From the NCBI RefSeq assembly GCF_024171925.1, contig NZ_JAMTCO010000013.1, positions 62,001-126,000 on the forward strand: 64,000 nucleotides of DNA, read 5' to 3'. The stretch's first letter is position 1, and the number at the start of each line of letters is the position of its first letter. This stretch comes from Actinokineospora diospyrosa (GTDB lineage: Bacteria > Actinomycetota > Actinomycetes > Mycobacteriales > Pseudonocardiaceae). Made by a program: the position numbers and the translations under genes. Below are positions 1-64,000 of the stretch, piece by piece. The notes beneath the pieces are model-generated. The model saw only the letters and a program-made list of their open reading frames with translations, did not search any database and was not told the DNA's origin.

Positions 1-312
1 GCCCTGCTGCGCACCGGCGTCGAGGACGGCCTGGCCGACGCGGTGGTCGGGCACGTGCACGACAGCACCACCGTGAACCGCGCGTTCTTCGAGGACTACG
101 TGGCGGCCGCGCTCGCCAGCGGGCTCGACTGGATCGAGGTCGCCACCTCCGACCACCTCGACTACGAGATCGCCCCGCCCGCCTACGACGCCGCGCTGAC
201 CCGCCCGGTGGACTTGGCCGCGCTCGCCGCCGAGGTGTCCGCCCGCCGCGGCGCGCCGACCCGGCTCGGCGTCCGCGACGTCCTGATGGTCCTGCGCAAA
301 CCCAACTACTGA
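1..312 (+). CDS. C-terminal fragment of an unrecognised protein (5' end outside window)
   Basis: An open frame enters at base 1 and ends with TGA at 310-312, giving about 103 residues of a C-terminus. No family-defining motif is visible. The last stretch (RLGVRDVLMVLRKP) is the kind of terminal beta strand seen in class I SAM methyltransferases, but this is only a resemblance and no SAM-binding motif lies in the visible part. The next gene begins 9 nt downstream, so the two are probably co-transcribed with the aminotransferase and radical SAM genes. Real coding is supported by strong third-position GC and by the tight spacing. Function is left open. Confidence 0.6.
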   Translation, partial: ALLRTGVEDGLADAVVGHVHDSTTVNRAFFEDYVAAALASGLDWIEVATSDHLDYEIAPPAYDAALTRPVDLAALAAEVSARRGAPTRLGVRDVLMVLRKPNY

Positions 313-321
313 GGGAGAAGC

Positions 322-1596
322 ATGAGCGAACTCGCCCTGCTGGGTGGCACCCCGGTGCGCGCACCGCGGCCGTGGCCGAGTTGGCCGCAGTACGACGGCG
401 CGACCGAGGCGTCGCTGCTGGAAGCGCTGCGGTCCCGCCGGTGGGCGGTCAGCTGGCCCACCGACGGCACCCGGTCCCGGGAGCGGCGCTTCGCCGAGGC
501 GTTCGCCGCCTACAACGGCGTCCCGCACGCGGTCAGCGTCGACCACGGCTCCAGCGCGCTGGTCGTGGCCCTGGAGGCGCTCGACATCGGTCCCGGCGAC
601 GAGGTGATCGTGCCGGTGATGACCTGGGTCGCGCCGGTCGCCGCGGTGCTGCGGGTCGGGGCGCTGCCGGTGGTCGTCGACGTCGACCCGGAGACCGGCT
701 GCGTCACCCCGGAATCCGTGCGCGCCGCGATCTCCCCGCGCACCAAGGCGATGCTGGTGGTGCACCTGGCCGCCACCGTCGCCGACCTGGACGGGTTCGT
801 GGAACTGGCCGACGAGACCGGGGTCGCGCTGGTCGAGGACTGCGCGCAGGCCCACGGGGCGCAGTGGCGCGGCCGCAAAGTCGGCACGATCGGTGTGTTG
901 GGCTGCTTCAGCTTCCAGGTCGGCAAGGTGCTGGCAGGCGGCGAGGGCGGCGCGGTCATCACCTCCGACGACCGGCTGTACCGGCGGATGCAGCAGCTGC
1001 GCGCCGACTCCCGCCGCTACCCCGACGGCGAGCTGGCCGCGGGCGACCTGGAGCTGATCGAGTCCGGCGAGGTCATGGGCGGCAACTACTGCATGTCCGA
1101 GCTGACCGCGGGCGTCCTGCTCGACCAACTGCCCCGCCTCGACGGCCAGCACCGGCACCGCGACCGGATGGCGCTCGAGCTGGAGCGCGGGTTGGCGGCG
1201 CTGGGTGACTTCTCGGCGATCCCGGTGCCGGAGCAGGCGGACCAGCGGTCGGTGTACGAGTACGGGATCCGGTTCCGGCCAGGCACGTTCGGTGAGGTCC
1301 CGGTGGACCGGGTCACCGAAGCGGTCTCGGCTGAGCTCGGGATGGCGCTGTGGCCGCCAGACCTGCCGTTGCACCGCAGCGTGATGCTGCACCCGCACAC
1401 CAAGAAGCGCTTCAGTCGCGTGTGGACAGAAGAGGGCCGCAAGCGCGCGCTCGGCCGGACCTACCCCGGTGCCGAGGCATACCGCGACAGCACGCTGATC
1501 TTCCACCACCAGGCCCTGCTCGGTGACAGCACCGACATGGCCGACCTGGTCAACGCCGTCGCCAAGGTCCGCGACGCGCACAAGGAACTCATCTAG
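322..1596 (+). CDS. DegT/DnrJ/EryC1/StrS-family PLP aminotransferase
   Basis: A 424-residue PLP enzyme of the sugar or cyclitol aminotransferase family. These enzymes transfer an amino group, usually from Glu or Gln, to a keto-sugar, an inosose or a related ketone. Visible features are a substrate-side segment GSSALVVALEALDIGPGDEV (about 76-95), EDCAQAHGAQWRGRKVGT (about 172-189), and the PLP-lysine block SFQVGKVLAGGEGGA with the predicted Schiff-base Lys at about residue 202. That block resembles scyllo-inosose aminotransferases and AHBA synthases more than nucleotide-sugar enzymes. The usual VHLYG motif reads VHLAATVADLD. The start ATG follows GGGAGAAGC. It lies 12 nt before the radical SAM gene, so both probably belong to one secondary-metabolite operon extending left of the window. 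The exact substrate cannot be read from sequence. Confidence 0.9.
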   Translation: MSELALLGGTPVRAPRPWPSWPQYDGATEASLLEALRSRRWAVSWPTDGTRSRERRFAEAFAAYNGVPHAVSVDHGSSALVVALEALDIGPGDEVIVPVMTWVAPVAAVLRVGALPVVVDVDPETGCVTPESVRAAISPRTKAMLVVHLAATVADLDGFVELADETGVALVEDCAQAHGAQWRGRKVGTIGVLGCFSFQVGKVLAGGEGGAVITSDDRLYRRMQQLRADSRRYPDGELAAGDLELIESGEVMGGNYCMSELTAGVLLDQLPRLDGQHRHRDRMALELERGLAALGDFSAIPVPEQADQRSVYEYGIRFRPGTFGEVPVDRVTEAVSAELGMALWPPDLPLHRSVMLHPHTKKRFSRVWTEEGRKRALGRTYPGAEAYRDSTLIFHHQALLGDSTDMADLVNAVAKVRDAHKELI

Positions 1597-1608
1597 GAGG
1601 AGGCCGGG

Positions 1609-2562
1609 ATGGCCGAGGCGATCTGGGACCGCTTCGACGCGCGCGACCGCGTGGCGATCAACTTCACCCTCACCTGCAACCTGGCCTGCGCGCACTGCAT
1701 CGTCGAGTCCAGCCCGCAGCGCACCGAACGGCTCACCATCGACGAGGTCCGCGCGGCCCTGGACGCCGCGGTCCGCAACGGCAAGAAGCACATCACGTTC
1801 AGCGGGGGAGAGGTGTTCCTCTACCCCAAGCAGATGTGCGAGGTCATCGCCTACGGCCGCTCCCTGGGCCTGGTGGTCGACGTGGAGTCCAATGCCTTCT
1901 GGGCTCGCGACGAACGCACCGCCAAGCTCAAACTGGAACCCTTCATCGAAGCGGGCATCGCAGGCTTGTCTTTAAGCGCCGACGCCTACCACGTCGCCTA
2001 CTTCCCGGTCGACCGCACGATCCTGGCCGCTCAAGCAGGCCGCGCGGCAGGTCTCTTGACCGAAATCAACTTCTGTCCCTCCGACCAACACGACGTCGAC
2101 ACCGCCATCAAGGCCGCCCTCGACGCCGCCGGTGAGCCCTACATCGAGAACGAACTCCTCGACCGAGGCCGCGGCAAAGACCTCTTCAACATCGTCGTCA
2201 GCCGCCGCATCGACGAACTCCCCGAATGCACCAGCCTCACCACCACCGTCCACGCCACAGGAGACGTCTACGCCTGCTGCGAACTAGACATCTCCACCGA
2301 CGCCATGAAGCGCACCCCGGTGTTCCTGGGCTCCATCCGCACCCCCAACCCCACCGAACAAGACGAACGCGAACAACTCGTCACCGCGTTCTACGACCCG
2401 TCTTCCCCCATCTACTTCCGCCACCTGGTCGCCACCCACCCCCTGTTCCAAGACCTCGCCACCAACCGCTACCAAAACATCTGCGACTTCTGCATGAAGA
2501 CCCTTCGCGACCCAGCCCGCATCGCCGCCCTCCGCGAAATCCTCAACGCCGTCCCCGCCTAG
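1609..2562 (+). CDS. Radical SAM protein with SPASM-like C-terminal cysteines
   Basis: A 317-residue radical SAM enzyme. The 4Fe-4S/SAM motif is CNLACAHC, with cysteines at residues 23, 27 and 30 (CX3CX2C), followed by the usual GGE segment (TFSGGEVFLYP). The C-terminal part has further cysteines (the CC pair in VYACCELD and CDFCMKTL near the end) that could hold an auxiliary cluster, as in SPASM or twitch proteins. The start is preceded by AGGAGGAGGCCGGG. Located directly behind the DegT aminotransferase, it may carry out a radical modification, epimerisation or dehydration in the same pathway; that is inference. The gene ends at TAG 2560-2562, which shares the palindrome CTAG with the TAG stop of the converging NB-ARC gene. 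Confidence 0.85.
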   Translation: MAEAIWDRFDARDRVAINFTLTCNLACAHCIVESSPQRTERLTIDEVRAALDAAVRNGKKHITFSGGEVFLYPKQMCEVIAYGRSLGLVVDVESNAFWARDERTAKLKLEPFIEAGIAGLSLSADAYHVAYFPVDRTILAAQAGRAAGLLTEINFCPSDQHDVDTAIKAALDAAGEPYIENELLDRGRGKDLFNIVVSRRIDELPECTSLTTTVHATGDVYACCELDISTDAMKRTPVFLGSIRTPNPTEQDEREQLVTAFYDPSSPIYFRHLVATHPLFQDLATNRYQNICDFCMKTLRDPARIAALREILNAVPA

Positions 2563-4613
2563 CTGTCACCGGGTTCGTTGTGCTCGCGCCAAGTCTCGAG
2601 GACGCGGCGGTTCATGACGGTGTTCGGGTGGTCGGGCCCTAGGACGCGGTCCAAGTCGGCGACCAGGTCCGGTAGATCCTGAATGGCGTTCGCTCCGTCT
2701 CCGGTGGCTGCCCGCCAGGCGAGGAGGGTGGCGCGGGCCTCGAGTGTCTGGGGGTGATCAGGTCCTAGGACCCGGGTGCGATCGTCGTTCAGGTCGGCGT
2801 ACATCGCCAGCGCCTCCGCGCTGTGCCCGGTTTTGCCGAGCCAGTAAGCCAAGACGTACCGGGTGGACAGAGTCTCGTGGTGGTCGGGTCCCAGGACTCG
2901 CTGGGCGTCGGCCAGCAGCTCACGCGCGGCGGTGACGGCTCCGCTCGGATCTCCGGCCGCGCCGCGCCACCGGGCGAGGTGGCCGCGCGTGGTCAACGTG
3001 TCCGGGTGGTCGGGACCGAGAACCCGGATCGACTCGGCCGCCAGGTCGGCGAACGCGGCCGCCGCCAGGTCAGCGCGACCCGCTCGCCCGTGGCAGTTGG
3101 CGAGGTTGCCGCGCGCGGCGAAGGTCTCGCGGTGGTCGGGCCCCAGGGTGCGAAGTGACGCGGTGACCACGGTGGTGTACGCCTCGATCGCCTGGTCGAA
3201 GTCCTCGATGTGGGTGTGCCAGAAGCCGAGGTTCGCCAGGCAGACCAGCGTGTGGTGGTGGTCGGGTCCCAGCAGGCGCAGAGCTTTGGCGTGCAGGTCC
3301 CGGTACCGGACCGCGGCCGCGTGCGCTTGCCCGGCGTCGCCGAGGCTGGTGGCCGCCCGGAACAGGACCTGACGGCTCGGGAACGGCCACAGGTGGTCCT
3401 CGCAGTTCGCGGCCAAGGCCGCGGTGTTCGCGCGCAACAGCGCGCAGTACTCGGTGTTCCGCTCGATCGCGGGCCAACTGGCCAGCAGTGCACTGGCCAC
3501 CACCTGGGCCGTCGCGATCACCAGTTTCCGGCCGAGTTGGTCGCGGGTGGCGTGCTGGACCAGGGCGTGCACGCGGGCGATCGAGGCGGAGTCCACCGAG
3601 ATCAGGTTCACCCGCCGCAGGCACCCCAACGCCCTCGCCGCGCTGTCCGCGTCGGTGGACAGCATGGTCAACACCGGTGCGGCGGTCAGCACCGCCAGCG
3701 GGATCCCGGTCGGGGCCAGCACTGACATGATCCCCAGCATCGACCCGGCCAGGTCCGTGGGCGGGAGGCGGTTCGCCGCTTCGATCGAGATGGTCCAGGT
3801 GGTGGCGATCCGCGCCCCGGGCCCCGACCAGTCCTCCGGGAACATCTCCGACAGCGCCGCCCGCTTGGTGCGCCACTTGTCGACGTAGCCCAAGCACGTC
3901 ATCCCCGGTGTCATCGCCAAGTACGCTGCGGCCTGGCTCAGCGCCAGCGGCAGGTGCCCGAGCAGCTCCGCCAGTTCCTCCACCCCGGGCACATCCCCGA
4001 GCACACCCCGCAGGTACTCCGCCGACTCCGCCTCGGTGAACACGTCCAACGGCACCAACCGCTGCGTAGCCGTCTGCAGCGCCCACCGCTCATTGCGCCG
4101 GGTGGTCACCACCAGCCGCCCATGAGCCCCCGTGTTCGGCCACAGCCCCTTCACGTCCGCCGGGTCCGACACGTCGTCGAACACCAGTAGCCACGTGCGG
4201 GTCGTGCTCGCGCACCAGTCCAGGAACTTCTGCGCGCCCTGCTCCGCGTCCTCGATCACCGACTCCGTGACCACCGCGCCCAACTCCGCCAACCCGCTGA
4301 CCAGGCTCGTCCGCGACGCGGCCGTCACCCATCCCACCAGGTCCACCGACGCCCGGCTCGCGTACTCCGCCGCCGTCTGGGTCTTGCCCACCCCGCCCAT
4401 CCCCGACAGCACCACCCCGCCGGACACGAGCCCCTCCAGCTCCGGCACCGACCGGGGCTGGAACCCGTCCACCACCACCGGCACCTTCCCCGACCGGTAC
4501 GGCAACCCGCCAACCGGCCGCGCGACCCCGCCGATCGTCACCGACCCGTGCACCGTGTGGATCTGCGCCGCGACCCCCGACACATCCACATCCAGGCGGT
4601 TCAGCTCACCCAT
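2559..4613 (-). CDS. NB-ARC ATPase with C-terminal TPR repeats
   Basis: About 684 residues, a STAND-class signalling ATPase. After a short N-terminal region comes the P-loop GMGGVGKT (about 71-78), a Walker B-like LLVFDDV, the sensor-type TTRRNERW and the GLPLA-equivalent LPLALSQAAAYL. The C-terminal third is a run of about 42-residue TPR units each centred on LGPDHxxT. STAND proteins typically oligomerise on ligand binding, but the ligand here is unknown. There is no recognisable effector domain (no kinase, TIR or protease), so it may act as a regulator or scaffold. An in-frame ATG lies 18 nt upstream at 4631; neither start has a convincing ribosome site. A paralogue follows at 5029-6999 and the two share long identical stretches, so they are recent tandem duplicates. 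The stop codon overlaps that of the converging radical SAM gene. Confidence 0.85.
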   Translation of the reverse strand: MGELNRLDVDVSGVAAQIHTVHGSVTIGGVARPVGGLPYRSGKVPVVVDGFQPRSVPELEGLVSGGVVLSGMGGVGKTQTAAEYASRASVDLVGWVTAASRTSLVSGLAELGAVVTESVIEDAEQGAQKFLDWCASTTRTWLLVFDDVSDPADVKGLWPNTGAHGRLVVTTRRNERWALQTATQRLVPLDVFTEAESAEYLRGVLGDVPGVEELAELLGHLPLALSQAAAYLAMTPGMTCLGYVDKWRTKRAALSEMFPEDWSGPGARIATTWTISIEAANRLPPTDLAGSMLGIMSVLAPTGIPLAVLTAAPVLTMLSTDADSAARALGCLRRVNLISVDSASIARVHALVQHATRDQLGRKLVIATAQVVASALLASWPAIERNTEYCALLRANTAALAANCEDHLWPFPSRQVLFRAATSLGDAGQAHAAAVRYRDLHAKALRLLGPDHHHTLVCLANLGFWHTHIEDFDQAIEAYTTVVTASLRTLGPDHRETFAARGNLANCHGRAGRADLAAAAFADLAAESIRVLGPDHPDTLTTRGHLARWRGAAGDPSGAVTAARELLADAQRVLGPDHHETLSTRYVLAYWLGKTGHSAEALAMYADLNDDRTRVLGPDHPQTLEARATLLAWRAATGDGANAIQDLPDLVADLDRVLGPDHPNTVMNRRVLETWREHNEPGDS

Positions 4614-4689
4614 GCCCCCATCATCGACCATCCGCCCGTACGCGATACCAGACAGGACGGCCCCAGTCGTCCGCCAGCCTGGCTCGCCC

Positions 4690-5028
4690 GCCCCACAGGA
4701 CCAGGTTGCATCGGATGGCTAGGGGCCAGGACCCGGAGCCAGTCGGCCTGCGCTGCCTCGACGGTCTAGTCAGGCTTGAGCCGGATTGCTACGCGTGGCC
4801 TGAGGGGTGACAAGCAACTCGCGTTGGCGGGGCCTCACTCGTCGACCAATCCGACCCTTCTGCGCCACAGGGCCAGGCTGCGCCGTGCGGCCAGGATCGC
4901 GGGATGTCAGGTCCTAGTACTCGGATCCGGTCGGTGGGTAGTTCGGCTAGGACATGTGCTGCCCCCATGGCTCCGCCAGGCTGTTGCACGTGGCCTTGGG
5001 GGTGATGACCAACTCGCGTCGGTGGGCC
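4690..5028 (-). repeat. Decayed tandem copies of the NB-ARC gene 3' end
   Basis: The gap between the two NB-ARC genes is not empty. Bases 4798-4990 are an imperfect copy of 4991 to about 5175, the last TPR unit, stop codon and 3' flank of the downstream paralogue, with a period of about 193 bp. On the minus strand the copy can still be read as a TPR end (AELPTDRIRVLGPD), and in another frame as VGLVDE followed by stop, matching GLIDE-stop of the intact gene. It therefore carries at least one frameshift. A third, more eroded copy begins near 4690 (accaggttgc, then ggacccggagccagtcgg, then cgtggcctgagggg). The ladder of increasing decay suggests successive 3' end duplications. Confidence 0.7.
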
Positions 5029-6999
5029 TCACTCGTCGATCAGCCCGGCCCGTCTGCGCCACAGGGCCAGTTTCTGCCGTGTCGCCAGGGTCGCGGGGTG
5101 ATCCGGTCCCAGAACTCGGAGCCGGTCAGCGAGTAGTTCGGCCAAGGCATGGGCTGCCCCGGCAGCATCGCCCGATTTCCCCTGATAGATCGCGAGGTTG
5201 CTCCGAGTTGCCAGGGTGTGGGGGTGATCCGGCCCCAGCACCCGGAGCCGATCGACGAGCAACTCGGCGAAGGCTTCCGCGACTCCGCTGTGCCCGGCCA
5301 CACCGCGCCAATAGGCGAGGTTGTTGCGGGTGGTGAGAGTGTCCGGGTGGTCCGGGCCCAGGACCCGAGTTCGATCGTCGAGCAGGCTGGCCAGAGCGTG
5401 TACGGCGCCCGCCGCGTCGCCGGTGCGGCCCAGTTGCCTGGCCAGGTTGCTGCGGCTGGTGAAGGTGTCGGGGTGGTCCGGTCCCAGGATGCGAATCCGG
5501 TCGGCCAGCAGGTCGGTGAAGGCCTCGGCCGCCTCGGCCAGCTTGCCCGCCTTGTCCAGTTGCCTGGCGAGGTTGCTGCGGCTGGTGAGGGTGTCGGGGT
5601 GGTCAGGACCCAGGACCCGCAACCGGTCGGCGTACAGCCGCACGACGGTGTCGTAGGAGCCCGCGAGATCGCCGGCTTGTCGTTGCCAGTAGCCGGTGCT
5701 GTTGCGGGTTCTGAAGGTGTCGGGGTGATCAGGCCCGAGGTGCTGTTCGGCAGCCGCGCGTAAGGACTGGAAGTAGGACACTCCCGCCCGCACCTGCCCG
5801 GCTTCACCAAGACTGCGGCCCGCGCGCAACAGCAGTTCGTGGCAGCCGGACTGCCACAGGTGGCCGCCGCCGAACTCGGCGAGCACCACTGTGTTCGCCC
5901 GCAGCATCGCCGCGTGTTCGGTGTCGCGTTCGACATCCGGCCAGCTCGCGAGTACCGCGTCGGCGACCAGCCGGGTGAGCAGCGCCCACCGCTCGGCAGG
6001 CAGCCGCTCTCGGCTGACCTGTTGCACCAGTGCGTGCACCCGCGCGATGGGTCCGCTCGGTTCGGTGTCGACGGTGATCAGGTTGAGTCGGCGGAGGGCG
6101 CCGAGGGCACGGGCCGCCTCGTCCACCCCGACCGTCTCGCCGCTGCCGGTCGACAGGTAGGTCAAGATCGGCTCGGCTGTCAGCACGGGTAGCGGGATGC
6201 CGTTGGGGTCCAGCATCGACATCACCGACAGCATCGGGCGGGCCAAGCCCGCAGGGGCCAGGTTGTCCGCGGCGTCGATCGAGATCGCCCAGGTCTTGGC
6301 GACCGTCTCGGAGCCACCGTCCTCGTCCGGGAACATCTCGCGCAGCGGCGTTCCTCGCCATTTCGCGATGTAGGTCCCGCAGGTCGTGCCCGGGGTCATC
6401 TCCAAGTACGCCGCCGCCTGGCTGAGGGCGAGCGGTAGCTGCCCCAGGAGCACGGCCAGGTCATCCGCTCCTGGGGCGTCACCGAGCACGCCACGCAGGT
6501 ACGCGGCCGATTGGGCCTCGGTGAACACGTCCAGCGACACCAGCCGCCGCGTGGCCGTCTGCAGTGCCCACCGCTCGTTGCGCCGGGTCGTCACCACCAG
6601 CCGCCCGGTGCTGCCGGTGGTCGGCCAGAGGTCTTTGACGTCCGCCGGGTCGGCGAGGTCGTCGAACACCACCAGCCACGGGCGGTCGGTGCTCGCGCAC
6701 CAGTCCAGGAACCGCCGCGCGCCCCGTTCGGCGTCCTCCACCACCGACCCGGTGACCACCGCCCCCAGCTCCGCCAACCCGCTGACCAGGCTCGACCGCG
6801 AGGCGGCGGTCACCCACCCGAGCAGGTCCACCGACGCCCGGCCCGCGTATTCCGCCGCCGTCTGGGTCTTGCCGACGCCGCCGAGGCCGGACAGCACCAC
6901 CCCGCCGCTGACGAGCGACTCCAGTTCCGGCACCAGCCGTGGTTGGAACCCGTCCACCACGGCGGGCACCGCTCCCGACCGGAACGGCAGCCCACTCAC
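5029..6999 (-). CDS. NB-ARC ATPase with C-terminal TPR repeats (paralogue, short N-terminus)
   Basis: About 656 residues if it starts at GTG 6999, whose last bases form the TGA stop of the upstream methyltransferase (GTGA overlap). P-loop GLGGVGKT is at about 38-45, followed by VVFDDLADP, TTRRNERW and LPLALSQAAAYLEM. The C-terminus has at least six TPR units of 42 residues with LGPDHPDTLTxRxNLA cores, more regular than in the neighbour. Compared with the paralogue it lacks about 35 N-terminal residues, as if a duplication joined the truncated gene to the end of the methyltransferase gene. The frame stays open upstream inside the methyltransferase gene, but that stretch is low-complexity shadow sequence. 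It is expected to be cytoplasmic and expressed by translational coupling. Confidence 0.85.
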   Translation of the reverse strand: MSGLPFRSGAVPAVVDGFQPRLVPELESLVSGGVVLSGLGGVGKTQTAAEYAGRASVDLLGWVTAASRSSLVSGLAELGAVVTGSVVEDAERGARRFLDWCASTDRPWLVVFDDLADPADVKDLWPTTGSTGRLVVTTRRNERWALQTATRRLVSLDVFTEAQSAAYLRGVLGDAPGADDLAVLLGQLPLALSQAAAYLEMTPGTTCGTYIAKWRGTPLREMFPDEDGGSETVAKTWAISIDAADNLAPAGLARPMLSVMSMLDPNGIPLPVLTAEPILTYLSTGSGETVGVDEAARALGALRRLNLITVDTEPSGPIARVHALVQQVSRERLPAERWALLTRLVADAVLASWPDVERDTEHAAMLRANTVVLAEFGGGHLWQSGCHELLLRAGRSLGEAGQVRAGVSYFQSLRAAAEQHLGPDHPDTFRTRNSTGYWQRQAGDLAGSYDTVVRLYADRLRVLGPDHPDTLTSRSNLARQLDKAGKLAEAAEAFTDLLADRIRILGPDHPDTFTSRSNLARQLGRTGDAAGAVHALASLLDDRTRVLGPDHPDTLTTRNNLAYWRGVAGHSGVAEAFAELLVDRLRVLGPDHPHTLATRSNLAIYQGKSGDAAGAAHALAELLADRLRVLGPDHPATLATRQKLALWRRRAGLIDE

Positions 7000-7877
7000 G
7001 CCCCCACCACCCGCGCCAGGTCGGCGATGTCCGAGCGGGTCACGCGGCAGCAGCCGCCGACGGCCCAGGCGCCTTCTGTTACCCACTCCGCCGCCAGTTC
7101 CACCGAGAACCGGGACGGGCCGCTCCAGTCGCCCGTCCAGGATTCGCCGCTGTTGGGGTAGACGACGATTGGTTTGTTGGTGACGGCTCGCGCGACTGCG
7201 ATGGCAGGCCCCACGTCCGCCGGGGCGCTGCAGTTCACGCCCACCGCCACCACCGACGGGCATTCGGCCGCCACCGCGAACGCCTCGTCCAGCGGCTCGC
7301 CCCCGCGCGTGCGCGCCCCCTCGATCGAGTACGTGATCCACGCGGGCACATCGACATCCGCCAATGCCACCGTCAGCGCCGCGGCCTCCACCGCGTCCGG
7401 CACCGTCTCGCACGCCAGCAGGTCCGCCCCCGACCCCGCCAGTACCTCCAACCGGGGCCGATGCCAATCCGCCAACTCGGACACCGACAACCCATACCGC
7501 CCGCGATACTCGGACCCGTCGGCCAACAGCGCCCCATACGGCCCCACCGACGCCGCCACCCACCGTTGGCGGCCGTCCGCCGCCAACTCCGCGCGGGCAG
7601 CCGCGGCCACCTCAACCCCGAGCCGCAACAGGCGTTCAGTGGTTGAGTGGTCGATCCCGTGAGCCGCGAATCCCTCGAACGACGCCTGGTAAGTCGCCGT
7701 TGTCACCACGGACGCGCCCGCCTCGTAGAAGGCCCGGTGCGCCGCGACGAGTGCGGCCGGTTCGTCAATGAGCAGGCGGGCGGACCAGAGGGAGTCCGAC
7801 AGGTCGTGGCCCCAAGAGCGCAATTCCGTGGCCAGGCCACCGTCGAGCACGAGGGGCGATTCGGTCAGGAAGTCCAC
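6996..7877 (-). CDS. mmuM: Homocysteine S-methyltransferase
   Basis: 293 residues, the usual length for the MmuM/YagD type that methylates homocysteine from S-methylmethionine or SAM to give methionine. It opens with LVLDGGLATELRSWG, the family start, and has the three zinc-ligand cysteines in GVNCSAP (about residue 218) and GGCCRVT (about 278). Its stop overlaps the GTG start of the NB-ARC gene downstream. The decarboxylase gene upstream on the same strand ends 10 bp before this gene begins, so the amino-acid enzymes and the NB-ARC gene may form one transcript. Assignment is strong; the physiological methyl donor is not determined by sequence. Confidence 0.9.
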   Translation of the reverse strand: MDFLTESPLVLDGGLATELRSWGHDLSDSLWSARLLIDEPAALVAAHRAFYEAGASVVTTATYQASFEGFAAHGIDHSTTERLLRLGVEVAAAARAELAADGRQRWVAASVGPYGALLADGSEYRGRYGLSVSELADWHRPRLEVLAGSGADLLACETVPDAVEAAALTVALADVDVPAWITYSIEGARTRGGEPLDEAFAVAAECPSVVAVGVNCSAPADVGPAIAVARAVTNKPIVVYPNSGESWTGDWSGPSRFSVELAAEWVTEGAWAVGGCCRVTRSDIADLARVVGA

Positions 7878-7887
7878 CCGATCAAGA

Positions 7888-9051
7888 CTACGTCCGGAGA
7901 AAGTACGCGTCGGGTCGGTGCACGCCGTTGAAGTCGCAGGCGAGTTCGATGGCGTAGCCGGTGATGTTGCCCAGGACGAACGCGTCGCCCGCGCGCGGGA
8001 TCGGGGCGCCCTCGCGGACCGGTACCGGTTCCCACTCGTCGAGCCAGTCCTCCTCGAAGCAGCTGCGGCCGCAGATCCGCCACGGCCGGGTGTCGCCGGG
8101 GATCAGCGTCCCGAGCACCGGGATCCGGATGTGGTCGGCCCACTGCAGGTGGCTCATCAGGCCGAAGTCCAGCAGCAGCACCACCTGCGTCGGCGTCTCC
8201 TTCACGTCCAGCACCTGCGTCACCAGGGCCATGCAGTCGGTCATCCAGAACCGCCCCGGCTCCAGCACGACCTCCACCCCGGCGGGCACCGCGGCCCGCA
8301 CGGCGGCGAGGAACGGGTCGAGGTCCGCAACCTCCGACAACAGCCCGCCACCCAGGTCGACCGACTCCAGCGACAGCCCGCACGAAGCGGCGGCGTCCGC
8401 GATCGCCGACGCCGTGAACACATAGCTCGCGAGGTCGTTCTCCTCGGACCCGTTGTGCGCGTGGATCCACCGCAGCGAGCACGAGTACCGCGCCGCGATG
8501 TCACGCGCCAGCGCCAACTGGTCCAACCGGATCCCGAACCGGCTGGGGCGCCACAGCGGCATCCCCTCCGGGATCTCCAGCCCGTCCAGGTTCACCCGCA
8601 CACCCACCGTCGACCCTGGGCATTCCCGCGCCAGCTCCTCCAACTGCGCCAACGAGTCGCAGTGCCACCGGTCGATCTCCCCGCGCCGGAACGCCTCGAA
8701 CAGCTCCGCCCGTTCCGCGAACGGCAGTCCTGGCGAGGTGAGGCTGGTGAACGCGCTGGGTGAGGCCTTCCGCGCCGCGGTCACCTCGAACGCGTTGGCG
8801 ACGTCGAACCCCAGTCCGGCACGGGCCGCGCCCGCCAGGACCTCCGGGTGCGTCGAGGCCTTCACCGCGCACAGCAGGCGGATCTCGTTGCGCTGGGCCG
8901 CCGCCGCGCCCGCCGCGTACCGGCGGTCGATCTCGGTCAGGTCCGCCACCAGGCCGAACTCGCCCTCGGCGCACCGGCTCAGCAGCACATCGCGGAAAGC
9001 GGGGGAGATCCGCTCATCCGGTACCAGGCCTGCGGTGATCACGTCGGTCAT
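7888..9051 (-). CDS. PLP-dependent decarboxylase, ODC/DAPDC/arginine decarboxylase fold type III
   Basis: 387 residues from ATG 9051. This is an alanine-racemase-type barrel with the PLP lysine in CAVKAST (about residue 64), the barrel motif HAHNGSEEN, the phosphate-binding glycines VDLGGGL, EPGRFWM, and the C-terminal half-site motif CGRSCFEEDWLDE containing the conserved Cys-x-x-x-D-like segment of this family. The open frame continues upstream but only as shadow of the neighbour. ATG overlaps the upstream TGA (ATGA), so it is translationally coupled to the fold-type I PLP enzyme. It probably decarboxylates an amino acid made or modified by its neighbour. Substrate specificity (ornithine, lysine, diaminopimelate, or a non-standard acid) cannot be assigned. 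Confidence 0.85.
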   Translation of the reverse strand: MTDVITAGLVPDERISPAFRDVLLSRCAEGEFGLVADLTEIDRRYAAGAAAAQRNEIRLLCAVKASTHPEVLAGAARAGLGFDVANAFEVTAARKASPSAFTSLTSPGLPFAERAELFEAFRRGEIDRWHCDSLAQLEELARECPGSTVGVRVNLDGLEIPEGMPLWRPSRFGIRLDQLALARDIAARYSCSLRWIHAHNGSEENDLASYVFTASAIADAAASCGLSLESVDLGGGLLSEVADLDPFLAAVRAAVPAGVEVVLEPGRFWMTDCMALVTQVLDVKETPTQVVLLLDFGLMSHLQWADHIRIPVLGTLIPGDTRPWRICGRSCFEEDWLDEWEPVPVREGAPIPRAGDAFVLGNITGYAIELACDFNGVHRPDAYFLRT

Positions 9052-10550
9052 GTCCAGGACTGCTTCCTCGTCAGGTGCTCGGCGATGATCTCGGCGGCCT
9101 CGGCGGTGACCGCCGGGTCGTGCATGCCGAAGCAGACGCGCAGGACCGTGTGCGGGTGCCCCTGCGGTCGCGGCGGGTCCTCGGCGGCGTACCAGCTCAG
9201 GCCGGTGTAGTGGAAGCCGAAGCTCGCCGACTTCCACACCGGGATCGACCGCTCCGCCGCGTGTTGCTCCACCCGGGTGAGTTCGGCGTCCAGGTCGTCC
9301 CACAGCGGCCAGGTCGGCGGGCCCCCGATCGGCTCAGGACCGGGCAGCTCCAGCATGTGGATCTCGACGAAGCAGCGGTGTTCGTTCTCCTCGACGGTGT
9401 AGCGCGCGCTGTCGAGTCGTTCGGTCAGCACCGCGCCTGCCAGCACGTTCGCCGCGCGCAGGTGCCGGTTCGCGCGGGCGGACAGGCGTTCCTCGGGTAA
9501 GTCGACCGCGGCTAACAGGCGCAGCGTCGAGGGCGATACACAGGCACCGGTGACGGCGAGGGCGTCGGCGAAGAACCGCTGCATGCCCTCCAACCACAGC
9601 GGACCCTCGCCGGTGTTGGCCGCGGTGGTGACCATCGCGACCGAGCCGAGCGAGCACAGCTCCAGGCCGAGTTGGTCGAGCTTGGCGTGGCTGCGCAGCA
9701 CGATGAGCGTGGTGTTCAGGTCCGCGCGAACGACCGGTGGCTCCACAGTGGACTCGCGGTGGCCCTCGACGGTCTCGAACGGGTTGTCCGCCGAGGACGC
9801 GCAGGTGTTGTCCCACAGGACGCTGCCGACCTTGCCCGGGTCCAGTTCGCGCAGCACCCGGGTCAGCGCCTCGGCGCCACCGTCGGGGCGGCTGGAGTCG
9901 AGGAACACCGTGACCGGGTCCTCGGCGGCGTGCGCGGCGGCGAGCAGGTCACCCACGGTGTCGTGCTTGCGGACCTCCACCCCGGACAGCCGCGCCATGT
10001 GGAACAGGATCTCGGTCTCGTGGTAGAGCCGGTTGGTGAGCACCACGTGCCGCCGCCCGCGCTCACCGGCCATCCGCGCCACCGCGATCAGCCACGCCGT
10101 GATCGCGGCCATCCCGTTGCGCGCGTACCAGGTCTCGACCTCGCAGTCCGCACCCCGCACCCAGCTGTACGGGCGGGCCAGCGGCGACTCCGGGGGGAAG
10201 CGGACCTCGGCGCGCTCGTAGTCGTAAGTGCACACGGCCTCGTCCACGCCGCTCGGGTCACCGATGTAGGACAGCGAGTTGCGCCACGACCCGTCGCTGT
10301 CCGCGGTGCGCAACACCAGTTGCCGCACCGCGAACCCGCGCTGCACGGCGGTCAGCAGCGGCACCTCGGCGCCGCCCGCGAGTTCGGCCCACCACGCGGC
10401 CTCGTCGAGCAGCCGGTCCGTCGCGCTGGGGTGCGCGCCCGCGAGCAGCAGCCGCAGCAGGTGCGCGACCTCCTCGGCCATCCGCTCGAGCTGGGTCGGG
10501 TCGCCGGTCGCGGCCACGGGTGACGACGCGGTCGCCATCGGTCGGGTCAC
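9048..10550 (-). CDS. Fold-type I PLP-dependent enzyme, specificity unknown
   Basis: 500 residues from GTG 10550, with GAGGTGTG as a probable ribosome site. The fold-type I layout is visible: a glycine-containing cofactor loop (YARNGMAAITAW), an aromatic-His region LTNRLYHETE, a central FLDSSRPDGG and SVLWDNTCASS (an Asp/Asn expected near the PLP ring), and a predicted Schiff-base lysine in LRSHAKLDQLG. It is longer than typical Cys/Met-metabolism enzymes and has about 110 extra residues at the N-terminus. It overlaps the fold-type III decarboxylase by 4 nt. The pairing suggests formation then decarboxylation of an unusual amino acid (inference). Closest alternatives are a gamma-replacement or aminotransferase-like enzyme. 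Confidence 0.7.
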   Translation of the reverse strand: MTRPMATASSPVAATGDPTQLERMAEEVAHLLRLLLAGAHPSATDRLLDEAAWWAELAGGAEVPLLTAVQRGFAVRQLVLRTADSDGSWRNSLSYIGDPSGVDEAVCTYDYERAEVRFPPESPLARPYSWVRGADCEVETWYARNGMAAITAWLIAVARMAGERGRRHVVLTNRLYHETEILFHMARLSGVEVRKHDTVGDLLAAAHAAEDPVTVFLDSSRPDGGAEALTRVLRELDPGKVGSVLWDNTCASSADNPFETVEGHRESTVEPPVVRADLNTTLIVLRSHAKLDQLGLELCSLGSVAMVTTAANTGEGPLWLEGMQRFFADALAVTGACVSPSTLRLLAAVDLPEERLSARANRHLRAANVLAGAVLTERLDSARYTVEENEHRCFVEIHMLELPGPEPIGGPPTWPLWDDLDAELTRVEQHAAERSIPVWKSASFGFHYTGLSWYAAEDPPRPQGHPHTVLRVCFGMHDPAVTAEAAEIIAEHLTRKQSWT

Positions 10551-10814
10551 TCGATCACACCTCGGGTTCGGTCAGGGCGGGTCGGCACCGGGGGTGGTGG
10601 TCCGCGCAGAGCAGCGGATCTGGGCCACCAGGAGTAACGCCGCACCGGTCGGGGGTGGACGGATCGCCAGCGTAGCAAGAGGATCGCCGCCGTCGAGCGG
10701 TTTCGGTCCACTTCGGCCGGACGCGAAGGACGCCGTCCACATCGCACCGGCCGAGCACCGGCCGGGCGCCAGCCGACCCCGTCGCGCCAATTCGCCCCGA
10801 CGGCCGCCGCCGGT

Positions 10815-10823
10815 TGCTATCAT
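10815..10823 (+). promoter_or_regulatory. Candidate extended -10 promoter for the flavoprotein/MFS-fusion operon
   Basis: TGCTATCAT fits an extended -10 (TGn-TANNNT). No good -35 hexamer sits at the right distance, which is acceptable for extended -10 promoters. If used, it would give a leader of roughly 240 nt before ATG 11071, containing the hairpins at 10981-11045. It lies in the 520-bp gap between the divergent PLP enzyme gene and the flavoprotein gene. Confidence 0.3.
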
Positions 10824-10980
10824 CGGCACAGCGCCGACGCCACCCTGGCTTTCGTCAGTTCACGAACCAGGTTCCCGTTCGGTGTTCGTGACCGCTCATC
10901 GCGGGCGCGTGATCCGCGGGGGCCCCAGGTCACCGACGAGTCGATCGGGCTCGTCGTGGCGTGGTGTGGCCCTTCCCGCA

Positions 10981-11045
10981 CACCCCCGGTCCGACCGGGG
11001 GTGAGGGCTACCTCCTTCGGGGTGCGCGAACCACGTGCCACCCCG
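10981..11045 (+). promoter_or_regulatory. Leader hairpins with possible alternative pairing, upstream of the flavoprotein gene
   Basis: A perfect 10-bp stem with a 3-nt loop (CACCCCCGGT-CCG-ACCGGGGGTG, 10981-11003) is followed by a second 7-bp stem, CGGGGTG (11018-11024) with CACCCCG (11039-11045). The right arm of the second stem can also pair with the right arm of the first, so the two hairpins could be mutually exclusive, as in an attenuator. A short open frame (VTAHRGRVIRGG and onward) ends at TGA 11002-11004, inside the first hairpin. There is no T-run after hairpin 1, so termination is uncertain. ATG 11071 of the flavoprotein follows 25 nt later with its own GGGGATGAG site. Confidence 0.45.
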
Positions 11046-11070
11046 ACACGACGTGACCTTTGGGGATGAG

Positions 11071-13035
11071 ATGGGATCGAAGACCGACTTCGCGGGCTGG
11101 TGGCGCAAGGCGCGCGGGCGGGCCGCGCTGACCGAGCACCTGGACACCACCACTGACGCGGGCGTGCGACTCGATGACACCCACGGCGCGGTGGACGCGG
11201 ACTTCGTGGCACTGGGCCTGGGCGGCACCAACATGATGGCGATGCTGTGGAGCGTGGCCATGGGCCGCCGGGTGGTGGGCGTGGAACTGCGCGGCGACCC
11301 GGCGCTGGGCGTGCACTGGAACATCCGCGAGGACTTCTACCACCACCTGGGCCTGATCGACCAGCTGATGGCCGAGCGCTACCCCGAGGAGCGCTTACCG
11401 CGCCGCGGCGACGGACGGCTGTTCAAGCTGCGCGAGACGTTCTACACCCCGCACACCGAGCCCGGCGGCATCTACACCGACGAGGTCATCAGCGGGTTCC
11501 TCAGCTCGCTGGGCGACGAGACGCACGTGGCGGGCCTGATCCACCACACCGAGTTCATCGACGACCGGTGGGCCGACGGCAAACCCACCCGGGTGCTGAC
11601 CATCACCGACCCGCCCCGCCCGCCGGAGTGCCACGACCCGTCCAAGATCGGTCGCGACATCGCCGACGTGCTCGACGGGCCGTCCACCTTCCAGATCGGC
11701 GCCTCCGAGGCGCTGGTCATGATGCGCCGCTTCCTGGAGATCATCGAGGAGATGGACCTGGCCGCGGGCGTCGAGCCCCGGGTCCGGTTGTTCCTGTCGC
11801 ACCGCGTGGTCACCAGCGACCCGGGCGACGAGGGCTACGTCAAGTGGTTCCGCCAGGAGGAGGGCTTCACCGGCCTGCCCGACGGCCGCAAGTCGCTGCG
11901 CATCGAGGCGGTGCGCGAACTGGACTACAAGGGCAAGTTCCGCCGGGTGCGGGTGCCCGGCACCGAGGTGCTCGACCTCGGCACCCCCGAGCTGTTCATG
12001 ATCGCCCAGGGCTTCAACAGCGACGACGCCGAGCGGTTGGGCTTCAAGCAGGAGGACGTCAAGGTCGACCACCACGACGGCCGCGGCGCCGTGGTCGCCC
12101 AGGCCGACTACCTGGCCGGGCTGATGGAACTCAACGTGCACGGCAGGTTGCGCCGCCGCATCGCCTCGGAGTTCGACAAGGACGGCCACGAGTACTGGGT
12201 GCGCCAGATCGCGGTGGGCCACGAGGACGACCCCGAGGTCGGCTGGATCCTGGTGCAGGTCCCCGACTTCAAGACCTTCGACCCGGTGCTGGCCGGGCTC
12301 GTGCAGCCGGGCACCGACCGCAAGTCCAAGGAGTACCTGGGCGCGCACCAGCACCTGCTGCGCGAGTTCTACCTGGAGCAGGTCGCGCTGATCACCGAGA
12401 TCCCGGTGCACGAGCTCGACGAGATCCAGATGCCCTACGGGCCCAAGCTGTTCAGCCTGGTCGAGCGGGTCGGCGCGGACGCGCAGGTCGCCACCAACGG
12501 CGTGGTCGCCGGGGACTCCTTCGGCAACGGGCACTTCCTCACCAGCGGCGGCGCGATCACCGGCATGGTCGGGCATTCGTCGCGGGTCTACCAGTACTGG
12601 CTCGACCGCGACGCGGGCACCGCGCCCGAGGTCGCGATCCGCGACCTGGCCGCCGCCATCAAGAAGGACACCGACGGCTGGCTGCACGTCAGCGCGCAGG
12701 AGTTCAGCCAGGCCGTGCCGATCAACTTCGGCCAGGAGCGGATCGCCGCGATCGAGAAGCAGACCGGGCGCTCCAGCAGCCTGCGCGCGCACACCATCGA
12801 CGCGACCCGCCGCCACCGGCACTCGTTGGTACCGCTGAACCCGTCGGACTGGCGCCGCCTGGTGATCTACGCGGGCAGGCTGCACACCCACGACCTGCCG
12901 CCGCTGCTCGACACCCACCCGCTGTGCCGCGACACCGACGAGGTGCTGGTCGCGGACCCGGCCATGAGCGGTTCGGCGACCGGCGGCATGACCGGCGGCA
13001 TGACCGACGACATGGCGGGTGCGGCGCGATCGTGA
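11071..13035 (+). CDS. FAD/NAD(P)-binding oxidoreductase-like protein
   Basis: 654 residues from ATG 11071 (GGGGATGAG upstream; GTG 11035 is an in-frame alternative). A Rossmann-type nucleotide-binding start, DFVALGLGGTNMMAMLWS, is at about residues 50-67, and a C-terminal flavoprotein-like segment GVVAGDSFGNGHFLTSGG resembles the FAD-closing motif of amino-acid monooxygenases and GidA-like oxidases. Other conserved blocks shared with the fusion protein downstream are WNIREDFYHHL, RRGDGRLF, EFIDDRWADGKP, IEEMDLAAGVEPR and EYWVRQIAVGHEDD. The tail is low-complexity (GGMTGGMTDDM). The stop TGA overlaps GTG 13032 of the next gene. The substrate is unknown; I infer an oxidoreductase acting with the exporter fusion. 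It is not a recognised named family. Confidence 0.6.
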   Translation: MGSKTDFAGWWRKARGRAALTEHLDTTTDAGVRLDDTHGAVDADFVALGLGGTNMMAMLWSVAMGRRVVGVELRGDPALGVHWNIREDFYHHLGLIDQLMAERYPEERLPRRGDGRLFKLRETFYTPHTEPGGIYTDEVISGFLSSLGDETHVAGLIHHTEFIDDRWADGKPTRVLTITDPPRPPECHDPSKIGRDIADVLDGPSTFQIGASEALVMMRRFLEIIEEMDLAAGVEPRVRLFLSHRVVTSDPGDEGYVKWFRQEEGFTGLPDGRKSLRIEAVRELDYKGKFRRVRVPGTEVLDLGTPELFMIAQGFNSDDAERLGFKQEDVKVDHHDGRGAVVAQADYLAGLMELNVHGRLRRRIASEFDKDGHEYWVRQIAVGHEDDPEVGWILVQVPDFKTFDPVLAGLVQPGTDRKSKEYLGAHQHLLREFYLEQVALITEIPVHELDEIQMPYGPKLFSLVERVGADAQVATNGVVAGDSFGNGHFLTSGGAITGMVGHSSRVYQYWLDRDAGTAPEVAIRDLAAAIKKDTDGWLHVSAQEFSQAVPINFGQERIAAIEKQTGRSSSLRAHTIDATRRHRHSLVPLNPSDWRRLVIYAGRLHTHDLPPLLDTHPLCRDTDEVLVADPAMSGSATGGMTGGMTDDMAGAARS

Positions 13036-16000
13036 ACGAGCAACCGAACCCCGAGTTCGTCCAGCGCCCCAAGGGCGACGCCTTCGGGTCGCTGGGCGAG
13101 ACCGTCGTCGCGCGCACGCTGAGCGCCGGACCGCTGCGCACCCTGCGCGAGCGGCAGAAGGCCCTCGTGGTGCTGTGCGTGGGCACCCTGATGATCATCC
13201 TGGACGCGTCGGTGGTCAACGTCGCGCTCCCGTCCATCCGCGCCGACCTCGACTTCACCGAGTCGCAGCTGGCCTGGGTGGTCAACGCCTACCTGGTCCC
13301 CTTCGGCGGCCTGCTGCTCTTCGGCGGCAGGCTCGGCGACATCGTCGGTGCCAAGCGCGTCTTCATGGGCGGGTTGAGCCTGTTCGCGGTCGCCTCCGTC
13401 CTGTGTGGAGTCTCCGGCAGTCAGGAGATGATCATCGGCGCCCGGTTCCTGCAGGGTGTCGGTGGTGCGCTCGCCACCTCCGTGGTGCTCGGCATGATCG
13501 TGTCGATGTTCCCCAAGCCCAAGGAGCAGAGCAAGGCTTTGGCGTTCTACGCCTTCGTCGCCTCCGCGGGCGCCGCGATCGGCCTGCTGGTCGGCGCGCT
13601 GCTCACCGAGGGCATCGACTGGCACTGGATCTTCTTCGTCAACGTGCCGATCTGCGCGGTGACACTGCTGTTCGCGGGCAGGCTCCTCAACGACCGCCGC
13701 GACTCCGGCACCGTCGGCGTGGACGTCACCGGCTCCGTGCTGGTCGTCGCCTCGCTGATGCTGTGGGTCTACACCATCGTCCAGGCGGTCGACCACGGCT
13801 GGACCTCCGGTCGCACGCTCGGCTTGGCTGGCGCGGCGTTGGTTCTGCTCATCGGGTTCGGGATCCGGCAACGGCTGGCCAAGCACCCGCTGGTGCCGCC
13901 GGAGATCTTGTTGGCGCGCAACGTGACCTGGACGAATGTGACGCTCGCGTTGGCGGTCACCGGTCCGACGGCGACGTTCTTCTTGGGCGCGCTGTACTTG
14001 CAGCAGGTGCGGCGGTTCAGCGTGGTCGAGGTGGGCCTGTCGTTCTTGCCGGTCGCGATCACCATCGCCGCGGTCACGCTGAAGTTGGCGCCCAAGGCGA
14101 TGCGCAAGATCGACCCCAAGCAGGTCATGGTGCTCGGGCTGGCCGTGATGACGGCGGGGCTCGGTCTTTTGGCGTTCATCCCGGTCGACGGTGTGTACGT
14201 CGCACATGTGCTGCCCGGTTTGGTGTTGATCGGCCTGGGCACAGGTTTCGCCGTGCCAGCAACGTTGGCGGCCGCTGTGGCGGGCGCGACTCGGTTTGAC
14301 GCCGGTGTCCGCTCGGGCCTGGTGAACACCACGCAGCAGTTGGGTGCCGCGGTTGGGCTCGCCGTGCTCGCCACGGTCGCCACTGCGCGCGCCAAGGACC
14401 AGGTCACCGGGGGAGTGGCGCTCGACGCGGCGCTCACCAGCGGGTACAGCCTGGCGTTCCTGGTCGGTGCGGGGATCACCTTGGCCGCGTTGGTGGTCGC
14501 GGCGGTGCTGGTCAAGCCCGCGGTGCCGAAGACAGCGCCGACCGAGCTCGACCCGACCCGCCGGTCCACCCCGATCGAGGAGAAGGTCACCCTCGCCGGG
14601 GCCAAGGACGCCGACTTCCTCGCGCTGGGCCTCAGCGGCGCGAACATGACCGCGATGCTGTGGTCGATCGCGATGGGCAAGCGCGCTGTGGGCGTCGACC
14701 TGCGCGGCGACCCGTACGTCGCGGTCATGCACTGGAACATCCGCGAGGACATGTACCACCACCTCAGCGAGATCGACCGGCTGATGATGGAGCGCTTCGG
14801 CGAGGACCGCGTCCCGCGCCGCGGCGACGGGTCGCTGTTCCTGCTGGGGGAGTGCTTCTACAACCCCGATCCGGAGAGCCCCGGCGACGCGCGCGCCGAC
14901 GAGGTCGTGTCCGGGTGGACACCCGAGTCGCACATCGCCGGTGTGGTGCAACGGGTCGAGTTCATCGACGACCGCTACGCCGACGGAAAGCCCATGCGCA
15001 GCGTCGAGTCGCTCGGCTCGTACGACGCGCCGATGGTGCCGGACCCGAGTCGCATCGGCCGGGACATGGGCGAGGTGTTGCGGGAGCGGTCGGCTTTCCA
15101 GACCGGGGCCCAGGAACTGCTGATCATCCTGCGCCGCTACCTCAAGGCGATTGAGAAGATGGACCTCGCGGCCGGGGTCGAGCCCCGGTGCAGGCTGTTC
15201 CGCTTCCACCGGGTCGTCGAGCAGACCAAGCGCCGCCGCGGCGAGCCCGACGGGTTCACCCGCGACGCCGACGGTCGGGTGCGCGTGCACATCGAGGCCA
15301 TCCGGGAGATGGACGGCAAGCGCAGCTACGGGCGGGTCCGCGCGCCGGGGACGAAGGTCATCGACCTCGGGGTGCCGGAGTTGTTCATGGTCGCCGAGGG
15401 CCTGCACAGCGTGGACGCCAAGCGGTTGGGCATGGAGTTCGAGCACCGGATGCTCGACCACGGCGACGGTCGCGGTCCTGTTCGCGCGCAAGGCGATTAC
15501 CTCGTCGGGTTGATGACGATCTACGTCGACAGCCGGATGCGCCAGCGCGTCGCTTCAGAGTTCGACCGCGACGGCAACGAGTACTGGGTGCGCCAAGCCG
15601 CGATCGGGCACGAGGACGACGCCGAGATCGGCTGGATCGCCGCGGAAGTGCCGGACTTCCGCACGTTCGACCCGATCCTGGGCGGGCTCGTGCCCGAGGG
15701 CACCGACCACGACTCGCCGGAGTACTTCGCCGGTTACCAGCACCTGATCCGCGACTACTGGCTGCGGCAGGTCTCGATCATCACCGAGATCCCGCTCAGC
15801 GACGTCCGGCGCACCAGCATCGCCTCCACCCCGACGCTGTTCACGGTCGAGGCGAAGTCCGGTGTGGACGCGCTGGTGGCGCGCAACGGCGTGGTGGCAG
15901 GGGATTCCTTCGGCAACGGTGACTTCTTGACCAGTGGTGGCATCAACACCGGCATCCTCGGGCACGCCGCCCGAGTGCTGACCTACTGGCGCCGCCGAGC

Positions 16001-16406
16001 CGACGGCGCCGACACCGACTCGGCTATCCGGGAGCTGGCCGACGGGATCAAGGCCGACACCGAGGCGTGGATCGATGTCAGCGTGCCCAACTTCGCCCAA
16101 CCGGCGCGGGCCTGCGCGAACCCGGTGGCACGCCACCAGGTGATCGAGGCGACCCGGGCGCACCGGCGCGCGATCGCCCCGGTCAACCACCGCGACGAGT
16201 GGAGTCGTATCAACGTGTTCGTCGGCAGGCTCTACAGCTACGTCCTGCCCGAGCTGCTGCCGACCCACCCCGCGACCCGCCCGGAGAACGCCGACGCCCC
16301 CGCCTTGTCGATGACCGGCCTGGCCTCGGTCAACGCGGCGACGGGTCGCGACGACCCGCCGCCCTACCGCAATGAAATGCCCGGGATGGCGATGTCGGAC
16401 GGGTGA
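13032..16406 (+). CDS. Fusion protein: 14-TM MFS (DHA2) exporter plus flavoprotein-like oxidoreductase domain
   Basis: 1124 residues from GTG 13032. Residues of about 40-495 are an EmrB/QacA-type drug:proton antiporter: first helix LVVLCVGTLMIILDASVVN, motif A GGRLGDIVGAKR, FLQGVGGALATS, and SGLVNTTQQLGAAVGLAV in the second half, with enough hydrophobic stretches for 14 helices. After a charged linker (about 496-520, with repeated Thr/Pro) a full second domain of about 600 residues begins at DADFLALGLSGANMTAMLWS. It aligns along its length with the protein encoded just upstream (WNIREDMYHHL, RRGDGSLF, EFIDDRYADGKP, EYWVRQAAIGHEDD, GVVAGDSFGNGDFLTSGG). No stop or frameshift separates the parts. 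The C-terminal domain should lie in the cytoplasm. Such exporter-enzyme fusions are uncommon; channelling of a product to export is my inference. Confidence 0.8.
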   Translation: MNEQPNPEFVQRPKGDAFGSLGETVVARTLSAGPLRTLRERQKALVVLCVGTLMIILDASVVNVALPSIRADLDFTESQLAWVVNAYLVPFGGLLLFGGRLGDIVGAKRVFMGGLSLFAVASVLCGVSGSQEMIIGARFLQGVGGALATSVVLGMIVSMFPKPKEQSKALAFYAFVASAGAAIGLLVGALLTEGIDWHWIFFVNVPICAVTLLFAGRLLNDRRDSGTVGVDVTGSVLVVASLMLWVYTIVQAVDHGWTSGRTLGLAGAALVLLIGFGIRQRLAKHPLVPPEILLARNVTWTNVTLALAVTGPTATFFLGALYLQQVRRFSVVEVGLSFLPVAITIAAVTLKLAPKAMRKIDPKQVMVLGLAVMTAGLGLLAFIPVDGVYVAHVLPGLVLIGLGTGFAVPATLAAAVAGATRFDAGVRSGLVNTTQQLGAAVGLAVLATVATARAKDQVTGGVALDAALTSGYSLAFLVGAGITLAALVVAAVLVKPAVPKTAPTELDPTRRSTPIEEKVTLAGAKDADFLALGLSGANMTAMLWSIAMGKRAVGVDLRGDPYVAVMHWNIREDMYHHLSEIDRLMMERFGEDRVPRRGDGSLFLLGECFYNPDPESPGDARADEVVSGWTPESHIAGVVQRVEFIDDRYADGKPMRSVESLGSYDAPMVPDPSRIGRDMGEVLRERSAFQTGAQELLIILRRYLKAIEKMDLAAGVEPRCRLFRFHRVVEQTKRRRGEPDGFTRDADGRVRVHIEAIREMDGKRSYGRVRAPGTKVIDLGVPELFMVAEGLHSVDAKRLGMEFEHRMLDHGDGRGPVRAQGDYLVGLMTIYVDSRMRQRVASEFDRDGNEYWVRQAAIGHEDDAEIGWIAAEVPDFRTFDPILGGLVPEGTDHDSPEYFAGYQHLIRDYWLRQVSIITEIPLSDVRRTSIASTPTLFTVEAKSGVDALVARNGVVAGDSFGNGDFLTSGGINTGILGHAARVLTYWRRRADGADTDSAIRELADGIKADTEAWIDVSVPNFAQPARACANPVARHQVIEATRAHRRAIAPVNHRDEWSRINVFVGRLYSYVLPELLPTHPATRPENADAPALSMTGLASVNAATGRDDPPPYRNEMPGMAMSDG

Positions 16407-16454
16407 TCCTGTCCGGGCGGAGCGGTTCTTCGTTAATACGCGCGAAACGTGTCG

Positions 16455-16479
16455 GTGGACCGTCCACTGTGGGTATGGT
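16455..16479 (+). promoter_or_regulatory. Candidate operator and -10 upstream of the DAO-type oxidase
   Basis: A perfect inverted repeat GTGGAC-c-GTCCAC (16455-16467) sits just before TATGGT (16474-16479), a TANNNT -10 candidate, 67 nt ahead of ATG 16546. The palindrome would occupy the -35 to spacer region, a normal place for a repressor or activator site. No dedicated regulator is adjacent, so the cognate protein is unknown. Confidence 0.35.
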
Positions 16480-16545
16480 GGTGCGGAGCGAGCCTATCGG
16501 CGCGATTTCCGCCACTGCCGGTGTCGACCTTAGCGACGGGTGCCC

Positions 16546-18003
16546 ATGTCCAATTCAGCAGTCGATTCCTCTGATCTCCCGACCACCTTCGACACCATTG
16601 TCGTCGGCAACGGTGGCCTCGGTCTCTCGCTCGGGCTGGTGCTGGCCAGGCGGGGACTGCGGGTCGCCGTCGTCGGCGAGGTCGGGCGACCGCTGGCGGC
16701 GTCGGTGGCGGCCGGGGCGATGAACGGCTGCTTCGGCGAGGTCACCCCGACGCTGATGCGCAGCGAGTACGGCCGGTTGAAGCTGGCCATGGACGTGCGC
16801 GCGACGAGCATGTGGGACCAGTGGGCGCAATCGCTGATCGAGGAGTCCGACGAGGCCCGCATCCGCAGCGCCAACGGCACCATCGTCATCCTCAACACCA
16901 TTGGCGTGCCGGGGATCGACAGCGCCGGGTACGCTGCGATCCGGCAGGCGATGCAGGACTACAAGGAGCCGTACGAGGACCTCGAGCCGGAGGACATCAC
17001 CTGGCTCGAGCCGGAGCCGAAGTCCCGCCCGCTCAAGGCGATGTTCATCCCCGGCGAGCACGCCGTCGACACCCCGGCTCTGCTGCGGGCCCTGCCGACG
17101 GCGTTCTCCCGGGCGGGCGGCACGCTCGTCGACTCGCATGTGGACAGAGTGATCGTCGAAGGCGGCCGGGCGACCGGCGTGGTGCTGCGTGGCGAGGGCA
17201 AGGTGCTCTCCGCCGACAACGTCGTGCTCGCCGCGGGCGTCTCCTCGCACGACCTGCTGTCCGCTGTGGACCCCGAGATCCGCGACAAGATCCCCTCGAT
17301 GGTCGCCGGTGGCGGTGTGTCGCTGCTGGTGCGCACCGAGAACGGGCTGATCCCGGACTCGGTCATCCGCACCCCGAACCGCGCGTTCGCCTGCGGCCTG
17401 CACGTCGTCCCCCGCGGCGACGGGGTCATCTACCTCGGTGCCACCAACGAGGTGTTGCCCAAACCGATCTCCACCGCCGCCATCGGTGAGGTCAACCTGC
17501 TGCTCAGCGGCATCCGGCAGATGCGCGCGGACCTCGTCAACGGTCACATCCTCAAGATCAACGTTGGCAACCGCCCGATCCCGCTGGACGGCTTCCCTCT
17601 GCTGGGCAACGCCGGGGTCGACGGCCTCTGGCTCATGACCGGCACCTACCGCGACGGCTTACACCAATCCCCGATGCTCGCCCAAGAAATCGCCGCCAGA
17701 ATCCTCGGCGAGCCGTACGACACGGACTTGGACGTGTTCACCCCCGTCCGCCCGCCGCTGCAATCAATGACGCGCGAAGAAGCCCTCGAAACCGCCGTGA
17801 CCCACACCATGGCCGTCGGCGTCGAACACGACTGGCACCTCCCCGAGGACTTCCCGCCCCTCATCGAGGAACAGTTCCGCCGCTCGTTCCGCCAGGTCCT
17901 GGACGAGATGGACCACGACTTCGTGCCCCCGCCGGAACTCCTGTTCTTCGTCGAGGACGAGATCCACGAGGCCCTGCAGCGCTACTACAACGCCCACCGC
18001 TGA
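16546..18003 (+). CDS. FAD-dependent oxidoreductase, DAO (D-amino-acid oxidase/glycine oxidase) family
   Basis: 485 residues from ATG 16546 (GTG 16540 also possible). The dinucleotide-binding motif is DTIVVGNGGLGLSLGLVLAR (about 13-32), with VVLAAGVSSHDLL as the mid-protein FAD segment. The C-terminal DAO signature RPIPLDGFPLLGN then WLMTGTYRDGLHQSP closes the FAD site. Members oxidise secondary or primary amines or amino acids with O2. The last 80 residues (after about 405) extend beyond ordinary glycine oxidases. It lies 139 bp after the exporter-oxidoreductase fusion and 18 bp before the DinB-like gene, so it probably belongs to the same metabolic locus as the PLP enzymes. The exact amine substrate is not predictable. 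Confidence 0.85.
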   Translation: MSNSAVDSSDLPTTFDTIVVGNGGLGLSLGLVLARRGLRVAVVGEVGRPLAASVAAGAMNGCFGEVTPTLMRSEYGRLKLAMDVRATSMWDQWAQSLIEESDEARIRSANGTIVILNTIGVPGIDSAGYAAIRQAMQDYKEPYEDLEPEDITWLEPEPKSRPLKAMFIPGEHAVDTPALLRALPTAFSRAGGTLVDSHVDRVIVEGGRATGVVLRGEGKVLSADNVVLAAGVSSHDLLSAVDPEIRDKIPSMVAGGGVSLLVRTENGLIPDSVIRTPNRAFACGLHVVPRGDGVIYLGATNEVLPKPISTAAIGEVNLLLSGIRQMRADLVNGHILKINVGNRPIPLDGFPLLGNAGVDGLWLMTGTYRDGLHQSPMLAQEIAARILGEPYDTDLDVFTPVRPPLQSMTREEALETAVTHTMAVGVEHDWHLPEDFPPLIEEQFRRSFRQVLDEMDHDFVPPPELLFFVEDEIHEALQRYYNAHR

Positions 18004-18021
18004 GCATCCGGAGGCCCCTCC

Positions 18022-18528
18022 ATGTGGCGCACCCCCGCGATCACCCGCACCCCTTTCCCCGCCGAGGGTGACGACCTGTTGTTCGCCTGGCTCGACCACA
18101 AACGCGAGACCTTCCTCTACAAGATCTCCGACCTCGACCGCCCCGCCCTCCAAACCGCCAACGTCGAACCGTCCAACCTTACGTTGCACGGCCTCATGCG
18201 CCACATGGCCGACAACGAGCGCTGGATCCACCGCCTCTTCACCGGCGCCCCCGCCGAAGACTGCTTCTTCACCGACGACAACCCCGAAGCCGCCTTCACC
18301 GACCTGGCCAACGCCGACCCCGAAGCGGACTACGCCACTCTCCTGGCAGAGATGGCCGCCGTCCGCACCGCGCTCCCCACCCGCGACCTGGACGACACCG
18401 CAGTCGACGAAGACGGCGACAAGATGACCCTCCGCGTAGCCGTCCTCCACGTCCTGGAGGAGTACTCCCGCCACACCGGCCACGCCGACCTAATCCGCGA
18501 ACGCCTAGACGGCTCTGTCGGCCACTGA
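18022..18528 (+). CDS. DinB/DUF664-family protein, possible mycothiol S-transferase
   Basis: 168 residues, standard size for the four-helix DinB/DUF664 fold. The metal-ligand histidines characteristic of the family are visible in LMRHMADNERWIHRLF (first) and HVLEEYSRHTGHADLIRE near the C-terminus, the latter the best-known signature of actinobacterial members. Several of these proteins are mycothiol-dependent transferases or detoxification enzymes. GGAGGCCCCTCC precedes the ATG, and the gene follows the DAO oxidase by 18 nt. A role in handling a reactive product from that pathway is plausible but inferred. Confidence 0.8.
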   Translation: MWRTPAITRTPFPAEGDDLLFAWLDHKRETFLYKISDLDRPALQTANVEPSNLTLHGLMRHMADNERWIHRLFTGAPAEDCFFTDDNPEAAFTDLANADPEADYATLLAEMAAVRTALPTRDLDDTAVDEDGDKMTLRVAVLHVLEEYSRHTGHADLIRERLDGSVGH

Positions 18529-18786
18529 TCTCCCGGTAGTCCGAAACCGGTAGCGCTAGAGCGGTCTCCGAGGTGTGATGGCTGAAGTAGTCGATCAGCA
18601 CCGCGGCGGCTACGTGGTGAGATCGAAGGTGACCGAGTGGGCCGTGTTCACCTTCAGGCTGGTCGTCATCCCCGCCGCACGGCACGCACCGGCCAGATGG
18701 CTAACGCTCGCAGTTGTCGCCCTGCCTCGACCGGCGACTGGCGTTTCTCATCATCGGCGGGCTGCGGAATCGGTCATGCTGGCGAG

Positions 18787-19194
18787 GTGACTGTCGAGGA
18801 ACGGCCGGACCAGCGTCTGAGCTGGCTGCTGCTGGTGTGGGTGCTGCTGTTCTGCACGTGGCTGTTCGGTGTCCCGCTGCTGGTGCTGCAGGCCGCGTTC
18901 ACCGGGGCGTTCACGCCGGTGGACACGGCCGCTGACCTCGCCGAACGCGACAGGCTGACGATGTGGGCCGAGATCGTGGCCGTCGGGGTCCCGCTGGTGG
19001 GCGTGTTGCTGGCCGCGATCACCCGGCGGAGAGCGCCCGCGGTCGTCTTCGGGATCCTGTTGTTCCTGAGCGTAGCCGTGGCCGGCTACAACTGGGCATA
19101 CGACGCCCGCCACAACCCGGCACCCGCGACCACTCCCGAGCCCCGGATCTGCCAGGAACACAGCGGCGGCGACAACCGATGCCCCGGCAACTGA
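18787..19194 (+). CDS. Small membrane protein of unknown function
   Basis: 135 residues from GTG 18787. Three hydrophobic helices are clear: LSWLLLVWVLLFCTWLFG (about 12-29, continuing into LLVLQAAF), a middle helix around IVAVGVPLVGVLLAAIT, and APAVVFGILLFLSVAVAG. A short acidic loop (TAADLAERDR) separates helices 1 and 2. The hydrophilic tail has two Cys residues (ICQEHSGGDNRCPGN). The frame is open farther upstream, but that part is arginine-rich shadow sequence. No family is recognised. It stands alone, 258 bp after the DinB-like gene. Confidence 0.55.
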   Translation: MTVEERPDQRLSWLLLVWVLLFCTWLFGVPLLVLQAAFTGAFTPVDTAADLAERDRLTMWAEIVAVGVPLVGVLLAAITRRRAPAVVFGILLFLSVAVAGYNWAYDARHNPAPATTPEPRICQEHSGGDNRCPGN

Positions 19195-19288
19195 TCGACC
19201 ACCACCCGCCTGCGGTGAACTGTCTTCGCAGACCCCAGGCAAGATGTGGGGCTGATGGGGCCAGGTGACATTCGAGCGTGGAGGGGTT

Positions 19289-19864
19289 TTGAGCGAGCCC
19301 GAGTCTGATGATGATGACCGGTGGGTGGACATCATGATGCCGCACGGTGCGATGCGGGTGCCCCGCAACTCGCCACTCGGGTGGGTGTACGCGCCGGATG
19401 TGGTCGCCGAGCGCTTGACCAAGCAGTTGTCCACTGGGCGGATGAACTGGAGTCTGACCCCGCTGTGTGACCTGGTGTGGATGCTGATCCCCGAAGCCCG
19501 CCCGTTCGTGGCTGAGGAAGCCAAGAAGGAACTCGACTGGGCGATTGAGCACGGCAAGTTCTTGGGTGTGATCTCAGATGGTGAGGTCGTCCGACACCTT
19601 CGCTACGACCTCATCGTTCCCGCCCTCGGTAGCCCTGATGGCGACGACCTCATTCGGCGTTGCCTGCTGGTGCTGTGGCGGATGCTCAGTGTGGACGCGG
19701 AGTGGTACGCGAACATGATCTCCCTGGAGATCACCCTCCCTCTGCTCTACGAGGGTTGGCGCTCAGAACTGAACCGCCTGGCCCCAGACCTCATGACCTA
19801 CATGCGCAACCGCGTCAGCGAATACGAGGAAATGCGCAAACTCTACGGCGACGGATCCGACTGA
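19289..19864 (+). CDS. Hypothetical cytoplasmic protein
   Basis: 191 residues from TTG 19289, chosen because GGAGGGG (19280-19286) is directly upstream; an in-frame GTG at 19265 lacks such a site. It is acidic at the N-terminus (SEPESDDDDRW), then a mixed helical protein rich in Trp and Leu with no transmembrane segment or catalytic motif. Coding is supported by length, GC3 and the ribosome site. Base composition is slightly less GC-rich than its neighbours, a feature seen in lineage-specific or transferred genes. No family is recognised. Confidence 0.55.
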   Translation: MSEPESDDDDRWVDIMMPHGAMRVPRNSPLGWVYAPDVVAERLTKQLSTGRMNWSLTPLCDLVWMLIPEARPFVAEEAKKELDWAIEHGKFLGVISDGEVVRHLRYDLIVPALGSPDGDDLIRRCLLVLWRMLSVDAEWYANMISLEITLPLLYEGWRSELNRLAPDLMTYMRNRVSEYEEMRKLYGDGSD

Positions 19865-20113
19865 GAACACCATCGCATCGAGTGCGTGTTCGAGGTGGAC
19901 GTCGTGTGGCCCGCTGTGTCACGAAGGGACTATCAGCTTGCGTGACGACGCGCGCCTCAAAGCATAGGTTCCACAATGGAGATACTCCGCGATCTAGTTA
20001 CTCCACAACGCAGCGACATTGCGATCGTCCCTTAGGTCTCTTGTGTACTGATCGACCTTCCTGAACACTGCTCACGAACTTTGGTGCGGTGCAGGGAACG
20101 CAGGAGGAGACCG

Positions 20114-21643
20114 GTGCGAGCGAAGTCCCGGGTGTTCGTTGGGGTGGCCGCAGTGATCGCGCTCGTGGTCGGGTTGACATCGGGGGCGTCGGCTGCGCAA
20201 GAACCGGTGTTGGAGGCGGCACACGGCGCAGGGCCTCGGCTGGACTGGCGGCCGTGCGCGGAACTGCCCGAGGTCGACTGCGCCACCTTGCAGGTCCCGG
20301 TCGACTGGTCGAAGCCGCGCGGGGAGAAGATCGACCTCGCGCTCGCCCGGCGCAAGGCGGCCGATCCGCGCAAGCGGGTGGGTGCGCTGGTGATCCACCC
20401 CGGCGGGCCGGGGCCGTCCGGGGTCGAGTTCGCCTATGCCGCGCCCGGGTGGTTCAGCCAGGACATCCAGGACCGGTTCGACATCGTCGGGTTCGATCCG
20501 CGGGGTGTCGGGCGTAGCGCGCCGATCGTCTGCTCCGCCGACCTGATCGCGCGCAGGCCGTCGACCTACCCCACCACGCGGGCCGGGTTCGACGCGCTCG
20601 CCAGGTACAACCGCGAACTCGCCGCCGACTGCCGGGCGCGCAGCGGACCCGTCGCCGACCACGCCGACTCGCTGGCGGTGGTCGAGGACCTCGACGCGAT
20701 CCGGCGGGCGCTCGGCGAGCAAAAGATCAACTACTACGGCCTGTCCTACGGCACGCTGGTCGGCCAGCAATACGCCGAGCGCTACGGCCGCAACCTGCGC
20801 GCGATGGTCATCGACTCCAACCTCGACCACAGCAGCACCGACCCGCGGAAGTTCACCGACGGCACCGCGATCGCCGCTGAGGACTCCTTCGCCGAGTTCG
20901 TCCGCTTCTGCGACACCAACCCGGCCTGCGCGCTGCATGGTCGTGACGTCGGTGCCCTCTGGGACAACCTGCTTTCCCGCGCCGACCGCGGCGAGATCAC
21001 CGACCCGGCTGACCCCGCCCGCGTGGTGTCCACGAGCGAGATCGTCGACTACGCGCTGTGGTCCTTCTACGATCCCAGTTGGACCCAGTTGTCCCACTGG
21101 CTGCTTGCCCTCTCCGAGCCCTCCTCCGCGCGGACCCGCGCCCTCTCGGCAGATGACGCGACCCCGTTCCCCTTCCTGCCCATCTTCTGCCAGGACTGGC
21201 AGATCAGGCCGCGCACCTTCACCGAATACACCGGACTGCTGCGCCGCGCCCGCGAACTCTCCCCGCACATGTCCCGGGCCTTCCTAGGCCACGACGTCCT
21301 GCACGGCTGCGTGGGCCTGCCCGACGCCACCAACCCCCAGCGCCGCCTGAACCTCAGCAACGCCCCCAAGATCCTCATGCTCAACAACCTGCACGACCCC
21401 TCCACCGGCTACGACTGGGCCAAGTCCCTGCACCGCCAGACCCGGGGCACCACCGTCCTGCTCACCTACGAGGGCTGGGGCCACGCCAGCTACATCCGCA
21501 CCAACTGCATCCGCGCCGCCGCCGACCGCTACCTCATCACCCTCCACACCCCACCCAACAACACCCACTGCGCCCCAGCCGAATCCCCCGAGATCCCCCC
21601 GCCGTCGGCGAAGGCATTGCGCCCCGCCCTGGCAGGATGGTGA
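20114..21643 (+). CDS. Secreted alpha/beta-hydrolase of the TAP (tripeptidyl aminopeptidase) family
   Basis: 509 residues from GTG 20114, preceded by AGGAGGAGACC. The Sec signal peptide is MRAKSRVFVGVAAVIAL... with cleavage near SGASA-AQ (about residue 26). The alpha/beta-hydrolase core has an oxyanion-side HPGGPGPSG, the nucleophile elbow GLSYGT (Ser at about 211), the acid region LHDPSTGY and the catalytic His in GWGHASY. The C-terminal TAP domain contains cysteine pairs expected of an exported enzyme. Streptomyces homologues (SlpD, SlpE, Tap) release N-terminal tripeptides from secreted proteins. It stands alone, with a 249-bp upstream gap. The assignment is firm at family level. Confidence 0.88.
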   Translation: MRAKSRVFVGVAAVIALVVGLTSGASAAQEPVLEAAHGAGPRLDWRPCAELPEVDCATLQVPVDWSKPRGEKIDLALARRKAADPRKRVGALVIHPGGPGPSGVEFAYAAPGWFSQDIQDRFDIVGFDPRGVGRSAPIVCSADLIARRPSTYPTTRAGFDALARYNRELAADCRARSGPVADHADSLAVVEDLDAIRRALGEQKINYYGLSYGTLVGQQYAERYGRNLRAMVIDSNLDHSSTDPRKFTDGTAIAAEDSFAEFVRFCDTNPACALHGRDVGALWDNLLSRADRGEITDPADPARVVSTSEIVDYALWSFYDPSWTQLSHWLLALSEPSSARTRALSADDATPFPFLPIFCQDWQIRPRTFTEYTGLLRRARELSPHMSRAFLGHDVLHGCVGLPDATNPQRRLNLSNAPKILMLNNLHDPSTGYDWAKSLHRQTRGTTVLLTYEGWGHASYIRTNCIRAAADRYLITLHTPPNNTHCAPAESPEIPPPSAKALRPALAGW

Positions 21644-21694
21644 CCATAGTGGACTCCCGACTGTTCGAGCGCCAGTGCTTGCCTTAAAGGGCGG

Positions 21695-22368
21695 TTGTTC
21701 ACCGAGGACCTGTTCCGCGAGTTCGTCTCCTAACTCGGCGACAAGGTCTCTTGAAACCACGACGCCGTCCGGGTACGGGTTCACCGACATCCCGTACCTG
21801 GACGGCGCCGCGACGAGGTGATCACCGGCCCGGCGGTCTTCCGCTGCACGCCGACGGCGTTTTGCCGGGCACCCAGGTCGACCTGATCGTGCTGTTCGCC
21901 GCCGATGGTGCCACCGTGGTGTGCGACCAGGTCATCACGTGGGCCGAACTGCCCGAGGACCTCCGCGTGGTGCTCGACCGCGGCCACCTCCAGTACGTCG
22001 CGTCCGAGCGCGGCTACTTCACCAGCGTCCCCAGGGCTGGTACCCGATCCCTACCTTGCGCGACTACCGCCGGGTCAAGTCGCTGAACGTCGCCCGCCAT
22101 TCGAGGCCGACGAGGTGCTGGCGAGCTGGGACATGCGTGCGCTGAGTGCGTCGTCGGGGGAATCTGGGTGGTTCTTCACCAACCTACGCGCGCACTTGTC
22201 GAACGCCCGCTACCTTTACGAGCACCGGTGGACAGCTGAAGACCTGGTGGTGATCGACAACCGGCGCACCCTGCACCGCAGGCGCGACTTGGCCGACGCC
22301 CCGGGTTCCTGCGCGGCCAGGTCACCCTCGCGGCCGTCGACGGCGCGCCCGGGGCCACGAGCAGTTGA
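21695..22368 (+). pseudogene. Broken TauD/TfdA-type Fe(II)/2-oxoglutarate dioxygenase gene
   Basis: No single frame is open, but successive frames join into one recognisable protein. Near 21695 LFTEDLFREFVS is followed by stops. Frame 1 then gives GTQVDLIVLFAADGATVVCD and VLDRGHLQYVASERGYFTSV; frame 3 gives WYPIPTLRDYRRVKSLNVAR; frame 2 gives SWDMRALSASS, ARYLYEHRWTAEDLVVIDN and RRTLHRRRDL; then another frame ends in GQVTLAAVDGAPGATSS-stop. The block RWTAEDLVVIDNRRTLHRR matches the TauD-family C-terminal region (W, DN, and the distal His-x-Arg). At least three frameshifts and two stops mean a dead gene unless the sequence is faulty. It directly precedes the B12-type radical SAM gene. Confidence 0.65.
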
Positions 22369-22394
22369 ACCGCCACCCGACTGGGGAGAGCCGC

Positions 22395-23975
22395 ATGCAG
22401 GTGCTCGTCGTCAGCCCGCCCAACTCCAACACCGTCATCGACGGCGCCTCGTGCACGGTCACCAGGCCGGAGGAACACACGGACTGGTCGGACTTCCCGA
22501 ACCTCGGACTGCTCACGCTGGTGTCCGCACTGCGCGCGGTGCCCGGCGTCGAACCGGTCTACCTCGACGGCACGGTGATGCCGTGGCCCGAGGTCCTGCG
22601 CTACCTCGAGGACAACGCGGGCGACGTGCTCGCCCTGTGCGTCAGCGCCCTGACCGCGACCTACGAGGCGGGCATCGACCTGTGCGCCGCCGCGAAACGG
22701 GTCAACGACCGGATCGTCACCGTCCTGGGCAACGACCACGTCACCGCCCTCACCCACGAGTGCCTCTCGACGCGGCGCGGCGTGGTCGACTACGCCTTCA
22801 TCGGCAACGAGATCATCGGCGGTTTCGTCGACTTCATCGCCACCTTGAGCACGCACGGTGACGTGCGCGACGGGGATCACCCCGGCCTGGCCTGGTTCGA
22901 CGGGTCCACAGTGGTCACTCGCCCGCAGCGCGAGGAACCGATCCACACCGACCTCGACTACGCGCTGATCGACGCGGCCTTCGACCACAGCGCCCGCTAC
23001 CGCGGCAACTTCGACGGCCGGGTCGTACCCACCTTCGAGCGCCTGACCGGTCGCCGGGTACACGCGGGCATGCCGGTCGAGATCGGCCGCGGCTGCATCA
23101 AGTTCGCCCGCAACGACGCCTGCTCGTTCTGCTCGATCCAGTTCGGCGGCATGTGGCGCAACTCCGTCGCCTCCGCTGAGGCCGGGTGGGCGGTGATCCG
23201 CGCCGCGCATGCCGCCGGGTACGACTACCTATACCTGACCGCCGACGAACTGCCGCTCACCTTCGGCAGACTGCTACGGGAAATGGTGGCCTCACCCCCA
23301 CCGTGGTGGACCGCGCTGAGCGAGGACGACCGCCCGGTGATGGTCGGCTACGCCCGCGCCGACGGCCTATCCGACGAACGCCACGCCACCACCTTGCGCG
23401 CCCTGGGCGTCCGCCAACTCATGGTCGGCCTCGATGCGGGCACCGCGATCTCATTGCACGCCATGAAGAAGCCACTGGCCCCCGCCCGCGAGCTGAACTC
23501 GGCGTTCCGAGCAGAGAAGATGTTCGACCACAACGTGCGCGCCATGCAAGCGGCGAAGAATGCCGGACTCCTACTCAAGGTGGGCTTCGTCATCGGCCAC
23601 CTCGGCATGGACCCCGCACTGATGCGGGAGAACGTCGACTCCATGAAATCCCTGCTGGAATCCGGTGCCGGCAGCATCGCCTCCCTTGACGTCGAGGTCC
23701 TGTCCCCGGAACCGGGCTCGCTCGACTTCACCATGCTGCTAGACCCGGACAAGGCGCGCACCCGCGCCGCGGTTCTGGGTCTTCCTATGCCGGATCAGCG
23801 AACCCACGAACAACGCGCAGCGAAGTGGCGCCACAAGGACATCATCGACCGAGAGGCCGCCATGGCCGACTACGTGGAATCAGTCATGCCCGGCCTCACC
23901 TTGGCCGACCTCGCCGCCGCCCGCGCCGAGGTCCGCGACCACGGCAAGAGCCTGGGCCTGACGATCGGCGGCTGA
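22395..23975 (+). CDS. B12-binding-type radical SAM protein with CX8CX2C cluster motif
   Basis: 526 residues from ATG 22395 (GGGGAGAGCCGC upstream). The N-terminus MQVLVVSPPNSNTVIDG resembles the cobalamin-binding domain start of B12-dependent radical SAM enzymes, though the DxHxxG loop is not clear. The radical SAM core begins at EIGRGCIKFARNDACSFCS, giving cysteines at about residues 234, 243 and 246. This is CX8CX2C, not the usual CX3CX2C. Downstream features fit the fold: VMVGYARADGLSD, LMVGLDAGTA and LLKVGFVIGHLGMD. Members methylate unreactive carbons or rearrange substrates. The gene sits 26 bp after a ruined dioxygenase gene and 3 nt before a LysE exporter, which suggests an eroded biosynthetic and export cassette. 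Confidence 0.75.
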   Translation: MQVLVVSPPNSNTVIDGASCTVTRPEEHTDWSDFPNLGLLTLVSALRAVPGVEPVYLDGTVMPWPEVLRYLEDNAGDVLALCVSALTATYEAGIDLCAAAKRVNDRIVTVLGNDHVTALTHECLSTRRGVVDYAFIGNEIIGGFVDFIATLSTHGDVRDGDHPGLAWFDGSTVVTRPQREEPIHTDLDYALIDAAFDHSARYRGNFDGRVVPTFERLTGRRVHAGMPVEIGRGCIKFARNDACSFCSIQFGGMWRNSVASAEAGWAVIRAAHAAGYDYLYLTADELPLTFGRLLREMVASPPPWWTALSEDDRPVMVGYARADGLSDERHATTLRALGVRQLMVGLDAGTAISLHAMKKPLAPARELNSAFRAEKMFDHNVRAMQAAKNAGLLLKVGFVIGHLGMDPALMRENVDSMKSLLESGAGSIASLDVEVLSPEPGSLDFTMLLDPDKARTRAAVLGLPMPDQRTHEQRAAKWRHKDIIDREAAMADYVESVMPGLTLADLAAARAEVRDHGKSLGLTIGG

Positions 23976-23978
23976 CCG

Positions 23979-24593
23979 GTGACCACCACCGCCCTGCTCG
24001 GTTTCGCCGGACTCTGCCTGCTCCTGGCCATCACCCCGGGCCCGGACACGTTCCTGGTGTTGCGCTACAGCCTCTCCGGAGTCCGCCCCGGTGTGGCCGC
24101 TGCTATCGGCTCCGGCTTGGGCTCGGTGGCTTGGGCTGCTGCGGTCGCGCTCGGGCTGAGCGCGTTCCTGCAGAACTCGGCGTCGGCCTTTGTCACCGTG
24201 AAGGTTGCGGGCGGGCTCTACCTGCTTTACCTGGGGCTGGTGGGTTTCCGGTCCCGCCAGCCCACCGGTCCGGTCGCTGAGTCGGCAGCGCCCAAGGTAG
24301 GCCCCGCCCTGCGGTCCGGCCTGTTCTCCTGTGCCCTCAACCCCAAGGTAGGCCTGTTCTTCCTCGCGGTCGTCCCACAGTTCCTGCCCGCGCACGCGGT
24401 GGGCTTCCACATGATCATGTTGCTCGGGGTGATCGACGGTGTCGTGGCGGTCATCTGGCTGGTGGTGGTCGCCGTGGGCGCCGCGCGGGCGGTTCTGTGG
24501 CTGCGCAAGCCGAGGGTGACCAGAACCCTGGACCTGACGAGCTCGCTGATGCTCGCCGTCCTCGGCGCCATCACGCTGCTGACCGTCCTCTGA
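23979..24593 (+). CDS. LysE/RhtB-family amino-acid exporter
   Basis: 204 residues, the normal family length, starting at GTG 23979 only 3 nt after the radical SAM stop, so the two are co-transcribed. The family start motif is LLLAITPGPDTFLVLRYSL (the PGPD signature), with about six hydrophobic helices, including VAGGLYLLYLGLVGF and LNPKVGLFFLAVVPQFLP, the second family signature (NPKxxLFFLxxxPQF). Members export lysine, threonine, homoserine or similar amino acids. In this context it may export a modified amino acid made by the radical SAM enzyme (inference). Confidence 0.9.
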   Translation: MTTTALLGFAGLCLLLAITPGPDTFLVLRYSLSGVRPGVAAAIGSGLGSVAWAAAVALGLSAFLQNSASAFVTVKVAGGLYLLYLGLVGFRSRQPTGPVAESAAPKVGPALRSGLFSCALNPKVGLFFLAVVPQFLPAHAVGFHMIMLLGVIDGVVAVIWLVVVAVGAARAVLWLRKPRVTRTLDLTSSLMLAVLGAITLLTVL

Positions 24594-24890
24594 GGTAACC
24601 ACCGGACTACCCACGACGACAGCTAGCTCCGAGGGTTCACGAGCACGCGCGCCAACCGGCGGCAACGCCGCAGTGATCATCGATGTACAGAACGGCCAGC
24701 AGCTATCCGCCCGTGCGGTGGTCACCCAGTTGGCAGCCTCGGCTGAGTTCGCGGACAGCTCGTTCGTCAACTCCCACGTGCGTGGCCATTGGTTCTCGGC
24801 TGTGGCCGAACTGGCCGACGCGGCCGAGGGACGAGGTCGGCATCGTGCATTTCCCGGAGGAGTCTGACAGACGACCGGAGCGGCTGCGGT

Positions 24891-25679
24891 TCATCGGAGT
24901 GGCACGGGTATCACGCTGGTGGGCAGGCTCTCGAGCTTGGGCATCCCAGTTGGAAAGCCGTAGTCCTCGGCGATCCGGATGTCCGCCACCGCGGTGTGCA
25001 GGGCCTCCCGGCAGACCGAGTGCACGGCCTCGCGCATTGCCTTGAGCCGATCCAGGTTCAGCACCCGGCCGACCTGGTCCATCCGGTCGCCGCGTGACTG
25101 CACCCGGTATTCGTGCAGTAGATCGGCGCCCGTGCGGATCCGCCACATGCTCCACCCCAGGTAGAGGCTCGTGCCGTAGGCGAACACGGACACGTACACG
25201 TGGTGGTAGCCGTCCACGAGGACCAGGCGGTTTCCCATCACGCGCGTCGCTGTCATCCTGCTGGCGGTGTTGCTCTGGATCGGCATCTCCCGGTCCCGCA
25301 ACCGCCCGGCGATGTGGCTGTACACCGAGTCCGCGGCCGCGGCCTTGCCCACCAGCAACGTCGACCACTCGCTGATCGGCTCGTTGTGCGTGGACCGCCG
25401 GAAGATGTTCCAGCGAACCAGCAGGACAACCAGCGCCACGACCGCCACGAACACCAACTCGGACATGCCCAGGGCCGATCGAGGCAGCACCGCGAGGACC
25501 AAGAAGGAGAAGACCAGCACGCCCGCGGCCCACAGTGCCCGCCGTATGGTCGTCCGCACCATGTCGAGCGCCTGCGAGTCGTCCAGCAGCAGGTCAATAC
25601 GCTCGTGCCTCAGCGTCTCCGCGAGATAGGTGGCGTCTCCGTCATCGTTCTCCGTTGGCAGGCCTGGTATCTCTGACAT
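24891..25679 (-). CDS. Hypothetical protein with two central transmembrane helices
   Basis: 262 residues from ATG 25679, chosen for the GGAGG ribosome site just upstream; the open frame extends farther but without coding character. The N-terminal 45 residues are acidic and helical. Two adjacent hydrophobic segments follow, AAGVLVFSFLVLAVLP (about 51-66) and ELVFVAVVALVVLLV (about 74-88). The C-terminal part of about 170 residues contains no enzyme motif but has a beta-rich stretch around RLVLVDGYHHVYVSVFAYGT. It is probably a membrane-anchored cytoplasmic protein. No family is recognised and it stands alone between the LysE gene and the kinase gene. Confidence 0.6.
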   Translation of the reverse strand: MSEIPGLPTENDDGDATYLAETLRHERIDLLLDDSQALDMVRTTIRRALWAAGVLVFSFLVLAVLPRSALGMSELVFVAVVALVVLLVRWNIFRRSTHNEPISEWSTLLVGKAAAADSVYSHIAGRLRDREMPIQSNTASRMTATRVMGNRLVLVDGYHHVYVSVFAYGTSLYLGWSMWRIRTGADLLHEYRVQSRGDRMDQVGRVLNLDRLKAMREAVHSVCREALHTAVADIRIAEDYGFPTGMPKLESLPTSVIPVPLR

Positions 25680-25926
25680 CCGAACCTCCGGCTGCACGAC
25701 GTGGCACAAGAAGCTATAGCACCAACCAGAGCCGTTCGGCCATGCTTGACCTGGCCTGTCAACAATGTGTCCGGAGGGCGGGGCATCTGGCCGACGAGCA
25801 CGTCCAGATCGTATCGGTGCTCGATCCAGGGGCCCACTCGACACGAGGGGGTTTGTCACAGCTTTGCCAACCGGGTGTGGTTTGGCGCGAGCGAGACATA
25901 GCCCTTCCGAGGGACTCGGCGATCGG

Positions 25927-26844
25927 TCAACGCGCGTTGTATTCGGCCAAGATCTCATCGAGCACCCGCCGGGAGTTCACGGCTGCGGCGTCGGACTCGT
26001 TCACACTGTTGGCGCAGTACACCAGCGTTTTCCACAACGCCCAACCTCGGCCTCGCGACCACAGCGCGTCGTTGATGCCCAACCGTTCTCGGAAGACCAC
26101 GCGGCTCTCAGCGGTCAGCAGAGTCCAGGCGATCGCCAGGTCGCACGCTGGGTCCCCGACACCGCAGGTGCCGAAGTCGATGACGGCGTGGAGTGCGCCG
26201 TTGTCGAGCAACAGGTTGCCCTCCGCCAGGTCGCCGTGGAACCAGACGTCGACGCCGTCCCAGCGCGAGTCCAGTGCGCTCTTCCAGATCTCCTGAACCA
26301 GCTCGACATCGACGTGCCCGCGCAGGGTGGCCAGTGCGTCGCGCGCGGAGGCGTCGTAGGTGAGCAGTGTCGCGCCGCGGAACCAGTTGTGGATCCCCGG
26401 TTGCGGCCCCACAGAGGCATCGATGCCCTGCAAAGCAAGGATGAAGTCGGCCAGATCCCGCGCGAGCCCGATCTGGTCGGCCACTGCCTCGAAGCTCGCA
26501 GGCCTGCCCTCGATCCACTCGTAGACCGACCAGGAGAACGGGTAAGCGGCTCCTGGCGTGCCCTTGGCGAGCGGTACGGGGATCGGGCGGGGGAGGGACG
26601 GGGCCAGCACCGGGAGCCACTCGTGCTCCTTGTCGACGGCCAGGGCGTACTCGCGCGCGCTGGGCAAGCGAACCAGCATCGAGTCGCCGAGGTGGAAGGT
26701 CACGTTGTCCCACCCGCTCTTCGCCACCGGCGCGATCGGGAGCGAACCCCACTGGGGGAACTGATCAGCGACGAGCCGCTCGACCTGCTCCACCTCAACA
26801 GAGATGCGTTTGGGCAACGGCCCGAGATCCGGGGTCTCGTCCAA
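25927..26844 (-). CDS. Aminoglycoside/macrolide phosphotransferase (APH)-family kinase
   Basis: 305 residues. The kinase-like fold has the catalytic loop FHGDLAEGNLLL (Asp base and Mg-binding Asn) and the metal-binding VIDFGTCGVGDPACDLA, both standard for APH enzymes. The N-lobe shows SGWDNVTFHLGD and the AVDKEHEWLP helix, as in the macrolide 2'-phosphotransferase/homoserine-kinase-like subgroup. APH members phosphorylate antibiotic or small-molecule hydroxyls, but many actinobacterial copies have unknown substrates. The start is TTG 26844 with a weak ribosome site, so the N-terminus is uncertain. It is not in an operon. Confidence 0.82.
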   Translation of the reverse strand: MDETPDLGPLPKRISVEVEQVERLVADQFPQWGSLPIAPVAKSGWDNVTFHLGDSMLVRLPSAREYALAVDKEHEWLPVLAPSLPRPIPVPLAKGTPGAAYPFSWSVYEWIEGRPASFEAVADQIGLARDLADFILALQGIDASVGPQPGIHNWFRGATLLTYDASARDALATLRGHVDVELVQEIWKSALDSRWDGVDVWFHGDLAEGNLLLDNGALHAVIDFGTCGVGDPACDLAIAWTLLTAESRVVFRERLGINDALWSRGRGWALWKTLVYCANSVNESDAAAVNSRRVLDEILAEYNAR

Positions 26845-27009
26845 GAGAACTCGCTGTCCTAGTCGGGGTGCGTGCCGGTCACCCGGATGACGGGCTGCCG
26901 CGTGACCAACCCCAGCTTGCCAGACCTCGATGAACTGCGACCTGATAGGCCGAATCCCCGGCGCTCGGAGAAATGCGACCGCACCGAGGATCCGGCTGGG
27001 GGGTACGAC

Positions 27010-27858
27010 TTAACCCCACGTGAAGTTGCCTGCGCCGTCGTTTCTGAAGTACTGCACTCGTAGTTGGGGCGTATCGGAGATCACGCCGACGTCCGGGTGT
27101 CCGTCGTCCTCGATGTCGATGCTGAACACCTGGTACGCCTGGAAGCCGCCTGCGAAGGCGACTGGGGCTTTGCCGCTGCCGAACTGGATTTCCGGGACCC
27201 AGTAGAGGAACTCGCAGCGTCGGGACATCAGGATGTCGTCGCCGCCGTCTCCGTCGAAGTCGGCGATGACGTGCTGGGGGACCGGGTCCGAGGAGCAGCC
27301 GGAGATGGGGCCGGGCACGAAGCTGCCGTCGGAGGTGCTGTTGTACGAGCGGATCTCCCTGACCTGCTTGCTGGAGGACCACACGTCCGGGTAGCCGTCG
27401 GCGTTGAAGTCGGCTGAGCGGAGGGTGTTGGGGAAGGGCAGGCCCGGTTGGAGGCCGGTGACCTTGAGCTTGTCGCGCACCAGGCGCAGCGTCAGGAGAC
27501 CGCCCTCGGACCACTGGAAACCGGTGGTGATCAGGTCGGGTTTGCCGTCGCGGCGCAAGTCGCCCACAACACCCATGTCGGGGCAGTACGGCGCTGATGT
27601 GCGCGGCGAGTCGAACGTGTAGTCGCGTGATGCCCCAAGGGTCCCGTCGGGCTTACCTAGCTCGATGCCGAAGACGCAAGGCGTCTTGCCCGGCCCACCC
27701 GGCTCGACACCGGGGGTGACCCGATCGGCGATCCGGTCACCGTTGACGTCTCCCCGGAATGCGCGCAGATTCGGCTCGGCGGCAGCCGTGGCAGGCACCA
27801 ACCCCGCCACCACCACCGCGACGATGGCGCCCAAGACCGCCATCCGTGACTTGCGCAT
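27010..27858 (-). CDS. Secreted FG-GAP/VCBS-like repeat protein
   Basis: 282 residues from ATG 27858, with GAGGGGAGTTCC upstream; an in-frame start 27 nt earlier is weaker. The signal peptide MRKSRMAVLGAIVAVVVAG ends near ATAAA-EP. Five calcium-binding-like Asp-rich loops follow at regular intervals: DVNGDRIADRV, DLRRDGKPDLI, DFNADGYPDVW, DFDGDGGDDIL and DIEDDGHPDVG. These are the hallmark of FG-GAP repeats forming a beta-propeller. There is no catalytic domain and no sorting signal, so it is probably released to the medium or loosely cell-associated. A single Cys pair may form a disulfide. The role is unknown; such proteins often bind polymers or partners. Confidence 0.8.
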   Translation of the reverse strand: MRKSRMAVLGAIVAVVVAGLVPATAAAEPNLRAFRGDVNGDRIADRVTPGVEPGGPGKTPCVFGIELGKPDGTLGASRDYTFDSPRTSAPYCPDMGVVGDLRRDGKPDLITTGFQWSEGGLLTLRLVRDKLKVTGLQPGLPFPNTLRSADFNADGYPDVWSSSKQVREIRSYNSTSDGSFVPGPISGCSSDPVPQHVIADFDGDGGDDILMSRRCEFLYWVPEIQFGSGKAPVAFAGGFQAYQVFSIDIEDDGHPDVGVISDTPQLRVQYFRNDGAGNFTWG

Positions 27859-28229
27859 GGAACTCCCCTCGTCGGTCAGGCACACGCTGTCGCAGCCCGC
27901 CCACCCGGTTGATCGCCGCAGGCATCCTGCGTGTTCACCCTTTCACCCACAGTGACTCCGACCGGCCCCCGCCCGCACGGCAAAGCTCGCACATCGCACG
28001 ATCAAATGGTCCCGGCCAGTTCGCGACCACTCTCAACGAATCCGCACTGCGGCGGCTTGCTCAACGACTCGGGAACCTACGGCGTAGCAACGGGGAACAG
28101 CGGCTGGTTAACCCCGGGCAACGCGGTCGATTCGCGGTCTGCGTTTCGGATGCCCACAAGGGACAGCAAGGATTCGGGCGAGTGGCGGCCTGCGCGGGCG
28201 TCAGGTACCTCCAGACGCCTTACGGGTGA
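27859..28229. other. Intergenic region without a supported gene
   Basis: A 371-bp gap upstream of the FG-GAP gene and downstream of the oxidoreductase stop, both on the minus strand. It should contain the FG-GAP promoter. Open frames cross it but have no ribosome site or family resemblance. I see no clear hairpin or repeat. Confidence 0.4.
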
Positions 28230-29207
28230 TCATGGCACCAGCACGATCTTGCCGGTGGTGCCGCGTTTCTCGAACAGTTCGTGGGCCGCAGCGGCTGACG
28301 ACAGCGGCAGCACCTCGCCCACGACCGGCTTCAGCGCGCCCTCGACGCCCAGGCGGAACGCCTCGGCGCGTAGCCGGGCGCCGTAGGCCGGTTCGACGAA
28401 CACCCGTGGCCCGAAGCCGGACACCCGCAGACCTCGGGCGAGGAAGTCGACCGGGGTGACGGCGGGCAGCTGCGCGCTGGCCGAGCCGAACACCACCGCG
28501 CGGCCGACGCCGATCGCCAGCAGCCCGAACGCGGCCTGGCTGATCTCGCCGCCGACCGGGTCGAACAGCAGATGCACCTGGCCGACCTCGGCCTGCACCT
28601 TCTCCGCCCAGCCCGTCTCGGTGTAGTCCACCGCGAGGTCGGCTCCGAGCTGCTTGGTCAGGGCGAGCTTCTGCTCACCGCGGGCCGCGGCCACGACCGT
28701 CGCGCCCGCCCGCTTGGCCAGCTGCACCAGCAGGCCACCGACGCCACCCGCCGCGGCCAGCACCAGGACGACCTCGCCCGCCTGCGGCGCGCCCGTCTCG
28801 GTCACGCCGACCGCGGTCGTGCCCTGGCCGAACAGCGCCAGCGCCTCGTGGTCGTCCAGTGCGTCCGGCACCGGTAGTGCCGCCGCGGCAGGCAGCACCG
28901 CGAGCTCGGCGTACCCGCCGCCCGCGATCCCGCCGACCACACGCGTTCCGACCAGCGACGCGTCCACGTCCGCGCCGACCGCGGCGACCGTGCCCGCGAC
29001 CTCGAAGCCCGGCGTGAACGGCAGCGGCGGCGCGGGGAACCACGGGTGCGCACCCATGGCGCCGGAGCGCATCTGCACCTCGGCGTAGCTGATGCCCGCC
29101 GCTGAGACGCGCACCAGCACCTCACCCGTCCCCGGCGTCGGGTCGGGTACCTCTTCGAGCTTGAGTACCTCGGGCCCACCCTGCTCGTGGAACCGGATCG
29201 CCTTCAT
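28230..29207 (-). CDS. Zinc-independent MDR-family quinone oxidoreductase/alcohol dehydrogenase
   Basis: 325 residues with the MDR start MKAIRFHEQGGPEVLKLEEV, typical of NADPH:quinone reductases (QOR). The catalytic GroES-like domain is followed by the Rossmann motif VLAAAGGVGGLLVQLAK (about 150-166), then GADLAVDYTETGW and the C-terminal GKIVLVP. The cysteine and histidine ligands of zinc alcohol dehydrogenases are absent. It is divergent from a TetR regulator gene across 70 bp that includes a small palindrome, so it is probably controlled by that regulator, the common arrangement for quinone or electrophile-induced reductases. Confidence 0.9.
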   Translation of the reverse strand: MKAIRFHEQGGPEVLKLEEVPDPTPGTGEVLVRVSAAGISYAEVQMRSGAMGAHPWFPAPPLPFTPGFEVAGTVAAVGADVDASLVGTRVVGGIAGGGYAELAVLPAAAALPVPDALDDHEALALFGQGTTAVGVTETGAPQAGEVVLVLAAAGGVGGLLVQLAKRAGATVVAAARGEQKLALTKQLGADLAVDYTETGWAEKVQAEVGQVHLLFDPVGGEISQAAFGLLAIGVGRAVVFGSASAQLPAVTPVDFLARGLRVSGFGPRVFVEPAYGARLRAEAFRLGVEGALKPVVGEVLPLSSAAAAHELFEKRGTTGKIVLVP

Positions 29208-29256
29208 CCCCCACCGTCCCTCTCACCAGCCAGCTGTTTCGGACCGCCGGTCAACT

Positions 29257-29271
29257 TAGGCTGCCTACACT
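29257..29271. promoter_or_regulatory. Candidate TetR operator overlapping a -10 element
   Basis: TAGGC-t-GCCTA (29257-29267) is a perfect 5+5 inverted repeat in the 70-bp gap between the divergent QOR and TetR genes. It overlaps TACACT (29266-29271), a plausible -10 for the TetR gene, whose ATG at 29278 would then be on a leaderless or near-leaderless message. Autoregulation and repression of the divergent reductase is the simplest reading. Confidence 0.45.
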
Positions 29272-29277
29272 ACTTCC

Positions 29278-29883
29278 ATGACGGTGGAAGGTGTCCAGCC
29301 CGGGGTCAGGCGTCGTGCCGAGCGCCGGGACTCGATCCACAACAGGAAGGCGGTCCTGGCCGCGGCGCACCGGCTGATCTGCGCCAACGGCGTCGACCAC
29401 GTGTCCATGCAGGACATCGCGGCTGAGGCGGGCGTGGGCAAGGGGACCCCGTTCCGCCACTTCGGCGACCGCCACGGCCTGATCGCGGCGCTGTTCGACC
29501 AGCTGACCGAGCAGTGGCAACCGGGCGCGCTGGACCGGCTGAGCACCCCGGACCGCCCACCCGCCGACCGCGTCCGCGACTTCATGGGCGAGCTGTTCGA
29601 CGTGATCGTGGTGTCCGGCCGCCCGCTGCTGCGGGCGCTGGAGGGCGGGCACGCCAACGCCAAGAGCACCGCGCGATACCTGGCCTGGCACGCGGCGATG
29701 ACCCCGGTGGTGGCCGAGGCCCGCCCGGACCTGGACGCCCGCTTCCTCACCCACGCCGTCCTGACCACCCCGCGCGCCGAGTTCGTGGACATGCTCGTCG
29801 ACGGCGGCGACATGACGATGGACGAGGTCCGAGCAGGCCTGCTGGCCATGACCGACGCGCTGCTGGCGGCCCCGCCGACCTGA
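29278..29883 (+). CDS. TetR-family transcriptional regulator
   Basis: 201 residues. The N-terminal helix-turn-helix is standard: AVLAAAHRLICANGVDHVSM, then DIAAEAGVGKGTPFRHFGDR (about 42-61), where the recognition helix ends in the family FRHF motif. The rest is an all-helical ligand-binding domain with no recognisable subfamily. It is divergent from the quinone oxidoreductase, which is its probable target. There is no clear ribosome site ahead of ATG 29278, which agrees with a leaderless message. Confidence 0.9.
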   Translation: MTVEGVQPGVRRRAERRDSIHNRKAVLAAAHRLICANGVDHVSMQDIAAEAGVGKGTPFRHFGDRHGLIAALFDQLTEQWQPGALDRLSTPDRPPADRVRDFMGELFDVIVVSGRPLLRALEGGHANAKSTARYLAWHAAMTPVVAEARPDLDARFLTHAVLTTPRAEFVDMLVDGGDMTMDEVRAGLLAMTDALLAAPPT

Positions 29884-30145
29884 GGCCTCTCGGGCAGTCA
29901 GCAGCGCGCTCAGCCCAACACCCGCTCGCAACTCGTTTCAGCCCGGCAATGGCGAGCTTGCAGCAGGTCCGGAAGAGGTGCCACCTCGAAGTCTCCGCGG
30001 CGGCGAACCCGCACGTCACAAGTCAGCGGTTCGGGGCCAGTCACCCCGCCGAAGGCCAGCTTGCGTCCGCCCTCCGCGAGGCCGCGACCCGCGCGTCCGT
30101 CAACGCCCAGCAGAAGGAACAGACCTCTTCGGCCTGACCCCGCCC

Positions 30146-30173
30146 CGGGACACGCCAATCCCGGCGCGTCCCG
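30146..30173. terminator. Candidate bidirectional hairpin between convergent genes
   Basis: CGGGACACGCC (30146-30156) pairs with GGCGCGTCCCG (30163-30173) with one mismatch and a 6-nt loop. It lies in the 334-bp gap (29884-30217) between the TetR stop and the end of the minus-strand four-gene operon. No T-run follows on either side, so factor-independent termination is uncertain. The rest of the gap shows no supported gene. Confidence 0.4.
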
Positions 30174-30217
30174 ACCCGCGGTGAAGACGTGCGAGTCAGC
30201 GCTCTTGGTGGCCGGGT

Positions 30218-31159
30218 TCAGGACCAGGGCCCCAGCACGACCCGAGCGGGTTGATCCACCCGCTTTGTCTTGGAGGCGATGGCGCCCCAACACCACACGG
30301 GCCACAACACGACGTCGTTGTTGTCCTCTTTACCGTCGATGCGTACGCATTCGTTCAACTCCAGGTGGTGTTCGCGCTGCGCCTCGCGGCTTTTGGTGCC
30401 GATCGGAGGCGCGCCCATGCTGAACGGAGGGCTCAACGTCTGCCCGTAGTCGTTGACAGCGGCCAGGAAGGAGTCTAACAGGGCTGACCAACGGCTGTCC
30501 GGAGCGGGCGCCAGCGGACGCCATTGCTCCTGCGTGGTGAGCAGCGCCGGGGCGAAGCTGCGCAGCTGGCTGTCGAGCGTGATGCAGGTCATCAGGGCAT
30601 CCTTGGTGCTGGCGAACTCGTTGAGCTCCAACTTGCCGAGACACGAGGAGACCTCGTCAACGAACCTTGCCGTGTCCTCGTCCTCCGGTGGTCTCACTGA
30701 GAGGTTGTGGTAGCCGATTGCCAGGCCATGACCCATGGTGAGGATCCGCCACAAGCCGTCAGCGGCGGTTCGCAAGGTGTCAGGGGCCGAACTGTTCGGT
30801 GGGAACGGGGACTCGGGCAGTTCTACGTCCGGCAGCGCGGCGTCGATCCGGTTGGCGAGGTCGGGCCCGACGCGTTCGCGCGCGGCGAGGAGCAGGTCTG
30901 GGATCTCCCCCGGGTCAGGGGTGAGCGTGCCGAACTCAGGCCGTTGCGCGGCGACGTCTTTCCACAGTTCGGCCATCGGGTCGTCGGCCTGGTCGTCCAA
31001 GTCCTCGTCCTGGCCCGACCTGGTCGACGTTTGTATGGCCTCAAGCTCGTCAGCCGCCACGCCCAGCGCGTCGCTCACGATGGAGGCGGCCTCGTGCAGC
31101 GCGCGCACCAAGCGGGCCGCCACGCCCACCAGGGCGGCTGGATACCCGTCCTCGCTCAT
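30218..31159 (-). CDS. Last gene of the GTPase/Hsp70 operon; 313-residue protein of unknown family
   Basis: 313 residues from ATG 31159, which overlaps the upstream stop by one base (TGATG). Predicted to be helical and acidic (about residues 35-75 are rich in Asp/Glu, including QDEDLDDQADDPMAEL), with no transmembrane helix and no enzyme motif. The C-terminal third contains DNNDVVLWPVWCWGAIASK, unusual for its Trp density. Its fixed place behind the Hsp70-like and dynamin-like genes, with coupled translation, suggests a stoichiometric partner of those proteins. It is in the size range of a small third subunit, but I could not align it with SrfA. Confidence 0.7.
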   Translation of the reverse strand: MSEDGYPAALVGVAARLVRALHEAASIVSDALGVAADELEAIQTSTRSGQDEDLDDQADDPMAELWKDVAAQRPEFGTLTPDPGEIPDLLLAARERVGPDLANRIDAALPDVELPESPFPPNSSAPDTLRTAADGLWRILTMGHGLAIGYHNLSVRPPEDEDTARFVDEVSSCLGKLELNEFASTKDALMTCITLDSQLRSFAPALLTTQEQWRPLAPAPDSRWSALLDSFLAAVNDYGQTLSPPFSMGAPPIGTKSREAQREHHLELNECVRIDGKEDNNDVVLWPVWCWGAIASKTKRVDQPARVVLGPWS

Positions 31160-33996
31160 CAGTGGTCTCCGGTGAAGGGGTCCCACTCGGGGATGCGGTC
31201 CGGGAAGCCGTCGACCATTGGCGCCTGGTACACCATGCCGGGCCTGGCCAGCGCCTGTTCCAGGGATTCGGCGGGCAGGTAGGAGGGGTAACTGGCGTGC
31301 ACGCGCAAGGAACCCCCACCGGTCAACACCGCCCAGCGGGGCGTCTCGGCTGAGGGGCCGCTGCCGGGTGCGAAGGTCGGCGGGACGATCGGCGTGCCCG
31401 AGTCGACACCGTCCACAGTGAACTGGTAGGCGCCGCCCGGCTCGACGCGCGGCAGCGCGTTCTCCGAAATGGCCGCCGTCGTCCACACCTCTCCCGGTCG
31501 CGCGCCGTGGCGCCTGGTATCGGATAGCACGTCGCAGTGCAGGACCTCGCTCGCGGGGCCGCCGCCGAACAACAGCACCGGCTCGGTGTGCCCGCCACCC
31601 ACCGCCCGGACCGCCACTCGAGGCACGACTCCCGCCGAGACACTGGTGATCACCAGCGCTTGGACCGATGCCTCGTCGTGCCCCGCGTCGGTGTACAACC
31701 GGGGCCGGGGGCTGGTCACCGATCCCCGGCACAGCAGCACGCTCGGGGTGAGGTCCTGTTCGACCTGCACCTGGAACCACAGGTCCGGCGGACTGGCGGA
31801 CTCGGGGGGCAGGTTGAACTTGCCCCACTGGATCGAGTCCATGCCGGTGGGAACGGCCTCGGACAACTTGCGGTGCAGGTTGACCAATCTACCGCCGTTG
31901 TAGCGCCGCCACGATGAGCGGGTGAAAGGGCCTTTCGACCACCGACCTATCGAGTCGACCATGTCGAAAGGTGTCCCCGCGCGCAGCAAGACCGGCGCTT
32001 TGCCTTCCGTTCCAACGAGTCCGAGGTCCATCGGCAACGTGCCGAGCAGGCCGGACACCTCGATCCGCAGGCGGTCACGGCCCAATTCGGCAGCGCTGTC
32101 GCCGGTGGCGACCGCGGTCGCGCCCGCCCAAGCCGCCCCGATCGAGGCGGCCTGCTTGGCCCGGTCGCGCTCAACGACGATCTCCTCCGCGGGCCAGCCG
32201 ACCGGTGCGGTGCCGTGCGCCAGTTCCCGCCGCAGCACATCACGGACCAGGTCCTCGGCTCCGGGGACTCCGGTGGTGCGGCCGGACAGGGCCACCACGT
32301 CGAGTGGGACGTCCTTGCCGCCGAGGGTGCGCCGCACCAGGTAGCCGCCCAGCCGCACCGCCGCTTCCACGACTGGCCTGCACAGGCGGGCGTAGTCCTC
32401 GCGGGTCAGCGCGATCTGGTCCACCACCCCAGCGAGCTTGCTCACCCAGGTGGTCCCGGTCGGCAGGCGCTTGGGGAACACCTCGACCATCCGCCACTGG
32501 TACACATCGTCCTCGGGCGCGCGCTTGGCGTTCTCCATCGCCGCCCACAGGGCCAGGAACAGCGGGGTGGGTCCGTCGCCGTCGGTGGGCACCTCGCTGC
32601 GCAAACGCAGCCGGACGTCCTTGGGCACCGGGTCCGGTGACTTGTTCGCCAATACCCGCTCGGCCAGGGACTCACCCTCTCCGCCGCGCACCGCGTCGGC
32701 GATGGCTGCCTTGAGCCAGTAGAACATCCGCAGGGTGAGCAGGTTGCCGCCGAGTTGGGGGTGGCCGGTCGTGCCGAGTACGACGGGCCGCAGTTCGAAC
32801 GCTCGTCCGCTCAGGTCGGCCCCGGTCGGTGTCCGCGTCGCGCGCTGGTGGGACGCCTGCTGCCTCAAGTTCATGGCCAGCAGGGCGATGTCGGTCGTAC
32901 CGCCGCCGATGTCGACCAGCAGGGATACCCGCTGCCACGTCGGGTTCACCGGGTCCCCGATCAGGTGCGCCCGGTGGCGGAAGGTGTCGATGCCCGCCTC
33001 CCGGTAGCCGCCGAACTCGCGCAGCATGAAGTACAGCGCCGCCGCCACCGCCTCGTCCCAGTGCACGTAGACGTCGTTTTCGGGCAGACCGAGCGCGTCC
33101 ACCGCGAGGCGGTGCATCCGCCGCCTCGCCTGTGGGGCCAGTGTGGTGGGGTAGGTCAGCACCGCGCGGCCGAGCCGTGCGCTCTTGATCCGGGTGAGGT
33201 CTGCGACGGCCCCCGAGTCGAGCACGCCCTGCTCCACCCGCCGCACGATGTCGGCGAGCGTCTTGCCCAACAGCAACTCGGTGTCCGGCTTCCACCCGGC
33301 GGGCACGTTGGCCACGGTCGACAGCGCGGGCTCCTCGACGACCTCAGCGAGCTTGGACTTGATCTGCCGGAACAGCAGACCGGTGCTGTTCGAGGCCAAC
33401 GTGGCGTCATTGAGCAACGTCGACCGGGCGAAGTCGTCTTTGACCACTGACAACACGCTGGAGGTTTCCAGCACCTCGTGCTCGGACCCGATCGGCAGCG
33501 GCCACAGGTTCTGCGCACGCAGCGGCAACTCGTCGAATGCCTCGTTGTACAACGCGAACCGCTTACTGCCGACCCGGGTGCGGACCCCGTCGTCGTCGAC
33601 GCTGGCCAACCACTGGTCGAAGGCCCAGATCACAGCACGCAACAGCCGCGAGGACTCGCCATCGGTGCCCGCTGTGGCCTTGATCCGCTCCGCCACCTCG
33701 GTCAGTTCCCCCAGAACGGGGCCGTCCTGGTCCCTGGCCAGCGCGTCGTTGACGTGGTTGACCAGGTTGGGGCCGTCGCTTTGGACTTCGGGGAGACTGA
33801 GCAGGGTGAGCACGCAGGCGGCCAGCGCGCGCTCGGTCTCGGCGCCCGGATTGTCCGGCACAACGCTGCCGTCCCACAGCGTGCTGACCGAGGACCAGGT
33901 GCCGATGTCCACCGACAGCACCTCGACCCGGTGCGCGTTCGGGTCGGCAGGCGGGCGCATCGCGGCCCTGGACTCGCTTTCCGTCGCGGCGGTCAT
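31159..33996 (-). CDS. Hsp70/actin-fold ATPase, SrfB-like
   Basis: 945 residues from ATG 33996 (ATGA overlap with the GTPase stop). The actin/Hsp70 ATPase signatures are present: phosphate-1 VLSVDIGTWSSVSTLWDG (about 26-43), phosphate-2 LLVDIGGGTTDIALLA (about residue 375), and the adenosine motif ALSGRTTGVPGAEDLVRDV (about 590-608). Between them lies a long insertion (roughly residues 60-320) absent from DnaK, and the C-terminus lacks the DnaK substrate-binding domain, ending instead in a beta-rich region. Length and pairing with a dynamin-like GTPase match the SrfB type of the srfABC operons of Proteobacteria. The function of those is poorly known. It is probably a cytoplasmic ATP-driven switch working with its neighbours. 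Confidence 0.75.
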   Translation of the reverse strand: MTAATESESRAAMRPPADPNAHRVEVLSVDIGTWSSVSTLWDGSVVPDNPGAETERALAACVLTLLSLPEVQSDGPNLVNHVNDALARDQDGPVLGELTEVAERIKATAGTDGESSRLLRAVIWAFDQWLASVDDDGVRTRVGSKRFALYNEAFDELPLRAQNLWPLPIGSEHEVLETSSVLSVVKDDFARSTLLNDATLASNSTGLLFRQIKSKLAEVVEEPALSTVANVPAGWKPDTELLLGKTLADIVRRVEQGVLDSGAVADLTRIKSARLGRAVLTYPTTLAPQARRRMHRLAVDALGLPENDVYVHWDEAVAAALYFMLREFGGYREAGIDTFRHRAHLIGDPVNPTWQRVSLLVDIGGGTTDIALLAMNLRQQASHQRATRTPTGADLSGRAFELRPVVLGTTGHPQLGGNLLTLRMFYWLKAAIADAVRGGEGESLAERVLANKSPDPVPKDVRLRLRSEVPTDGDGPTPLFLALWAAMENAKRAPEDDVYQWRMVEVFPKRLPTGTTWVSKLAGVVDQIALTREDYARLCRPVVEAAVRLGGYLVRRTLGGKDVPLDVVALSGRTTGVPGAEDLVRDVLRRELAHGTAPVGWPAEEIVVERDRAKQAASIGAAWAGATAVATGDSAAELGRDRLRIEVSGLLGTLPMDLGLVGTEGKAPVLLRAGTPFDMVDSIGRWSKGPFTRSSWRRYNGGRLVNLHRKLSEAVPTGMDSIQWGKFNLPPESASPPDLWFQVQVEQDLTPSVLLCRGSVTSPRPRLYTDAGHDEASVQALVITSVSAGVVPRVAVRAVGGGHTEPVLLFGGGPASEVLHCDVLSDTRRHGARPGEVWTTAAISENALPRVEPGGAYQFTVDGVDSGTPIVPPTFAPGSGPSAETPRWAVLTGGGSLRVHASYPSYLPAESLEQALARPGMVYQAPMVDGFPDRIPEWDPFTGDH

Positions 33997-36395
33997 GCCT
34001 CGGCTCCTTCCGGCGGGTTGACCATGCGGTCGATCTCCCGGTGGGTGGGCAGGATGTCGTTGAGTTCTCTGGCGAACTCGGCGAGGTTGTCGAATACCTC
34101 GTTGAGGACGTATCGCGACCTCAACCGCACCTCGTGGACCAGTGCGGCGGACAGGTCCCGGCGCAACCGCTCGGCGGTGACGAGGTCGGCGAGGTCGGTG
34201 ATGGTCCCGGACCGCTTCTCTCGCGTCGGGTCCCACGGCAGCGCCCTGCCCCCCTCCAAGGGGTCTCCGGTGTGGGGCGCCGCCGTGTCGGCGTGGTGCT
34301 TGGCGAACTCGGTGGCGAGTTCGAGGTCGACCAGTTCGGTGAGCAGTTCCAGGCAGTTATCGGCCGCGTCGTGGCCGATACCGAGGGGCAACCGGTCAGC
34401 CAGCAGTTCGCGGTCGGGGGAGGACAACCTGGCGACGACCGCGGCGACCTCGGGTCTGCCGTGCAACCGCGACGCCCACTCCCGCACTGCCTCGACCAGC
34501 AACGCATCCGCCCGGTACCGCACCACCGACCGGCTCTCGGTGTAGCTGGCGAGGATCTCGGTCGTCGTGACCACGCCGTGGTTCTCGGCGCGGTCCGCCC
34601 GCGGGCGCCCTGACTTGCCCGGGCGACCCGGCCGCCGCCCGGGGCCCCTGGGTGGTCTGCTCCTACCGACACCGAAGTCCCAGGCCGTGCTGAGGGTCGC
34701 GGGCCACAACGGCCAGCCGTCGACCTCCGCGACGACCAGGTCGACCAGCTCGGCGTCCACAGTGGATGAACCGTGCGGCAGTGTGGACAGCGCGGGCACG
34801 CGGTCTGCTTCGGCCGAGTACACCCGTTGGGCGACGCGGAGGTCCGCCACGAGCGACACCAACCGTGACCGCTCGTGCTCGTTGGCCGCCGTGCGCGGCG
34901 AGCTCCTGCGCAGGCGGACCAGCACAGCGTCCAGTTCGGCCTCGTGCGCCTGTGCCAAGCGGACCAGGATGCCCAGGCCCGGGCCGGTGGTCTGCCCGAC
35001 GACCAACTCGCGGACTCGGCCGAGACCGCCGTCGTCGCCGATGGCGGCCAGGGCCGCGGCCATCGGATGGTCCTGGACCAACCCGTTGACGATCCGCCCC
35101 CAGCGGCGCACCTGCTCCCTCGCGGCCGCGGCGTCCTCATGCCGAGCGCCCTGCGGCTGGTGCCCGGCCGTGAGTGCCACGGCGAGCGCGGACACCAGCG
35201 CAACCTGCTCGGGTCGGCCTCGGGTGAGCTTGCCGACCTCGTCGTTGAGCGTGCGCAGGTCCTCCGAGGAGGCGACCAGGTCCGACACCGAGCCCACCGC
35301 GTACCCGGGTGGGTTGAGCCGGTCGGCCTTGTTCGCCAGCACCACGATCGAGTCGACCAGGTCGGCCGGGGCGCCATGCCTGCCTTCGGTGAGCGCGCGC
35401 ACCAACTCGCCGAGCTCCTTGTTCGCGGGCTCGGCGGCGTTCATCACCACGGCGAGCACGGTGGTCGTACGCAGCTCGCTGAGGGTGAGGTACTGGTCGC
35501 GACGACTATTGGCGGTCGTTCCGGGCAGGTCGATGAGCGCCATCGGCAACGCCCAGCCCGCGCACACCGCCGGGTCCACGGCCACGTCGACAATCACCTC
35601 GTGGATCAGCGGGAAGACCGCTCGCAGCCCTGTCACCGTGGCCAGTTGGTCGGGCAGCAACGGCTGCATGCTCCGATGGCGGGAGAACCCCGCACCCGCC
35701 ATCCGCTGGTCGCCGATCTCCAGAGCCGCGACCATCGTCTCGGCGTCGAGCTCCTCTGCTCCTGTGCCCGGGTTGGTGGGCAAAAGGTGCCCGGCTACCC
35801 GCAGCGCGTCGCGGATGGCGAACAGTTCGACGCCCCACTCCTTGAGGCTGGGGTCCAGCGCGTCTGTGTTCCAGCGCGGCTCGAAGAACGCCGTCACCGC
35901 TGACCAGTCCGACCGCTGCACGTCGGTCGGGTCGACCGGGCGGCAGCCGAGGAGACCGCGGACGTCGTAGGAGCCGGTGTCCCGGCCACCGTTCATCCTC
36001 CTGGCCTCGGCGATGATGCCTGCCAGGATGTGCTCGACCAACTCGGCGACCGCCTCGGCCGTCAGTAGTGTCACCCGCCTGCGGGTGACACTGGTCGGCC
36101 CGGAACCCCTTGCCAAGCGGATCCGTGTGGGGTTCCCGGTCGCGGGCGCGTTCGTGCTGAACAACAGACCCGGCACGTCCACCAGGAGGGACGCCAGTAG
36201 CGACTTGCCCGCGGTGACACCACCCGCCAGTGCGGCGGTGGGATCGCGGTGCGCCACGAGGTGCAGGTCGCGCTGGCGCTGCCATGCGGTGCGCACCAGG
36301 TCTTGCAGGTCTGCGGGCGGCTCCAGCCGGATGAGTTCTTCGCCAACGGCCACTGCCTTCGCCCGCAACCTGGCGATCTCAACCACGTGGTCCAC
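33993..36395 (-). CDS. Dynamin-superfamily-like large GTPase, SrfC-like
   Basis: 800 residues from GTG 36395, whose ribosome site AGGAGA is formed by the last codons of the upstream gene. G1 P-loop GGVTAGKS (58-65), a candidate switch region ATGNPTRIRLARG, G3 LIDLPGTTAN and G4 VLANKADRLNPP are all visible, with wide spacing between G1 and G3 (about 230 residues) as in SrfC-type proteins. A positively charged, Pro/Arg/Gly-rich linker (about 565-600) separates the GTPase part from a helical C-terminal stalk. No transmembrane helix is present, so membrane contact may come from the DUF4407 partner encoded 3 nt upstream. Dynamin-like proteins remodel membranes or act as mechano-switches. A role in stress or phage response is possible but unproven. 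Confidence 0.75.
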   Translation of the reverse strand: MDHVVEIARLRAKAVAVGEELIRLEPPADLQDLVRTAWQRQRDLHLVAHRDPTAALAGGVTAGKSLLASLLVDVPGLLFSTNAPATGNPTRIRLARGSGPTSVTRRRVTLLTAEAVAELVEHILAGIIAEARRMNGGRDTGSYDVRGLLGCRPVDPTDVQRSDWSAVTAFFEPRWNTDALDPSLKEWGVELFAIRDALRVAGHLLPTNPGTGAEELDAETMVAALEIGDQRMAGAGFSRHRSMQPLLPDQLATVTGLRAVFPLIHEVIVDVAVDPAVCAGWALPMALIDLPGTTANSRRDQYLTLSELRTTTVLAVVMNAAEPANKELGELVRALTEGRHGAPADLVDSIVVLANKADRLNPPGYAVGSVSDLVASSEDLRTLNDEVGKLTRGRPEQVALVSALAVALTAGHQPQGARHEDAAAAREQVRRWGRIVNGLVQDHPMAAALAAIGDDGGLGRVRELVVGQTTGPGLGILVRLAQAHEAELDAVLVRLRRSSPRTAANEHERSRLVSLVADLRVAQRVYSAEADRVPALSTLPHGSSTVDAELVDLVVAEVDGWPLWPATLSTAWDFGVGRSRPPRGPGRRPGRPGKSGRPRADRAENHGVVTTTEILASYTESRSVVRYRADALLVEAVREWASRLHGRPEVAAVVARLSSPDRELLADRLPLGIGHDAADNCLELLTELVDLELATEFAKHHADTAAPHTGDPLEGGRALPWDPTREKRSGTITDLADLVTAERLRRDLSAALVHEVRLRSRYVLNEVFDNLAEFARELNDILPTHREIDRMVNPPEGAEA

Positions 36396-36398
36396 GAC

Positions 36399-37253
36399 TC
36401 ATCTCCTCTGCACGTTGTCAGTGCGCGTTTCGTGGAAGCGTTTCTGCTTCTCGAAAGCGATGCTGTGCTCCACCGAGCTGATGAAGGCGTCGAGCATCAT
36501 GGTTTTCTCCGCCTCAGCCAGCCGTTCGGTGTGCTGGGCGCGGGCCAGGTAGCGCTCCAGTTCCGCCTGCTCACGCACCCGCCGCCCGTAGAGGGTGTGG
36601 CTGTTGAGCAGCTTGACCGAGATCGGGAGGAGGTCGATGAGCAACAGCAGTCCCCGGATGACCCACGGGATCGTCTGGACTGTCCCGTTGTGCTCGTTGT
36701 CGGACTGGAACTGGCGAAAGGCCTCCTCGCGCAGCAGCCAGCCGCGTGCCGGGTGGGAGGTCTGGTGGACCGCCAGACCGTCTGTCGACGCCTCGATCGC
36801 GGCCCGCTCCGTCGATCCACCGGTGTCGAGGTTCTTCTGCTCCTCGACGAGAGCTGCCTTCTCTTTGTTGAGCGTGTCGATGAGTGCGGAGTTCGCCGCG
36901 GCGTTGTTGTTGTAGTTGGCTGTGGCGGTTTGCAACGCTTGCCACTCGGCCGATGTCTGTGGCCCGGGGCCTTGCTGGTGGGTGCCGCACGTGCCGTCAG
37001 CCTCGCACTGGTAGTTCGCGCGGGCCTGGTCCATCAGCCCCCGCACGCGGTCGAGTTCCGTGTTGGCCTGGGCGATGCGGTCATCCCGGTTCTTGATCTC
37101 GCCGTCGATCCCCTTCTTGCGCTTCTCCACCAGCACCGACAACCCCGCGTTGTAGTCGGTCTGCTCGTTGACGGCGAGCTTGGCGTCGATCTCGGGCGCG
37201 AAGACCTGCAACACCAAGGCCTCGCTGATCAGGTACGCCACCGCCACTGCCAT
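36399..37253 (-). CDS. DUF4407-like membrane protein, C-terminal part
   Basis: This frame is open from just after an in-frame TAG at 37317-37319 down to TGA 36399. The first internal ATG is 37253 (284 residues). Residues just upstream, SPFKAILYLSRVG, continue naturally into MAVAVAYLISEALVLQVFAPEI, the middle of the DUF4407 fold, so the true protein probably begins upstream of the TAG. It contains a TM helix (about 1-17 of this part), a long coiled coil with EKRKKGIDGEIKNRDDRIAQ, a Cys pair in YQCEADGTCGTH, a further helix around IRGLLLLIDLLPISVKLL and a helical tail. It is the first cistron of the GTPase/Hsp70 operon and probably anchors the complex in the membrane. Confidence 0.65.
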   Translation of the reverse strand: MAVAVAYLISEALVLQVFAPEIDAKLAVNEQTDYNAGLSVLVEKRKKGIDGEIKNRDDRIAQANTELDRVRGLMDQARANYQCEADGTCGTHQQGPGPQTSAEWQALQTATANYNNNAAANSALIDTLNKEKAALVEEQKNLDTGGSTERAAIEASTDGLAVHQTSHPARGWLLREEAFRQFQSDNEHNGTVQTIPWVIRGLLLLIDLLPISVKLLNSHTLYGRRVREQAELERYLARAQHTERLAEAEKTMMLDAFISSVEHSIAFEKQKRFHETRTDNVQRR

Positions 37254-37316
37254 ACCGACCCGTGACAGGTACAGGATGGCCTTGAACGGACTGGGCCACC
37301 GCCAAGTCCGCGACGG

Positions 37317-37718
37317 CTACGGCTCGGCGGCCAGGCTCGGCGGCCACAACGACTGGTCCCCGAGCGACGCGATGTGGTCTGCCCGCCGCTCCACCGGCCG
37401 GAGGTCCCCATAGGAAGGCTCGGCCAGGATCGATCGGTCCACGGTGAGCACGATGAAAGCCCATCCCGCCGCGGCACCCAGATACCACCAGTGGAACAAC
37501 CCATTGATCATTGTCAGGTACAGGCACAGCGATAAGCCGCCCATGCCCGCGATGACCAACACGAACACGCCGAGCACAGCCATCCGCGTCCGCTCCACGC
37601 GAGTGGGCAGCAACTCGCTGTCCGCTGTCGCTACCCGGAGCAGTAGCCGCTCAACCGCACCGCCTGACTTCTGCGGTTGGCCCTGATCTTTGCCCTGCTC
37701 CTGTTCGCCCTCTGCCAC
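37317..37718 (-). CDS. DUF4407-like membrane protein, N-terminal part ending at an in-frame TAG
   Basis: 133 residues from GTG 37718, preceded by AGAGGAACGGAC. It carries the N-terminal DUF4407 features: a Gln/Glu-rich start, LLRVATADSELLPTRVERTR, helix 1 AVLGVFVLVIAGMGGLSLCL and helix 2 WWYLGAAAGWAFIVLTVDRSI. The Asp-Arg pair after helix 2 is a family landmark. The frame ends at TAG 37317-37319, but the same frame resumes immediately and supplies the rest of the family, for a combined length of about 439 residues, normal for DUF4407. The TAG is either a true nonsense mutation, a sequencing error or a readthrough site. Confidence 0.6.
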   Translation of the reverse strand: MAEGEQEQGKDQGQPQKSGGAVERLLLRVATADSELLPTRVERTRMAVLGVFVLVIAGMGGLSLCLYLTMINGLFHWWYLGAAAGWAFIVLTVDRSILAEPSYGDLRPVERRADHIASLGDQSLWPPSLAAEP

Positions 37719-38040
37719 GTCCGTTCCTCTGGTCGATCGTCTGCAGACCAACCATCGGCGACAACGCTCGGCCTGTTCCCTTCACCTGTCGGTTTAGCCG
37801 ATTCCCGCGAACCCTGGACCGTGAGTCATCTTTTTGTCGCGGTTCTGACGCTTCCGGTGCTCGGCGAACATGAACGTTCGACGCGAGTCGACATGGCCGT
37901 CATCGTTGACCAAGAACGATCACATGGTAGATGGGCACTTACCGGAGTGGTACTGAGTTGCCTGTGGACCAGCTACCGCGACTGCTACTGGCCGCGCACT
38001 ACCTCGTCAATGCGACCGAAACAGGCACATCAAATGAAAT
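37719..38040. other. Promoter-side intergenic region of the DUF4407/GTPase/Hsp70 operon
   Basis: About 320 bp with a lower GC content than the flanks and no supported gene. It must contain the minus-strand operon promoter, although I cannot name a convincing -35/-10 pair. It holds GAACGTTC (37872-37879), a perfect 8-bp palindrome within cgaacatgaacgttcga. Confidence 0.35.
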
Positions 38041-38069
38041 CCGCCCACCGCCGTGAGGGCGGTGGGCGG
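38041..38069 (-). terminator. Factor-independent terminator of the PPOX operon
   Basis: CCGCCCACCGCC (38041-38052), loop gtgag, GGCGGTGGGCGG (38058-38069): a perfect 12-bp stem. Read on the minus strand it is followed by ATTTCATTTGA, a T-rich run, and it lies 15 bp after the PPOX stop codon. This is the clearest intrinsic terminator in the window. Confidence 0.8.
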
Positions 38070-38083
38070 GGTGGGGTGGGGTT

Positions 38084-38473
38084 TTACTGCCTGCTCACGG
38101 CGATCGGGCGGATCACGTAGATGACGCGGTCCGGGGCGTCTTCGGGAGGGCCGTCCATGGGGAGGCTGTAGCGCTTGGCCAGTTCCAGGAAGAACTCCGC
38201 GTCGGCGTCTTTGTCGATTCGCTCTACGGTGCCGCGGATTTCCAAGTAGCGGTAAGGCTGGTCGGGGTCGTTGACCGAGAAGGCCACGACTGGGTTGGTG
38301 GTGACGTTGCGGTATTTGTACCGCGTGGTGGTGTTGGTGAACCGCACGAATTCGCCGTCCCAGTGGAACCACATGGGGTTGACCTGGGGGACACCGTCGG
38401 GGCGGATGGTGGCCAGGTGGGCGAACAGGGGGCGGTCTAGCAGGTCGAGGTGGCTGTCCGGGATCAGGGACAT
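38084..38473 (-). CDS. PPOX-class F420-binding/FMN-like oxidoreductase
   Basis: 129 residues from ATG 38473 with AGGAG 9 nt upstream. A single split-barrel PPOX domain: PLFAHLATIRPDGVPQVNPM, then WFHWDGEFVRFTNTT, VAFSVNDPDQPYRYLEIRGT and RVIYVIRPIAVSRQ at the end. Members of this size in actinobacteria are usually F420-dependent and reduce enoates, biliverdin or pathway intermediates. It is the last gene of the minus-strand operon (exporter, monooxygenase, lactonase-like, PPOX) that carries the inferred SARP-box promoter, so it probably performs a tailoring reduction. Cofactor identity is by family only. Confidence 0.85.
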   Translation of the reverse strand: MSLIPDSHLDLLDRPLFAHLATIRPDGVPQVNPMWFHWDGEFVRFTNTTTRYKYRNVTTNPVVAFSVNDPDQPYRYLEIRGTVERIDKDADAEFFLELAKRYSLPMDGPPEDAPDRVIYVIRPIAVSRQ

Positions 38474-38547
38474 GCGCTGGGGTCTCCTCGTGGGCTGGCA
38501 GCGGGCGTCGAGGGCCAAGGGTGCCGTACTGGCCGGGATCGGGGCGG

Positions 38548-39579
38548 TCAGGGGGTGGCGCGGCGCAGGACGAAGTCGTCGGCGGTGGTGTGGTCGGGGC
38601 CGAACAGCAGTTCCAGGCGGCCGCTGAGGACGTAGTCGCCGTGCGGGGTGACCGCGACGGTGGAGGGGCCGCGGACCGGCCAGGCGGGGTTGGTCCACTG
38701 TTCGCGGGCGGTGCGCCAGCCGTCCGCGGAGGCGAGTACCCGCACCGCGTCCGTCCCGTTTGGACTGCCCAGCGAGTTCGTCACCGCCACGACGGTCCCA
38801 TCCCGACGAACGGCCAGACCGTCCCCGCCGACCAAACGGCCAGGTGTGACAACAGTGCTGACCTTCTTGGTGCGCAAGGAGATCCGGATCAGTCGACCGT
38901 CGCCGGTGTTGACCCCCAACAGGTTCCCGCTCGGGTGGTAGACGATGCCGTTGACGCCGACGCCGTTGCCGTCGGTCAGCGCCGGGTCGCGGACCAGGAC
39001 CGAGGCCTGGCCGCGCGGGGTGATCCGGTAGACGGCGTCGCTGAACACGTCGGCGGCGTAGATGGTGCCGTCGGGGCCGAAGGTGAGGTCGTTGACGGCG
39101 AACGCGGCGCGGGTGGGTTCGAGGCGGGTGAGGTCGACGACGAAGAGCCTGCGGCCGGTGGCCAGGTCGAACACGCCGACACCGCCGACCTTGAGGGTGG
39201 TCTCGGCGGTGGAGCGGGTGGCCACGCCGAGGTCGGCGTAGGCGACCAGGATCCGGCCGCGGGCGGCGTCGACGTGCACACCGTAGCTGGAGATGATCGC
39301 CGGGTCGTCCACCAGGACCCGGGTGCCGCCGTCGCGCCGGACCACCGACACGGTGCCGTGCCTGGCTGAACTGACCAGGAACGCCTGCCGGGTCGGATCC
39401 CAGGTGACGCCCTCCGGGTGTAGCGAGGCGGCGCGTCCCACCAGGTGTGCGGGCAGTCCGTGGTGCCACGAAACGGAAGCAGGGATGGCGGCGGAAGCAG
39501 GAACGGCGGTACCGAGGCAAGCGGCGGCGAGTGCGGCGGCCAGAACGACAGTACGGGTTCGGCGGGTCAACTGCGTCAC
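38548..39579 (-). CDS. Secreted SMP-30/gluconolactonase-like beta-propeller protein
   Basis: 343 residues from GTG 39579, overlapping the monooxygenase TGA (GTGA). The signal peptide RRTRTVVLAAALAAACLGTA ends near ASA-AI. The rest is a six-bladed propeller with SMP-30-type blades: HPEGVTWDPTRQAFLVSS, NDLTFGPDGTIYAADVFSD, VNGIVYHPSGNLLGVNTGDG and DGLAVRRDGTVVAVTNS. The conserved Glu and Asn/Asp residues that bind the divalent metal in lactonases have plausible equivalents (E in HPEGV, N in VNDL, N in VNGI, D in GGDGL). It could hydrolyse a lactone outside the cell, interesting because the same regulon includes an AfsA-type lactone synthase. A non-enzymatic role is also possible. Confidence 0.75.
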   Translation of the reverse strand: MTQLTRRTRTVVLAAALAAACLGTAVPASAAIPASVSWHHGLPAHLVGRAASLHPEGVTWDPTRQAFLVSSARHGTVSVVRRDGGTRVLVDDPAIISSYGVHVDAARGRILVAYADLGVATRSTAETTLKVGGVGVFDLATGRRLFVVDLTRLEPTRAAFAVNDLTFGPDGTIYAADVFSDAVYRITPRGQASVLVRDPALTDGNGVGVNGIVYHPSGNLLGVNTGDGRLIRISLRTKKVSTVVTPGRLVGGDGLAVRRDGTVVAVTNSLGSPNGTDAVRVLASADGWRTAREQWTNPAWPVRGPSTVAVTPHGDYVLSGRLELLFGPDHTTADDFVLRRATP

Positions 39580-41132
39580 CTTTCAGCGGGGTGGGTGGGC
39601 AGGACTGGGCGGAGCACGCGGCGCAGTTCGGCGCGGACCGGACCGAGGTCGGTCACCGGGGCGCACACCGCGACGTGCTGGTCGGGCCGCACGAGCACCG
39701 CGAACGGGCTGCCCTTGGGCCTGCGGTGCAGGGGCAGCCCGGCGCCGGGGAGGCCGAGGCTGCCCGCGGCGGTGTCGAGGACCCGGACGTCGAGCCCGGT
39801 GTCCGCTTCGAACTGCTCGACCACCGACGAGTGGTCGGTCACGTCGCACAGCAGCAGCGTGTGCCGCAGGTCGGACAGGGCGGCGCGCAACGGTGTGCGC
39901 CTGCTGGTGCGCACGTCCCAGACGAGGTGGTCACCCACCAGGGCGCCGGGGGTGAACCCACCCCGTTCCTGTCCACTGTGGATCGAGAAGTATCTGGCGC
40001 GCAACCCGGCAAGAGTTGGCACATAGGACAAGTGCGCGACTCGAGTGGCCGAGGCGACGCGCAAGGCGAGGTCGCGGAGGGCGACCTGGTGCGGCTTGGT
40101 CAGCATCCACGCCTTGGTCTGCGCGTGCGCTTGGCGGACCACGTCCTTGGCGGCCTGACCGCGCTCCTCGGCGTAGCTGTGCAGCAGGTCCTCCCGCGCG
40201 CGCCCCTGCTCGACCAGGGCCAGTTTCCAGGCGAGGTTGTAGGCGTCGTACACGCCGGTGTTGAGGCCCTGCCCACCCGCCGGACTGTGGATGTGCGCGG
40301 CGTCGCCAGCAAGCAGCACCCGTCCGACCATCGGCCGGTCGGCGTGCCTGGCGTGCACGTTGAACGCGCTGATCCAGGAAGCGTCGTGCAGCCGCAGCCC
40401 GCCGGGGCCGCGTTCGTCGACCAGCCGCTGCACCACGTCCAGGTCGGTGCCCGCGCGGGTCAGCTCGGGCGGGGCGGAGGTGAACACCCGGAACTGCCCG
40501 GTGGGCAGCCCGGCGATCACCAGAACCCCTCGTGGGGAACAGAAGTAGTGGTTGTCGTCGTGGGTGAGCGGCCCGTCGAGCCGGGTGTCGGCCACCACGA
40601 AGGTGTGCGGGTAGGTGGCGCCCTCGAAGCCGATGCCCGCCAGCGACCGCACGGTGCTGCTCGCCCCGTCGCAGCCGACCACCCGGGAGAACTCCTCGAC
40701 CTGCTCGCCACCGCGGCTCTCGCGCAGCCGGACGGTGACGTGGTCGTCGTGCTGGACCAGGTCGAGCAGCTCGGTGCCCCGCTCCACCGCGCCGCCCGCC
40801 CGGGTGAGGCAGTCGGCGAGGATGTCCTCCACCTCGGGCTGGGGCAGGATCAGCGGCGCGGTCCGGTCGGGGAACCGGATCCGGGCCACCTGCCGCGCTG
40901 AGGAGTAGTAGCGGAACGAGCGGACCCGCAGCCCCCGCCTGCCCGCCGCGCCGTCGGCGCCGAGCCGGTCGAGGATCTCCACGGTGCGCGGCCACACCCC
41001 GAGCGCCTTGGTCAGCGGCGAGGGCTGGTCGGCCTTGTCGATCAAGCGGACCGGCACCCCGCGGCGCAGCAGCTCGGTGGCCGTTGCCAGACCGACCGGG
41101 CCCGCGCCGACCACCAGGACCGGGCGGTTCAC
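39576..41132 (-). CDS. FAD-dependent aromatic hydroxylase (PHBH/RdmE-type monooxygenase)
   Basis: 518 residues, starting at GTG 41132 that overlaps the exporter stop (GTGA). Class A flavoprotein monooxygenase motifs are complete: VLVVGAGPVGLATATELLRR (GxGxxG, 5-24), the DG motif RVVGCDGASSTVRSLAGI, and the second FAD motif LLAGDAAHIHSPAGGQGLN. The C-terminal thioredoxin-like domain, typical of PgaE/RdmE/MhpA, spans roughly the last 130 residues. Members hydroxylate phenols or polyketide aromatics using NAD(P)H and O2. Its place in a SARP-box operon with an exporter points to tailoring of the cluster product. Confidence 0.88.
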   Translation of the reverse strand: MNRPVLVVGAGPVGLATATELLRRGVPVRLIDKADQPSPLTKALGVWPRTVEILDRLGADGAAGRRGLRVRSFRYYSSARQVARIRFPDRTAPLILPQPEVEDILADCLTRAGGAVERGTELLDLVQHDDHVTVRLRESRGGEQVEEFSRVVGCDGASSTVRSLAGIGFEGATYPHTFVVADTRLDGPLTHDDNHYFCSPRGVLVIAGLPTGQFRVFTSAPPELTRAGTDLDVVQRLVDERGPGGLRLHDASWISAFNVHARHADRPMVGRVLLAGDAAHIHSPAGGQGLNTGVYDAYNLAWKLALVEQGRAREDLLHSYAEERGQAAKDVVRQAHAQTKAWMLTKPHQVALRDLALRVASATRVAHLSYVPTLAGLRARYFSIHSGQERGGFTPGALVGDHLVWDVRTSRRTPLRAALSDLRHTLLLCDVTDHSSVVEQFEADTGLDVRVLDTAAGSLGLPGAGLPLHRRPKGSPFAVLVRPDQHVAVCAPVTDLGPVRAELRRVLRPVLPTHPAER

Positions 41133-42670
41133 GCGGGCTCACCCACCGGCTCCGGCGCGACCTCGGGCGCGGGCTTGTGGCCGGGCAGCAGCACGGCGAT
41201 CACGACCGAGCCGACGACGCAGATCCCGGCGATGAGCCACAGCGTGGTCTGGAAGGCACCGGTGTAGCCGTCGGCGAGGAAACCCGCGAACCCGGCGCGG
41301 TCGGCGTCGGCGACCCGGGACGCGGCCGCGCCGAGGTCGCCCTGCACGACCTGGCTGGCCAGCTCGGAGGTGGCCTCCGCAGGACCGCCACGCAGTCGGG
41401 CCTGGGTGAAGGTGACCAGCAGCGCGCCCATGATGGCGATGGCCACGGCCTCACCGGCCAACCTCATGGTGTTGAACATCCCCGCGGCCATGCCCGCGCG
41501 CTCCGGCTCGACCGAGCTGATCGCGACCCCGTCGAGGATGCCCGCGTTGAGGCCCATGCCCGCGCCGACCAGCAGCAGCGGCAGGGCGATCGCGGCCACG
41601 CCGACGCCGGGGCCGAGCACGCTGGCCAGCCAGGCGGTGCCCACGGCCATGCACAGCAGGCTCAGCACCAGCACGGTGCGGGTGCCCAGCAGCTTGGCCG
41701 CCAGCCAGGCGCCGATCATCGGCACCGCCAGCACCGGCACGGTCAGCAGCAGCATCCGCAGACCCGCGCCCTGGCTGGTGACCCCGTCCACGCCGATGAA
41801 GTACTGGGGGAGCAGGACCGCGAGGCTGACGAACCCGAACGCTGCGACCACCGGCAGCAGGCACAGCGCGACGAACCGGGGTTGGCGGAACAGCGCCAGG
41901 TCGAACATCGGTTGCCGCTGCCGCCGCTCCACGCCGACGAACAGCCGCAGCAGCAGCACGGCCGCCGCGAGCAGCACCAGCACCAGGACGTCGAGCCAGC
42001 CGCGCTGCGGGCCTTCGACGATGGCGAGGGTGAACACGAACAGGCCCGCGGTGAAGGTGGCGGTGCCCAGCCAGTCGACCTTGGACGCGGCCGGGTTGCG
42101 CGACTCGCGCAGCAGCGGGACCACGGCCAGCACGACGACCATGATCAGCAGGTGTGAGAAGAAGACCGAGCGCCACCCGAACGCGCCGATGAGCAGGCCG
42201 GAGGTGCTCGGCCCCAGCGCCAGGCCCGCGCCCGCGGCGGTGCCGAAGATCCCGAAGGCCCGGCCGAGCGCGGCCCCCTGGTACACGTCGGCGATCATCG
42301 CGCTGCCCGCGGTGAGCACCGCGGCCGCGCCGATGCCGGACAGGCCGCGCAGCGCGTCGAGCAGGTAGATGTCGCCCGCGAACGTGCTCGCCAACGAGGT
42401 CAGCGCGAAGATGGCCACGCCGGTGCCGAACATCCGCTTGCGGCCCACGATGTCGGCGAGTGCGCCGAGCGCGAGCATGAAGGTGGCGAAGGTGAGGTTG
42501 TAGGCGTTCACCACCCACTGGGTGGGGGCGAGGGTGGCGTGCAGGTCGGCGGCGATGCTGGGCAGCGCTACCGAGGTACCGGTGAGCGAGGCGGGTAGCA
42601 CCAGCACGGCCGCGCACACGGCGAACAAGGTCAACCCCGGCCGCGCGACCGGTGGGGATGCGGTGCTCAT
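41129..42670 (-). CDS. MFS (DHA2, EmrB/QacA-type) drug exporter
   Basis: 513 residues from ATG 42670. A 14-TM drug:proton antiporter of normal length: LTGTSVALPSIAADL in helix 1, motif A LGALADIVGRKRM, GAGLALGPSTSGLLIG (motif C-like, helix 5) and AGMFNTMRLAGEAVAIA in the second half. It is the first gene after the SARP-box promoter at 42711-42751, and the monooxygenase start overlaps its stop, so exporter and tailoring enzymes are made together. Probable role: export and self-resistance for the cluster product. Confidence 0.9.
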   Translation of the reverse strand: MSTASPPVARPGLTLFAVCAAVLVLPASLTGTSVALPSIAADLHATLAPTQWVVNAYNLTFATFMLALGALADIVGRKRMFGTGVAIFALTSLASTFAGDIYLLDALRGLSGIGAAAVLTAGSAMIADVYQGAALGRAFGIFGTAAGAGLALGPSTSGLLIGAFGWRSVFFSHLLIMVVVLAVVPLLRESRNPAASKVDWLGTATFTAGLFVFTLAIVEGPQRGWLDVLVLVLLAAAVLLLRLFVGVERRQRQPMFDLALFRQPRFVALCLLPVVAAFGFVSLAVLLPQYFIGVDGVTSQGAGLRMLLLTVPVLAVPMIGAWLAAKLLGTRTVLVLSLLCMAVGTAWLASVLGPGVGVAAIALPLLLVGAGMGLNAGILDGVAISSVEPERAGMAAGMFNTMRLAGEAVAIAIMGALLVTFTQARLRGGPAEATSELASQVVQGDLGAAASRVADADRAGFAGFLADGYTGAFQTTLWLIAGICVVGSVVIAVLLPGHKPAPEVAPEPVGEPA

Positions 42671-42710
42671 GATGGGTGGCCCTCCGTCGGGTGGGTGCGT
42701 CGCGCCCAAC

Positions 42711-42751
42711 CCTGTCGACGGGGGCTCAATCAGAACTCAAGGACTGCTCAG
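42711..42751 (-). promoter_or_regulatory. SARP-box promoter of the exporter/monooxygenase operon
   Basis: On the minus strand CTGAG (42751-42747), TTGAG (42740-42736) and TTGAG (42729-42725) are spaced exactly 11 bp apart, as in SARP binding sites. Eight nt later comes GACAGGGTTGGG (from 42716), which would supply the -10 (cAGGGT). The AfsA operon promoter at 47694-47740 has the same three repeats, the same 8-nt gap and GACAGGCTTGGG. The shared layout is strong evidence for common control, most simply by the SARP encoded at 46670. Confidence 0.72.
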
Positions 42752-42821
42752 CGTGGGATGCCGCTGGAAAGCCCAGGGGCGGGTTGACTGCGTAATCCGG
42801 GAGCTGGACCGAGCGGCTCGG

Positions 42822-43694
42822 TTACCCGGCCTCGACCAGGGCGACGCGCCTGGCCTCGTGCTCGAGGAGGGCCTTGAGCTTGGTCATGGTGTCGGTGTGC
42901 GCCTGCGGGGTCTGCAGCACCAGGCGCAGGTCGGCGCGGTCGGCGAGGCGCAGGGTGGTGTGCTCGAAGATCAGGCAGCCCGCCCTGGGGTGCTCGATCG
43001 CCTTGACCCCGCCGGAGTGGTCCTGCACGTCGTGCTTGGCCCACAGCTCGGCGAACTCCGGGCTCTCCTCGCACAACTGCTGGGTGAGCGGGCCGAACAC
43101 CGGGTCGTCCGGGTAGCGGGCGGCGTCGACGCGGAACTCGGACACCACGTGCGGGGCGTAGTCGGCCCAGTAGCGGTAGCGGTTGCGGAAGGCCGGTTCG
43201 GTGAAGTACGCGACGAGGCAGTTCATCGTGTCGCCGTCGCGCAGGCCGAGCACCACCCGGGCGGCGTCGTTGACCGCGCGGACGTTCCAGTAGCGGTCGA
43301 GCACGTAGGCCGGGTTGGGCAGCCAGGTGTCGAGCACCCGGCGCAGCTCCGCGGAGACCTCGGCCTCGTCGGAGGTGACCGGCTGCGGCGGGTTCATCCC
43401 GGCCAGCCGGTAGAAGTGCACGCGTTCGAGCTCGCTCATCCGCAGGGCGACGGCGATGGCGTCCATCACGCTCTCCGAGACCCGGATGTCGCGGCCCTGT
43501 TCGAGCCACATGTACCAGGACGCCCCCACGCCCGCGAGCACGGCGACCTCCTCCCGGCGCAGGCCGGGGGTGCGGCGGCGGCCGCCGCCGGGCAGGCCGA
43601 CGTCCTCGGGGGAGAGCCGGGCGCGCCTGCTGCGCAGGAAGTCCCGCAGTGCCTCGCGGCGCCGGACTAGCTCCGGCGGGCTGGTAGTGGCCAC
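42822..43694 (-). CDS. XRE/MmyB-family helix-turn-helix regulator
   Basis: 290 residues from GTG 43694. The N-terminal XRE helix-turn-helix is preceded by the family start REALRDFLRSRRARLSPEDV, then RRTPGLRREEVAVLAGVGAS and WYMWLEQGRDIRVSESVMDA. The C-terminal MmyB-like domain (from about residue 110: LDTWLPNPAYVLDRYWNVRA onward, with FRNRYRYWADYAP) probably binds a fatty-acid-like or aromatic ligand. It is divergent from the exporter/aldo-keto reductase pair, with overlapping promoters. There is no ribosome site, and TATAGT lies 7 bp upstream of the GTG, so the message is probably leaderless. It probably regulates the divergent exporter. Confidence 0.85.
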   Translation of the reverse strand: MATTSPPELVRRREALRDFLRSRRARLSPEDVGLPGGGRRRTPGLRREEVAVLAGVGASWYMWLEQGRDIRVSESVMDAIAVALRMSELERVHFYRLAGMNPPQPVTSDEAEVSAELRRVLDTWLPNPAYVLDRYWNVRAVNDAARVVLGLRDGDTMNCLVAYFTEPAFRNRYRYWADYAPHVVSEFRVDAARYPDDPVFGPLTQQLCEESPEFAELWAKHDVQDHSGGVKAIEHPRAGCLIFEHTTLRLADRADLRLVLQTPQAHTDTMTKLKALLEHEARRVALVEAG

Positions 43695-43700
43695 ACCACT

Positions 43701-43716
43701 ACTATAAGTTCGAACT
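43701..43716. promoter_or_regulatory. Overlapping divergent promoters with a 10-bp palindrome
   Basis: The sequence actataagttcgaact contains a minus-strand -10 TATAGT (43706-43701), a plus-strand -10-like TATAAG (43703-43708) and a perfect palindrome AGTTCGAACT (43707-43716). The minus-strand hexamer is only 7 nt from GTG 43694, so that regulator message would be leaderless. The palindrome is placed to block both promoters and is the likely operator of the MmyB-type regulator. Confidence 0.55.
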
Positions 43717-43751
43717 CCCCACGGCGGCGCGTCCCCGCTGAGACTGCCACC

Positions 43752-45245
43752 ATGGCAACCGTTCGGCCTACCGACAGCCCCGCGCAGCTCGCGGGCTCGC
43801 GGTACTGGCTCATCCTCGTCCTGCTCTGCGCCGCCCAGTTCATGGTGGCCCTCGACTTCTCGATCGTCAGCGTCGTGCTGCCGACCATCGGCGGGGAACT
43901 CGGCTTCGCGGTCTCGGACCTGCAGTGGGTCGTCACCGCGTTCGCCCTGCCCTGCGGTGGGTTCCTGCTGCTGTTCGGCCGACTCGGCGACCTGCTGGGC
44001 CGCCGCCGGATCTTCCTGGCCGGTCTCGCGCTGTTCACCCTCACCTCCCTGCTCGGCGGCCTGGCCACCTCGCCGTGGATGCTGCTGGCCGCCCGCGCGG
44101 GCCAGGGCCTCGGCGCGGCGATGATCGTGCCCTCCGGCATGGCCCTGATCACCACCTCCTTCCCCGAGGGGCCGCAGCGCGACCGCGCGCTCGGCGTCAA
44201 CGGCGCGCTCATCTCGCTGGGCTTCACCTCCGGCGTGGTGCTCGGCGGCGTCATCGGCGAGGCGCTGGACTGGCGCTGGACCATGCTGATCAACGTCCCG
44301 CTCGGCGCGCTCGTGCTGGTCGCGACCCCGCTGCTGATCGGCGAGAGCCGCAACGCGGGCGACACCTCGCTCGACGTGCCCGGCGCGATCACCGTCACCG
44401 GTGGTCTGCTCGCGGTCATCTTCGGTGTGGCCAGCGCCGAGAAGGACGGCTGGGCGGCGCCGACCACGCTGGTCGCCCTGGTGGTGGGGGTGCTGCTGCT
44501 CGCGGCGTTCCTGGCGATCGAGAAGCGGGCCAGGGCCCCGTTGGCGCCGTTGCACGTGTTGCGCCGCCCGACCGTCGGCTGGGGCAACCTCGGCGGTCTC
44601 ATCACCTTCTCGATGATCACGGCGACCGTGTTCCTGATGACGCTGTACATGCAGCGGGTGCTGGCGTTCAACCCGCTGCAGACCGGGCTGTCGTTCGCCT
44701 CGCTCGGGTTGGCCGCGGTCGTCGGCGGCGCGGCCGCCCCGCGCCTGGTCAAGTCGCTGCAGGGCCGCGGCGCGCTCGTGGTCGGTCTGGTGGTCCAGGG
44801 CATCGGCACCGGCATCCTGTTCTGGCTGTCCTCTTCGGACAGCACGGTGCTGCTGCTCGTCGGTACCGGCATCGCCGGGTTCGGCCACATGGTCGCCGTC
44901 GTCGCCTACTCGATCGTGGCGACCTCGGGTCTGCCCAACGAGGAACAGGGCCTGGCCTCGGGCCTGATCACCACCTCGCAGCTGGTCGGCCTGACCGTGG
45001 GCATCCCGGTGCTCAGCTCGATCGCCACCGGCGGGCTCACCTCGATCACCGACGACGCGACCCGGCTCACCGCCACCCTCGACGGCATCCAGGCGGGCGT
45101 GCTCACCGCGGCGGCGGTCATCGCCTTCGGCGTGCTCACCACGCTGTTGTTCTTGCGGGGCCGCAAGTCCGAGCCGGTGGTCCTCGCCGTGCCCGCGGAC
45201 ACGAGGGCGTCGGACTCCGAGTCCGAAGCCACGGTTGGCAGGTAG
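43752..45245 (+). CDS. MFS (DHA2) drug exporter
   Basis: 497 residues; a second EmrB/QacA-type antiporter in this cluster. Helix 1 contains FMVALDFSIVSVVLPTIGG, motif A is FGRLGDLLGRRRIF, motif C-like LGFTSGVVLGGVIGEALDWR follows, and the last part has LITTSQLVGLTVGIPVLSS. The aldo/keto reductase gene begins 8 nt after its stop. Divergent from the MmyB-type regulator, it is probably induced by the pathway product or an intermediate. Confidence 0.9.
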   Translation: MATVRPTDSPAQLAGSRYWLILVLLCAAQFMVALDFSIVSVVLPTIGGELGFAVSDLQWVVTAFALPCGGFLLLFGRLGDLLGRRRIFLAGLALFTLTSLLGGLATSPWMLLAARAGQGLGAAMIVPSGMALITTSFPEGPQRDRALGVNGALISLGFTSGVVLGGVIGEALDWRWTMLINVPLGALVLVATPLLIGESRNAGDTSLDVPGAITVTGGLLAVIFGVASAEKDGWAAPTTLVALVVGVLLLAAFLAIEKRARAPLAPLHVLRRPTVGWGNLGGLITFSMITATVFLMTLYMQRVLAFNPLQTGLSFASLGLAAVVGGAAAPRLVKSLQGRGALVVGLVVQGIGTGILFWLSSSDSTVLLLVGTGIAGFGHMVAVVAYSIVATSGLPNEEQGLASGLITTSQLVGLTVGIPVLSSIATGGLTSITDDATRLTATLDGIQAGVLTAAAVIAFGVLTTLLFLRGRKSEPVVLAVPADTRASDSESEATVGR

Positions 45246-45253
45246 ATCCGATC

Positions 45254-46291
45254 ATGCGAACCAAGTTCCTCGGCCGCAGCGGCCTGCAGGTGTCCGAACT
45301 GTCCTTTGGTGCCATGACCTTCGGTGGCAGCCACGGCTACCAGCACATCGGCCAGGTGCGCGGTGCGGAGGCGAAAGCCGTGGTGGCGCGGTGCGTGGAG
45401 GCGGGGATCAACCTGTTCGACACCGCCGACGTGTACTCCGGTGGGCGGTCCGAGGAGGTGCTGGGCGAGGCGTTGCGCGGCTTGCGCGACGAGGTCCTGG
45501 TGGCGACCAAGGTCCGCTGGGCGGTGGCGGGCAACGCCGGGCCCAACGACCAGGGCCTGTCGCGGCACCACATCGTGCGCTCGGTGGAGGCCAGCTTGCG
45601 CAGACTGGGCACCGACCACATCGATCTCTACCAGGTGCACGGCTGGGACGGGCGGACCCCGTGGGAGGAGACGTTGCGCGCGCTGGACGATCTGGTGCGC
45701 GCGGGCAAGGTCCGCTACCTCGGCGCGTCCAACCTGGCCGCCTGGCAGCTGACCCGGGCCCTGGGGATCAGTGAGCTGCACCGGTTGGAGCGCTTCGTCG
45801 GCCACCAGATCCAGTACAACCTGGTCAGCCGCGAGGCGGAGTGGGACCTGCTGCCGATGGCCGAGGAGTCCGGTGTGGGCATCACCTGCTGGAGCCCGTT
45901 GGCCGGTGGGTTGCTGACCGGGCACCAGCCGCCGGGGCAGACCCCGCCTGCCGGGACCCGGCGCGCGGTGGGCTACTTCGAGCCGCACGACACCAACCGC
46001 GCCTTCGACACGGTCTCGGTGCTGCGCAAGATCGCCGACAACCGGGGCGTCACACCGGCGCAGGTGGCGATCCGCTGGCTGCTGGAGCAACCGGGGGTGA
46101 GCTCGGTGATCCTCGGCGCGCGCGACTTGGCGCAGTTGGCGGACAACCTGGCCGCCACGACCTGGTCGCTCGACGACACCGAGCGGGCCGACCTGGACCT
46201 GGTCAGCTACTCCCCGCCGCCTTATCCGCACTGGCACCAGATGTCCACCAACGCCGCGCGCGTGGAATCGCCCGGCGGGCTCGACAACTAG
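45254..46291 (+). CDS. Aldo/keto reductase
   Basis: 345 residues from ATG 45254. The AKR catalytic tetrad is present: Asp and Tyr in INLFDTADVYSGGRSEE, Lys in VLVATKVRW and His in IDLYQVHGWDG. NADPH-binding residues are expected in the C-terminal VSSVILGARDLAQLADNL. It resembles the voltage-channel-beta/YajO-type AKR group. It follows the exporter by 8 nt and could reduce a ketone in the product. In A-factor-type pathways a reductase acts on the butenolide intermediate, so a role with the AfsA operon is conceivable but speculative. Confidence 0.9.
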   Translation: MRTKFLGRSGLQVSELSFGAMTFGGSHGYQHIGQVRGAEAKAVVARCVEAGINLFDTADVYSGGRSEEVLGEALRGLRDEVLVATKVRWAVAGNAGPNDQGLSRHHIVRSVEASLRRLGTDHIDLYQVHGWDGRTPWEETLRALDDLVRAGKVRYLGASNLAAWQLTRALGISELHRLERFVGHQIQYNLVSREAEWDLLPMAEESGVGITCWSPLAGGLLTGHQPPGQTPPAGTRRAVGYFEPHDTNRAFDTVSVLRKIADNRGVTPAQVAIRWLLEQPGVSSVILGARDLAQLADNLAATTWSLDDTERADLDLVSYSPPPYPHWHQMSTNAARVESPGGLDN

Positions 46292-46465
46292 TGGCGCGAC
46301 CCAGAACGTCGGCCAAGTCCATTCGGCCCACGACGTGCTTGGCGGTGTTGCCGCAAGCGCCCGAGTGCACCCAGTACGAGGGCGTTGCGCGCCTTGCCTG
46401 CCATGCCGATACGCGGCCAGCGTTCTGGGTCGGGCCACTAGTGGTATCGCGAAGTGGGTCACGCT

Positions 46466-46508
46466 GAGAAGGGCAATGCATCCACCCCAACGGAGCATTG
46501 CCCTTCTC
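46466..46508 (+). terminator. Perfect 14-bp hairpin after the aldo/keto reductase
   Basis: GAGAAGGGCAATGC (46466-46479) and GCATTGCCCTTCTC (46495-46508) pair perfectly around a 15-nt loop, without a following T-run. It is located between the reductase and the SARP gene and may end the first transcript or insulate the SARP promoter. The rest of 46292-46669 has no supported gene. Confidence 0.6.
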
Positions 46509-46626
46509 CCGCGGGCACGAGGAAAGTAGGGCGCGGTCAAGCGGCACCGGATTGGTCCTCGATCCGGTCGGTGAGTTTCGTCAGGACCATCCGGCGAATT
46601 GGTTTCTCTGATACGCTGGCGCAGGC

Positions 46627-46656
46627 TTGACACTCGGCGGGGGTCGACATTAATTC
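46627..46656 (+). promoter_or_regulatory. Promoter of the SARP gene
   Basis: TTGACA (46627-46632) and TAATTC (46651-46656) are separated by 18 bp, a near-consensus vegetative sigma promoter in an unusually AT-rich stretch for this window. Transcription would begin near 46663, only a few bases before ATG 46670, so the GGGGGAA site may be partly outside the message. Confidence 0.55.
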
Positions 46657-46669
46657 GTGGGGGAATTGC

Positions 46670-47581
46670 ATGCCAAGCTTATACGGGGTGGGTCGGGAAT
46701 TCGACGTCGACGGCGTGGTCGACTTCGCTGAATCAGAGGACCCGACCGGCGAGTTACCGTGGTCGACGGCTGCCGGGGTGCGGCTCGGCCTGCTCGGCCC
46801 GCTCACCGTCACCGTCGACGGGCGCGAGGTGCGCCCGAGCGCGGGCAAGCAGCGCCAGGTCCTCGCGCTGCTGGCGCTGCACCGCAACCGGGTGGTGCCG
46901 GTGGACTCGATCGTGCGCGAGGTGTGGCACGACAACCCGCCGCGGTCGGCGCTGACCGCGTTGCAGACCTACATCGGGCAGATCCGGCAGATGTTCGCCG
47001 AGTGCCTGCGCGTCGACCGCAAGGAGGTGGCCGCCAACCGGCTGGTCACCGAGGCGGACGGCTACCGCTTGCTGGTCGAGCCGCACGAGCTGGACCTGCA
47101 CACCTTCGAGACCAGGGTGGTCCGGGCGCGGGCGGGCATCGCGGTCGGCGACCTCGACGCGGCCCGGCGCGACCTGAGCACCGCGCTGCGCTGCTGGCGC
47201 GGCGACCCGCTCGACAACGTCAAGAAGGGCCCGATCCTGCACTGCTGGGCCCGGGGGGTGGCCGACCTGCGGCTGTCGATGCTCGAGCGCTGGATCGAGG
47301 TGAACATGGCGGGCGGGATGCACCGCGACATGCACGCCGAGATCACCCCGCTGTGCGCCGAGCACCCGCTGCACGAGGGCTTCCAGGCGCTGCTGATGAT
47401 GATCCTCTACCGCTGCGGCCGCAGCGCCGCCGCGCTGGATTCCTTTTTGCGCTTTCGCGCGCGAATCATGGACGAGCTCGGCGTGGAGCCGTCTCCGCGA
47501 TTGGTCGGTTTGTACCAGTCCATCCTGATCGGCGACACGGTCCACGAGCCGCTTTCAGCCACGGCCGTACCGGTGGCCTGA
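46670..47581 (+). CDS. SARP-family pathway-specific activator
   Basis: 303 residues, normal for a short SARP. After about 35 residues comes the OmpR-like winged helix (VRLGLLGPLTVTVDGREV, then KQRQVLALLALHRNRVVPVD and LTALQTYIGQIRQMF). The bacterial transcriptional activation domain follows (HELDLHTFETRVVRARAG, LRCWRGDPLDNVK, EHPLHEGFQALLMMILYRCG, MDELGVEPSPRLVGLYQSIL). SARPs bind 11-bp-spaced repeats and recruit RNA polymerase. Two such repeat sets with identical spacing lie at 42725-42751 and 47694-47720, so this protein probably activates both flanking operons. There is no ATPase or TPR extension, so it is not an AfsR-type large regulator. Confidence 0.92.
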   Translation: MPSLYGVGREFDVDGVVDFAESEDPTGELPWSTAAGVRLGLLGPLTVTVDGREVRPSAGKQRQVLALLALHRNRVVPVDSIVREVWHDNPPRSALTALQTYIGQIRQMFAECLRVDRKEVAANRLVTEADGYRLLVEPHELDLHTFETRVVRARAGIAVGDLDAARRDLSTALRCWRGDPLDNVKKGPILHCWARGVADLRLSMLERWIEVNMAGGMHRDMHAEITPLCAEHPLHEGFQALLMMILYRCGRSAAALDSFLRFRARIMDELGVEPSPRLVGLYQSILIGDTVHEPLSATAVPVA

Positions 47582-47693
47582 ATTCAACACGGATTTAGTC
47601 GGCACTGCGGGCGCGTATCGCCTGCGGTGCCGTCGCCATTTTCGGCGGTGCACTTTCATTGCGCGACGAAATCAAGTCGAAGGCGACCAATGG

Positions 47694-47740
47694 GTGAGAT
47701 CGGCTTGAGTTCCGGTTGAGCAGACCGGGACAGGCTTGGG
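47694..47740 (+). promoter_or_regulatory. SARP-box promoter of the AfsA operon
   Basis: GTGAG (47694-47698), TTGAG (47705-47709) and TTGAG (47716-47720) recur every 11 bp. Eight nt later GACAGGCTTGGG begins at 47729, giving a -10 candidate (cAGGCT). ATG-equivalent GTG 47783 follows after about 45 nt with GCGAGGAGACAAC. The layout duplicates that of the minus-strand promoter at 42711-42751 base for base in spacing, which supports both as targets of the SARP just upstream. Confidence 0.72.
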
Positions 47741-47782
47741 GAGCGAGAAACCCCAACCGAACGGCCACCGCGAGGAGACAAC

Positions 47783-48856
47783 GTGACGACCGCACTGGAC
47801 GGGCCGGACCTTTCCCCGGCGCTGGCCGGGCTGCGCTACCTGCGCACTGTGGACAGGTCCCTGCTGCACCGCAGTTCGCTCTCGGAGGTCTTCCTGACCG
47901 ACGCCAGGCGGGTGGGGGAGCGGCGCTACCTCGCCGCCGCGCAGCTGCCCCCGTCGCACGCCTACTACACCGACCACGCGCTGCGAGTGCCCGCCCCGGA
48001 CCCGTTGCTGCTGTTGGAGGTGGTGCGCCAAGCCGAGACCTACGGCGGGCACGCCTACTTCGCGGTGCCCGCCACGACCAAGTTCATCCTGCGGTCGTGG
48101 ACCGTGCGCCTGCCCGGCTTGCTGGCGGCGGGCGCGACCGGGTCCGACGCGGTGGCGCTGGACGTGCGCACCGGCGGCCGCCGGGGGCTGCCCGGCCGAC
48201 TACGGGCGTTGACCTACGACACCGCGGTGTACTTGGGCGGCGTCGCGGTGGGCGAGGTCGTCATCGACGTCGGCTACCTGTCCGGCGAGTCGTACCGGCA
48301 GCTGCGCGTGGACCGGCGCGGCGGGGCCGCCCCGCCGTCCTCTGTGGACATGGCGGTGCCCGCGCCTGGGGTGCCCGCGCGGTTGGTCGGCCGCGGCAAC
48401 CAGGCCAACGTGGTGCTGGCCGAGGCGGAGGTCGACGCCGAGCACGCGGTGGCCGCGCTGCGGGTGCCGGTGGACAACCGCAGCATGTTCGACCACGCCC
48501 AGGACCACGTGCCGGGGATGGTGCTGATGGAGGCGGCGCGGCAGCTGTGCCTGCTGGCGGGCGAGGACTACTTCGCCGCCTCCCCGGCGCGCACCGCGGT
48601 GGTGGGGTTCGACTTCTCCTTCAGCCGCTACGCCGAGCTCGACGCCTCCACCGCGATCACCCTGTTCCGGCCCACGAACGCCGAGCCGGTGCTGGCCGCC
48701 GCGCTACCCGACGTGCGCACCTACCCCGTGCAGTTCGCCCAGCACGGGGAGGCGATCGCGGTCGGCACCATGTCCACCGCCACGTTCACCACCGCCGCGC
48801 TCGCGGGCCCGGCGATCACCGCGGTACCGGTCGTGGCGCCGGGGGCCGGGCGATGA
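47783..48856 (+). CDS. AfsA-family hotdog protein, gamma-butyrolactone-type synthase
   Basis: 357 residues from GTG 47783 (GAGGAGACAAC upstream). Two AfsA repeats, each a hotdog unit: the first around DPLLLLEVVRQAETYGGHAY (about 73-92), the second around DNRSMFDHAQDHVPGMVLME then AARQL (about 231-255). AfsA, ScbA and BarX-type enzymes join a beta-ketoacyl chain from ACP or CoA to dihydroxyacetone phosphate, the first step of A-factor-like butyrolactones; MmfL does so for methylenomycin furans. It heads an eight-gene operon under an inferred SARP-box promoter that also encodes ketosynthases, an ACP and a HAD phosphatase. The product class is inferred as butyrolactone, butenolide or furan. AfsA-like domains of other roles cannot be excluded. 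Confidence 0.85.
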   Translation: MTTALDGPDLSPALAGLRYLRTVDRSLLHRSSLSEVFLTDARRVGERRYLAAAQLPPSHAYYTDHALRVPAPDPLLLLEVVRQAETYGGHAYFAVPATTKFILRSWTVRLPGLLAAGATGSDAVALDVRTGGRRGLPGRLRALTYDTAVYLGGVAVGEVVIDVGYLSGESYRQLRVDRRGGAAPPSSVDMAVPAPGVPARLVGRGNQANVVLAEAEVDAEHAVAALRVPVDNRSMFDHAQDHVPGMVLMEAARQLCLLAGEDYFAASPARTAVVGFDFSFSRYAELDASTAITLFRPTNAEPVLAAALPDVRTYPVQFAQHGEAIAVGTMSTATFTTAALAGPAITAVPVVAPGAGR

Positions 48857-49911
48857 GGATCGCTGGCCGGGTCGGCGTGACGGCCGCGGTCGCGCACTAC
48901 CCCGACACCGTCGAGAAGGCCGTCGACATGGTCGCGGCCGGGCGGATCACCGAGGAGGACGCGGCGGCCACCGGGGTCGAGCAGTTGCCCGTCGCCGAGG
49001 TGCCCGCGCCGCGGCTGGCCGTGGCGGCGGCGCGGACCGCGCTGGCCAGGGCAGGCTGGGACCCGACCCGGATCGGTCTGGCCCTGCACGCCTGGATCTA
49101 CCACCAGGGCCACGACTTCTGGTCCCCCGCGCACTACGTGGCCCACGAGTCGGGTGCCACCGAGGCGCTGCCGATGGGCGTGCAGCAGATGTGCAACGGC
49201 GGCGCGATGGCGGTCGAGGTGGCCGCTGCGCGGCTGCTGTCGGACCCGGCCACCGCGCGGGCGCTGGTCACCACCGGCGACCGGTTCGCCGCCCCCGGTT
49301 TCGACCGCTGGAAGGGCGACTACGGGCTCTGGTACGGCGACGCGGGCACCGCCCTGCTGCTGCACCGCGCCGACCCGGTCCAGCGGCCCGGTCCGCTGGA
49401 CCTGCTGTCGGTCACCTCGCTGGCCGCGCCCGCGCTGGAACTGATGCACCGCGGCGCCGACGAGTTCACCCCGGCACCGCGGGCCGAGGTGGACGTGCGG
49501 CGCACCAAGCGGGACTTCCTGCGCTCGGCGGGCAAAGAGGCGTTCGTCGACACGGTGCGCGCCAAGGTCGCGACCGTGCTGCGCCGGGGCTTGGACGAGG
49601 CAGGGGTCGCCGCGGACGACCCGCGTGTCACCACCGTGCTGCTGCCCCGCCTCGGCGCCACCGCGGCCCGCGACATCTACGGCCCGGTCGTGGGATCGGT
49701 CCTCGGCGCGCCGCTGGTCGACCCGGGCACCCGCACCGGGCACCTGGGCGCGGGCGACGTGCCCGCCAGCCTGGCCGACCTGCTCGACTCCGACCGGCTC
49801 GCCCCCGGTGCGATCGCCGTCCTGCTCGGCGCGGGCGGCGGCTTCACCTGGTCTTGCCTGGTGGTGCGGCGGACCGGCGAGCCGATCAGTACGGAAAGGA
49901 CAGAGAGATGA
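48853..49911 (+). CDS. KAS III-like enzyme with altered catalytic triad, possible acyltransferase
   Basis: 352 residues from ATG 48853, overlapping the AfsA stop (ATGA). The thiolase-fold N-half has a nucleophile Cys in MGVQQMCNGGAMAVEVAAA, and YGLWYGDAGTALLL marks the beta strand after it. In the C-half the FabH triad segments His-Gln-Ala-Asn and Asn-x-x-Ala-Ala are replaced by VLLPRLGATAARDIY and GHLGAGDVPASLADLL. A His and an Asp in that segment recall the KAS III-like acyltransferases of the DpsC/ChlB/CerJ group, so it may transfer an acyl starter rather than condense. Starter priming of the ACP chain is my inference. Confidence 0.8.
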   Translation: MRIAGRVGVTAAVAHYPDTVEKAVDMVAAGRITEEDAAATGVEQLPVAEVPAPRLAVAAARTALARAGWDPTRIGLALHAWIYHQGHDFWSPAHYVAHESGATEALPMGVQQMCNGGAMAVEVAAARLLSDPATARALVTTGDRFAAPGFDRWKGDYGLWYGDAGTALLLHRADPVQRPGPLDLLSVTSLAAPALELMHRGADEFTPAPRAEVDVRRTKRDFLRSAGKEAFVDTVRAKVATVLRRGLDEAGVAADDPRVTTVLLPRLGATAARDIYGPVVGSVLGAPLVDPGTRTGHLGAGDVPASLADLLDSDRLAPGAIAVLLGAGGGFTWSCLVVRRTGEPISTERTER

Positions 49912-50969
49912 GCCACCCGAACCGCGTCGGCCGCGGGGACGACCGCGCGCACCCGTCGCACCGGGCCGCGGTGGTCGACGGGCTCGGCGCGTGGCTGCCC
50001 GAGCGGGTCGTGGACAACCACGAGCTGGCCTCGGTGCTCGACACCTCCGACGAGTGGATCCGCTCGCGCACCGGGATCGGCACCCGGCACCTGGTGGCCG
50101 CCGGTGAGTCCACTTCGGACCTGGCGGTCGAGGCCGGGCGGCGGGCGCTGAAGTCCGCGGGCACCGCCCGGGTCGACGCGGTGGTGCTGGCCACCAGCAC
50201 ACCCGACCGCTCCTGCCCGGCGACCGCCCCCGAGGTGGCGTCCCGGCTGGGACTGGGCGGGGTGGCCGCGTTCGACGTGGCCGCGGTGTGCACCGGGTTC
50301 GTCTACGCGCTGCGGGTCGCGACCGGGTTGGTAGCCACCGGCTGCGACTCGGTGCTGGTGATCGGCGCGGACACCTTCTCCACCATCCTCGACCCTGCCG
50401 ACCGCACCACCCGGGCGATCTTCGGCGACGGCGCGGGCGCGGTGACGGTGCGCGCCGGGTCACCCGGGGAACCGGGCGCGCTGCTCGGGTTCGACCTGGG
50501 CAGCGACGGCGAGCTGGCGGACCTGATCGCGGTGGACGCCGGTGGATCGCGGCAGCGCTCCTCTGGAGTGCCCGCCGCCGAACGGGACCACTACTTCGCG
50601 ATGGACGGCAAGCCGGTGTTCCGGCACGCCGTGCTGCGGATGAGCGAGTCGACCAGGGCGGTGCGCGCCGCGGTCGGCTGGGACGCCGCCGACCGGCTGG
50701 TGGCCCACCAGGCCAACGCCCGCATCCTCGCCGCGGTCGGCGAGCAGTTGGACCTGGCCGACGAGCAGGTCGTGCGCAACCTCGACCGGGTCGGCAACAC
50801 CGTGGCCGCGTCGATCCCGGTGGCGCTGGCCGACGCCGTGGTGGACGGGGCGCTGCGCCCCGGGCACCGCACCCTGCTGTGCGGCTTCGGCGGGGGGCTG
50901 ACCTGGGGGTCGGCCGCGCTCGTCTGGCCGGACCTGACCGTCGAGGCACCGCCGCGACGGCTCCCGTGA
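49908..50969 (+). CDS. 3-oxoacyl-ACP synthase III (FabH-type)
   Basis: 353 residues from ATG 49908, overlapping the previous stop (ATGA). The full catalytic triad is visible: Cys in FDVAAVCTGFVYALRVA, His in RLVAHQANARILAAVG and Asn in RVGNTVAASIPVALADA. The usual FabH start GLGAWLPERVVDNHEL and DTSDEWIRSRTGIGTRHL are intact, and GFGGGLTWGSAALVW closes the fold. It would start chain building by condensing an acyl-CoA with malonyl-ACP, here presumably on the ACP encoded next. Together with the altered KAS III upstream it indicates a dedicated short-chain acyl supply. Confidence 0.9.
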   Translation: MSHPNRVGRGDDRAHPSHRAAVVDGLGAWLPERVVDNHELASVLDTSDEWIRSRTGIGTRHLVAAGESTSDLAVEAGRRALKSAGTARVDAVVLATSTPDRSCPATAPEVASRLGLGGVAAFDVAAVCTGFVYALRVATGLVATGCDSVLVIGADTFSTILDPADRTTRAIFGDGAGAVTVRAGSPGEPGALLGFDLGSDGELADLIAVDAGGSRQRSSGVPAAERDHYFAMDGKPVFRHAVLRMSESTRAVRAAVGWDAADRLVAHQANARILAAVGEQLDLADEQVVRNLDRVGNTVAASIPVALADAVVDGALRPGHRTLLCGFGGGLTWGSAALVWPDLTVEAPPRRLP

Positions 50970-50977
50970 GCACACCG

Positions 50978-50998
50978 ACCCAACACCCAACACCCAAC
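50978..50998 (+). repeat. Three perfect ACCCAAC heptamers in the ACP leader
   Basis: ACCCAAC repeats three times without error (50978-50998), within a 91-bp gap made almost only of A and C on the coding strand. The gap leads to AGGAGAC before the ACP start at 51061. An unstructured A/C leader would favour ACP translation; simple slippage is the other explanation. Confidence 0.6.
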
Positions 50999-51060
50999 AC
51001 CTGACACCGACGACACCCACACCGATGACGACACCCTGCACCCGACAGGAGACACCACTG

Positions 51061-51305
51061 TGAGCACCATCAAGGACCGCCTCGCCGAGCTGCTGCACGA
51101 CGACTTCGGCATCCCCCGCGCGGAACTGGCGGCGAACGGCACCTTCGAGGAGCTCGACGTCGACTCGCTGGTCCTCGTCGAGCTCGCCCTGAAGATCAAG
51201 AAGGAGTGGGGGGTGTTGCTCGCCGAGGGCGAGCTGGAGCCCACGCACACCCTCGACGACGCCGCGGCGCTGGTCGGGGCGAGGGCGAAGGGGGTGGCGG
51301 TGTGA
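51061..51305 (+). CDS. Acyl carrier protein
   Basis: 81 residues from GTG 51061 (CAGGAGACACCACT upstream). The phosphopantetheine serine is in ELDVDSLVLVELALKI (the DSL motif), and the protein has the usual four-helix length and an acidic helix 2. It is a dedicated ACP sitting between the KAS III and KAS II genes, so it should carry the growing acyl chain of this operon and present it to the AfsA protein. The stop overlaps the start of the KAS II gene (GTGA). Confidence 0.92.
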
Positions 51306-52513
51306 CGGCGGAGGTGCTGGTCACCGGGGTCGGACTGCTCACCCCGGCCGGGATCGGGGTGGCCGAGAGCTGGGAGCGGGTGCTGTCCGGGGCGCCCGCC
51401 GCGCGCACCGACCCGGAGCTGGGCGGCGCCATCTCCGCCCGGGTGCCCGGCTTCGACCCGGTGGCCGCGCTCGGCGCCCGGCACGCCTGGCGGCTGGACC
51501 GCTTCACCCAGCTGGCGCTGTGCGCGGTGCGCGAGGCGGTCGCCGACGCGGGTCTCAATCCGTCCACTTGGGACGGTGCGCGGGTGGCCGTGGTGCTGGG
51601 CAACTCGTTGGGCGGCACCGCCACCTTCGAGTCGCAGTACCGGGTGTTCCACGACGGGCACGCCGACGAGGTGTCGCCGCTGATGGTGCCGATGGCCATG
51701 GTGAACATGGTCGCCGGGTACGTGGCCATCGACATCAGGGCCACCGGGCCGAGCCTGGTGACCGCCACCGCCTGCGCCTCCGGCGGGACCGCCGTGGGCA
51801 TCGCGACCGCGCTGCTGCGCTCGGGGGCCTGCGACGTGGCGATCGCAGGCGGCACCGAGGCGGCGATCACCCCGGTCACCATCACCGGGCTGCGCCGGAT
51901 GGGCGCGCTGTCGGGCCGCGACCACGACCCGGCCACCGCCTCGCGCCCGTTCGACCTCGACCGCGACGGGTTCGTGCCCGGCGAGGGCGCGGGCGCGCTG
52001 GTGCTCGAACGGGCCGCCGACGCCCGGGCCCGCCGGGTGGCCGGGTACGCCAGGATCGCCGGGTACGGCGCCTCCTCCGACGCCCACCACGCGACCGCCC
52101 CCGCCCCCGACGGCTCGGGGATCCGCCGCGCGCTGGAGGCGGCGCTGACCGAGGCCGGAGTGGACCCGCGCGCCGTCGACCACGTCAACGCGCATGGCAC
52201 CTCGACCCCGCTCAACGACGTCACCGAGGCCAAGGCGCTGCGCGCGGTGCTCGGCGAGTCGATCGCGGTGACCTCGGTCAAAGGGGTCACCGGGCACACC
52301 CTCGCCGCCGCGGGCGCGATCGAGGCGGTGTGCGCCGCGCTGACCATCCGCGACGGGGTGATCCCGCCGACCGCGGGCACCAAGCAGGTCGACCCGCGGG
52401 TCGAGGTCGACGTGGTGGTCGGGGCCGCCCGCCGGGCCCGGGTCGACGTCGCCGTCAGCACCTCGTTGGGCTTCGGCGGGCACAACGCCGCCCTGGTCCT
52501 CACCGCACCCTGA
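51302..52513 (+). CDS. 3-oxoacyl-ACP synthase II (FabF-type ketosynthase)
   Basis: 403 residues from GTG 51302, overlapping the ACP stop. Start motif VLVTGVGLLTPAG. The Cys-His-His triad is intact: TATACASGGTAVGIATALL, NAHGTSTPLNDVTEAKAL and VKGVTGHTLAAAGAIEAV; SLGFGGHNAALVL is the terminal motif. No chain-length-factor partner (Gln in place of Cys) is present, so this is a FabF/type II FAS-like condensing enzyme, not a minimal aromatic PKS pair. It would elongate the ACP-bound chain. Confidence 0.92.
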   Translation: MTAEVLVTGVGLLTPAGIGVAESWERVLSGAPAARTDPELGGAISARVPGFDPVAALGARHAWRLDRFTQLALCAVREAVADAGLNPSTWDGARVAVVLGNSLGGTATFESQYRVFHDGHADEVSPLMVPMAMVNMVAGYVAIDIRATGPSLVTATACASGGTAVGIATALLRSGACDVAIAGGTEAAITPVTITGLRRMGALSGRDHDPATASRPFDLDRDGFVPGEGAGALVLERAADARARRVAGYARIAGYGASSDAHHATAPAPDGSGIRRALEAALTEAGVDPRAVDHVNAHGTSTPLNDVTEAKALRAVLGESIAVTSVKGVTGHTLAAAGAIEAVCAALTIRDGVIPPTAGTKQVDPRVEVDVVVGAARRARVDVAVSTSLGFGGHNAALVLTAP

Positions 52514-52530
52514 GAGAGGACCGCGTCACC

Positions 52531-54075
52531 ATGATCAGCAGCATCGGCCTGCTCGGCCTCGGCGGGGCGGGGGCCCGCGTCGCCGAGGCCGCCACCGCCG
52601 CGGGCCTGCGGGTCGCCACCACCGACCTGCGCGACGTGGACGTGCTCGTGGAGGCCGTCGAGGGCTCGCCAGCGGTTCGGGCCGCCCGGCTCGCCGAGCA
52701 CGCCGGGTCCGGCAGGCTCCTGGTCACCACCTCGGTGACCCAGCCGGTCAGCGCCCTGGCCCCACCCGGGGCCCGGGACCGCACGGTCGGGCTGCGGTTC
52801 GGCTGGACCGGCACCGCCGTCGAGGTGGCCCTCCCGGCCGAGACCGCGGACTGGGCGCGCGCCGCCACCTACGACCTGGTGGACCGGCTCGACCTGCGCC
52901 CGACCCCGGGACAGGACCGGCCGGTCGGCTTCGAGTTGCTGTTCGGGCTGCTCAACGACGCGGCCGCCCTGCACGGGGCAGGCTACGTCAGCGCCACCGA
53001 CCTGGACGCGGCGATGCGCCTGGGCTGCGGGCTGCCGCTGGGCCCGCTGCGGCTGCTCGACGAGATCGGCCTCGACACCGCGGTCGCCCTGCTCACCGAA
53101 CTGCACGAGCGCACCGGCGACCCCCGGTCGCGGCCCGCGGCGGTGCTCGCCGACCTGGTTGCCGCCGGGCGGCTGGGCCGGGCGAGCGGGCGCGGCTTCC
53201 ACGACTACCCGCTGTTCGAGTCCACCCCCACCCCCGACCCCGCGGCGGGACCGCGCCTGGTCGGGGTGGTGGGCACCGGGACCATGGCCAACGGGATCGC
53301 GCAGGCGCTCGTGTCGGCCGGGGTGGCAGTGGTGCAGGTCGGGCGGTCGAGCGAGCGGGTCATCGATGCCCGCGACGCGCTCGACTGGCACATCGAGCGG
53401 ACCGGGCTGCGCAGGCCGGGCCGCTGGGCGGGCGGCACGGAGCTGTCGCTGCTGGCCGAGTGCGAGCTGGTGGTGGAGGCCGTGGTCGAGGACCTCGCGG
53501 TCAAGCGGGCGCTGTTCGCCGAGCTGGACCGGGTGTGCCCACCGGGCGCGGTACTGGCCACCACGACCTCGGGCCTGCCGGTCGCCGAGTGCGCGGCGGC
53601 CACCCGGCGCCCGGAGTCGGTGCTGGGCCTGCACTTCTTCAACCCGGCGGCGACGATGCCGCTGGTGGAACTGGTTCGCGCGCGGCAGACCGGGGACGCC
53701 GCGCTGGCGGTGGCCAGGCAGGTCTGCGCGCGGCTGGGCAAGCACGCCGTGGAGTGCGGCGACCGCGCCGGGTTCGTGGTCAACGCGCTGCTGTTCCCCT
53801 ACCTCAACGACGCGCTGCGGCTGACCGCGCCGGAGCACGTCGACGACCTGGACGCGGGCATGCGGGCGGTGCACGGGTTCCCGATGGGCCCGGCCCGGCT
53901 GCTCGACCTGGTCGGCACCGACGTGGCGCTGCGGGTGCTCGAGCACCTCGGGGCGACCCCCGCGCCGCTGCTGGTCCGCGCGGTCGCCGAGGGCCACCTC
54001 GGCCGCAAGACCCGGCGCGGGATCCGCGAGCTGTGCCGCGCCCTCACCCCCGTCACCGAAAGGACGTCCGCATGA
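52531..54075 (+). CDS. Two-module 3-hydroxyacyl-CoA dehydrogenase (N-terminal module degenerate)
   Basis: 514 residues from ATG 52531 (GAGAGGACCGC upstream). Residues about 1-235 form a shortened module: the nucleotide loop SIGLLGLGGAGARVAEAA is there, but the catalytic HFFNP segment reads VGLRFGWTGTAVEV, without His. Residues about 245-514 form a full module: GVVGTGTMANGIAQALVSAG, LVVEAVVEDLAVKRALFAEL, LGLHFFNPAATMPLVELV, and the C-terminal helical domain with PMGPARLLDLVGTD. Each module ends with GRGFHDY or GRKTRRGIR, as in PaaH/FadB-like dehydrogenases. It interconverts 3-hydroxy and 3-keto acyl thioesters, fitting a step that sets the beta-keto group used by AfsA-type enzymes. Confidence 0.87.
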   Translation: MISSIGLLGLGGAGARVAEAATAAGLRVATTDLRDVDVLVEAVEGSPAVRAARLAEHAGSGRLLVTTSVTQPVSALAPPGARDRTVGLRFGWTGTAVEVALPAETADWARAATYDLVDRLDLRPTPGQDRPVGFELLFGLLNDAAALHGAGYVSATDLDAAMRLGCGLPLGPLRLLDEIGLDTAVALLTELHERTGDPRSRPAAVLADLVAAGRLGRASGRGFHDYPLFESTPTPDPAAGPRLVGVVGTGTMANGIAQALVSAGVAVVQVGRSSERVIDARDALDWHIERTGLRRPGRWAGGTELSLLAECELVVEAVVEDLAVKRALFAELDRVCPPGAVLATTTSGLPVAECAAATRRPESVLGLHFFNPAATMPLVELVRARQTGDAALAVARQVCARLGKHAVECGDRAGFVVNALLFPYLNDALRLTAPEHVDDLDAGMRAVHGFPMGPARLLDLVGTDVALRVLEHLGATPAPLLVRAVAEGHLGRKTRRGIRELCRALTPVTERTSA

Positions 54076-54527
54076 CCAGACGCCGTGCCGTGTTCGCCCT
54101 GACCGCCGCCGTCGCGGCCCTGTTCGGGCTCAACTCCGGGCAGGCGGTGTCGCAACCCGCGCCGACCCCCGTGGCCGAGATCCTGGGCCGGGGCACGACT
54201 TCCGCGCCGTACCTGGTGGGGTCGTGGCAGAACCGCGAGTTCGTGGCCAGGAAGGTGACCATCCCGCCGGGCGGCGCCACCCCGTGGCACTACCACGTCG
54301 GCGAGCAGGTCGTCGTGCAGGTGCAGGGCGTGGTCGAGCGGCTCGACCGCAACTGCGAGGTCCACACCTACCGCGCGGGCGACGCCTACGTCGAGCCCGC
54401 CGGGCAACGGGAGATCCACCAGGGGATCAACCGGGGCACCGAGCCGGTCGTGTTCTACGTGACCGACCTGGTGCCGGTGGGGGCGCCGTTCGGGGTGAAC
54501 GTCACCGCGCCCGCGTGCGCCTCATGA
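54072..54527 (+). CDS. Secreted cupin-domain protein
   Basis: 151 residues from ATG 54072, overlapping the dehydrogenase stop (ATGA). A signal peptide (RRRAVFALTAAVAALFGLNS) ends around AVS-QP. The remaining part is a single cupin: PGGATPWHYHVGEQVVVQVQ gives the metal-ligand His-x-His and Glu, and GDAYVEPAGQREIHQGIN gives the second motif with the last His. It has no membrane anchor. An exported cupin in a biosynthetic operon is uncommon; it may act on, bind or protect the released product. Confidence 0.82.
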   Translation: MTRRRAVFALTAAVAALFGLNSGQAVSQPAPTPVAEILGRGTTSAPYLVGSWQNREFVARKVTIPPGGATPWHYHVGEQVVVQVQGVVERLDRNCEVHTYRAGDAYVEPAGQREIHQGINRGTEPVVFYVTDLVPVGAPFGVNVTAPACAS

Positions 54528-55186
54528 GCGCGGTTCGGGTGGCGTTCTTCGACGTCGACGAGACACTGGTGACGGTCAAGAGCATGTTCGGCTTCCTCGC
54601 CGAGTACTTCGACGCCGAGGAGTACGAGCGCGCCGAGAAGCACCTCAAGGGCCTGGCCGCCGCGGGAGTTCCGCGCGATCAGTCCAACCGCGAGTACTAC
54701 CGGATGTTCGCCGGGCACTCCGCCGCCGAGATCGCCGACCACGGCCGCGCCTGGTACGAGCGGGCGTTCCCGACGCTGTACAACGAGGCCACCCTGGGCT
54801 GGTTGCGCCGCTACCAGAACGGCGGCGCGGCGATCGTCCTGGTGTCCGGCTCGTTCCCGGCTTGCCTGGACCCGATCGCCGACCACGTGTTCGCCGACCG
54901 GGTGCTGTGCGGCCAGCCTGCCGTCGTGGACGGCAAGCACACCGGGGAACTGGTGGGCGAGCCGGTGATCGGGGAGGGCAAGGCCCGCGCGGTGCGGGCG
55001 ACCATGGCGGAGCTGGGGGTGTCCGCACAGGACTGCGTCGCGTTCGGCGACCACAGCACCGACCTCCCGATGCTCCAGCAGGTCGGGCGCCGCGTGGTGG
55101 TCGGCGACGACCCGGGCCTGCGCCCCCACCTCACCTCACCCGGCTGGTTCCGGCTGGCCGACCTGGGCGCGCACCAGCCCGTCTGA
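54524..55186 (+). CDS. HAD-IB phosphatase (SerB-like subfamily)
   Basis: 220 residues from ATG 54524, overlapping the cupin stop (ATGA). All four HAD motifs are visible: FFDVDETLV, VLVSGSFPA, the Lys in IGEGKARAV and VAFGDHSTDLPMLQ. In A-factor and methylenomycin-furan pathways the AfsA-type product is a phosphate ester, which a phosphatase (MmfP, also HAD) removes. A HAD phosphatase co-transcribed with an AfsA homologue therefore fits that step well. The alternative is an unrelated small-phosphate phosphatase. It is the last gene of the eight-gene operon. Confidence 0.85.
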   Translation: MSAVRVAFFDVDETLVTVKSMFGFLAEYFDAEEYERAEKHLKGLAAAGVPRDQSNREYYRMFAGHSAAEIADHGRAWYERAFPTLYNEATLGWLRRYQNGGAAIVLVSGSFPACLDPIADHVFADRVLCGQPAVVDGKHTGELVGEPVIGEGKARAVRATMAELGVSAQDCVAFGDHSTDLPMLQQVGRRVVVGDDPGLRPHLTSPGWFRLADLGAHQPV

Positions 55187-55225
55187 CCCGGCGGGGTCCG
55201 GTCACCCCCCGACCGCCCCGCCTCC

Positions 55226-55272
55226 TGCGGTGACCGCCCGCGTGTCCCCCCGACGCCTGGGCGGTCACCGCA
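55226..55272 (+). terminator. Long hairpin ending the AfsA operon
   Basis: TGCGGTGACCGCCC (55226-55239) pairs perfectly with GGGCGGTCACCGCA (55259-55272), and an inner GCGT/ACGC pair can extend the stack. It begins 40 bp after the HAD phosphatase stop. No T-run is present, as is common for actinomycete terminators. The rest of the 55187-55620 gap, which should hold the P450 promoter, has no supported gene. Confidence 0.65.
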
Positions 55273-55620
55273 ACTTCCCGGCCGGATCTCGTGCGCTGGA
55301 CGTCCTCGCGCAACCGCCCGGATCTGTCAGCGGTGCAGCACGTGGTACGAGAGCGAGGCTCAGCTTGCCTTCGCCGAGTTGCACCAACTGTCGATCTCGG
55401 CCAGATGCTTGCCGCCCCACACGCAAGTGATGTCGAAGACGTGGCGGTCGATGAGTGTTCGGCGAGGCTAGAACGCTGCCGCCACCCCGCTACTTCTCGA
55501 CCACCGCTACCTTGCGCCCCGATCTCCGTTGGTCGGGTTCGCTCGGTCAGGTGTTGCGCGGATCGGCCTCCCTGCGCAGGGTGGAGGAGTCCGACGCGAC
55601 ATCGGGAGGGCCGGGTCAGC

Positions 55621-56841
55621 ATGGCCAAGCACGAGAGCAATCACGACCTCATGACCGCGTCGTTCTGGGCACAGCCTGCGGTTGTCCGGGACGAGCTGTT
55701 CGCCGAATTGCGCGCGAGCGAAGGTCCAGTCTTCTGTCCGCGCGCGGGAACCGCAGGCTTCTATGCGCTCACGCGGCATGCGGATGTGGTCGAGGCCGCC
55801 CGGAACCCTGGGGTGTTCAGTTCCGAGCCCACCGCCGTCCGCCTGGACGATTTGCCTGCGGGCACGGAGAAGTACGGCGGTTCCATGGAAAGCATGGACG
55901 ACCCCCGGCATGCCCGCCTACGCCGGATCATCGCCGGGTCGTTCACCCCGCGGATCCTCGCCCGGTTCGAGGCAGACATCCAGGAGCGCGTCACCCGGCT
56001 GGTCGATGATCTGGCCGATCGACACGAGAGCGATTTCGTCGAGACGGTGTCGACGCCGCTGACCCTCGGGACTGTCTTCTCGATGATGGGGATTCCTGTG
56101 TCGGCCAGCCACGAGCTCATGCCCGCGGTCAACATCGTGCTGGCGATCAGCGATTCGGGGAACTTGGACTTCCGCAGCCCCGACGAGCGGGAAGCGTTCA
56201 TCAAAGAGAAGTTCGCCGTGATGCACGGATTCGTGGCAGACCTGGCTGAGGCCCGCCGTGCGCGACCAGGTGAGGACCTGATCAGCATGCTGGTCAACGC
56301 GAACGTGGACGGCGAGTGCCTGACCGATCTCGAACTGGGCCGCTTCTTCACCTTGCTGGTCGCGGCCGGGGTGGAGACGACCCGCCACGCGCTGTCGCAC
56401 GGAATCCACCTGCTGACAAGGAATCCGGCGCAGCGGGCGTTGCTGCTGGACAACCTCCCCGCAGCCGTCGAGGAGATCGTCAGGTGTGCCACACCAGTCG
56501 CGTGGGTCAGGCGCAACGTCACCCGCGACTACACGCTCCACGGACACACCTACTGGCGAGGGGATCGCGTGATCCTCTACCACTGCTCCGCGAACCGGGA
56601 CGAGCTGGTGTTCAAGGATCCCAACGCCTTCGACGTCACCAGGTCGCCGAACCCGCACGTGGGATACGGCGGTGGCGGTCCCCACATCTGCCTGGGCGCA
56701 CACCTGGCACGACGACAGATGACGGCGCTCCTGGCGGAGCTCTACACGCGACTTCCCGGCTTCCACGCCACAGCCCAGCCCACCTGGGTGAAGGCGAGCC
56801 TCATCAACGGGATCGAGCGCCTTCCCTGCGCCGTCAAGTAG
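55621..56841 (+). CDS. Cytochrome P450
   Basis: 406 residues from ATG 55621 (GGGAGGGCCGGGTCAGC upstream); the frame is open farther left, without coding character. Bacterial class I P450 motifs: the I-helix LLVAAGVETTRHALSHG (with the conserved Thr pair), the K-helix ExxR in AAVEEIVRCAT, and the heme loop GYGGGGPHICLGAHLAR with the thiolate Cys at about 357. The first heme-loop residue is Tyr instead of the usual Phe. No ferredoxin or reductase gene is adjacent. It is followed after 12 nt by a 514-residue gene, so the two are a functional pair. Confidence 0.92.
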   Translation: MAKHESNHDLMTASFWAQPAVVRDELFAELRASEGPVFCPRAGTAGFYALTRHADVVEAARNPGVFSSEPTAVRLDDLPAGTEKYGGSMESMDDPRHARLRRIIAGSFTPRILARFEADIQERVTRLVDDLADRHESDFVETVSTPLTLGTVFSMMGIPVSASHELMPAVNIVLAISDSGNLDFRSPDEREAFIKEKFAVMHGFVADLAEARRARPGEDLISMLVNANVDGECLTDLELGRFFTLLVAAGVETTRHALSHGIHLLTRNPAQRALLLDNLPAAVEEIVRCATPVAWVRRNVTRDYTLHGHTYWRGDRVILYHCSANRDELVFKDPNAFDVTRSPNPHVGYGGGGPHICLGAHLARRQMTALLAELYTRLPGFHATAQPTWVKASLINGIERLPCAVK

Positions 56842-56853
56842 GAGGGACACGAC

Positions 56854-58398
56854 ATGAGGACCTACGGCCACAACTGGGCCGACTGGCTCTACAGCAACCA
56901 AAAAGACGCGTTCATGGTGTCGGTGTACGACGCCTGCGCGGAGATCGACAAGTGCGACAACCCCGTCGTGAAGGCGAAGTTGATCGGCGACCTGCGAGAG
57001 CGCGTGTCGGGCAGCAAGCGGGACTGGATCGAGGGCATCAAGGGTTTCCTCGACTTCGAGACGCACCGGCTGACCCATGGCCAGGCCCCACTTGAGGCCC
57101 TGGACGACAGCGACGAGTACCGGATGCTGGCTGTCGTGGACGCCGCCTGGCGACACGGGGCCTTCCAGGGCCTGTGCCGCACGCCGGGTGGGGCCGAGTG
57201 GATAGGCCACCTGGGGGAGGTGTGCGCCGCCTTGGTGCACCAAGGCTTCAAGTGGGTGCGCGGATCCAGTCACGGCGTGGCCGACTGGGAGCTTCCGGAA
57301 CTGGGGGAAGCCTGGTGCAAAGGCGCCGCCCTGTGGGGGATCACGGGCTTCTTCACAGCCCTGGACGAGGCAGGAGCAGACCCGGACAACGACGCGGCCC
57401 TCACCCGCGTCTTCCGTGTTGTCGCAGCGCATCACATGGCGGGCGCCACCTGGCTCGTCTACCGGGGCGAGCACCCGCACAAGACCTGGCGAGCGGATGT
57501 GCGCGGGCGCGCACCCAGCCCCGAGGCGGTGCGCAGGGCCGGAGCCGGGTTCGGGTGGCCACCCGAGACGATCGACGTACTGGCGCGGACAGCGGAGCAC
57601 GTGAACACGTGGGTCAACCCGACGAGGAAGGAGATCCCGGACCGAACTCGGAGATTGCTGTTCGGGCCCCATACTCCGCGAATCACCAGCCACCTTCGTA
57701 AGCTTGCTGTCGAACTGGCCGACGCGTCGGGAGACCTGACCCTCGAAGAACAGGAAGAACTCTTCTACCGGTTGATAAACTGGATGTCCACCTTCGCGAC
57801 ATCGTGGCGTGCGCGCGGCGACGCCGACGACCGGGTCCTAGAACTCGGGGCGTGCGGCGCACTGGCCGGAGTGCTCCGCGAAACCCGACCACACCTGGCA
57901 CAGGAACACGTACACCGGATGGTCGAATGGGCGCGGCCACACACAGCACATCTGAGCGACGAGAAGCAGAGAGAACTACTGAACTGCGTCCGTTCCGCCA
58001 TGGAGGTTCGGGGGAGAGTGCCGGGCACGCTCCCGAAACTGGGCAGCGACGGGACCGGGTACACGCGCTACGTGGACGGCACGTGGAAGCTGTCAGCGGA
58101 GGTGTTCCTTGCCGCTGACCGCTCGAACGTGGGTGGAATCTCCCTCAACGAGGAGCAGATCCCCTGGGAGACCAGGTTCTTCAACTCCATCACCAGGGAG
58201 CGGAGGCGAATCAGCGCGGACTACAGCGGTGCGACGGACACACACGGTGGATGTCCCGTGTGCCTGGGAAACGAACTCCTCAAGATCTTCGGCAACAACC
58301 TGAACGTCGGGATCAGGGTGTGCTTCACGGCGGGAAACATGCTCTACGACAACCTCCTGCTCGGCGAACCGGGCGACCAATCCCTGGGCAGCCGCTGA
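56854..58398 (+). CDS. Hypothetical protein co-transcribed with the P450
   Basis: 514 residues from ATG 56854 (TAGGAGGGACACGAC, the P450 stop included). It is predicted to be mostly helical in the first 370 residues, rich in Trp and His, and ends with a distinct C-terminal part with cysteines: HGGCPVCLGNELLKIFGNN and VGIRVCFTAGN. That CPVC pair could bind a metal or form a disulfide. There are no DDxxD or NSE terpene-cyclase motifs, no nucleotide-binding loop and no transmembrane helix. The 12-nt spacing to the P450 indicates one operon. It could be the enzyme that supplies the P450 substrate, but no family is recognised. Confidence 0.65.
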   Translation: MRTYGHNWADWLYSNQKDAFMVSVYDACAEIDKCDNPVVKAKLIGDLRERVSGSKRDWIEGIKGFLDFETHRLTHGQAPLEALDDSDEYRMLAVVDAAWRHGAFQGLCRTPGGAEWIGHLGEVCAALVHQGFKWVRGSSHGVADWELPELGEAWCKGAALWGITGFFTALDEAGADPDNDAALTRVFRVVAAHHMAGATWLVYRGEHPHKTWRADVRGRAPSPEAVRRAGAGFGWPPETIDVLARTAEHVNTWVNPTRKEIPDRTRRLLFGPHTPRITSHLRKLAVELADASGDLTLEEQEELFYRLINWMSTFATSWRARGDADDRVLELGACGALAGVLRETRPHLAQEHVHRMVEWARPHTAHLSDEKQRELLNCVRSAMEVRGRVPGTLPKLGSDGTGYTRYVDGTWKLSAEVFLAADRSNVGGISLNEEQIPWETRFFNSITRERRRISADYSGATDTHGGCPVCLGNELLKIFGNNLNVGIRVCFTAGNMLYDNLLLGEPGDQSLGSR

Positions 58399-58541
58399 CT
58401 CCGGCCACCTGTAACGTTGCCCACGTCAAGACCATCGCCTACACACTCGACCCCTGAATCTGCTGATCCCGGTCATGTGTGTTGGTGAGGTTGGGCTGCC
58501 ATCAGCGGGTGGCCATCTGACCTAGTGAGACTGTGCGCGGA

Positions 58542-60791
58542 TCAGTCGGCCGGGTTCTGGCGTCGTCGTTTGCGTTCGATGATGATTGCCAGCAGGCCAA
58601 CGAGAACCGCCAGGAGGCCGATCCCCGCGAGGAGGGCGACGTCGGCGCCGGTTGATGCCAGGTCGGATGTGGGCGGTTGCGGAGACCCTTGCGGAATAGG
58701 CGCGTTGGCCGAGGTGCTCACCGGCGGCGCGGGCGGTGATGTGGTGGGTGTGGTCGTACTCGGGGGTGCGTCGGGGTCGGCCAGTGTGACGCGTTCGATC
58801 ATGACCGGGGTGGACGCGATCTGCGCGATTCCGTCTGGGCTGGCGCCGGTGATGTCGACGCGGTGTTCGCCGTCCGGCACGGAGGTCGGGACCGGCAGGG
58901 TGACGTCCAGTTCGCCCGCGGCGTCGGTGGTCACGGTTCCCAAGTCGACCGGGTCGGAGTTCAGGACGATGCGGACCTCGCTGTTCGGTGAGAAGTTCTC
59001 GCCTCGCACGCGCAGAGCGCAGTCGCTGGGGGAGCAGGCGGGTTGCAGGCACTCCACCCCGCACTGGCCGGACGGGTCGGCGCGCACATTGCCCACGGCG
59101 ACGGTGATCGGACCCCGTGGGCCGCGGATCGTCGGGTTGGGCTCGGGGTTGGCGAACAGCAGCCTGCCCTGGTCGTCGACGTAGTGCTTGAGGAAGTAGG
59201 CCGCGATGGCGTCGTGGCCGAGTTGGTTGGGGTGGAAGCTCTCCTGGATGTCGTCGAGGCGAAGTGCGTTGACCCACGCGGGGGCGTCGTCGGTGCCGGT
59301 GCAGATCTCATGGCCCGCGGTCACGGCGAACAGCGGCATGTAGGTCACCCCCGCAGTGGCGGCCGCGTCTTCGATCGCCTGGTTGAGCGTTGGGAGGAAA
59401 CGGTTCTGGAGGTACTCGCGTTCGGCGGCGTTGAAGGTGCCGGGCAGGCATCCCAGGGCGGCCTGGAGTGCGCTCGGGTACCCGTACACCAGCACCTCGG
59501 CGTCCTCGAACTCCGCGCGCAAATTGCTGAACGTGGTGACCAGCTTGTCGAAGACGGGCCCGTTGACGCGGCTGATGTCCGACCCCTCCGACACCCGGCA
59601 GTCCACGGTCCCGAAGATGGTGTGCAGATCCGGTGCGAGGCAGGCCTTGACAAGCCCCGCGAAGGACGCGTCGTTGCCCCCCACTCCGAGCGTGACCAGA
59701 TCCGGCGAGCCGTGTTCGGCCTTGAAGTTCTTGGCGTCCGTGACCTGGATGTTGCCGCCCGCAACGCTGTTGGGTGACATCCGGTACTGGGCCTCGCCCG
59801 TCCCGCTGATCAGGCCCAGGTTCTCGGTGACCGCTCCGGAGCACGCGGTGAAGAGGAAGTCGTTGGCCGCAACGCCGAGGGAGCGGCTGACCTGCTGCGG
59901 CCACGCGCGCCCGTGTCGGTGGCACCGGTTCTCGTACTGCTTGGCGGGGCGCTTCCGCGCGTCGGCGAAGCTGATGGGCTGTTTGGTCGTGGTGTCGCAC
60001 CGGACGTGGTCGCCGCGGAAAAGCTCGAAACGCAACCACTCCGAGTTCTCGTGGTACCTCGCGTCGCGCATGGCCGTGCCGCAGTCATAGGCGATGGGGT
60101 CGCGGCCCAGCCGCTTCTCTATGTCCTCGATGTACCCCTCGCCGGAGGAGTAGGAATCGCCCATCGCGATCATTCGGTTGACTTGGCGGCCGCCGAGCGC
60201 GGTGCCGGTCGACACGTTGTCGATGGCGAAGCCCGCGGGCTCCTCCTCGGTGTTGTCGATCGTGACTCGGTGGATGCCCGCCAGCGGGAGCCGGATGTGG
60301 TTGATCCCGATCGCGTTGGCCCTGACCGCGCCAAGGCGCGCGCCGTCCAGTCCGTAGTAAGCGATCTCGACGGAGTTCCGGCTGTCGATGTAGCCGACGT
60401 CGAACTCGATCCCGCTGGTGGCAGCGGGTCCGCCTGTCCCGGGATCGACGATCTCGAGTGCGATCTCCCCCTGGAACTTGGGTGTCCCGGACAGCACCGG
60501 ACTGGTCGGGTTCGCGCTGTCGGCTGTAATGAAGCTGCCCTCGTTGAAGACAACGCCCTGGTCGCGGTACTGCGTCGTGATCTGCGTGCCCAGGCCGAAC
60601 TCGCTGAACGTGATCGCACCGGCGGGGGCGGCCAAGCGGGGAGCGGCACCGAGCTCATCGGAGTCCCGGGTGCTCGTCGAAGACAGGTCGTCTTGGCCTG
60701 CGGGTTGGGCGGCGTGGCCGGGCGTGCCAGCCGCGGTCGAGACCGTCAACGCGAGAACGGTTGCGAGAACGCCGATTCGCCGCCGAAACAT
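58542..60791 (-). CDS. Cell-wall-anchored SGNH/GDSL-type esterase
   Basis: 749 residues. The signal peptide MFRRRIGVLATVLALTVSTA ends near HA-AQ. About 175 residues of beta-rich domain (AITFSEFGLGTQ onward) follow. The SGNH core then starts at MIAMGDSYSSGEG (nucleophile Ser), with the Gly block GNDASF (LGVGGND) and the His-containing SFHPNQLGHDAIAAY. A C-terminal beta domain (PITVAVGNVRADPSG onward) leads to a Thr/Pro-rich stretch (PPSTTTPTTSPPAPPVSTS). A sorting signal DLASTGADVALLAG follows, then a hydrophobic helix and RKRRRQ. LAxTG is the class E sortase motif in actinobacteria, so this enzyme is probably covalently attached to the wall. Substrates of such wall esterases are typically lipids or acylated polymers. 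Confidence 0.88.
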   Translation of the reverse strand: MFRRRIGVLATVLALTVSTAAGTPGHAAQPAGQDDLSSTSTRDSDELGAAPRLAAPAGAITFSEFGLGTQITTQYRDQGVVFNEGSFITADSANPTSPVLSGTPKFQGEIALEIVDPGTGGPAATSGIEFDVGYIDSRNSVEIAYYGLDGARLGAVRANAIGINHIRLPLAGIHRVTIDNTEEEPAGFAIDNVSTGTALGGRQVNRMIAMGDSYSSGEGYIEDIEKRLGRDPIAYDCGTAMRDARYHENSEWLRFELFRGDHVRCDTTTKQPISFADARKRPAKQYENRCHRHGRAWPQQVSRSLGVAANDFLFTACSGAVTENLGLISGTGEAQYRMSPNSVAGGNIQVTDAKNFKAEHGSPDLVTLGVGGNDASFAGLVKACLAPDLHTIFGTVDCRVSEGSDISRVNGPVFDKLVTTFSNLRAEFEDAEVLVYGYPSALQAALGCLPGTFNAAEREYLQNRFLPTLNQAIEDAAATAGVTYMPLFAVTAGHEICTGTDDAPAWVNALRLDDIQESFHPNQLGHDAIAAYFLKHYVDDQGRLLFANPEPNPTIRGPRGPITVAVGNVRADPSGQCGVECLQPACSPSDCALRVRGENFSPNSEVRIVLNSDPVDLGTVTTDAAGELDVTLPVPTSVPDGEHRVDITGASPDGIAQIASTPVMIERVTLADPDAPPSTTTPTTSPPAPPVSTSANAPIPQGSPQPPTSDLASTGADVALLAGIGLLAVLVGLLAIIIERKRRRQNPAD

Positions 60792-60983
60792 CCACTCACT
60801 CCTAGACCTGCGCGTAGAGGGCTCTGGTGCCAGCCGGAAGCCGCCCCCGCGCGCCGACCGATGTGCCGATGATCGCTGGGCGACCAGGCGCTGTTACCGA
60901 TTGGCCACTATTTGTCCACTCGGCGAAGTCGGATTGTCCTCTTCAGATTTGAACCTTGGGACTCGCGACCACCTGTCAGCGGA

Positions 60984-61014
60984 GGCGGGCGCCCACGCCG
61001 CAGGGGCGCCCGCC
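60984..61014. promoter_or_regulatory. 11-bp perfect hairpin in the divergent gap
   Basis: GGCGGGCGCCC (60984-60994) pairs with GGGCGCCCGCC (61004-61014) around a 9-nt loop. It lies in the 455-bp gap between the divergent SGNH esterase and the serine protease, so it may separate their transcripts or be a leader structure. No T-run follows. Confidence 0.4.
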
Positions 61015-61199
61015 GATTCGGCCCTGGCCATCCTCGGGTTGGTGCCGCGCCTGCCGCGTTGGCGGCTCGGCTGTAGGGCCGTGAACGCGGGCGATCCAGC
61101 ATCTGCGGCACGTCGACGTTCCCATTTAGGTGTCCCATAGGTGAACTCGATGGAATATTGAGATGTTCGATATGGGGCGGTTCGGTCGATAGTGGGCAT

Positions 61200-61226
61200 A
61201 TCGGCCGGATATCCGGACTGGCCGAT
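61200..61226 (+). promoter_or_regulatory. Nested palindrome in the protease leader
   Basis: CCGGATATCCGG (61205-61216) is a perfect 12-bp palindrome that lies inside a longer inverted repeat, ATCGGCC (61200-61206) with GGCCGAT (61220-61226). It ends 20 nt before ATG 61247, just ahead of the AAAGGAG site, in an AT-rich stretch for this genome. It fits an operator or a leader stem that could mask the ribosome site. Confidence 0.45.
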
Positions 61227-61246
61227 TCCACAAAGGAGAACCCTTC

Positions 61247-62029
61247 ATGAACCTGCGTACCCTGCTGCGCGCTGCCCTCGTCCCCTTGGTGGTGGGAGCC
61301 GCGACGCTCACTGCGATCACCACGTCGGCCAACGCCGCGCCGCCGTCGGACTCCCCGCCGATGACGCCCGCGATCGTTGGCGGCTCGACGGCCACCGGCA
61401 ACTACCCGTGGATGGCGTCCCTCCAGGTCAACGGTCGGCACGGGTGTGGCGGCTCGCTGATCAGCGCCGAGTGGGTCGTCACCGCCGCGCACTGCATCCA
61501 GGGCGGGTCGCTGAACCTGCGGATCGGCTCCAAGGACAACACGACCGGCGGCACACTGGTGTCGGCGTCGCGGCAGATCAAGCACCCGTCCTACGGCAAC
61601 ATCCAGAACGGGTACGACATCGCGCTGATCAAGCTCTCCCGCGCGGTGCAGAACCAGCCGATCACCCTGGCGGGCAGTTCCCCCGCGGTCGGTTCGAGCG
61701 TCGTGCTCTACGGCTGGGGCCAGACCTGCCCGCAGCGCGGCTGCCAGCAGAGCCCGCCGCGCACGCTGAAGTTGCTGAACACCCGCATCAACTCCGACAG
61801 CCAATGCCAGAGCATCCGGGGCGCCAGCGAACTGTGCGTGCAGAGCAGCACCTCGCAGACCGCCTGCTACGGCGACTCCGGCGGTCCGCTGGTGGTCCAG
61901 GGCCAGCTCGCGGGCGCGACCAGCCGCGCCGGTCACGGCAGCGCGACCTGCGGCCAGGGGCACACGATCTACACGGACCTGACCGCCTACCGCCAGTGGA
62001 TCTCCCAGACCACCGGTGGTGCTGTCTAA
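61247..62029 (+). CDS. Secreted trypsin-fold (S1) serine protease
   Basis: 260 residues with AAAGGAGAACCCTTC before ATG. The signal peptide [20 protein letters not shown] ends near ANA-AP. A short propeptide is cut before [12 protein letters not shown]. The triad is His in VVTAAHCIQ (about 82), Asp in [11 protein letters not shown] (about 124) and Ser in [10 protein letters not shown] (about 211), with disulfide cysteines in GCGGSLIS and AAHC. The residue expected at position 189 (six before Ser) is Thr, not Asp, so it should not have strict trypsin specificity. It is divergent from the wall esterase, so both may serve extracellular functions of the same growth phase. Confidence 0.92.
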
Positions 62030-62134
62030 CCCGGACACCATGAACGGGCCGGGTGGGGTGTTGGCGGCGCAGGGTCACCCTCCCCGGCACCGGGGTGTGT
62101 CGCGGTGCCCTCGCCGCGGCGCACGACTGGGTAA

Positions 62135-62168
62135 GAGTGGGCGACCCCTCGGCACGGGTCGCCCACTC
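62135..62168 (+). terminator. Perfect 13-bp hairpin after the protease
   Basis: GAGTGGGCGACCC (62135-62147), loop ctcggcac, GGGTCGCCCACTC (62156-62168). It begins 105 bp after the protease stop and is the most stable structure in the 62030-62409 gap, which otherwise shows no gene. No T-run follows, as in most terminators of this window. Confidence 0.7.
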
Positions 62169-62409
62169 GCCACCGGATCCCTGACGGGAGTCAGGAGTGC
62201 AAGCATGGCCCGAGGACTCCTGGCTCACACTCGACCTGCGACCGCTGCTATCGAGCTGAGGACGCATATTGCTGGCTGACCAGGGAGTTGGCGGGGTGAT
62301 CCTGCTTGGTTGGACTCGCCATCTTCGAGGTCAGCGGTGCCAGTTCGCGTGCTCCGGTGCGGTGGCCCCCGCGTAGTCTGACCGCCGGACAAGGCAACCG
62401 GAGGTGGCA

Positions 62410-63180
62410 ATGGCGCGGGGCGGGCTGGCTGGCGAGGTCGTGCTGGTGACGGGTGCGGCACGGGGGATCGGCTTGGCGATCGCGGAGACGGCGGCGGCTC
62501 AGGGCGCGGCGGTCGGGCTGATCGACGTCCTGGGCGCCGAGTTGTCGGAGACCCGCGACCGGCTGAGCGAGGGCGCCGCCGTCCACGCCGCGGTCGCCGA
62601 CATCACCGATGAGGTCGCGGTGGCCGCGGCCGCGGCGGAGATCTCCGGGGTACTGGGCCCGGTGACGGTTCTGGTCAACAACGCCGGTCGCAACTCCTAC
62701 GCCGACCCGATCGCCATGACCGCGCAGGAATGGGACGCGGTGTTCGACGTCGACCTCAAGGGCGCCTGGCTGGTGGCGAAAGCCGTCCTCCCCGGCATGG
62801 TCGAACGCCGCGGCGGCGCGATCGTGAACATCGCCTCGATCCACGCCACCGTCACGACCGCGGGGATGTTCCCCTACGCCGCCGCCAAAGCGGGCTTGGT
62901 CGGCTTCACCAAGAGCCTCGCGCTCGACGTGGCGCAGCACGGCATCAGGGTCAACGCGGTCAGTCCCGGCTTCATCAGGACCGCTCTCGTGGACGAGTAC
63001 TTCACCAACAACGCCGAGCCGGACGCCGAGCAGAAGGCCCTCGCCAACCACCCACTGGGCCGCTTCGGCACCCCGCAGGACGTCGCCGAGGTCGTCTGCT
63101 TCCTCGCCTCACCCGCCGCCGCCTTCGTTACCGGCGCCAACTGGTCGGTCGACGGTGGCCTGGGCGCCCGCTTCCCCTGA
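62410..63180 (+). CDS. Short-chain dehydrogenase/reductase (SDR)
   Basis: 256 residues from ATG 62410 (GGAGG at 62400-62404; GTG 62404 is less likely). Classical SDR motifs: VVLVTGAARGIGLAIAE (TGxxxGIG), TVLVNNAGRNSY (NNAG), the catalytic Ser in VNIASIHATVTT and YAAAKAGLVGF (YxxxK), then RVNAVSPGFIRT and the C-terminal SVDGGLGARFP. Members oxidise or reduce sugars, polyketides, steroids or acyl chains, and the substrate cannot be told from sequence. It is convergent with the MFS gene at the right edge, with no operon partner. Confidence 0.92.
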   Translation: MARGGLAGEVVLVTGAARGIGLAIAETAAAQGAAVGLIDVLGAELSETRDRLSEGAAVHAAVADITDEVAVAAAAAEISGVLGPVTVLVNNAGRNSYADPIAMTAQEWDAVFDVDLKGAWLVAKAVLPGMVERRGGAIVNIASIHATVTTAGMFPYAAAKAGLVGFTKSLALDVAQHGIRVNAVSPGFIRTALVDEYFTNNAEPDAEQKALANHPLGRFGTPQDVAEVVCFLASPAAAFVTGANWSVDGGLGARFP

Positions 63181-63320
63181 GGTCGAGCTGTCGCACTTCA
63201 GAAGAGATTCTGCTTGCGGTACGCCGTCTTGGCTGCCGTGATGGCGTCTGAACCGGACCGAGCGGTGGGCGCGGATCCGGTGGTCGCTGCCAATATGGCG
63301 GCGGCGACCACCGGATCTCG

Positions 63321-64000
63321 TCATGTGGCGGCAGTGGCAGTTTTACCCAAGGGTTGCTTCGCCGGGTCGGGTCGGCGCGGATCGGTGAATGTGGCCATGC
63401 CGGGCACCAGCAACGTGAGCAGTGCGGCGACGATGACCACGACACCGCATACCGTGAGGACGAGCATGCCGCCTGTCGCGGCGATCGCGGCGGGCAGCAG
63501 TGCCAGGCCGAGTGGGCTCATGCCGTAGGAGACGAGGAAGTCGAGGGCGGAGATCCGGGCTTGGAGGTGTTGGGGGACTTCGCGTTGGATGGCGGTGAAC
63601 CACGGGATGTTGAAGATCTCGATGCCCGCACCACCGATGGCGCAGCAGGCGATGATGATCCAGCTCTGGTGGGCGAAGGCCAGTGCGAGCGGGACCAGTC
63701 CGTAGCTGCCCAGCATGATCATGGCTGGAACGCCCGGGCGGCGTGGTTGCCATCGGCTCATCAGGACTGCCCCGCAGGCGGCGCCGAGGGAGTAGGCGCC
63801 CAGGGCCGCGCCGATGAGCCAGTCGCCGCCGAAGCGTTCTTGGCTGATGATGGGGAGCATGAGGTACTTCGCGGCTTCGCCGAGGGCTAGCCAGAGGACG
63901 AGGGCGGCCAAGCCCGCGAGGAACCACCGGTGTTTGCGCGCCTCACGGAGACCTTCGCCGAAGTCGACGAAGGCGTTGGCGCGACCCGAGCCTTCCGGCG
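63321..64000 (-). CDS. MFS transporter, C-terminal part (5' end outside window)
   Basis: The minus-strand frame is open to the right edge and ends at 63321, giving about 226 residues. It includes VDFGEGLREARKHRWFLAG, a loop typical of the 12-TM MFS_3-type exporters, and then six hydrophobic helices such as DWLIGAALGAYSLGAACGAV, IIIACCAIGGAGIEIFNIPW and MLVLTVCGVVVIVAALLTLL. QREVPQHLQARISALDFLVS is the usual MFS_3 motif between helices 10 and 11. The tail is basic and Thr/Ala-rich. The N-terminal six helices and start lie outside the window. Confidence 0.85.
   Translation of the reverse strand, partial: PEGSGRANAFVDFGEGLREARKHRWFLAGLAALVLWLALGEAAKYLMLPIISQERFGGDWLIGAALGAYSLGAACGAVLMSRWQPRRPGVPAMIMLGSYGLVPLALAFAHQSWIIIACCAIGGAGIEIFNIPWFTAIQREVPQHLQARISALDFLVSYGMSPLGLALLPAAIAATGGMLVLTVCGVVVIVAALLTLLVPGMATFTDPRRPDPAKQPLGKTATAAT

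Follow-up and report, generated by a model that had tools for sequence, protein, structure and literature searches.

Gene content and organization of the locus

The analysed stretch of Actinokineospora diospyrosa DNA (hereafter the window; 64,000 nt) carries two predicted operons on opposite strands. Operon 1 (minus strand) opens with an MFS exporter (41129-42670, ATG start; DHA2-like, under that model's cut-off), followed by an FAD-binding_3 aromatic-type monooxygenase (FMO; 39576-41132; best-scoring PDB sequence 4k2x, a polyketide oxygenase/hydroxylase), an SGL-like beta-propeller protein (38548-39441) and an F420-dependent PPOX-class oxidoreductase (TIGR03618; 38084-38473), the last conserved gene on this side. 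The beta-propeller protein, termed a lactonase in the preliminary description, is only a weak SGL match (28.4 bits vs a cut-off of 26.3).

Operon 2 (plus strand) starts with an AfsA/ScbA-type enzyme (47783-48856; PF03756 hotdog domains in two stretches, 1.1e-43) and continues with a KASIII-like protein of the DpsC/ChlB3/CerJ kind (KS3a; 48853-49911), a FabH-like KASIII (49908-50969), an acyl carrier protein (ACP; 51060-51305), a FabF-like KASII (51302-52513), a 3-hydroxyacyl-CoA dehydrogenase-type protein (HCDH; 52531-54075), a cupin (54090-54527) and a HAD-IB phosphatase-like protein (54515-55186), the last conserved gene of the operon. KS3a has the ChlB3/CerJ-type triad, as its Cys114, His297 and Asp302 (hand-counted in an alignment with DpsC) align with that of ChlB3 (C113-H296-D301 in the available part of the published account), and it has Cys where DpsC has Ser.

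Four genes lie between the operons. An MmyB-like (MLTR) regulator (42822-43694, minus strand), a second MFS exporter (MFS2; 43752-45245, plus strand) and an aldo/keto reductase (AKR; 45254-46291, plus strand) belong to the conserved cluster and are devoid of the promoter box described below. A conserved palindrome (GTAGTGGCCACACCACTAC, 43684-43702) is found at the MLTR start and also 5' of MFS2, and these three genes look to be outside the SARP regulon, under separate control. Between AKR and the fourth gene stands an inverted repeat of 14 bp (46466-46508). Its two arms have changed in concert in Actinokineospora inagensis and it looks like a terminator, so the SARP gene that follows (46670-47581, plus strand) probably has a promoter of its own. 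The encoded protein (303 aa) is a relative of EmbR and AfsR and consists of an OmpR-type DNA-binding domain (Trans_reg_C, PF00486, 5.7e-8) and a BTAD domain (PF03704, 1.2e-34) with nothing further, i.e. it is a small SARP activator.

Two promoters with the same direct-repeat layout

Each operon is preceded by a predicted SARP box of three pentamers. Box 1, 5' of the exporter/FMO operon (42725-42751, minus strand), reads CTGAG, TTGAG and TTGAG with the spacers cagtcc and ttctga (TGAGCAGTCCTTGAGTTCTGATTGAG at 42750-42725, with a C just before), while box 2, 5' of the AfsA operon (47694-47720, plus strand), reads GTGAG, TTGAG and TTGAG with the spacers atcggc and ttccgg (TGAGATCGGCTTGAGTTCCGGTTGAG at 47695-47720, with a G just before). 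Eight nucleotides past the last TTGAG stand GACAGGGTTGGG (42716-42705, minus strand) and GACAGGCTTGGG (47729-47740, plus strand), respectively. The two promoters hence share TGAG-N6-TTGAG-N6-TTGAG followed after 8 nt by GACAGG(G/C)TTGGG, and the identical layout given in the preliminary description proved exact at both, the direct repeats being set 11 bp apart, as in SARP operators (spacing of 11 or 22 bp).

This arrangement is rare. A 42-nt pattern allowing up to 3 mismatches matched the window at 2 places (the two boxes), against a mean of 0.10 in shuffled sequences, of which 0/100 reached 2. Phased TTGAG pairs with at most 1 mismatch gave 4 rows, all inside the boxes (shuffles: mean 1.06, 1/100 reaching 4); at this threshold the window scan found no other phased pair, nor a box 5' of the SARP, MLTR, MFS2/AKR or P450 genes. 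The genome-wide search that the preliminary description had proposed, carried out with a 40-nt pattern over 8.11 Mb (29 contigs), returned the two promoters as the sole exact matches (reversed control: 0). One further match with 3 mismatches (on contig C2) was set aside as probable chance. TTGAG-N6-TTGAG alone is not rare in the same genome (5 places; 4 in the reversed control), and the evidential weight sits in the third repeat, the -10 element and the pairing, not in the doublet alone.

The preliminary description had also placed the repeats at a fixed distance ahead of the -10, with GACAGG as the hexamer that follows them. The key positions of a TAnnnT-type -10 are the A at position 2 and the T at position 6. 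Read as a -10, GACAGG is without this T, its frame is not kept in A. inagensis, and it was rejected. Two nucleotides past that frame, xAxxxT is kept in 4/4 promoters (CAGGGT and CAGGCT in the window, CAGGTT and GAGTCT in A. inagensis), although the full GACAGG(G/C)TTGGG block is absent from the A. inagensis promoters. The -10 elements are thus better read as (C/G)AGnnT, 2 nt downstream of the hexamer first proposed, and probably correspond to CAGGGT at 42709-42714 (minus strand) and CAGGCT at 47731-47736 (plus strand), a prediction whose frame was chosen after viewing the four promoters. The fixed spacing itself is borne out: 15 nt separate the first T of the last repeat from the predicted -10 (47716 to 47731 in box 2, and likewise in box 1), and with repeats counted as 7 nt (TTGAGNN) the predicted element lies 8 bp away in 4/4 promoters, the distance that the accessible parts of PMC10936776 and PMC4393881 give as a SARP rule (11-bp repeats, 3' repeat 8 bp from the -10). 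In the AfsR-afsS system, contact within the downstream repeat is made at T-27, the box of 22 bp ends at -19 and the -10 is a weak CACTGT (PMC10936776, in the part available); taking CACTGT by convention as -12 to -7, T-27 to -12 is 15 nt, equal to the spacing seen here, so that both predicted elements stand in the afsS register.

Conservation within Actinokineospora and the family

The stretch from PPOX to HAD (38084-55186) keeps its gene order and orientation in A. inagensis DSM 44258 (locus L009 and genome G008, taken as one genome), with 60-89% protein identity. The flanks differ: from 8 flanking window genes compared with 49.5 kb of the A. inagensis contig, only an SDR found a match, and weakly (31-33%), and the A. 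inagensis neighbours beyond the conserved stretch belong to other families. Both boxes stand at the orthologous promoters, with identical repeats (L009, minus strand 4925 for box 1; plus strand 9900 for box 2) and diverged spacers. In a gapless comparison the repeat columns of the two promoters were identical at 28/28 positions, as against 11/24 in the spacers, 6/20 in the 10 nt after the last repeat and 7/18 in later bases; the -10 hexamer columns were identical at 9/12. The repeats differ from the other three classes taken together (24/62) with a Fisher p of 3.6e-9, and from the spacers alone with 3.9e-6.

Across the 16 genus genomes, the three-repeat pattern occurs at 5 places, 4 of which are these two promoters in the two species (reversed control: 1; about 0.1-0.5 chance matches expected, scaled by hand). 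The fifth (G002) lies 5' of a radical-SAM/HemN_C gene, has no xAxxxT at the right place and was taken as chance. The SARP is present at E<=1e-60 in 2/16 genomes, the same two that hold the box pair. Only one independent congeneric genome carries the cluster, which counts against reading the two operons as one regulon. When the pattern was extended by xAxxxT (a -10 part drawn from those same four promoters) and run against 390 family genomes, it recovered 4 places in 2 genomes, the same four promoters, with about 0.06-0.45 chance matches expected. Since so few are expected, absence elsewhere in the family is unsurprising and the fourfold presence is what counts. In the family, at least 8/390 genomes hold a SARP at E<=1e-55 and at least 7/390 an AfsA at E<=1e-60, and G000 and G008 alone appear in both lists; these tallies are lower bounds, since no more than the top 5-6 first-look candidates were scored in each genome. 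The 3.8-kb stretch of L042, which holds the closest family SARP besides these (44%), shows no phased pair, a further point against the one-regulon reading.

The SARP and its DNA-binding region

The A. inagensis ortholog of the SARP (G008) is 72% identical and keeps the start MPS. While the first ~40 residues diverge between the two species, the DNA-binding region is almost identical and the recognition helix is identical. In both genomes the two boxes are no more than 5 kb away from the SARP gene, i.e. the gene sits in the same conserved cluster as the boxed operons, as expected of a cluster-situated regulon. The protein aligns with EmbR and with the SARP domain of AfsR, from which (read by hand) it retains the contact residues W74, P79, T88 and R94 and departs by R92->Q, R87->Q, S91->G, K95->Q and Q48->K. 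Because the base-contacting R92 is Q (with K95->Q and Q48->K in addition), its specificity is unreadable from AfsR.

Related clusters in Streptomyces and other relatives

The regions upstream of AfsA were inspected in 18/26 loci (L009-L026, i.e. 17 besides A. inagensis), whereas L027-L031 were scanned for TTGAG/TCGAG pairs alone and L032-L034 were covered by the first scan alone. A related 11-bp-phased box precedes AfsA in 10/17 relatives, all Streptomyces (L012-L020 and L022). This chosen set, picked by eye as similar and then aligned, has the form TTGAG-N6-TT(T/G)AG; CTTTG-like bases follow at a distance of one turn, and GAnAnT 11 nt beyond these. The remaining 7/17 are without such a box before AfsA, which again counts against the one-regulon reading: none was found in the inspected upstream regions of L010, L021, L023, L024 and L026, L011 has two repeats only, and in L025 the box faces away from AfsA. 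A pattern derived from the ten-promoter alignment recovered the AfsA box in 9/10 whole genomes (plus two weaker extra matches) and misses G394/L016, whose repeats are TTGAG, TTGAG and CGTAG.

These Streptomyces loci (the L019 cluster being cut by a contig end) resemble the window in carrying AfsA, a DpsC-like KASIII, FMO, KASIII, ACP, KASII, AKR, HCDH and HAD, together with a TTGAG-type box before AfsA and a cluster SARP. They differ from it in that the FMO and an AKR stand inside the AfsA operon, for which one box suffices; in the weak third repeat and a -10 one nucleotide further; and in the second AfsA present in several of them (TetR genes were read in L072). The SARP (39-41% identical) is found 15.6-16.3 kb downstream of the box on the same strand and contig in 8/10 genomes; the G397 contig ends early, and in G394 a candidate (C27:242204) fits by position, its contig identity being unconfirmed. 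Other SARPs of those genomes outscore the cluster SARP, which likewise counts against the one-regulon reading. In a tree (in which L044-L046, flagged for an in-frame stop, were entered unmended as aligned segments) the window SARP set and the Streptomyces cluster SARPs each form their own group, and no sister grouping was recovered.

All ten Streptomyces have an FMO homologue (36-39% identical) inside the AfsA operon, placed between the KASIII genes; gene content, besides the boxes, thus joins the two operons of the window. Within the 8 loci compared (L016 and L019 left out), the window FMO finds its best match in the cluster FMO in 5/8 genomes and in another protein in 3/8. Of the Streptomyces stretches, 8/8 contain an SDR as well as an MFS exporter that shares 43-46% identity with MFS2, and 5/8 a separate second AfsA (25-29% identical), some stretches starting beyond the position where it would stand; in L072 this second AfsA is accompanied by two TetR genes. 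In L025 (Streptomyces sp. NBC_01016), the box TTTAG-TTGAG-TTTAG lies 5' of an ORF divergent from AfsA and acyltransferase-like (as judged by eye from its first residues), downstream of which come an SDR and then MFS matches; a box ahead of an exporter run therefore recurs.

Comparison with known SARP systems

The repeat of ActII-ORF4 and DnrI is of the TCGAG type. Together with VlmI and FdmR1, these (DnrI/dnrD) are described in the accessible part of PMC10972967 as small SARPs with three-repeat operators; like them, the window has a cluster-borne small SARP and three direct repeats before the target promoters, and unlike them its pentamer is TTGAG and its target operons form an AfsA-KASIII pathway. 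With AfsR-afsS (PMC10936776, in part) it shares the 11-bp repeats, a distance of 15 nt between the first base-contacted T and the -10, a poor -35 and the equivalents of W74, P79, T88 and R94, whereas it has three repeats instead of two, a SARP without NOD/TPR domains, and the changes at R92, K95 and Q48. OtcR-oxy (PMC4393881, as far as its available text goes) provides the case of one SARP serving several promoters of one cluster through 2-3 repeats at 11 bp and 8 bp from the -10, as proposed here, albeit with a 9-nt repeat of the CGGTCGAAG type and in the oxytetracycline cluster. The TTGAG found in the accessible text of PMC6974636 is part of a primer.

Regulatory and biosynthetic interpretation

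We consider it highly probable that both sites are operators of the SARP encoded at 46670, and that the two operons form one SARP regulon and one natural-product cluster (approximately 38084-55186), as the preliminary description had put forward. The conserved boxes, the colinear operons, the co-occurrence of the SARP and the FMO inside the Streptomyces AfsA operon support this reading, and both operons very likely act in one pathway. The type of switch involved is already known. A SARP monomer would sit on each of the three TTGAG-type repeats, which follow one another at one helical turn, and the bound protein would dock region 4 of the RNA polymerase sigma factor in place of the missing -35, by which a weak -10 ((C/G)AGnnT) at a fixed distance would be activated. 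The SARP would in this way co-activate the exporter-monooxygenase-SGL-PPOX operon and the AfsA-KASIII-KASIII-ACP-KASII-HCDH-cupin-HAD operon.

The resemblance of the promoters might have arisen by chance or through shared ancestry, i.e. by a recent duplication free of constraint, and the GACAGG(G/C)TTGGG block that they share and that A. inagensis lacks would fit the latter. The spacers, however, differ between the two promoters, both repeat sets are kept in A. inagensis amid diverged surroundings (Fisher 3.6e-9) and none of the 100 shuffles gave two matches, so that this explanation is already disfavoured and scarcely tenable. It is very unlikely, too, that the boxes are real sites of another SARP in the genome while the neighbouring one acts elsewhere: 52 SARP-like first-look candidates (though only the SARP at 46670 passes E<=1e-60) and the loss of the AfsR base contact R92 speak for such a possibility, against which stands the co-occurrence of the box pair and this SARP in the same 2/16 genus genomes, within 5 kb of each other in both. 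To assign the operators to another activator of the cluster, e.g. the MLTR at 42822, is barely credible; that gene belongs to the conserved cluster and has its stop codon ~70 bp upstream of box 1, yet direct repeats in tandem with an 11-bp period, set at a constant distance from the -10, have the SARP arrangement, the MLTR has its own conserved palindrome (43684-43702) and the boxed Streptomyces clusters carry a SARP.

What the regulon serves is a separate matter, on which the meaning of the boxes does not depend in the case of a quorum-type circuit, where AfsA would make a butyrolactone signal and SARP control would amount to positive feedback. AfsA scores just over the cut-off of the ScbA/BarX gamma-butyrolactone model (NF041195; 201.7 vs 200) and is the sole AfsA match at E<=1e-5 in its genome, which would suit such a circuit. 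We nevertheless regard it as rather unlikely: AfsA is the lead gene of a series that brings along an ACP, KASIII and KASII of its own; the called genes of 38084-55186 gave no TetR_N match and hence no TetR-type receptor (the nearest seen, in a scan of window genes from 27010 onwards, is at 29278, outside the conserved cluster); and the Streptomyces relatives keep a separate second AfsA in the cluster, adjoining a TetR gene in L072.

AfsA enzymes couple dihydroxyacetone phosphate to a beta-ketoacyl chain. Judging from the gene content, the product may be a small molecule of the butenolide or furan type, which the FMO would oxidise and the MFS protein of operon 1 would export; at the level of titles, we recognised in the open-licence literature no match to an AfsA-KAS/SARP cluster or to A. 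inagensis clusters. More broadly, and with a confidence that falls just short of an even bet, AfsA may be the core structural enzyme of a so far undescribed class of compounds, built by a dedicated ACP/KASIII/KASII set present in Actinokineospora, many Streptomyces, Pseudonocardia and Dactylosporangium and controlled by a SARP with a TT(G/T)AG code, in which the FMO would have left the AfsA operon to join the exporter and the new operon would have gained its own copy of the box. The data suggest that an AfsA can be a SARP-controlled biosynthetic gene and not a signal maker upstream of the SARP. Regulation and synteny together set the borders of an uncharacterised cluster and would assign the exporter and the monooxygenase to the AfsA pathway, and the box pattern provides a search motif.

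Putative regulatory elements

A palindrome (GTAGTGGCCACACCACTAC, 43684-43702, with TATAAG adjoining) is positioned at the start of MLTR, the MmyB-like regulator gene, and also ahead of the divergent gene for the second MFS exporter. Comparison with Actinokineospora inagensis showed that it is kept there with a single base changed, and we consider it probably to be the operator of MLTR. An inverted repeat of 14 bp (46466-46508, arms GAGAAGGGCAATGC...GCATTGCCCTTCTC) occupies the gap between the genes for the aldo/keto reductase and the small activator SARP; it is terminator-like, and in the A. inagensis copy a base changed in one arm is compensated in the other.

Flanking genes and the AfsA operon

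Immediately 3' of the AfsA operon, the region 55621-58398 encodes a P450 and a 514-aa protein (for which no Pfam match was found), both probably outside the AfsA cluster; no counterpart of the pair was found in the fetched A. inagensis stretches, nor was a SARP box (TTGAG-type repeats) found for it. Elsewhere, two adjoining ORFs matching DUF4407 (36399-37253, covering profile positions 88-296, and 37317-37583, covering 15-69 below the cut-off) look as if a single gene had been split, and adjoin sub-threshold dynamin-like and SrfB-like matches.

Within the operon, the product of 48853-49911 is KASIII-like (DpsC being the nearest among solved structures) but has the Cys-His-Asp triad in common with ChlB3/CerJ. 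In the Streptomyces version of the cluster (fetched stretch L072, 635-4660), TetR-type genes adjoin a second AfsA gene, a candidate dedicated butyrolactone signal pair.
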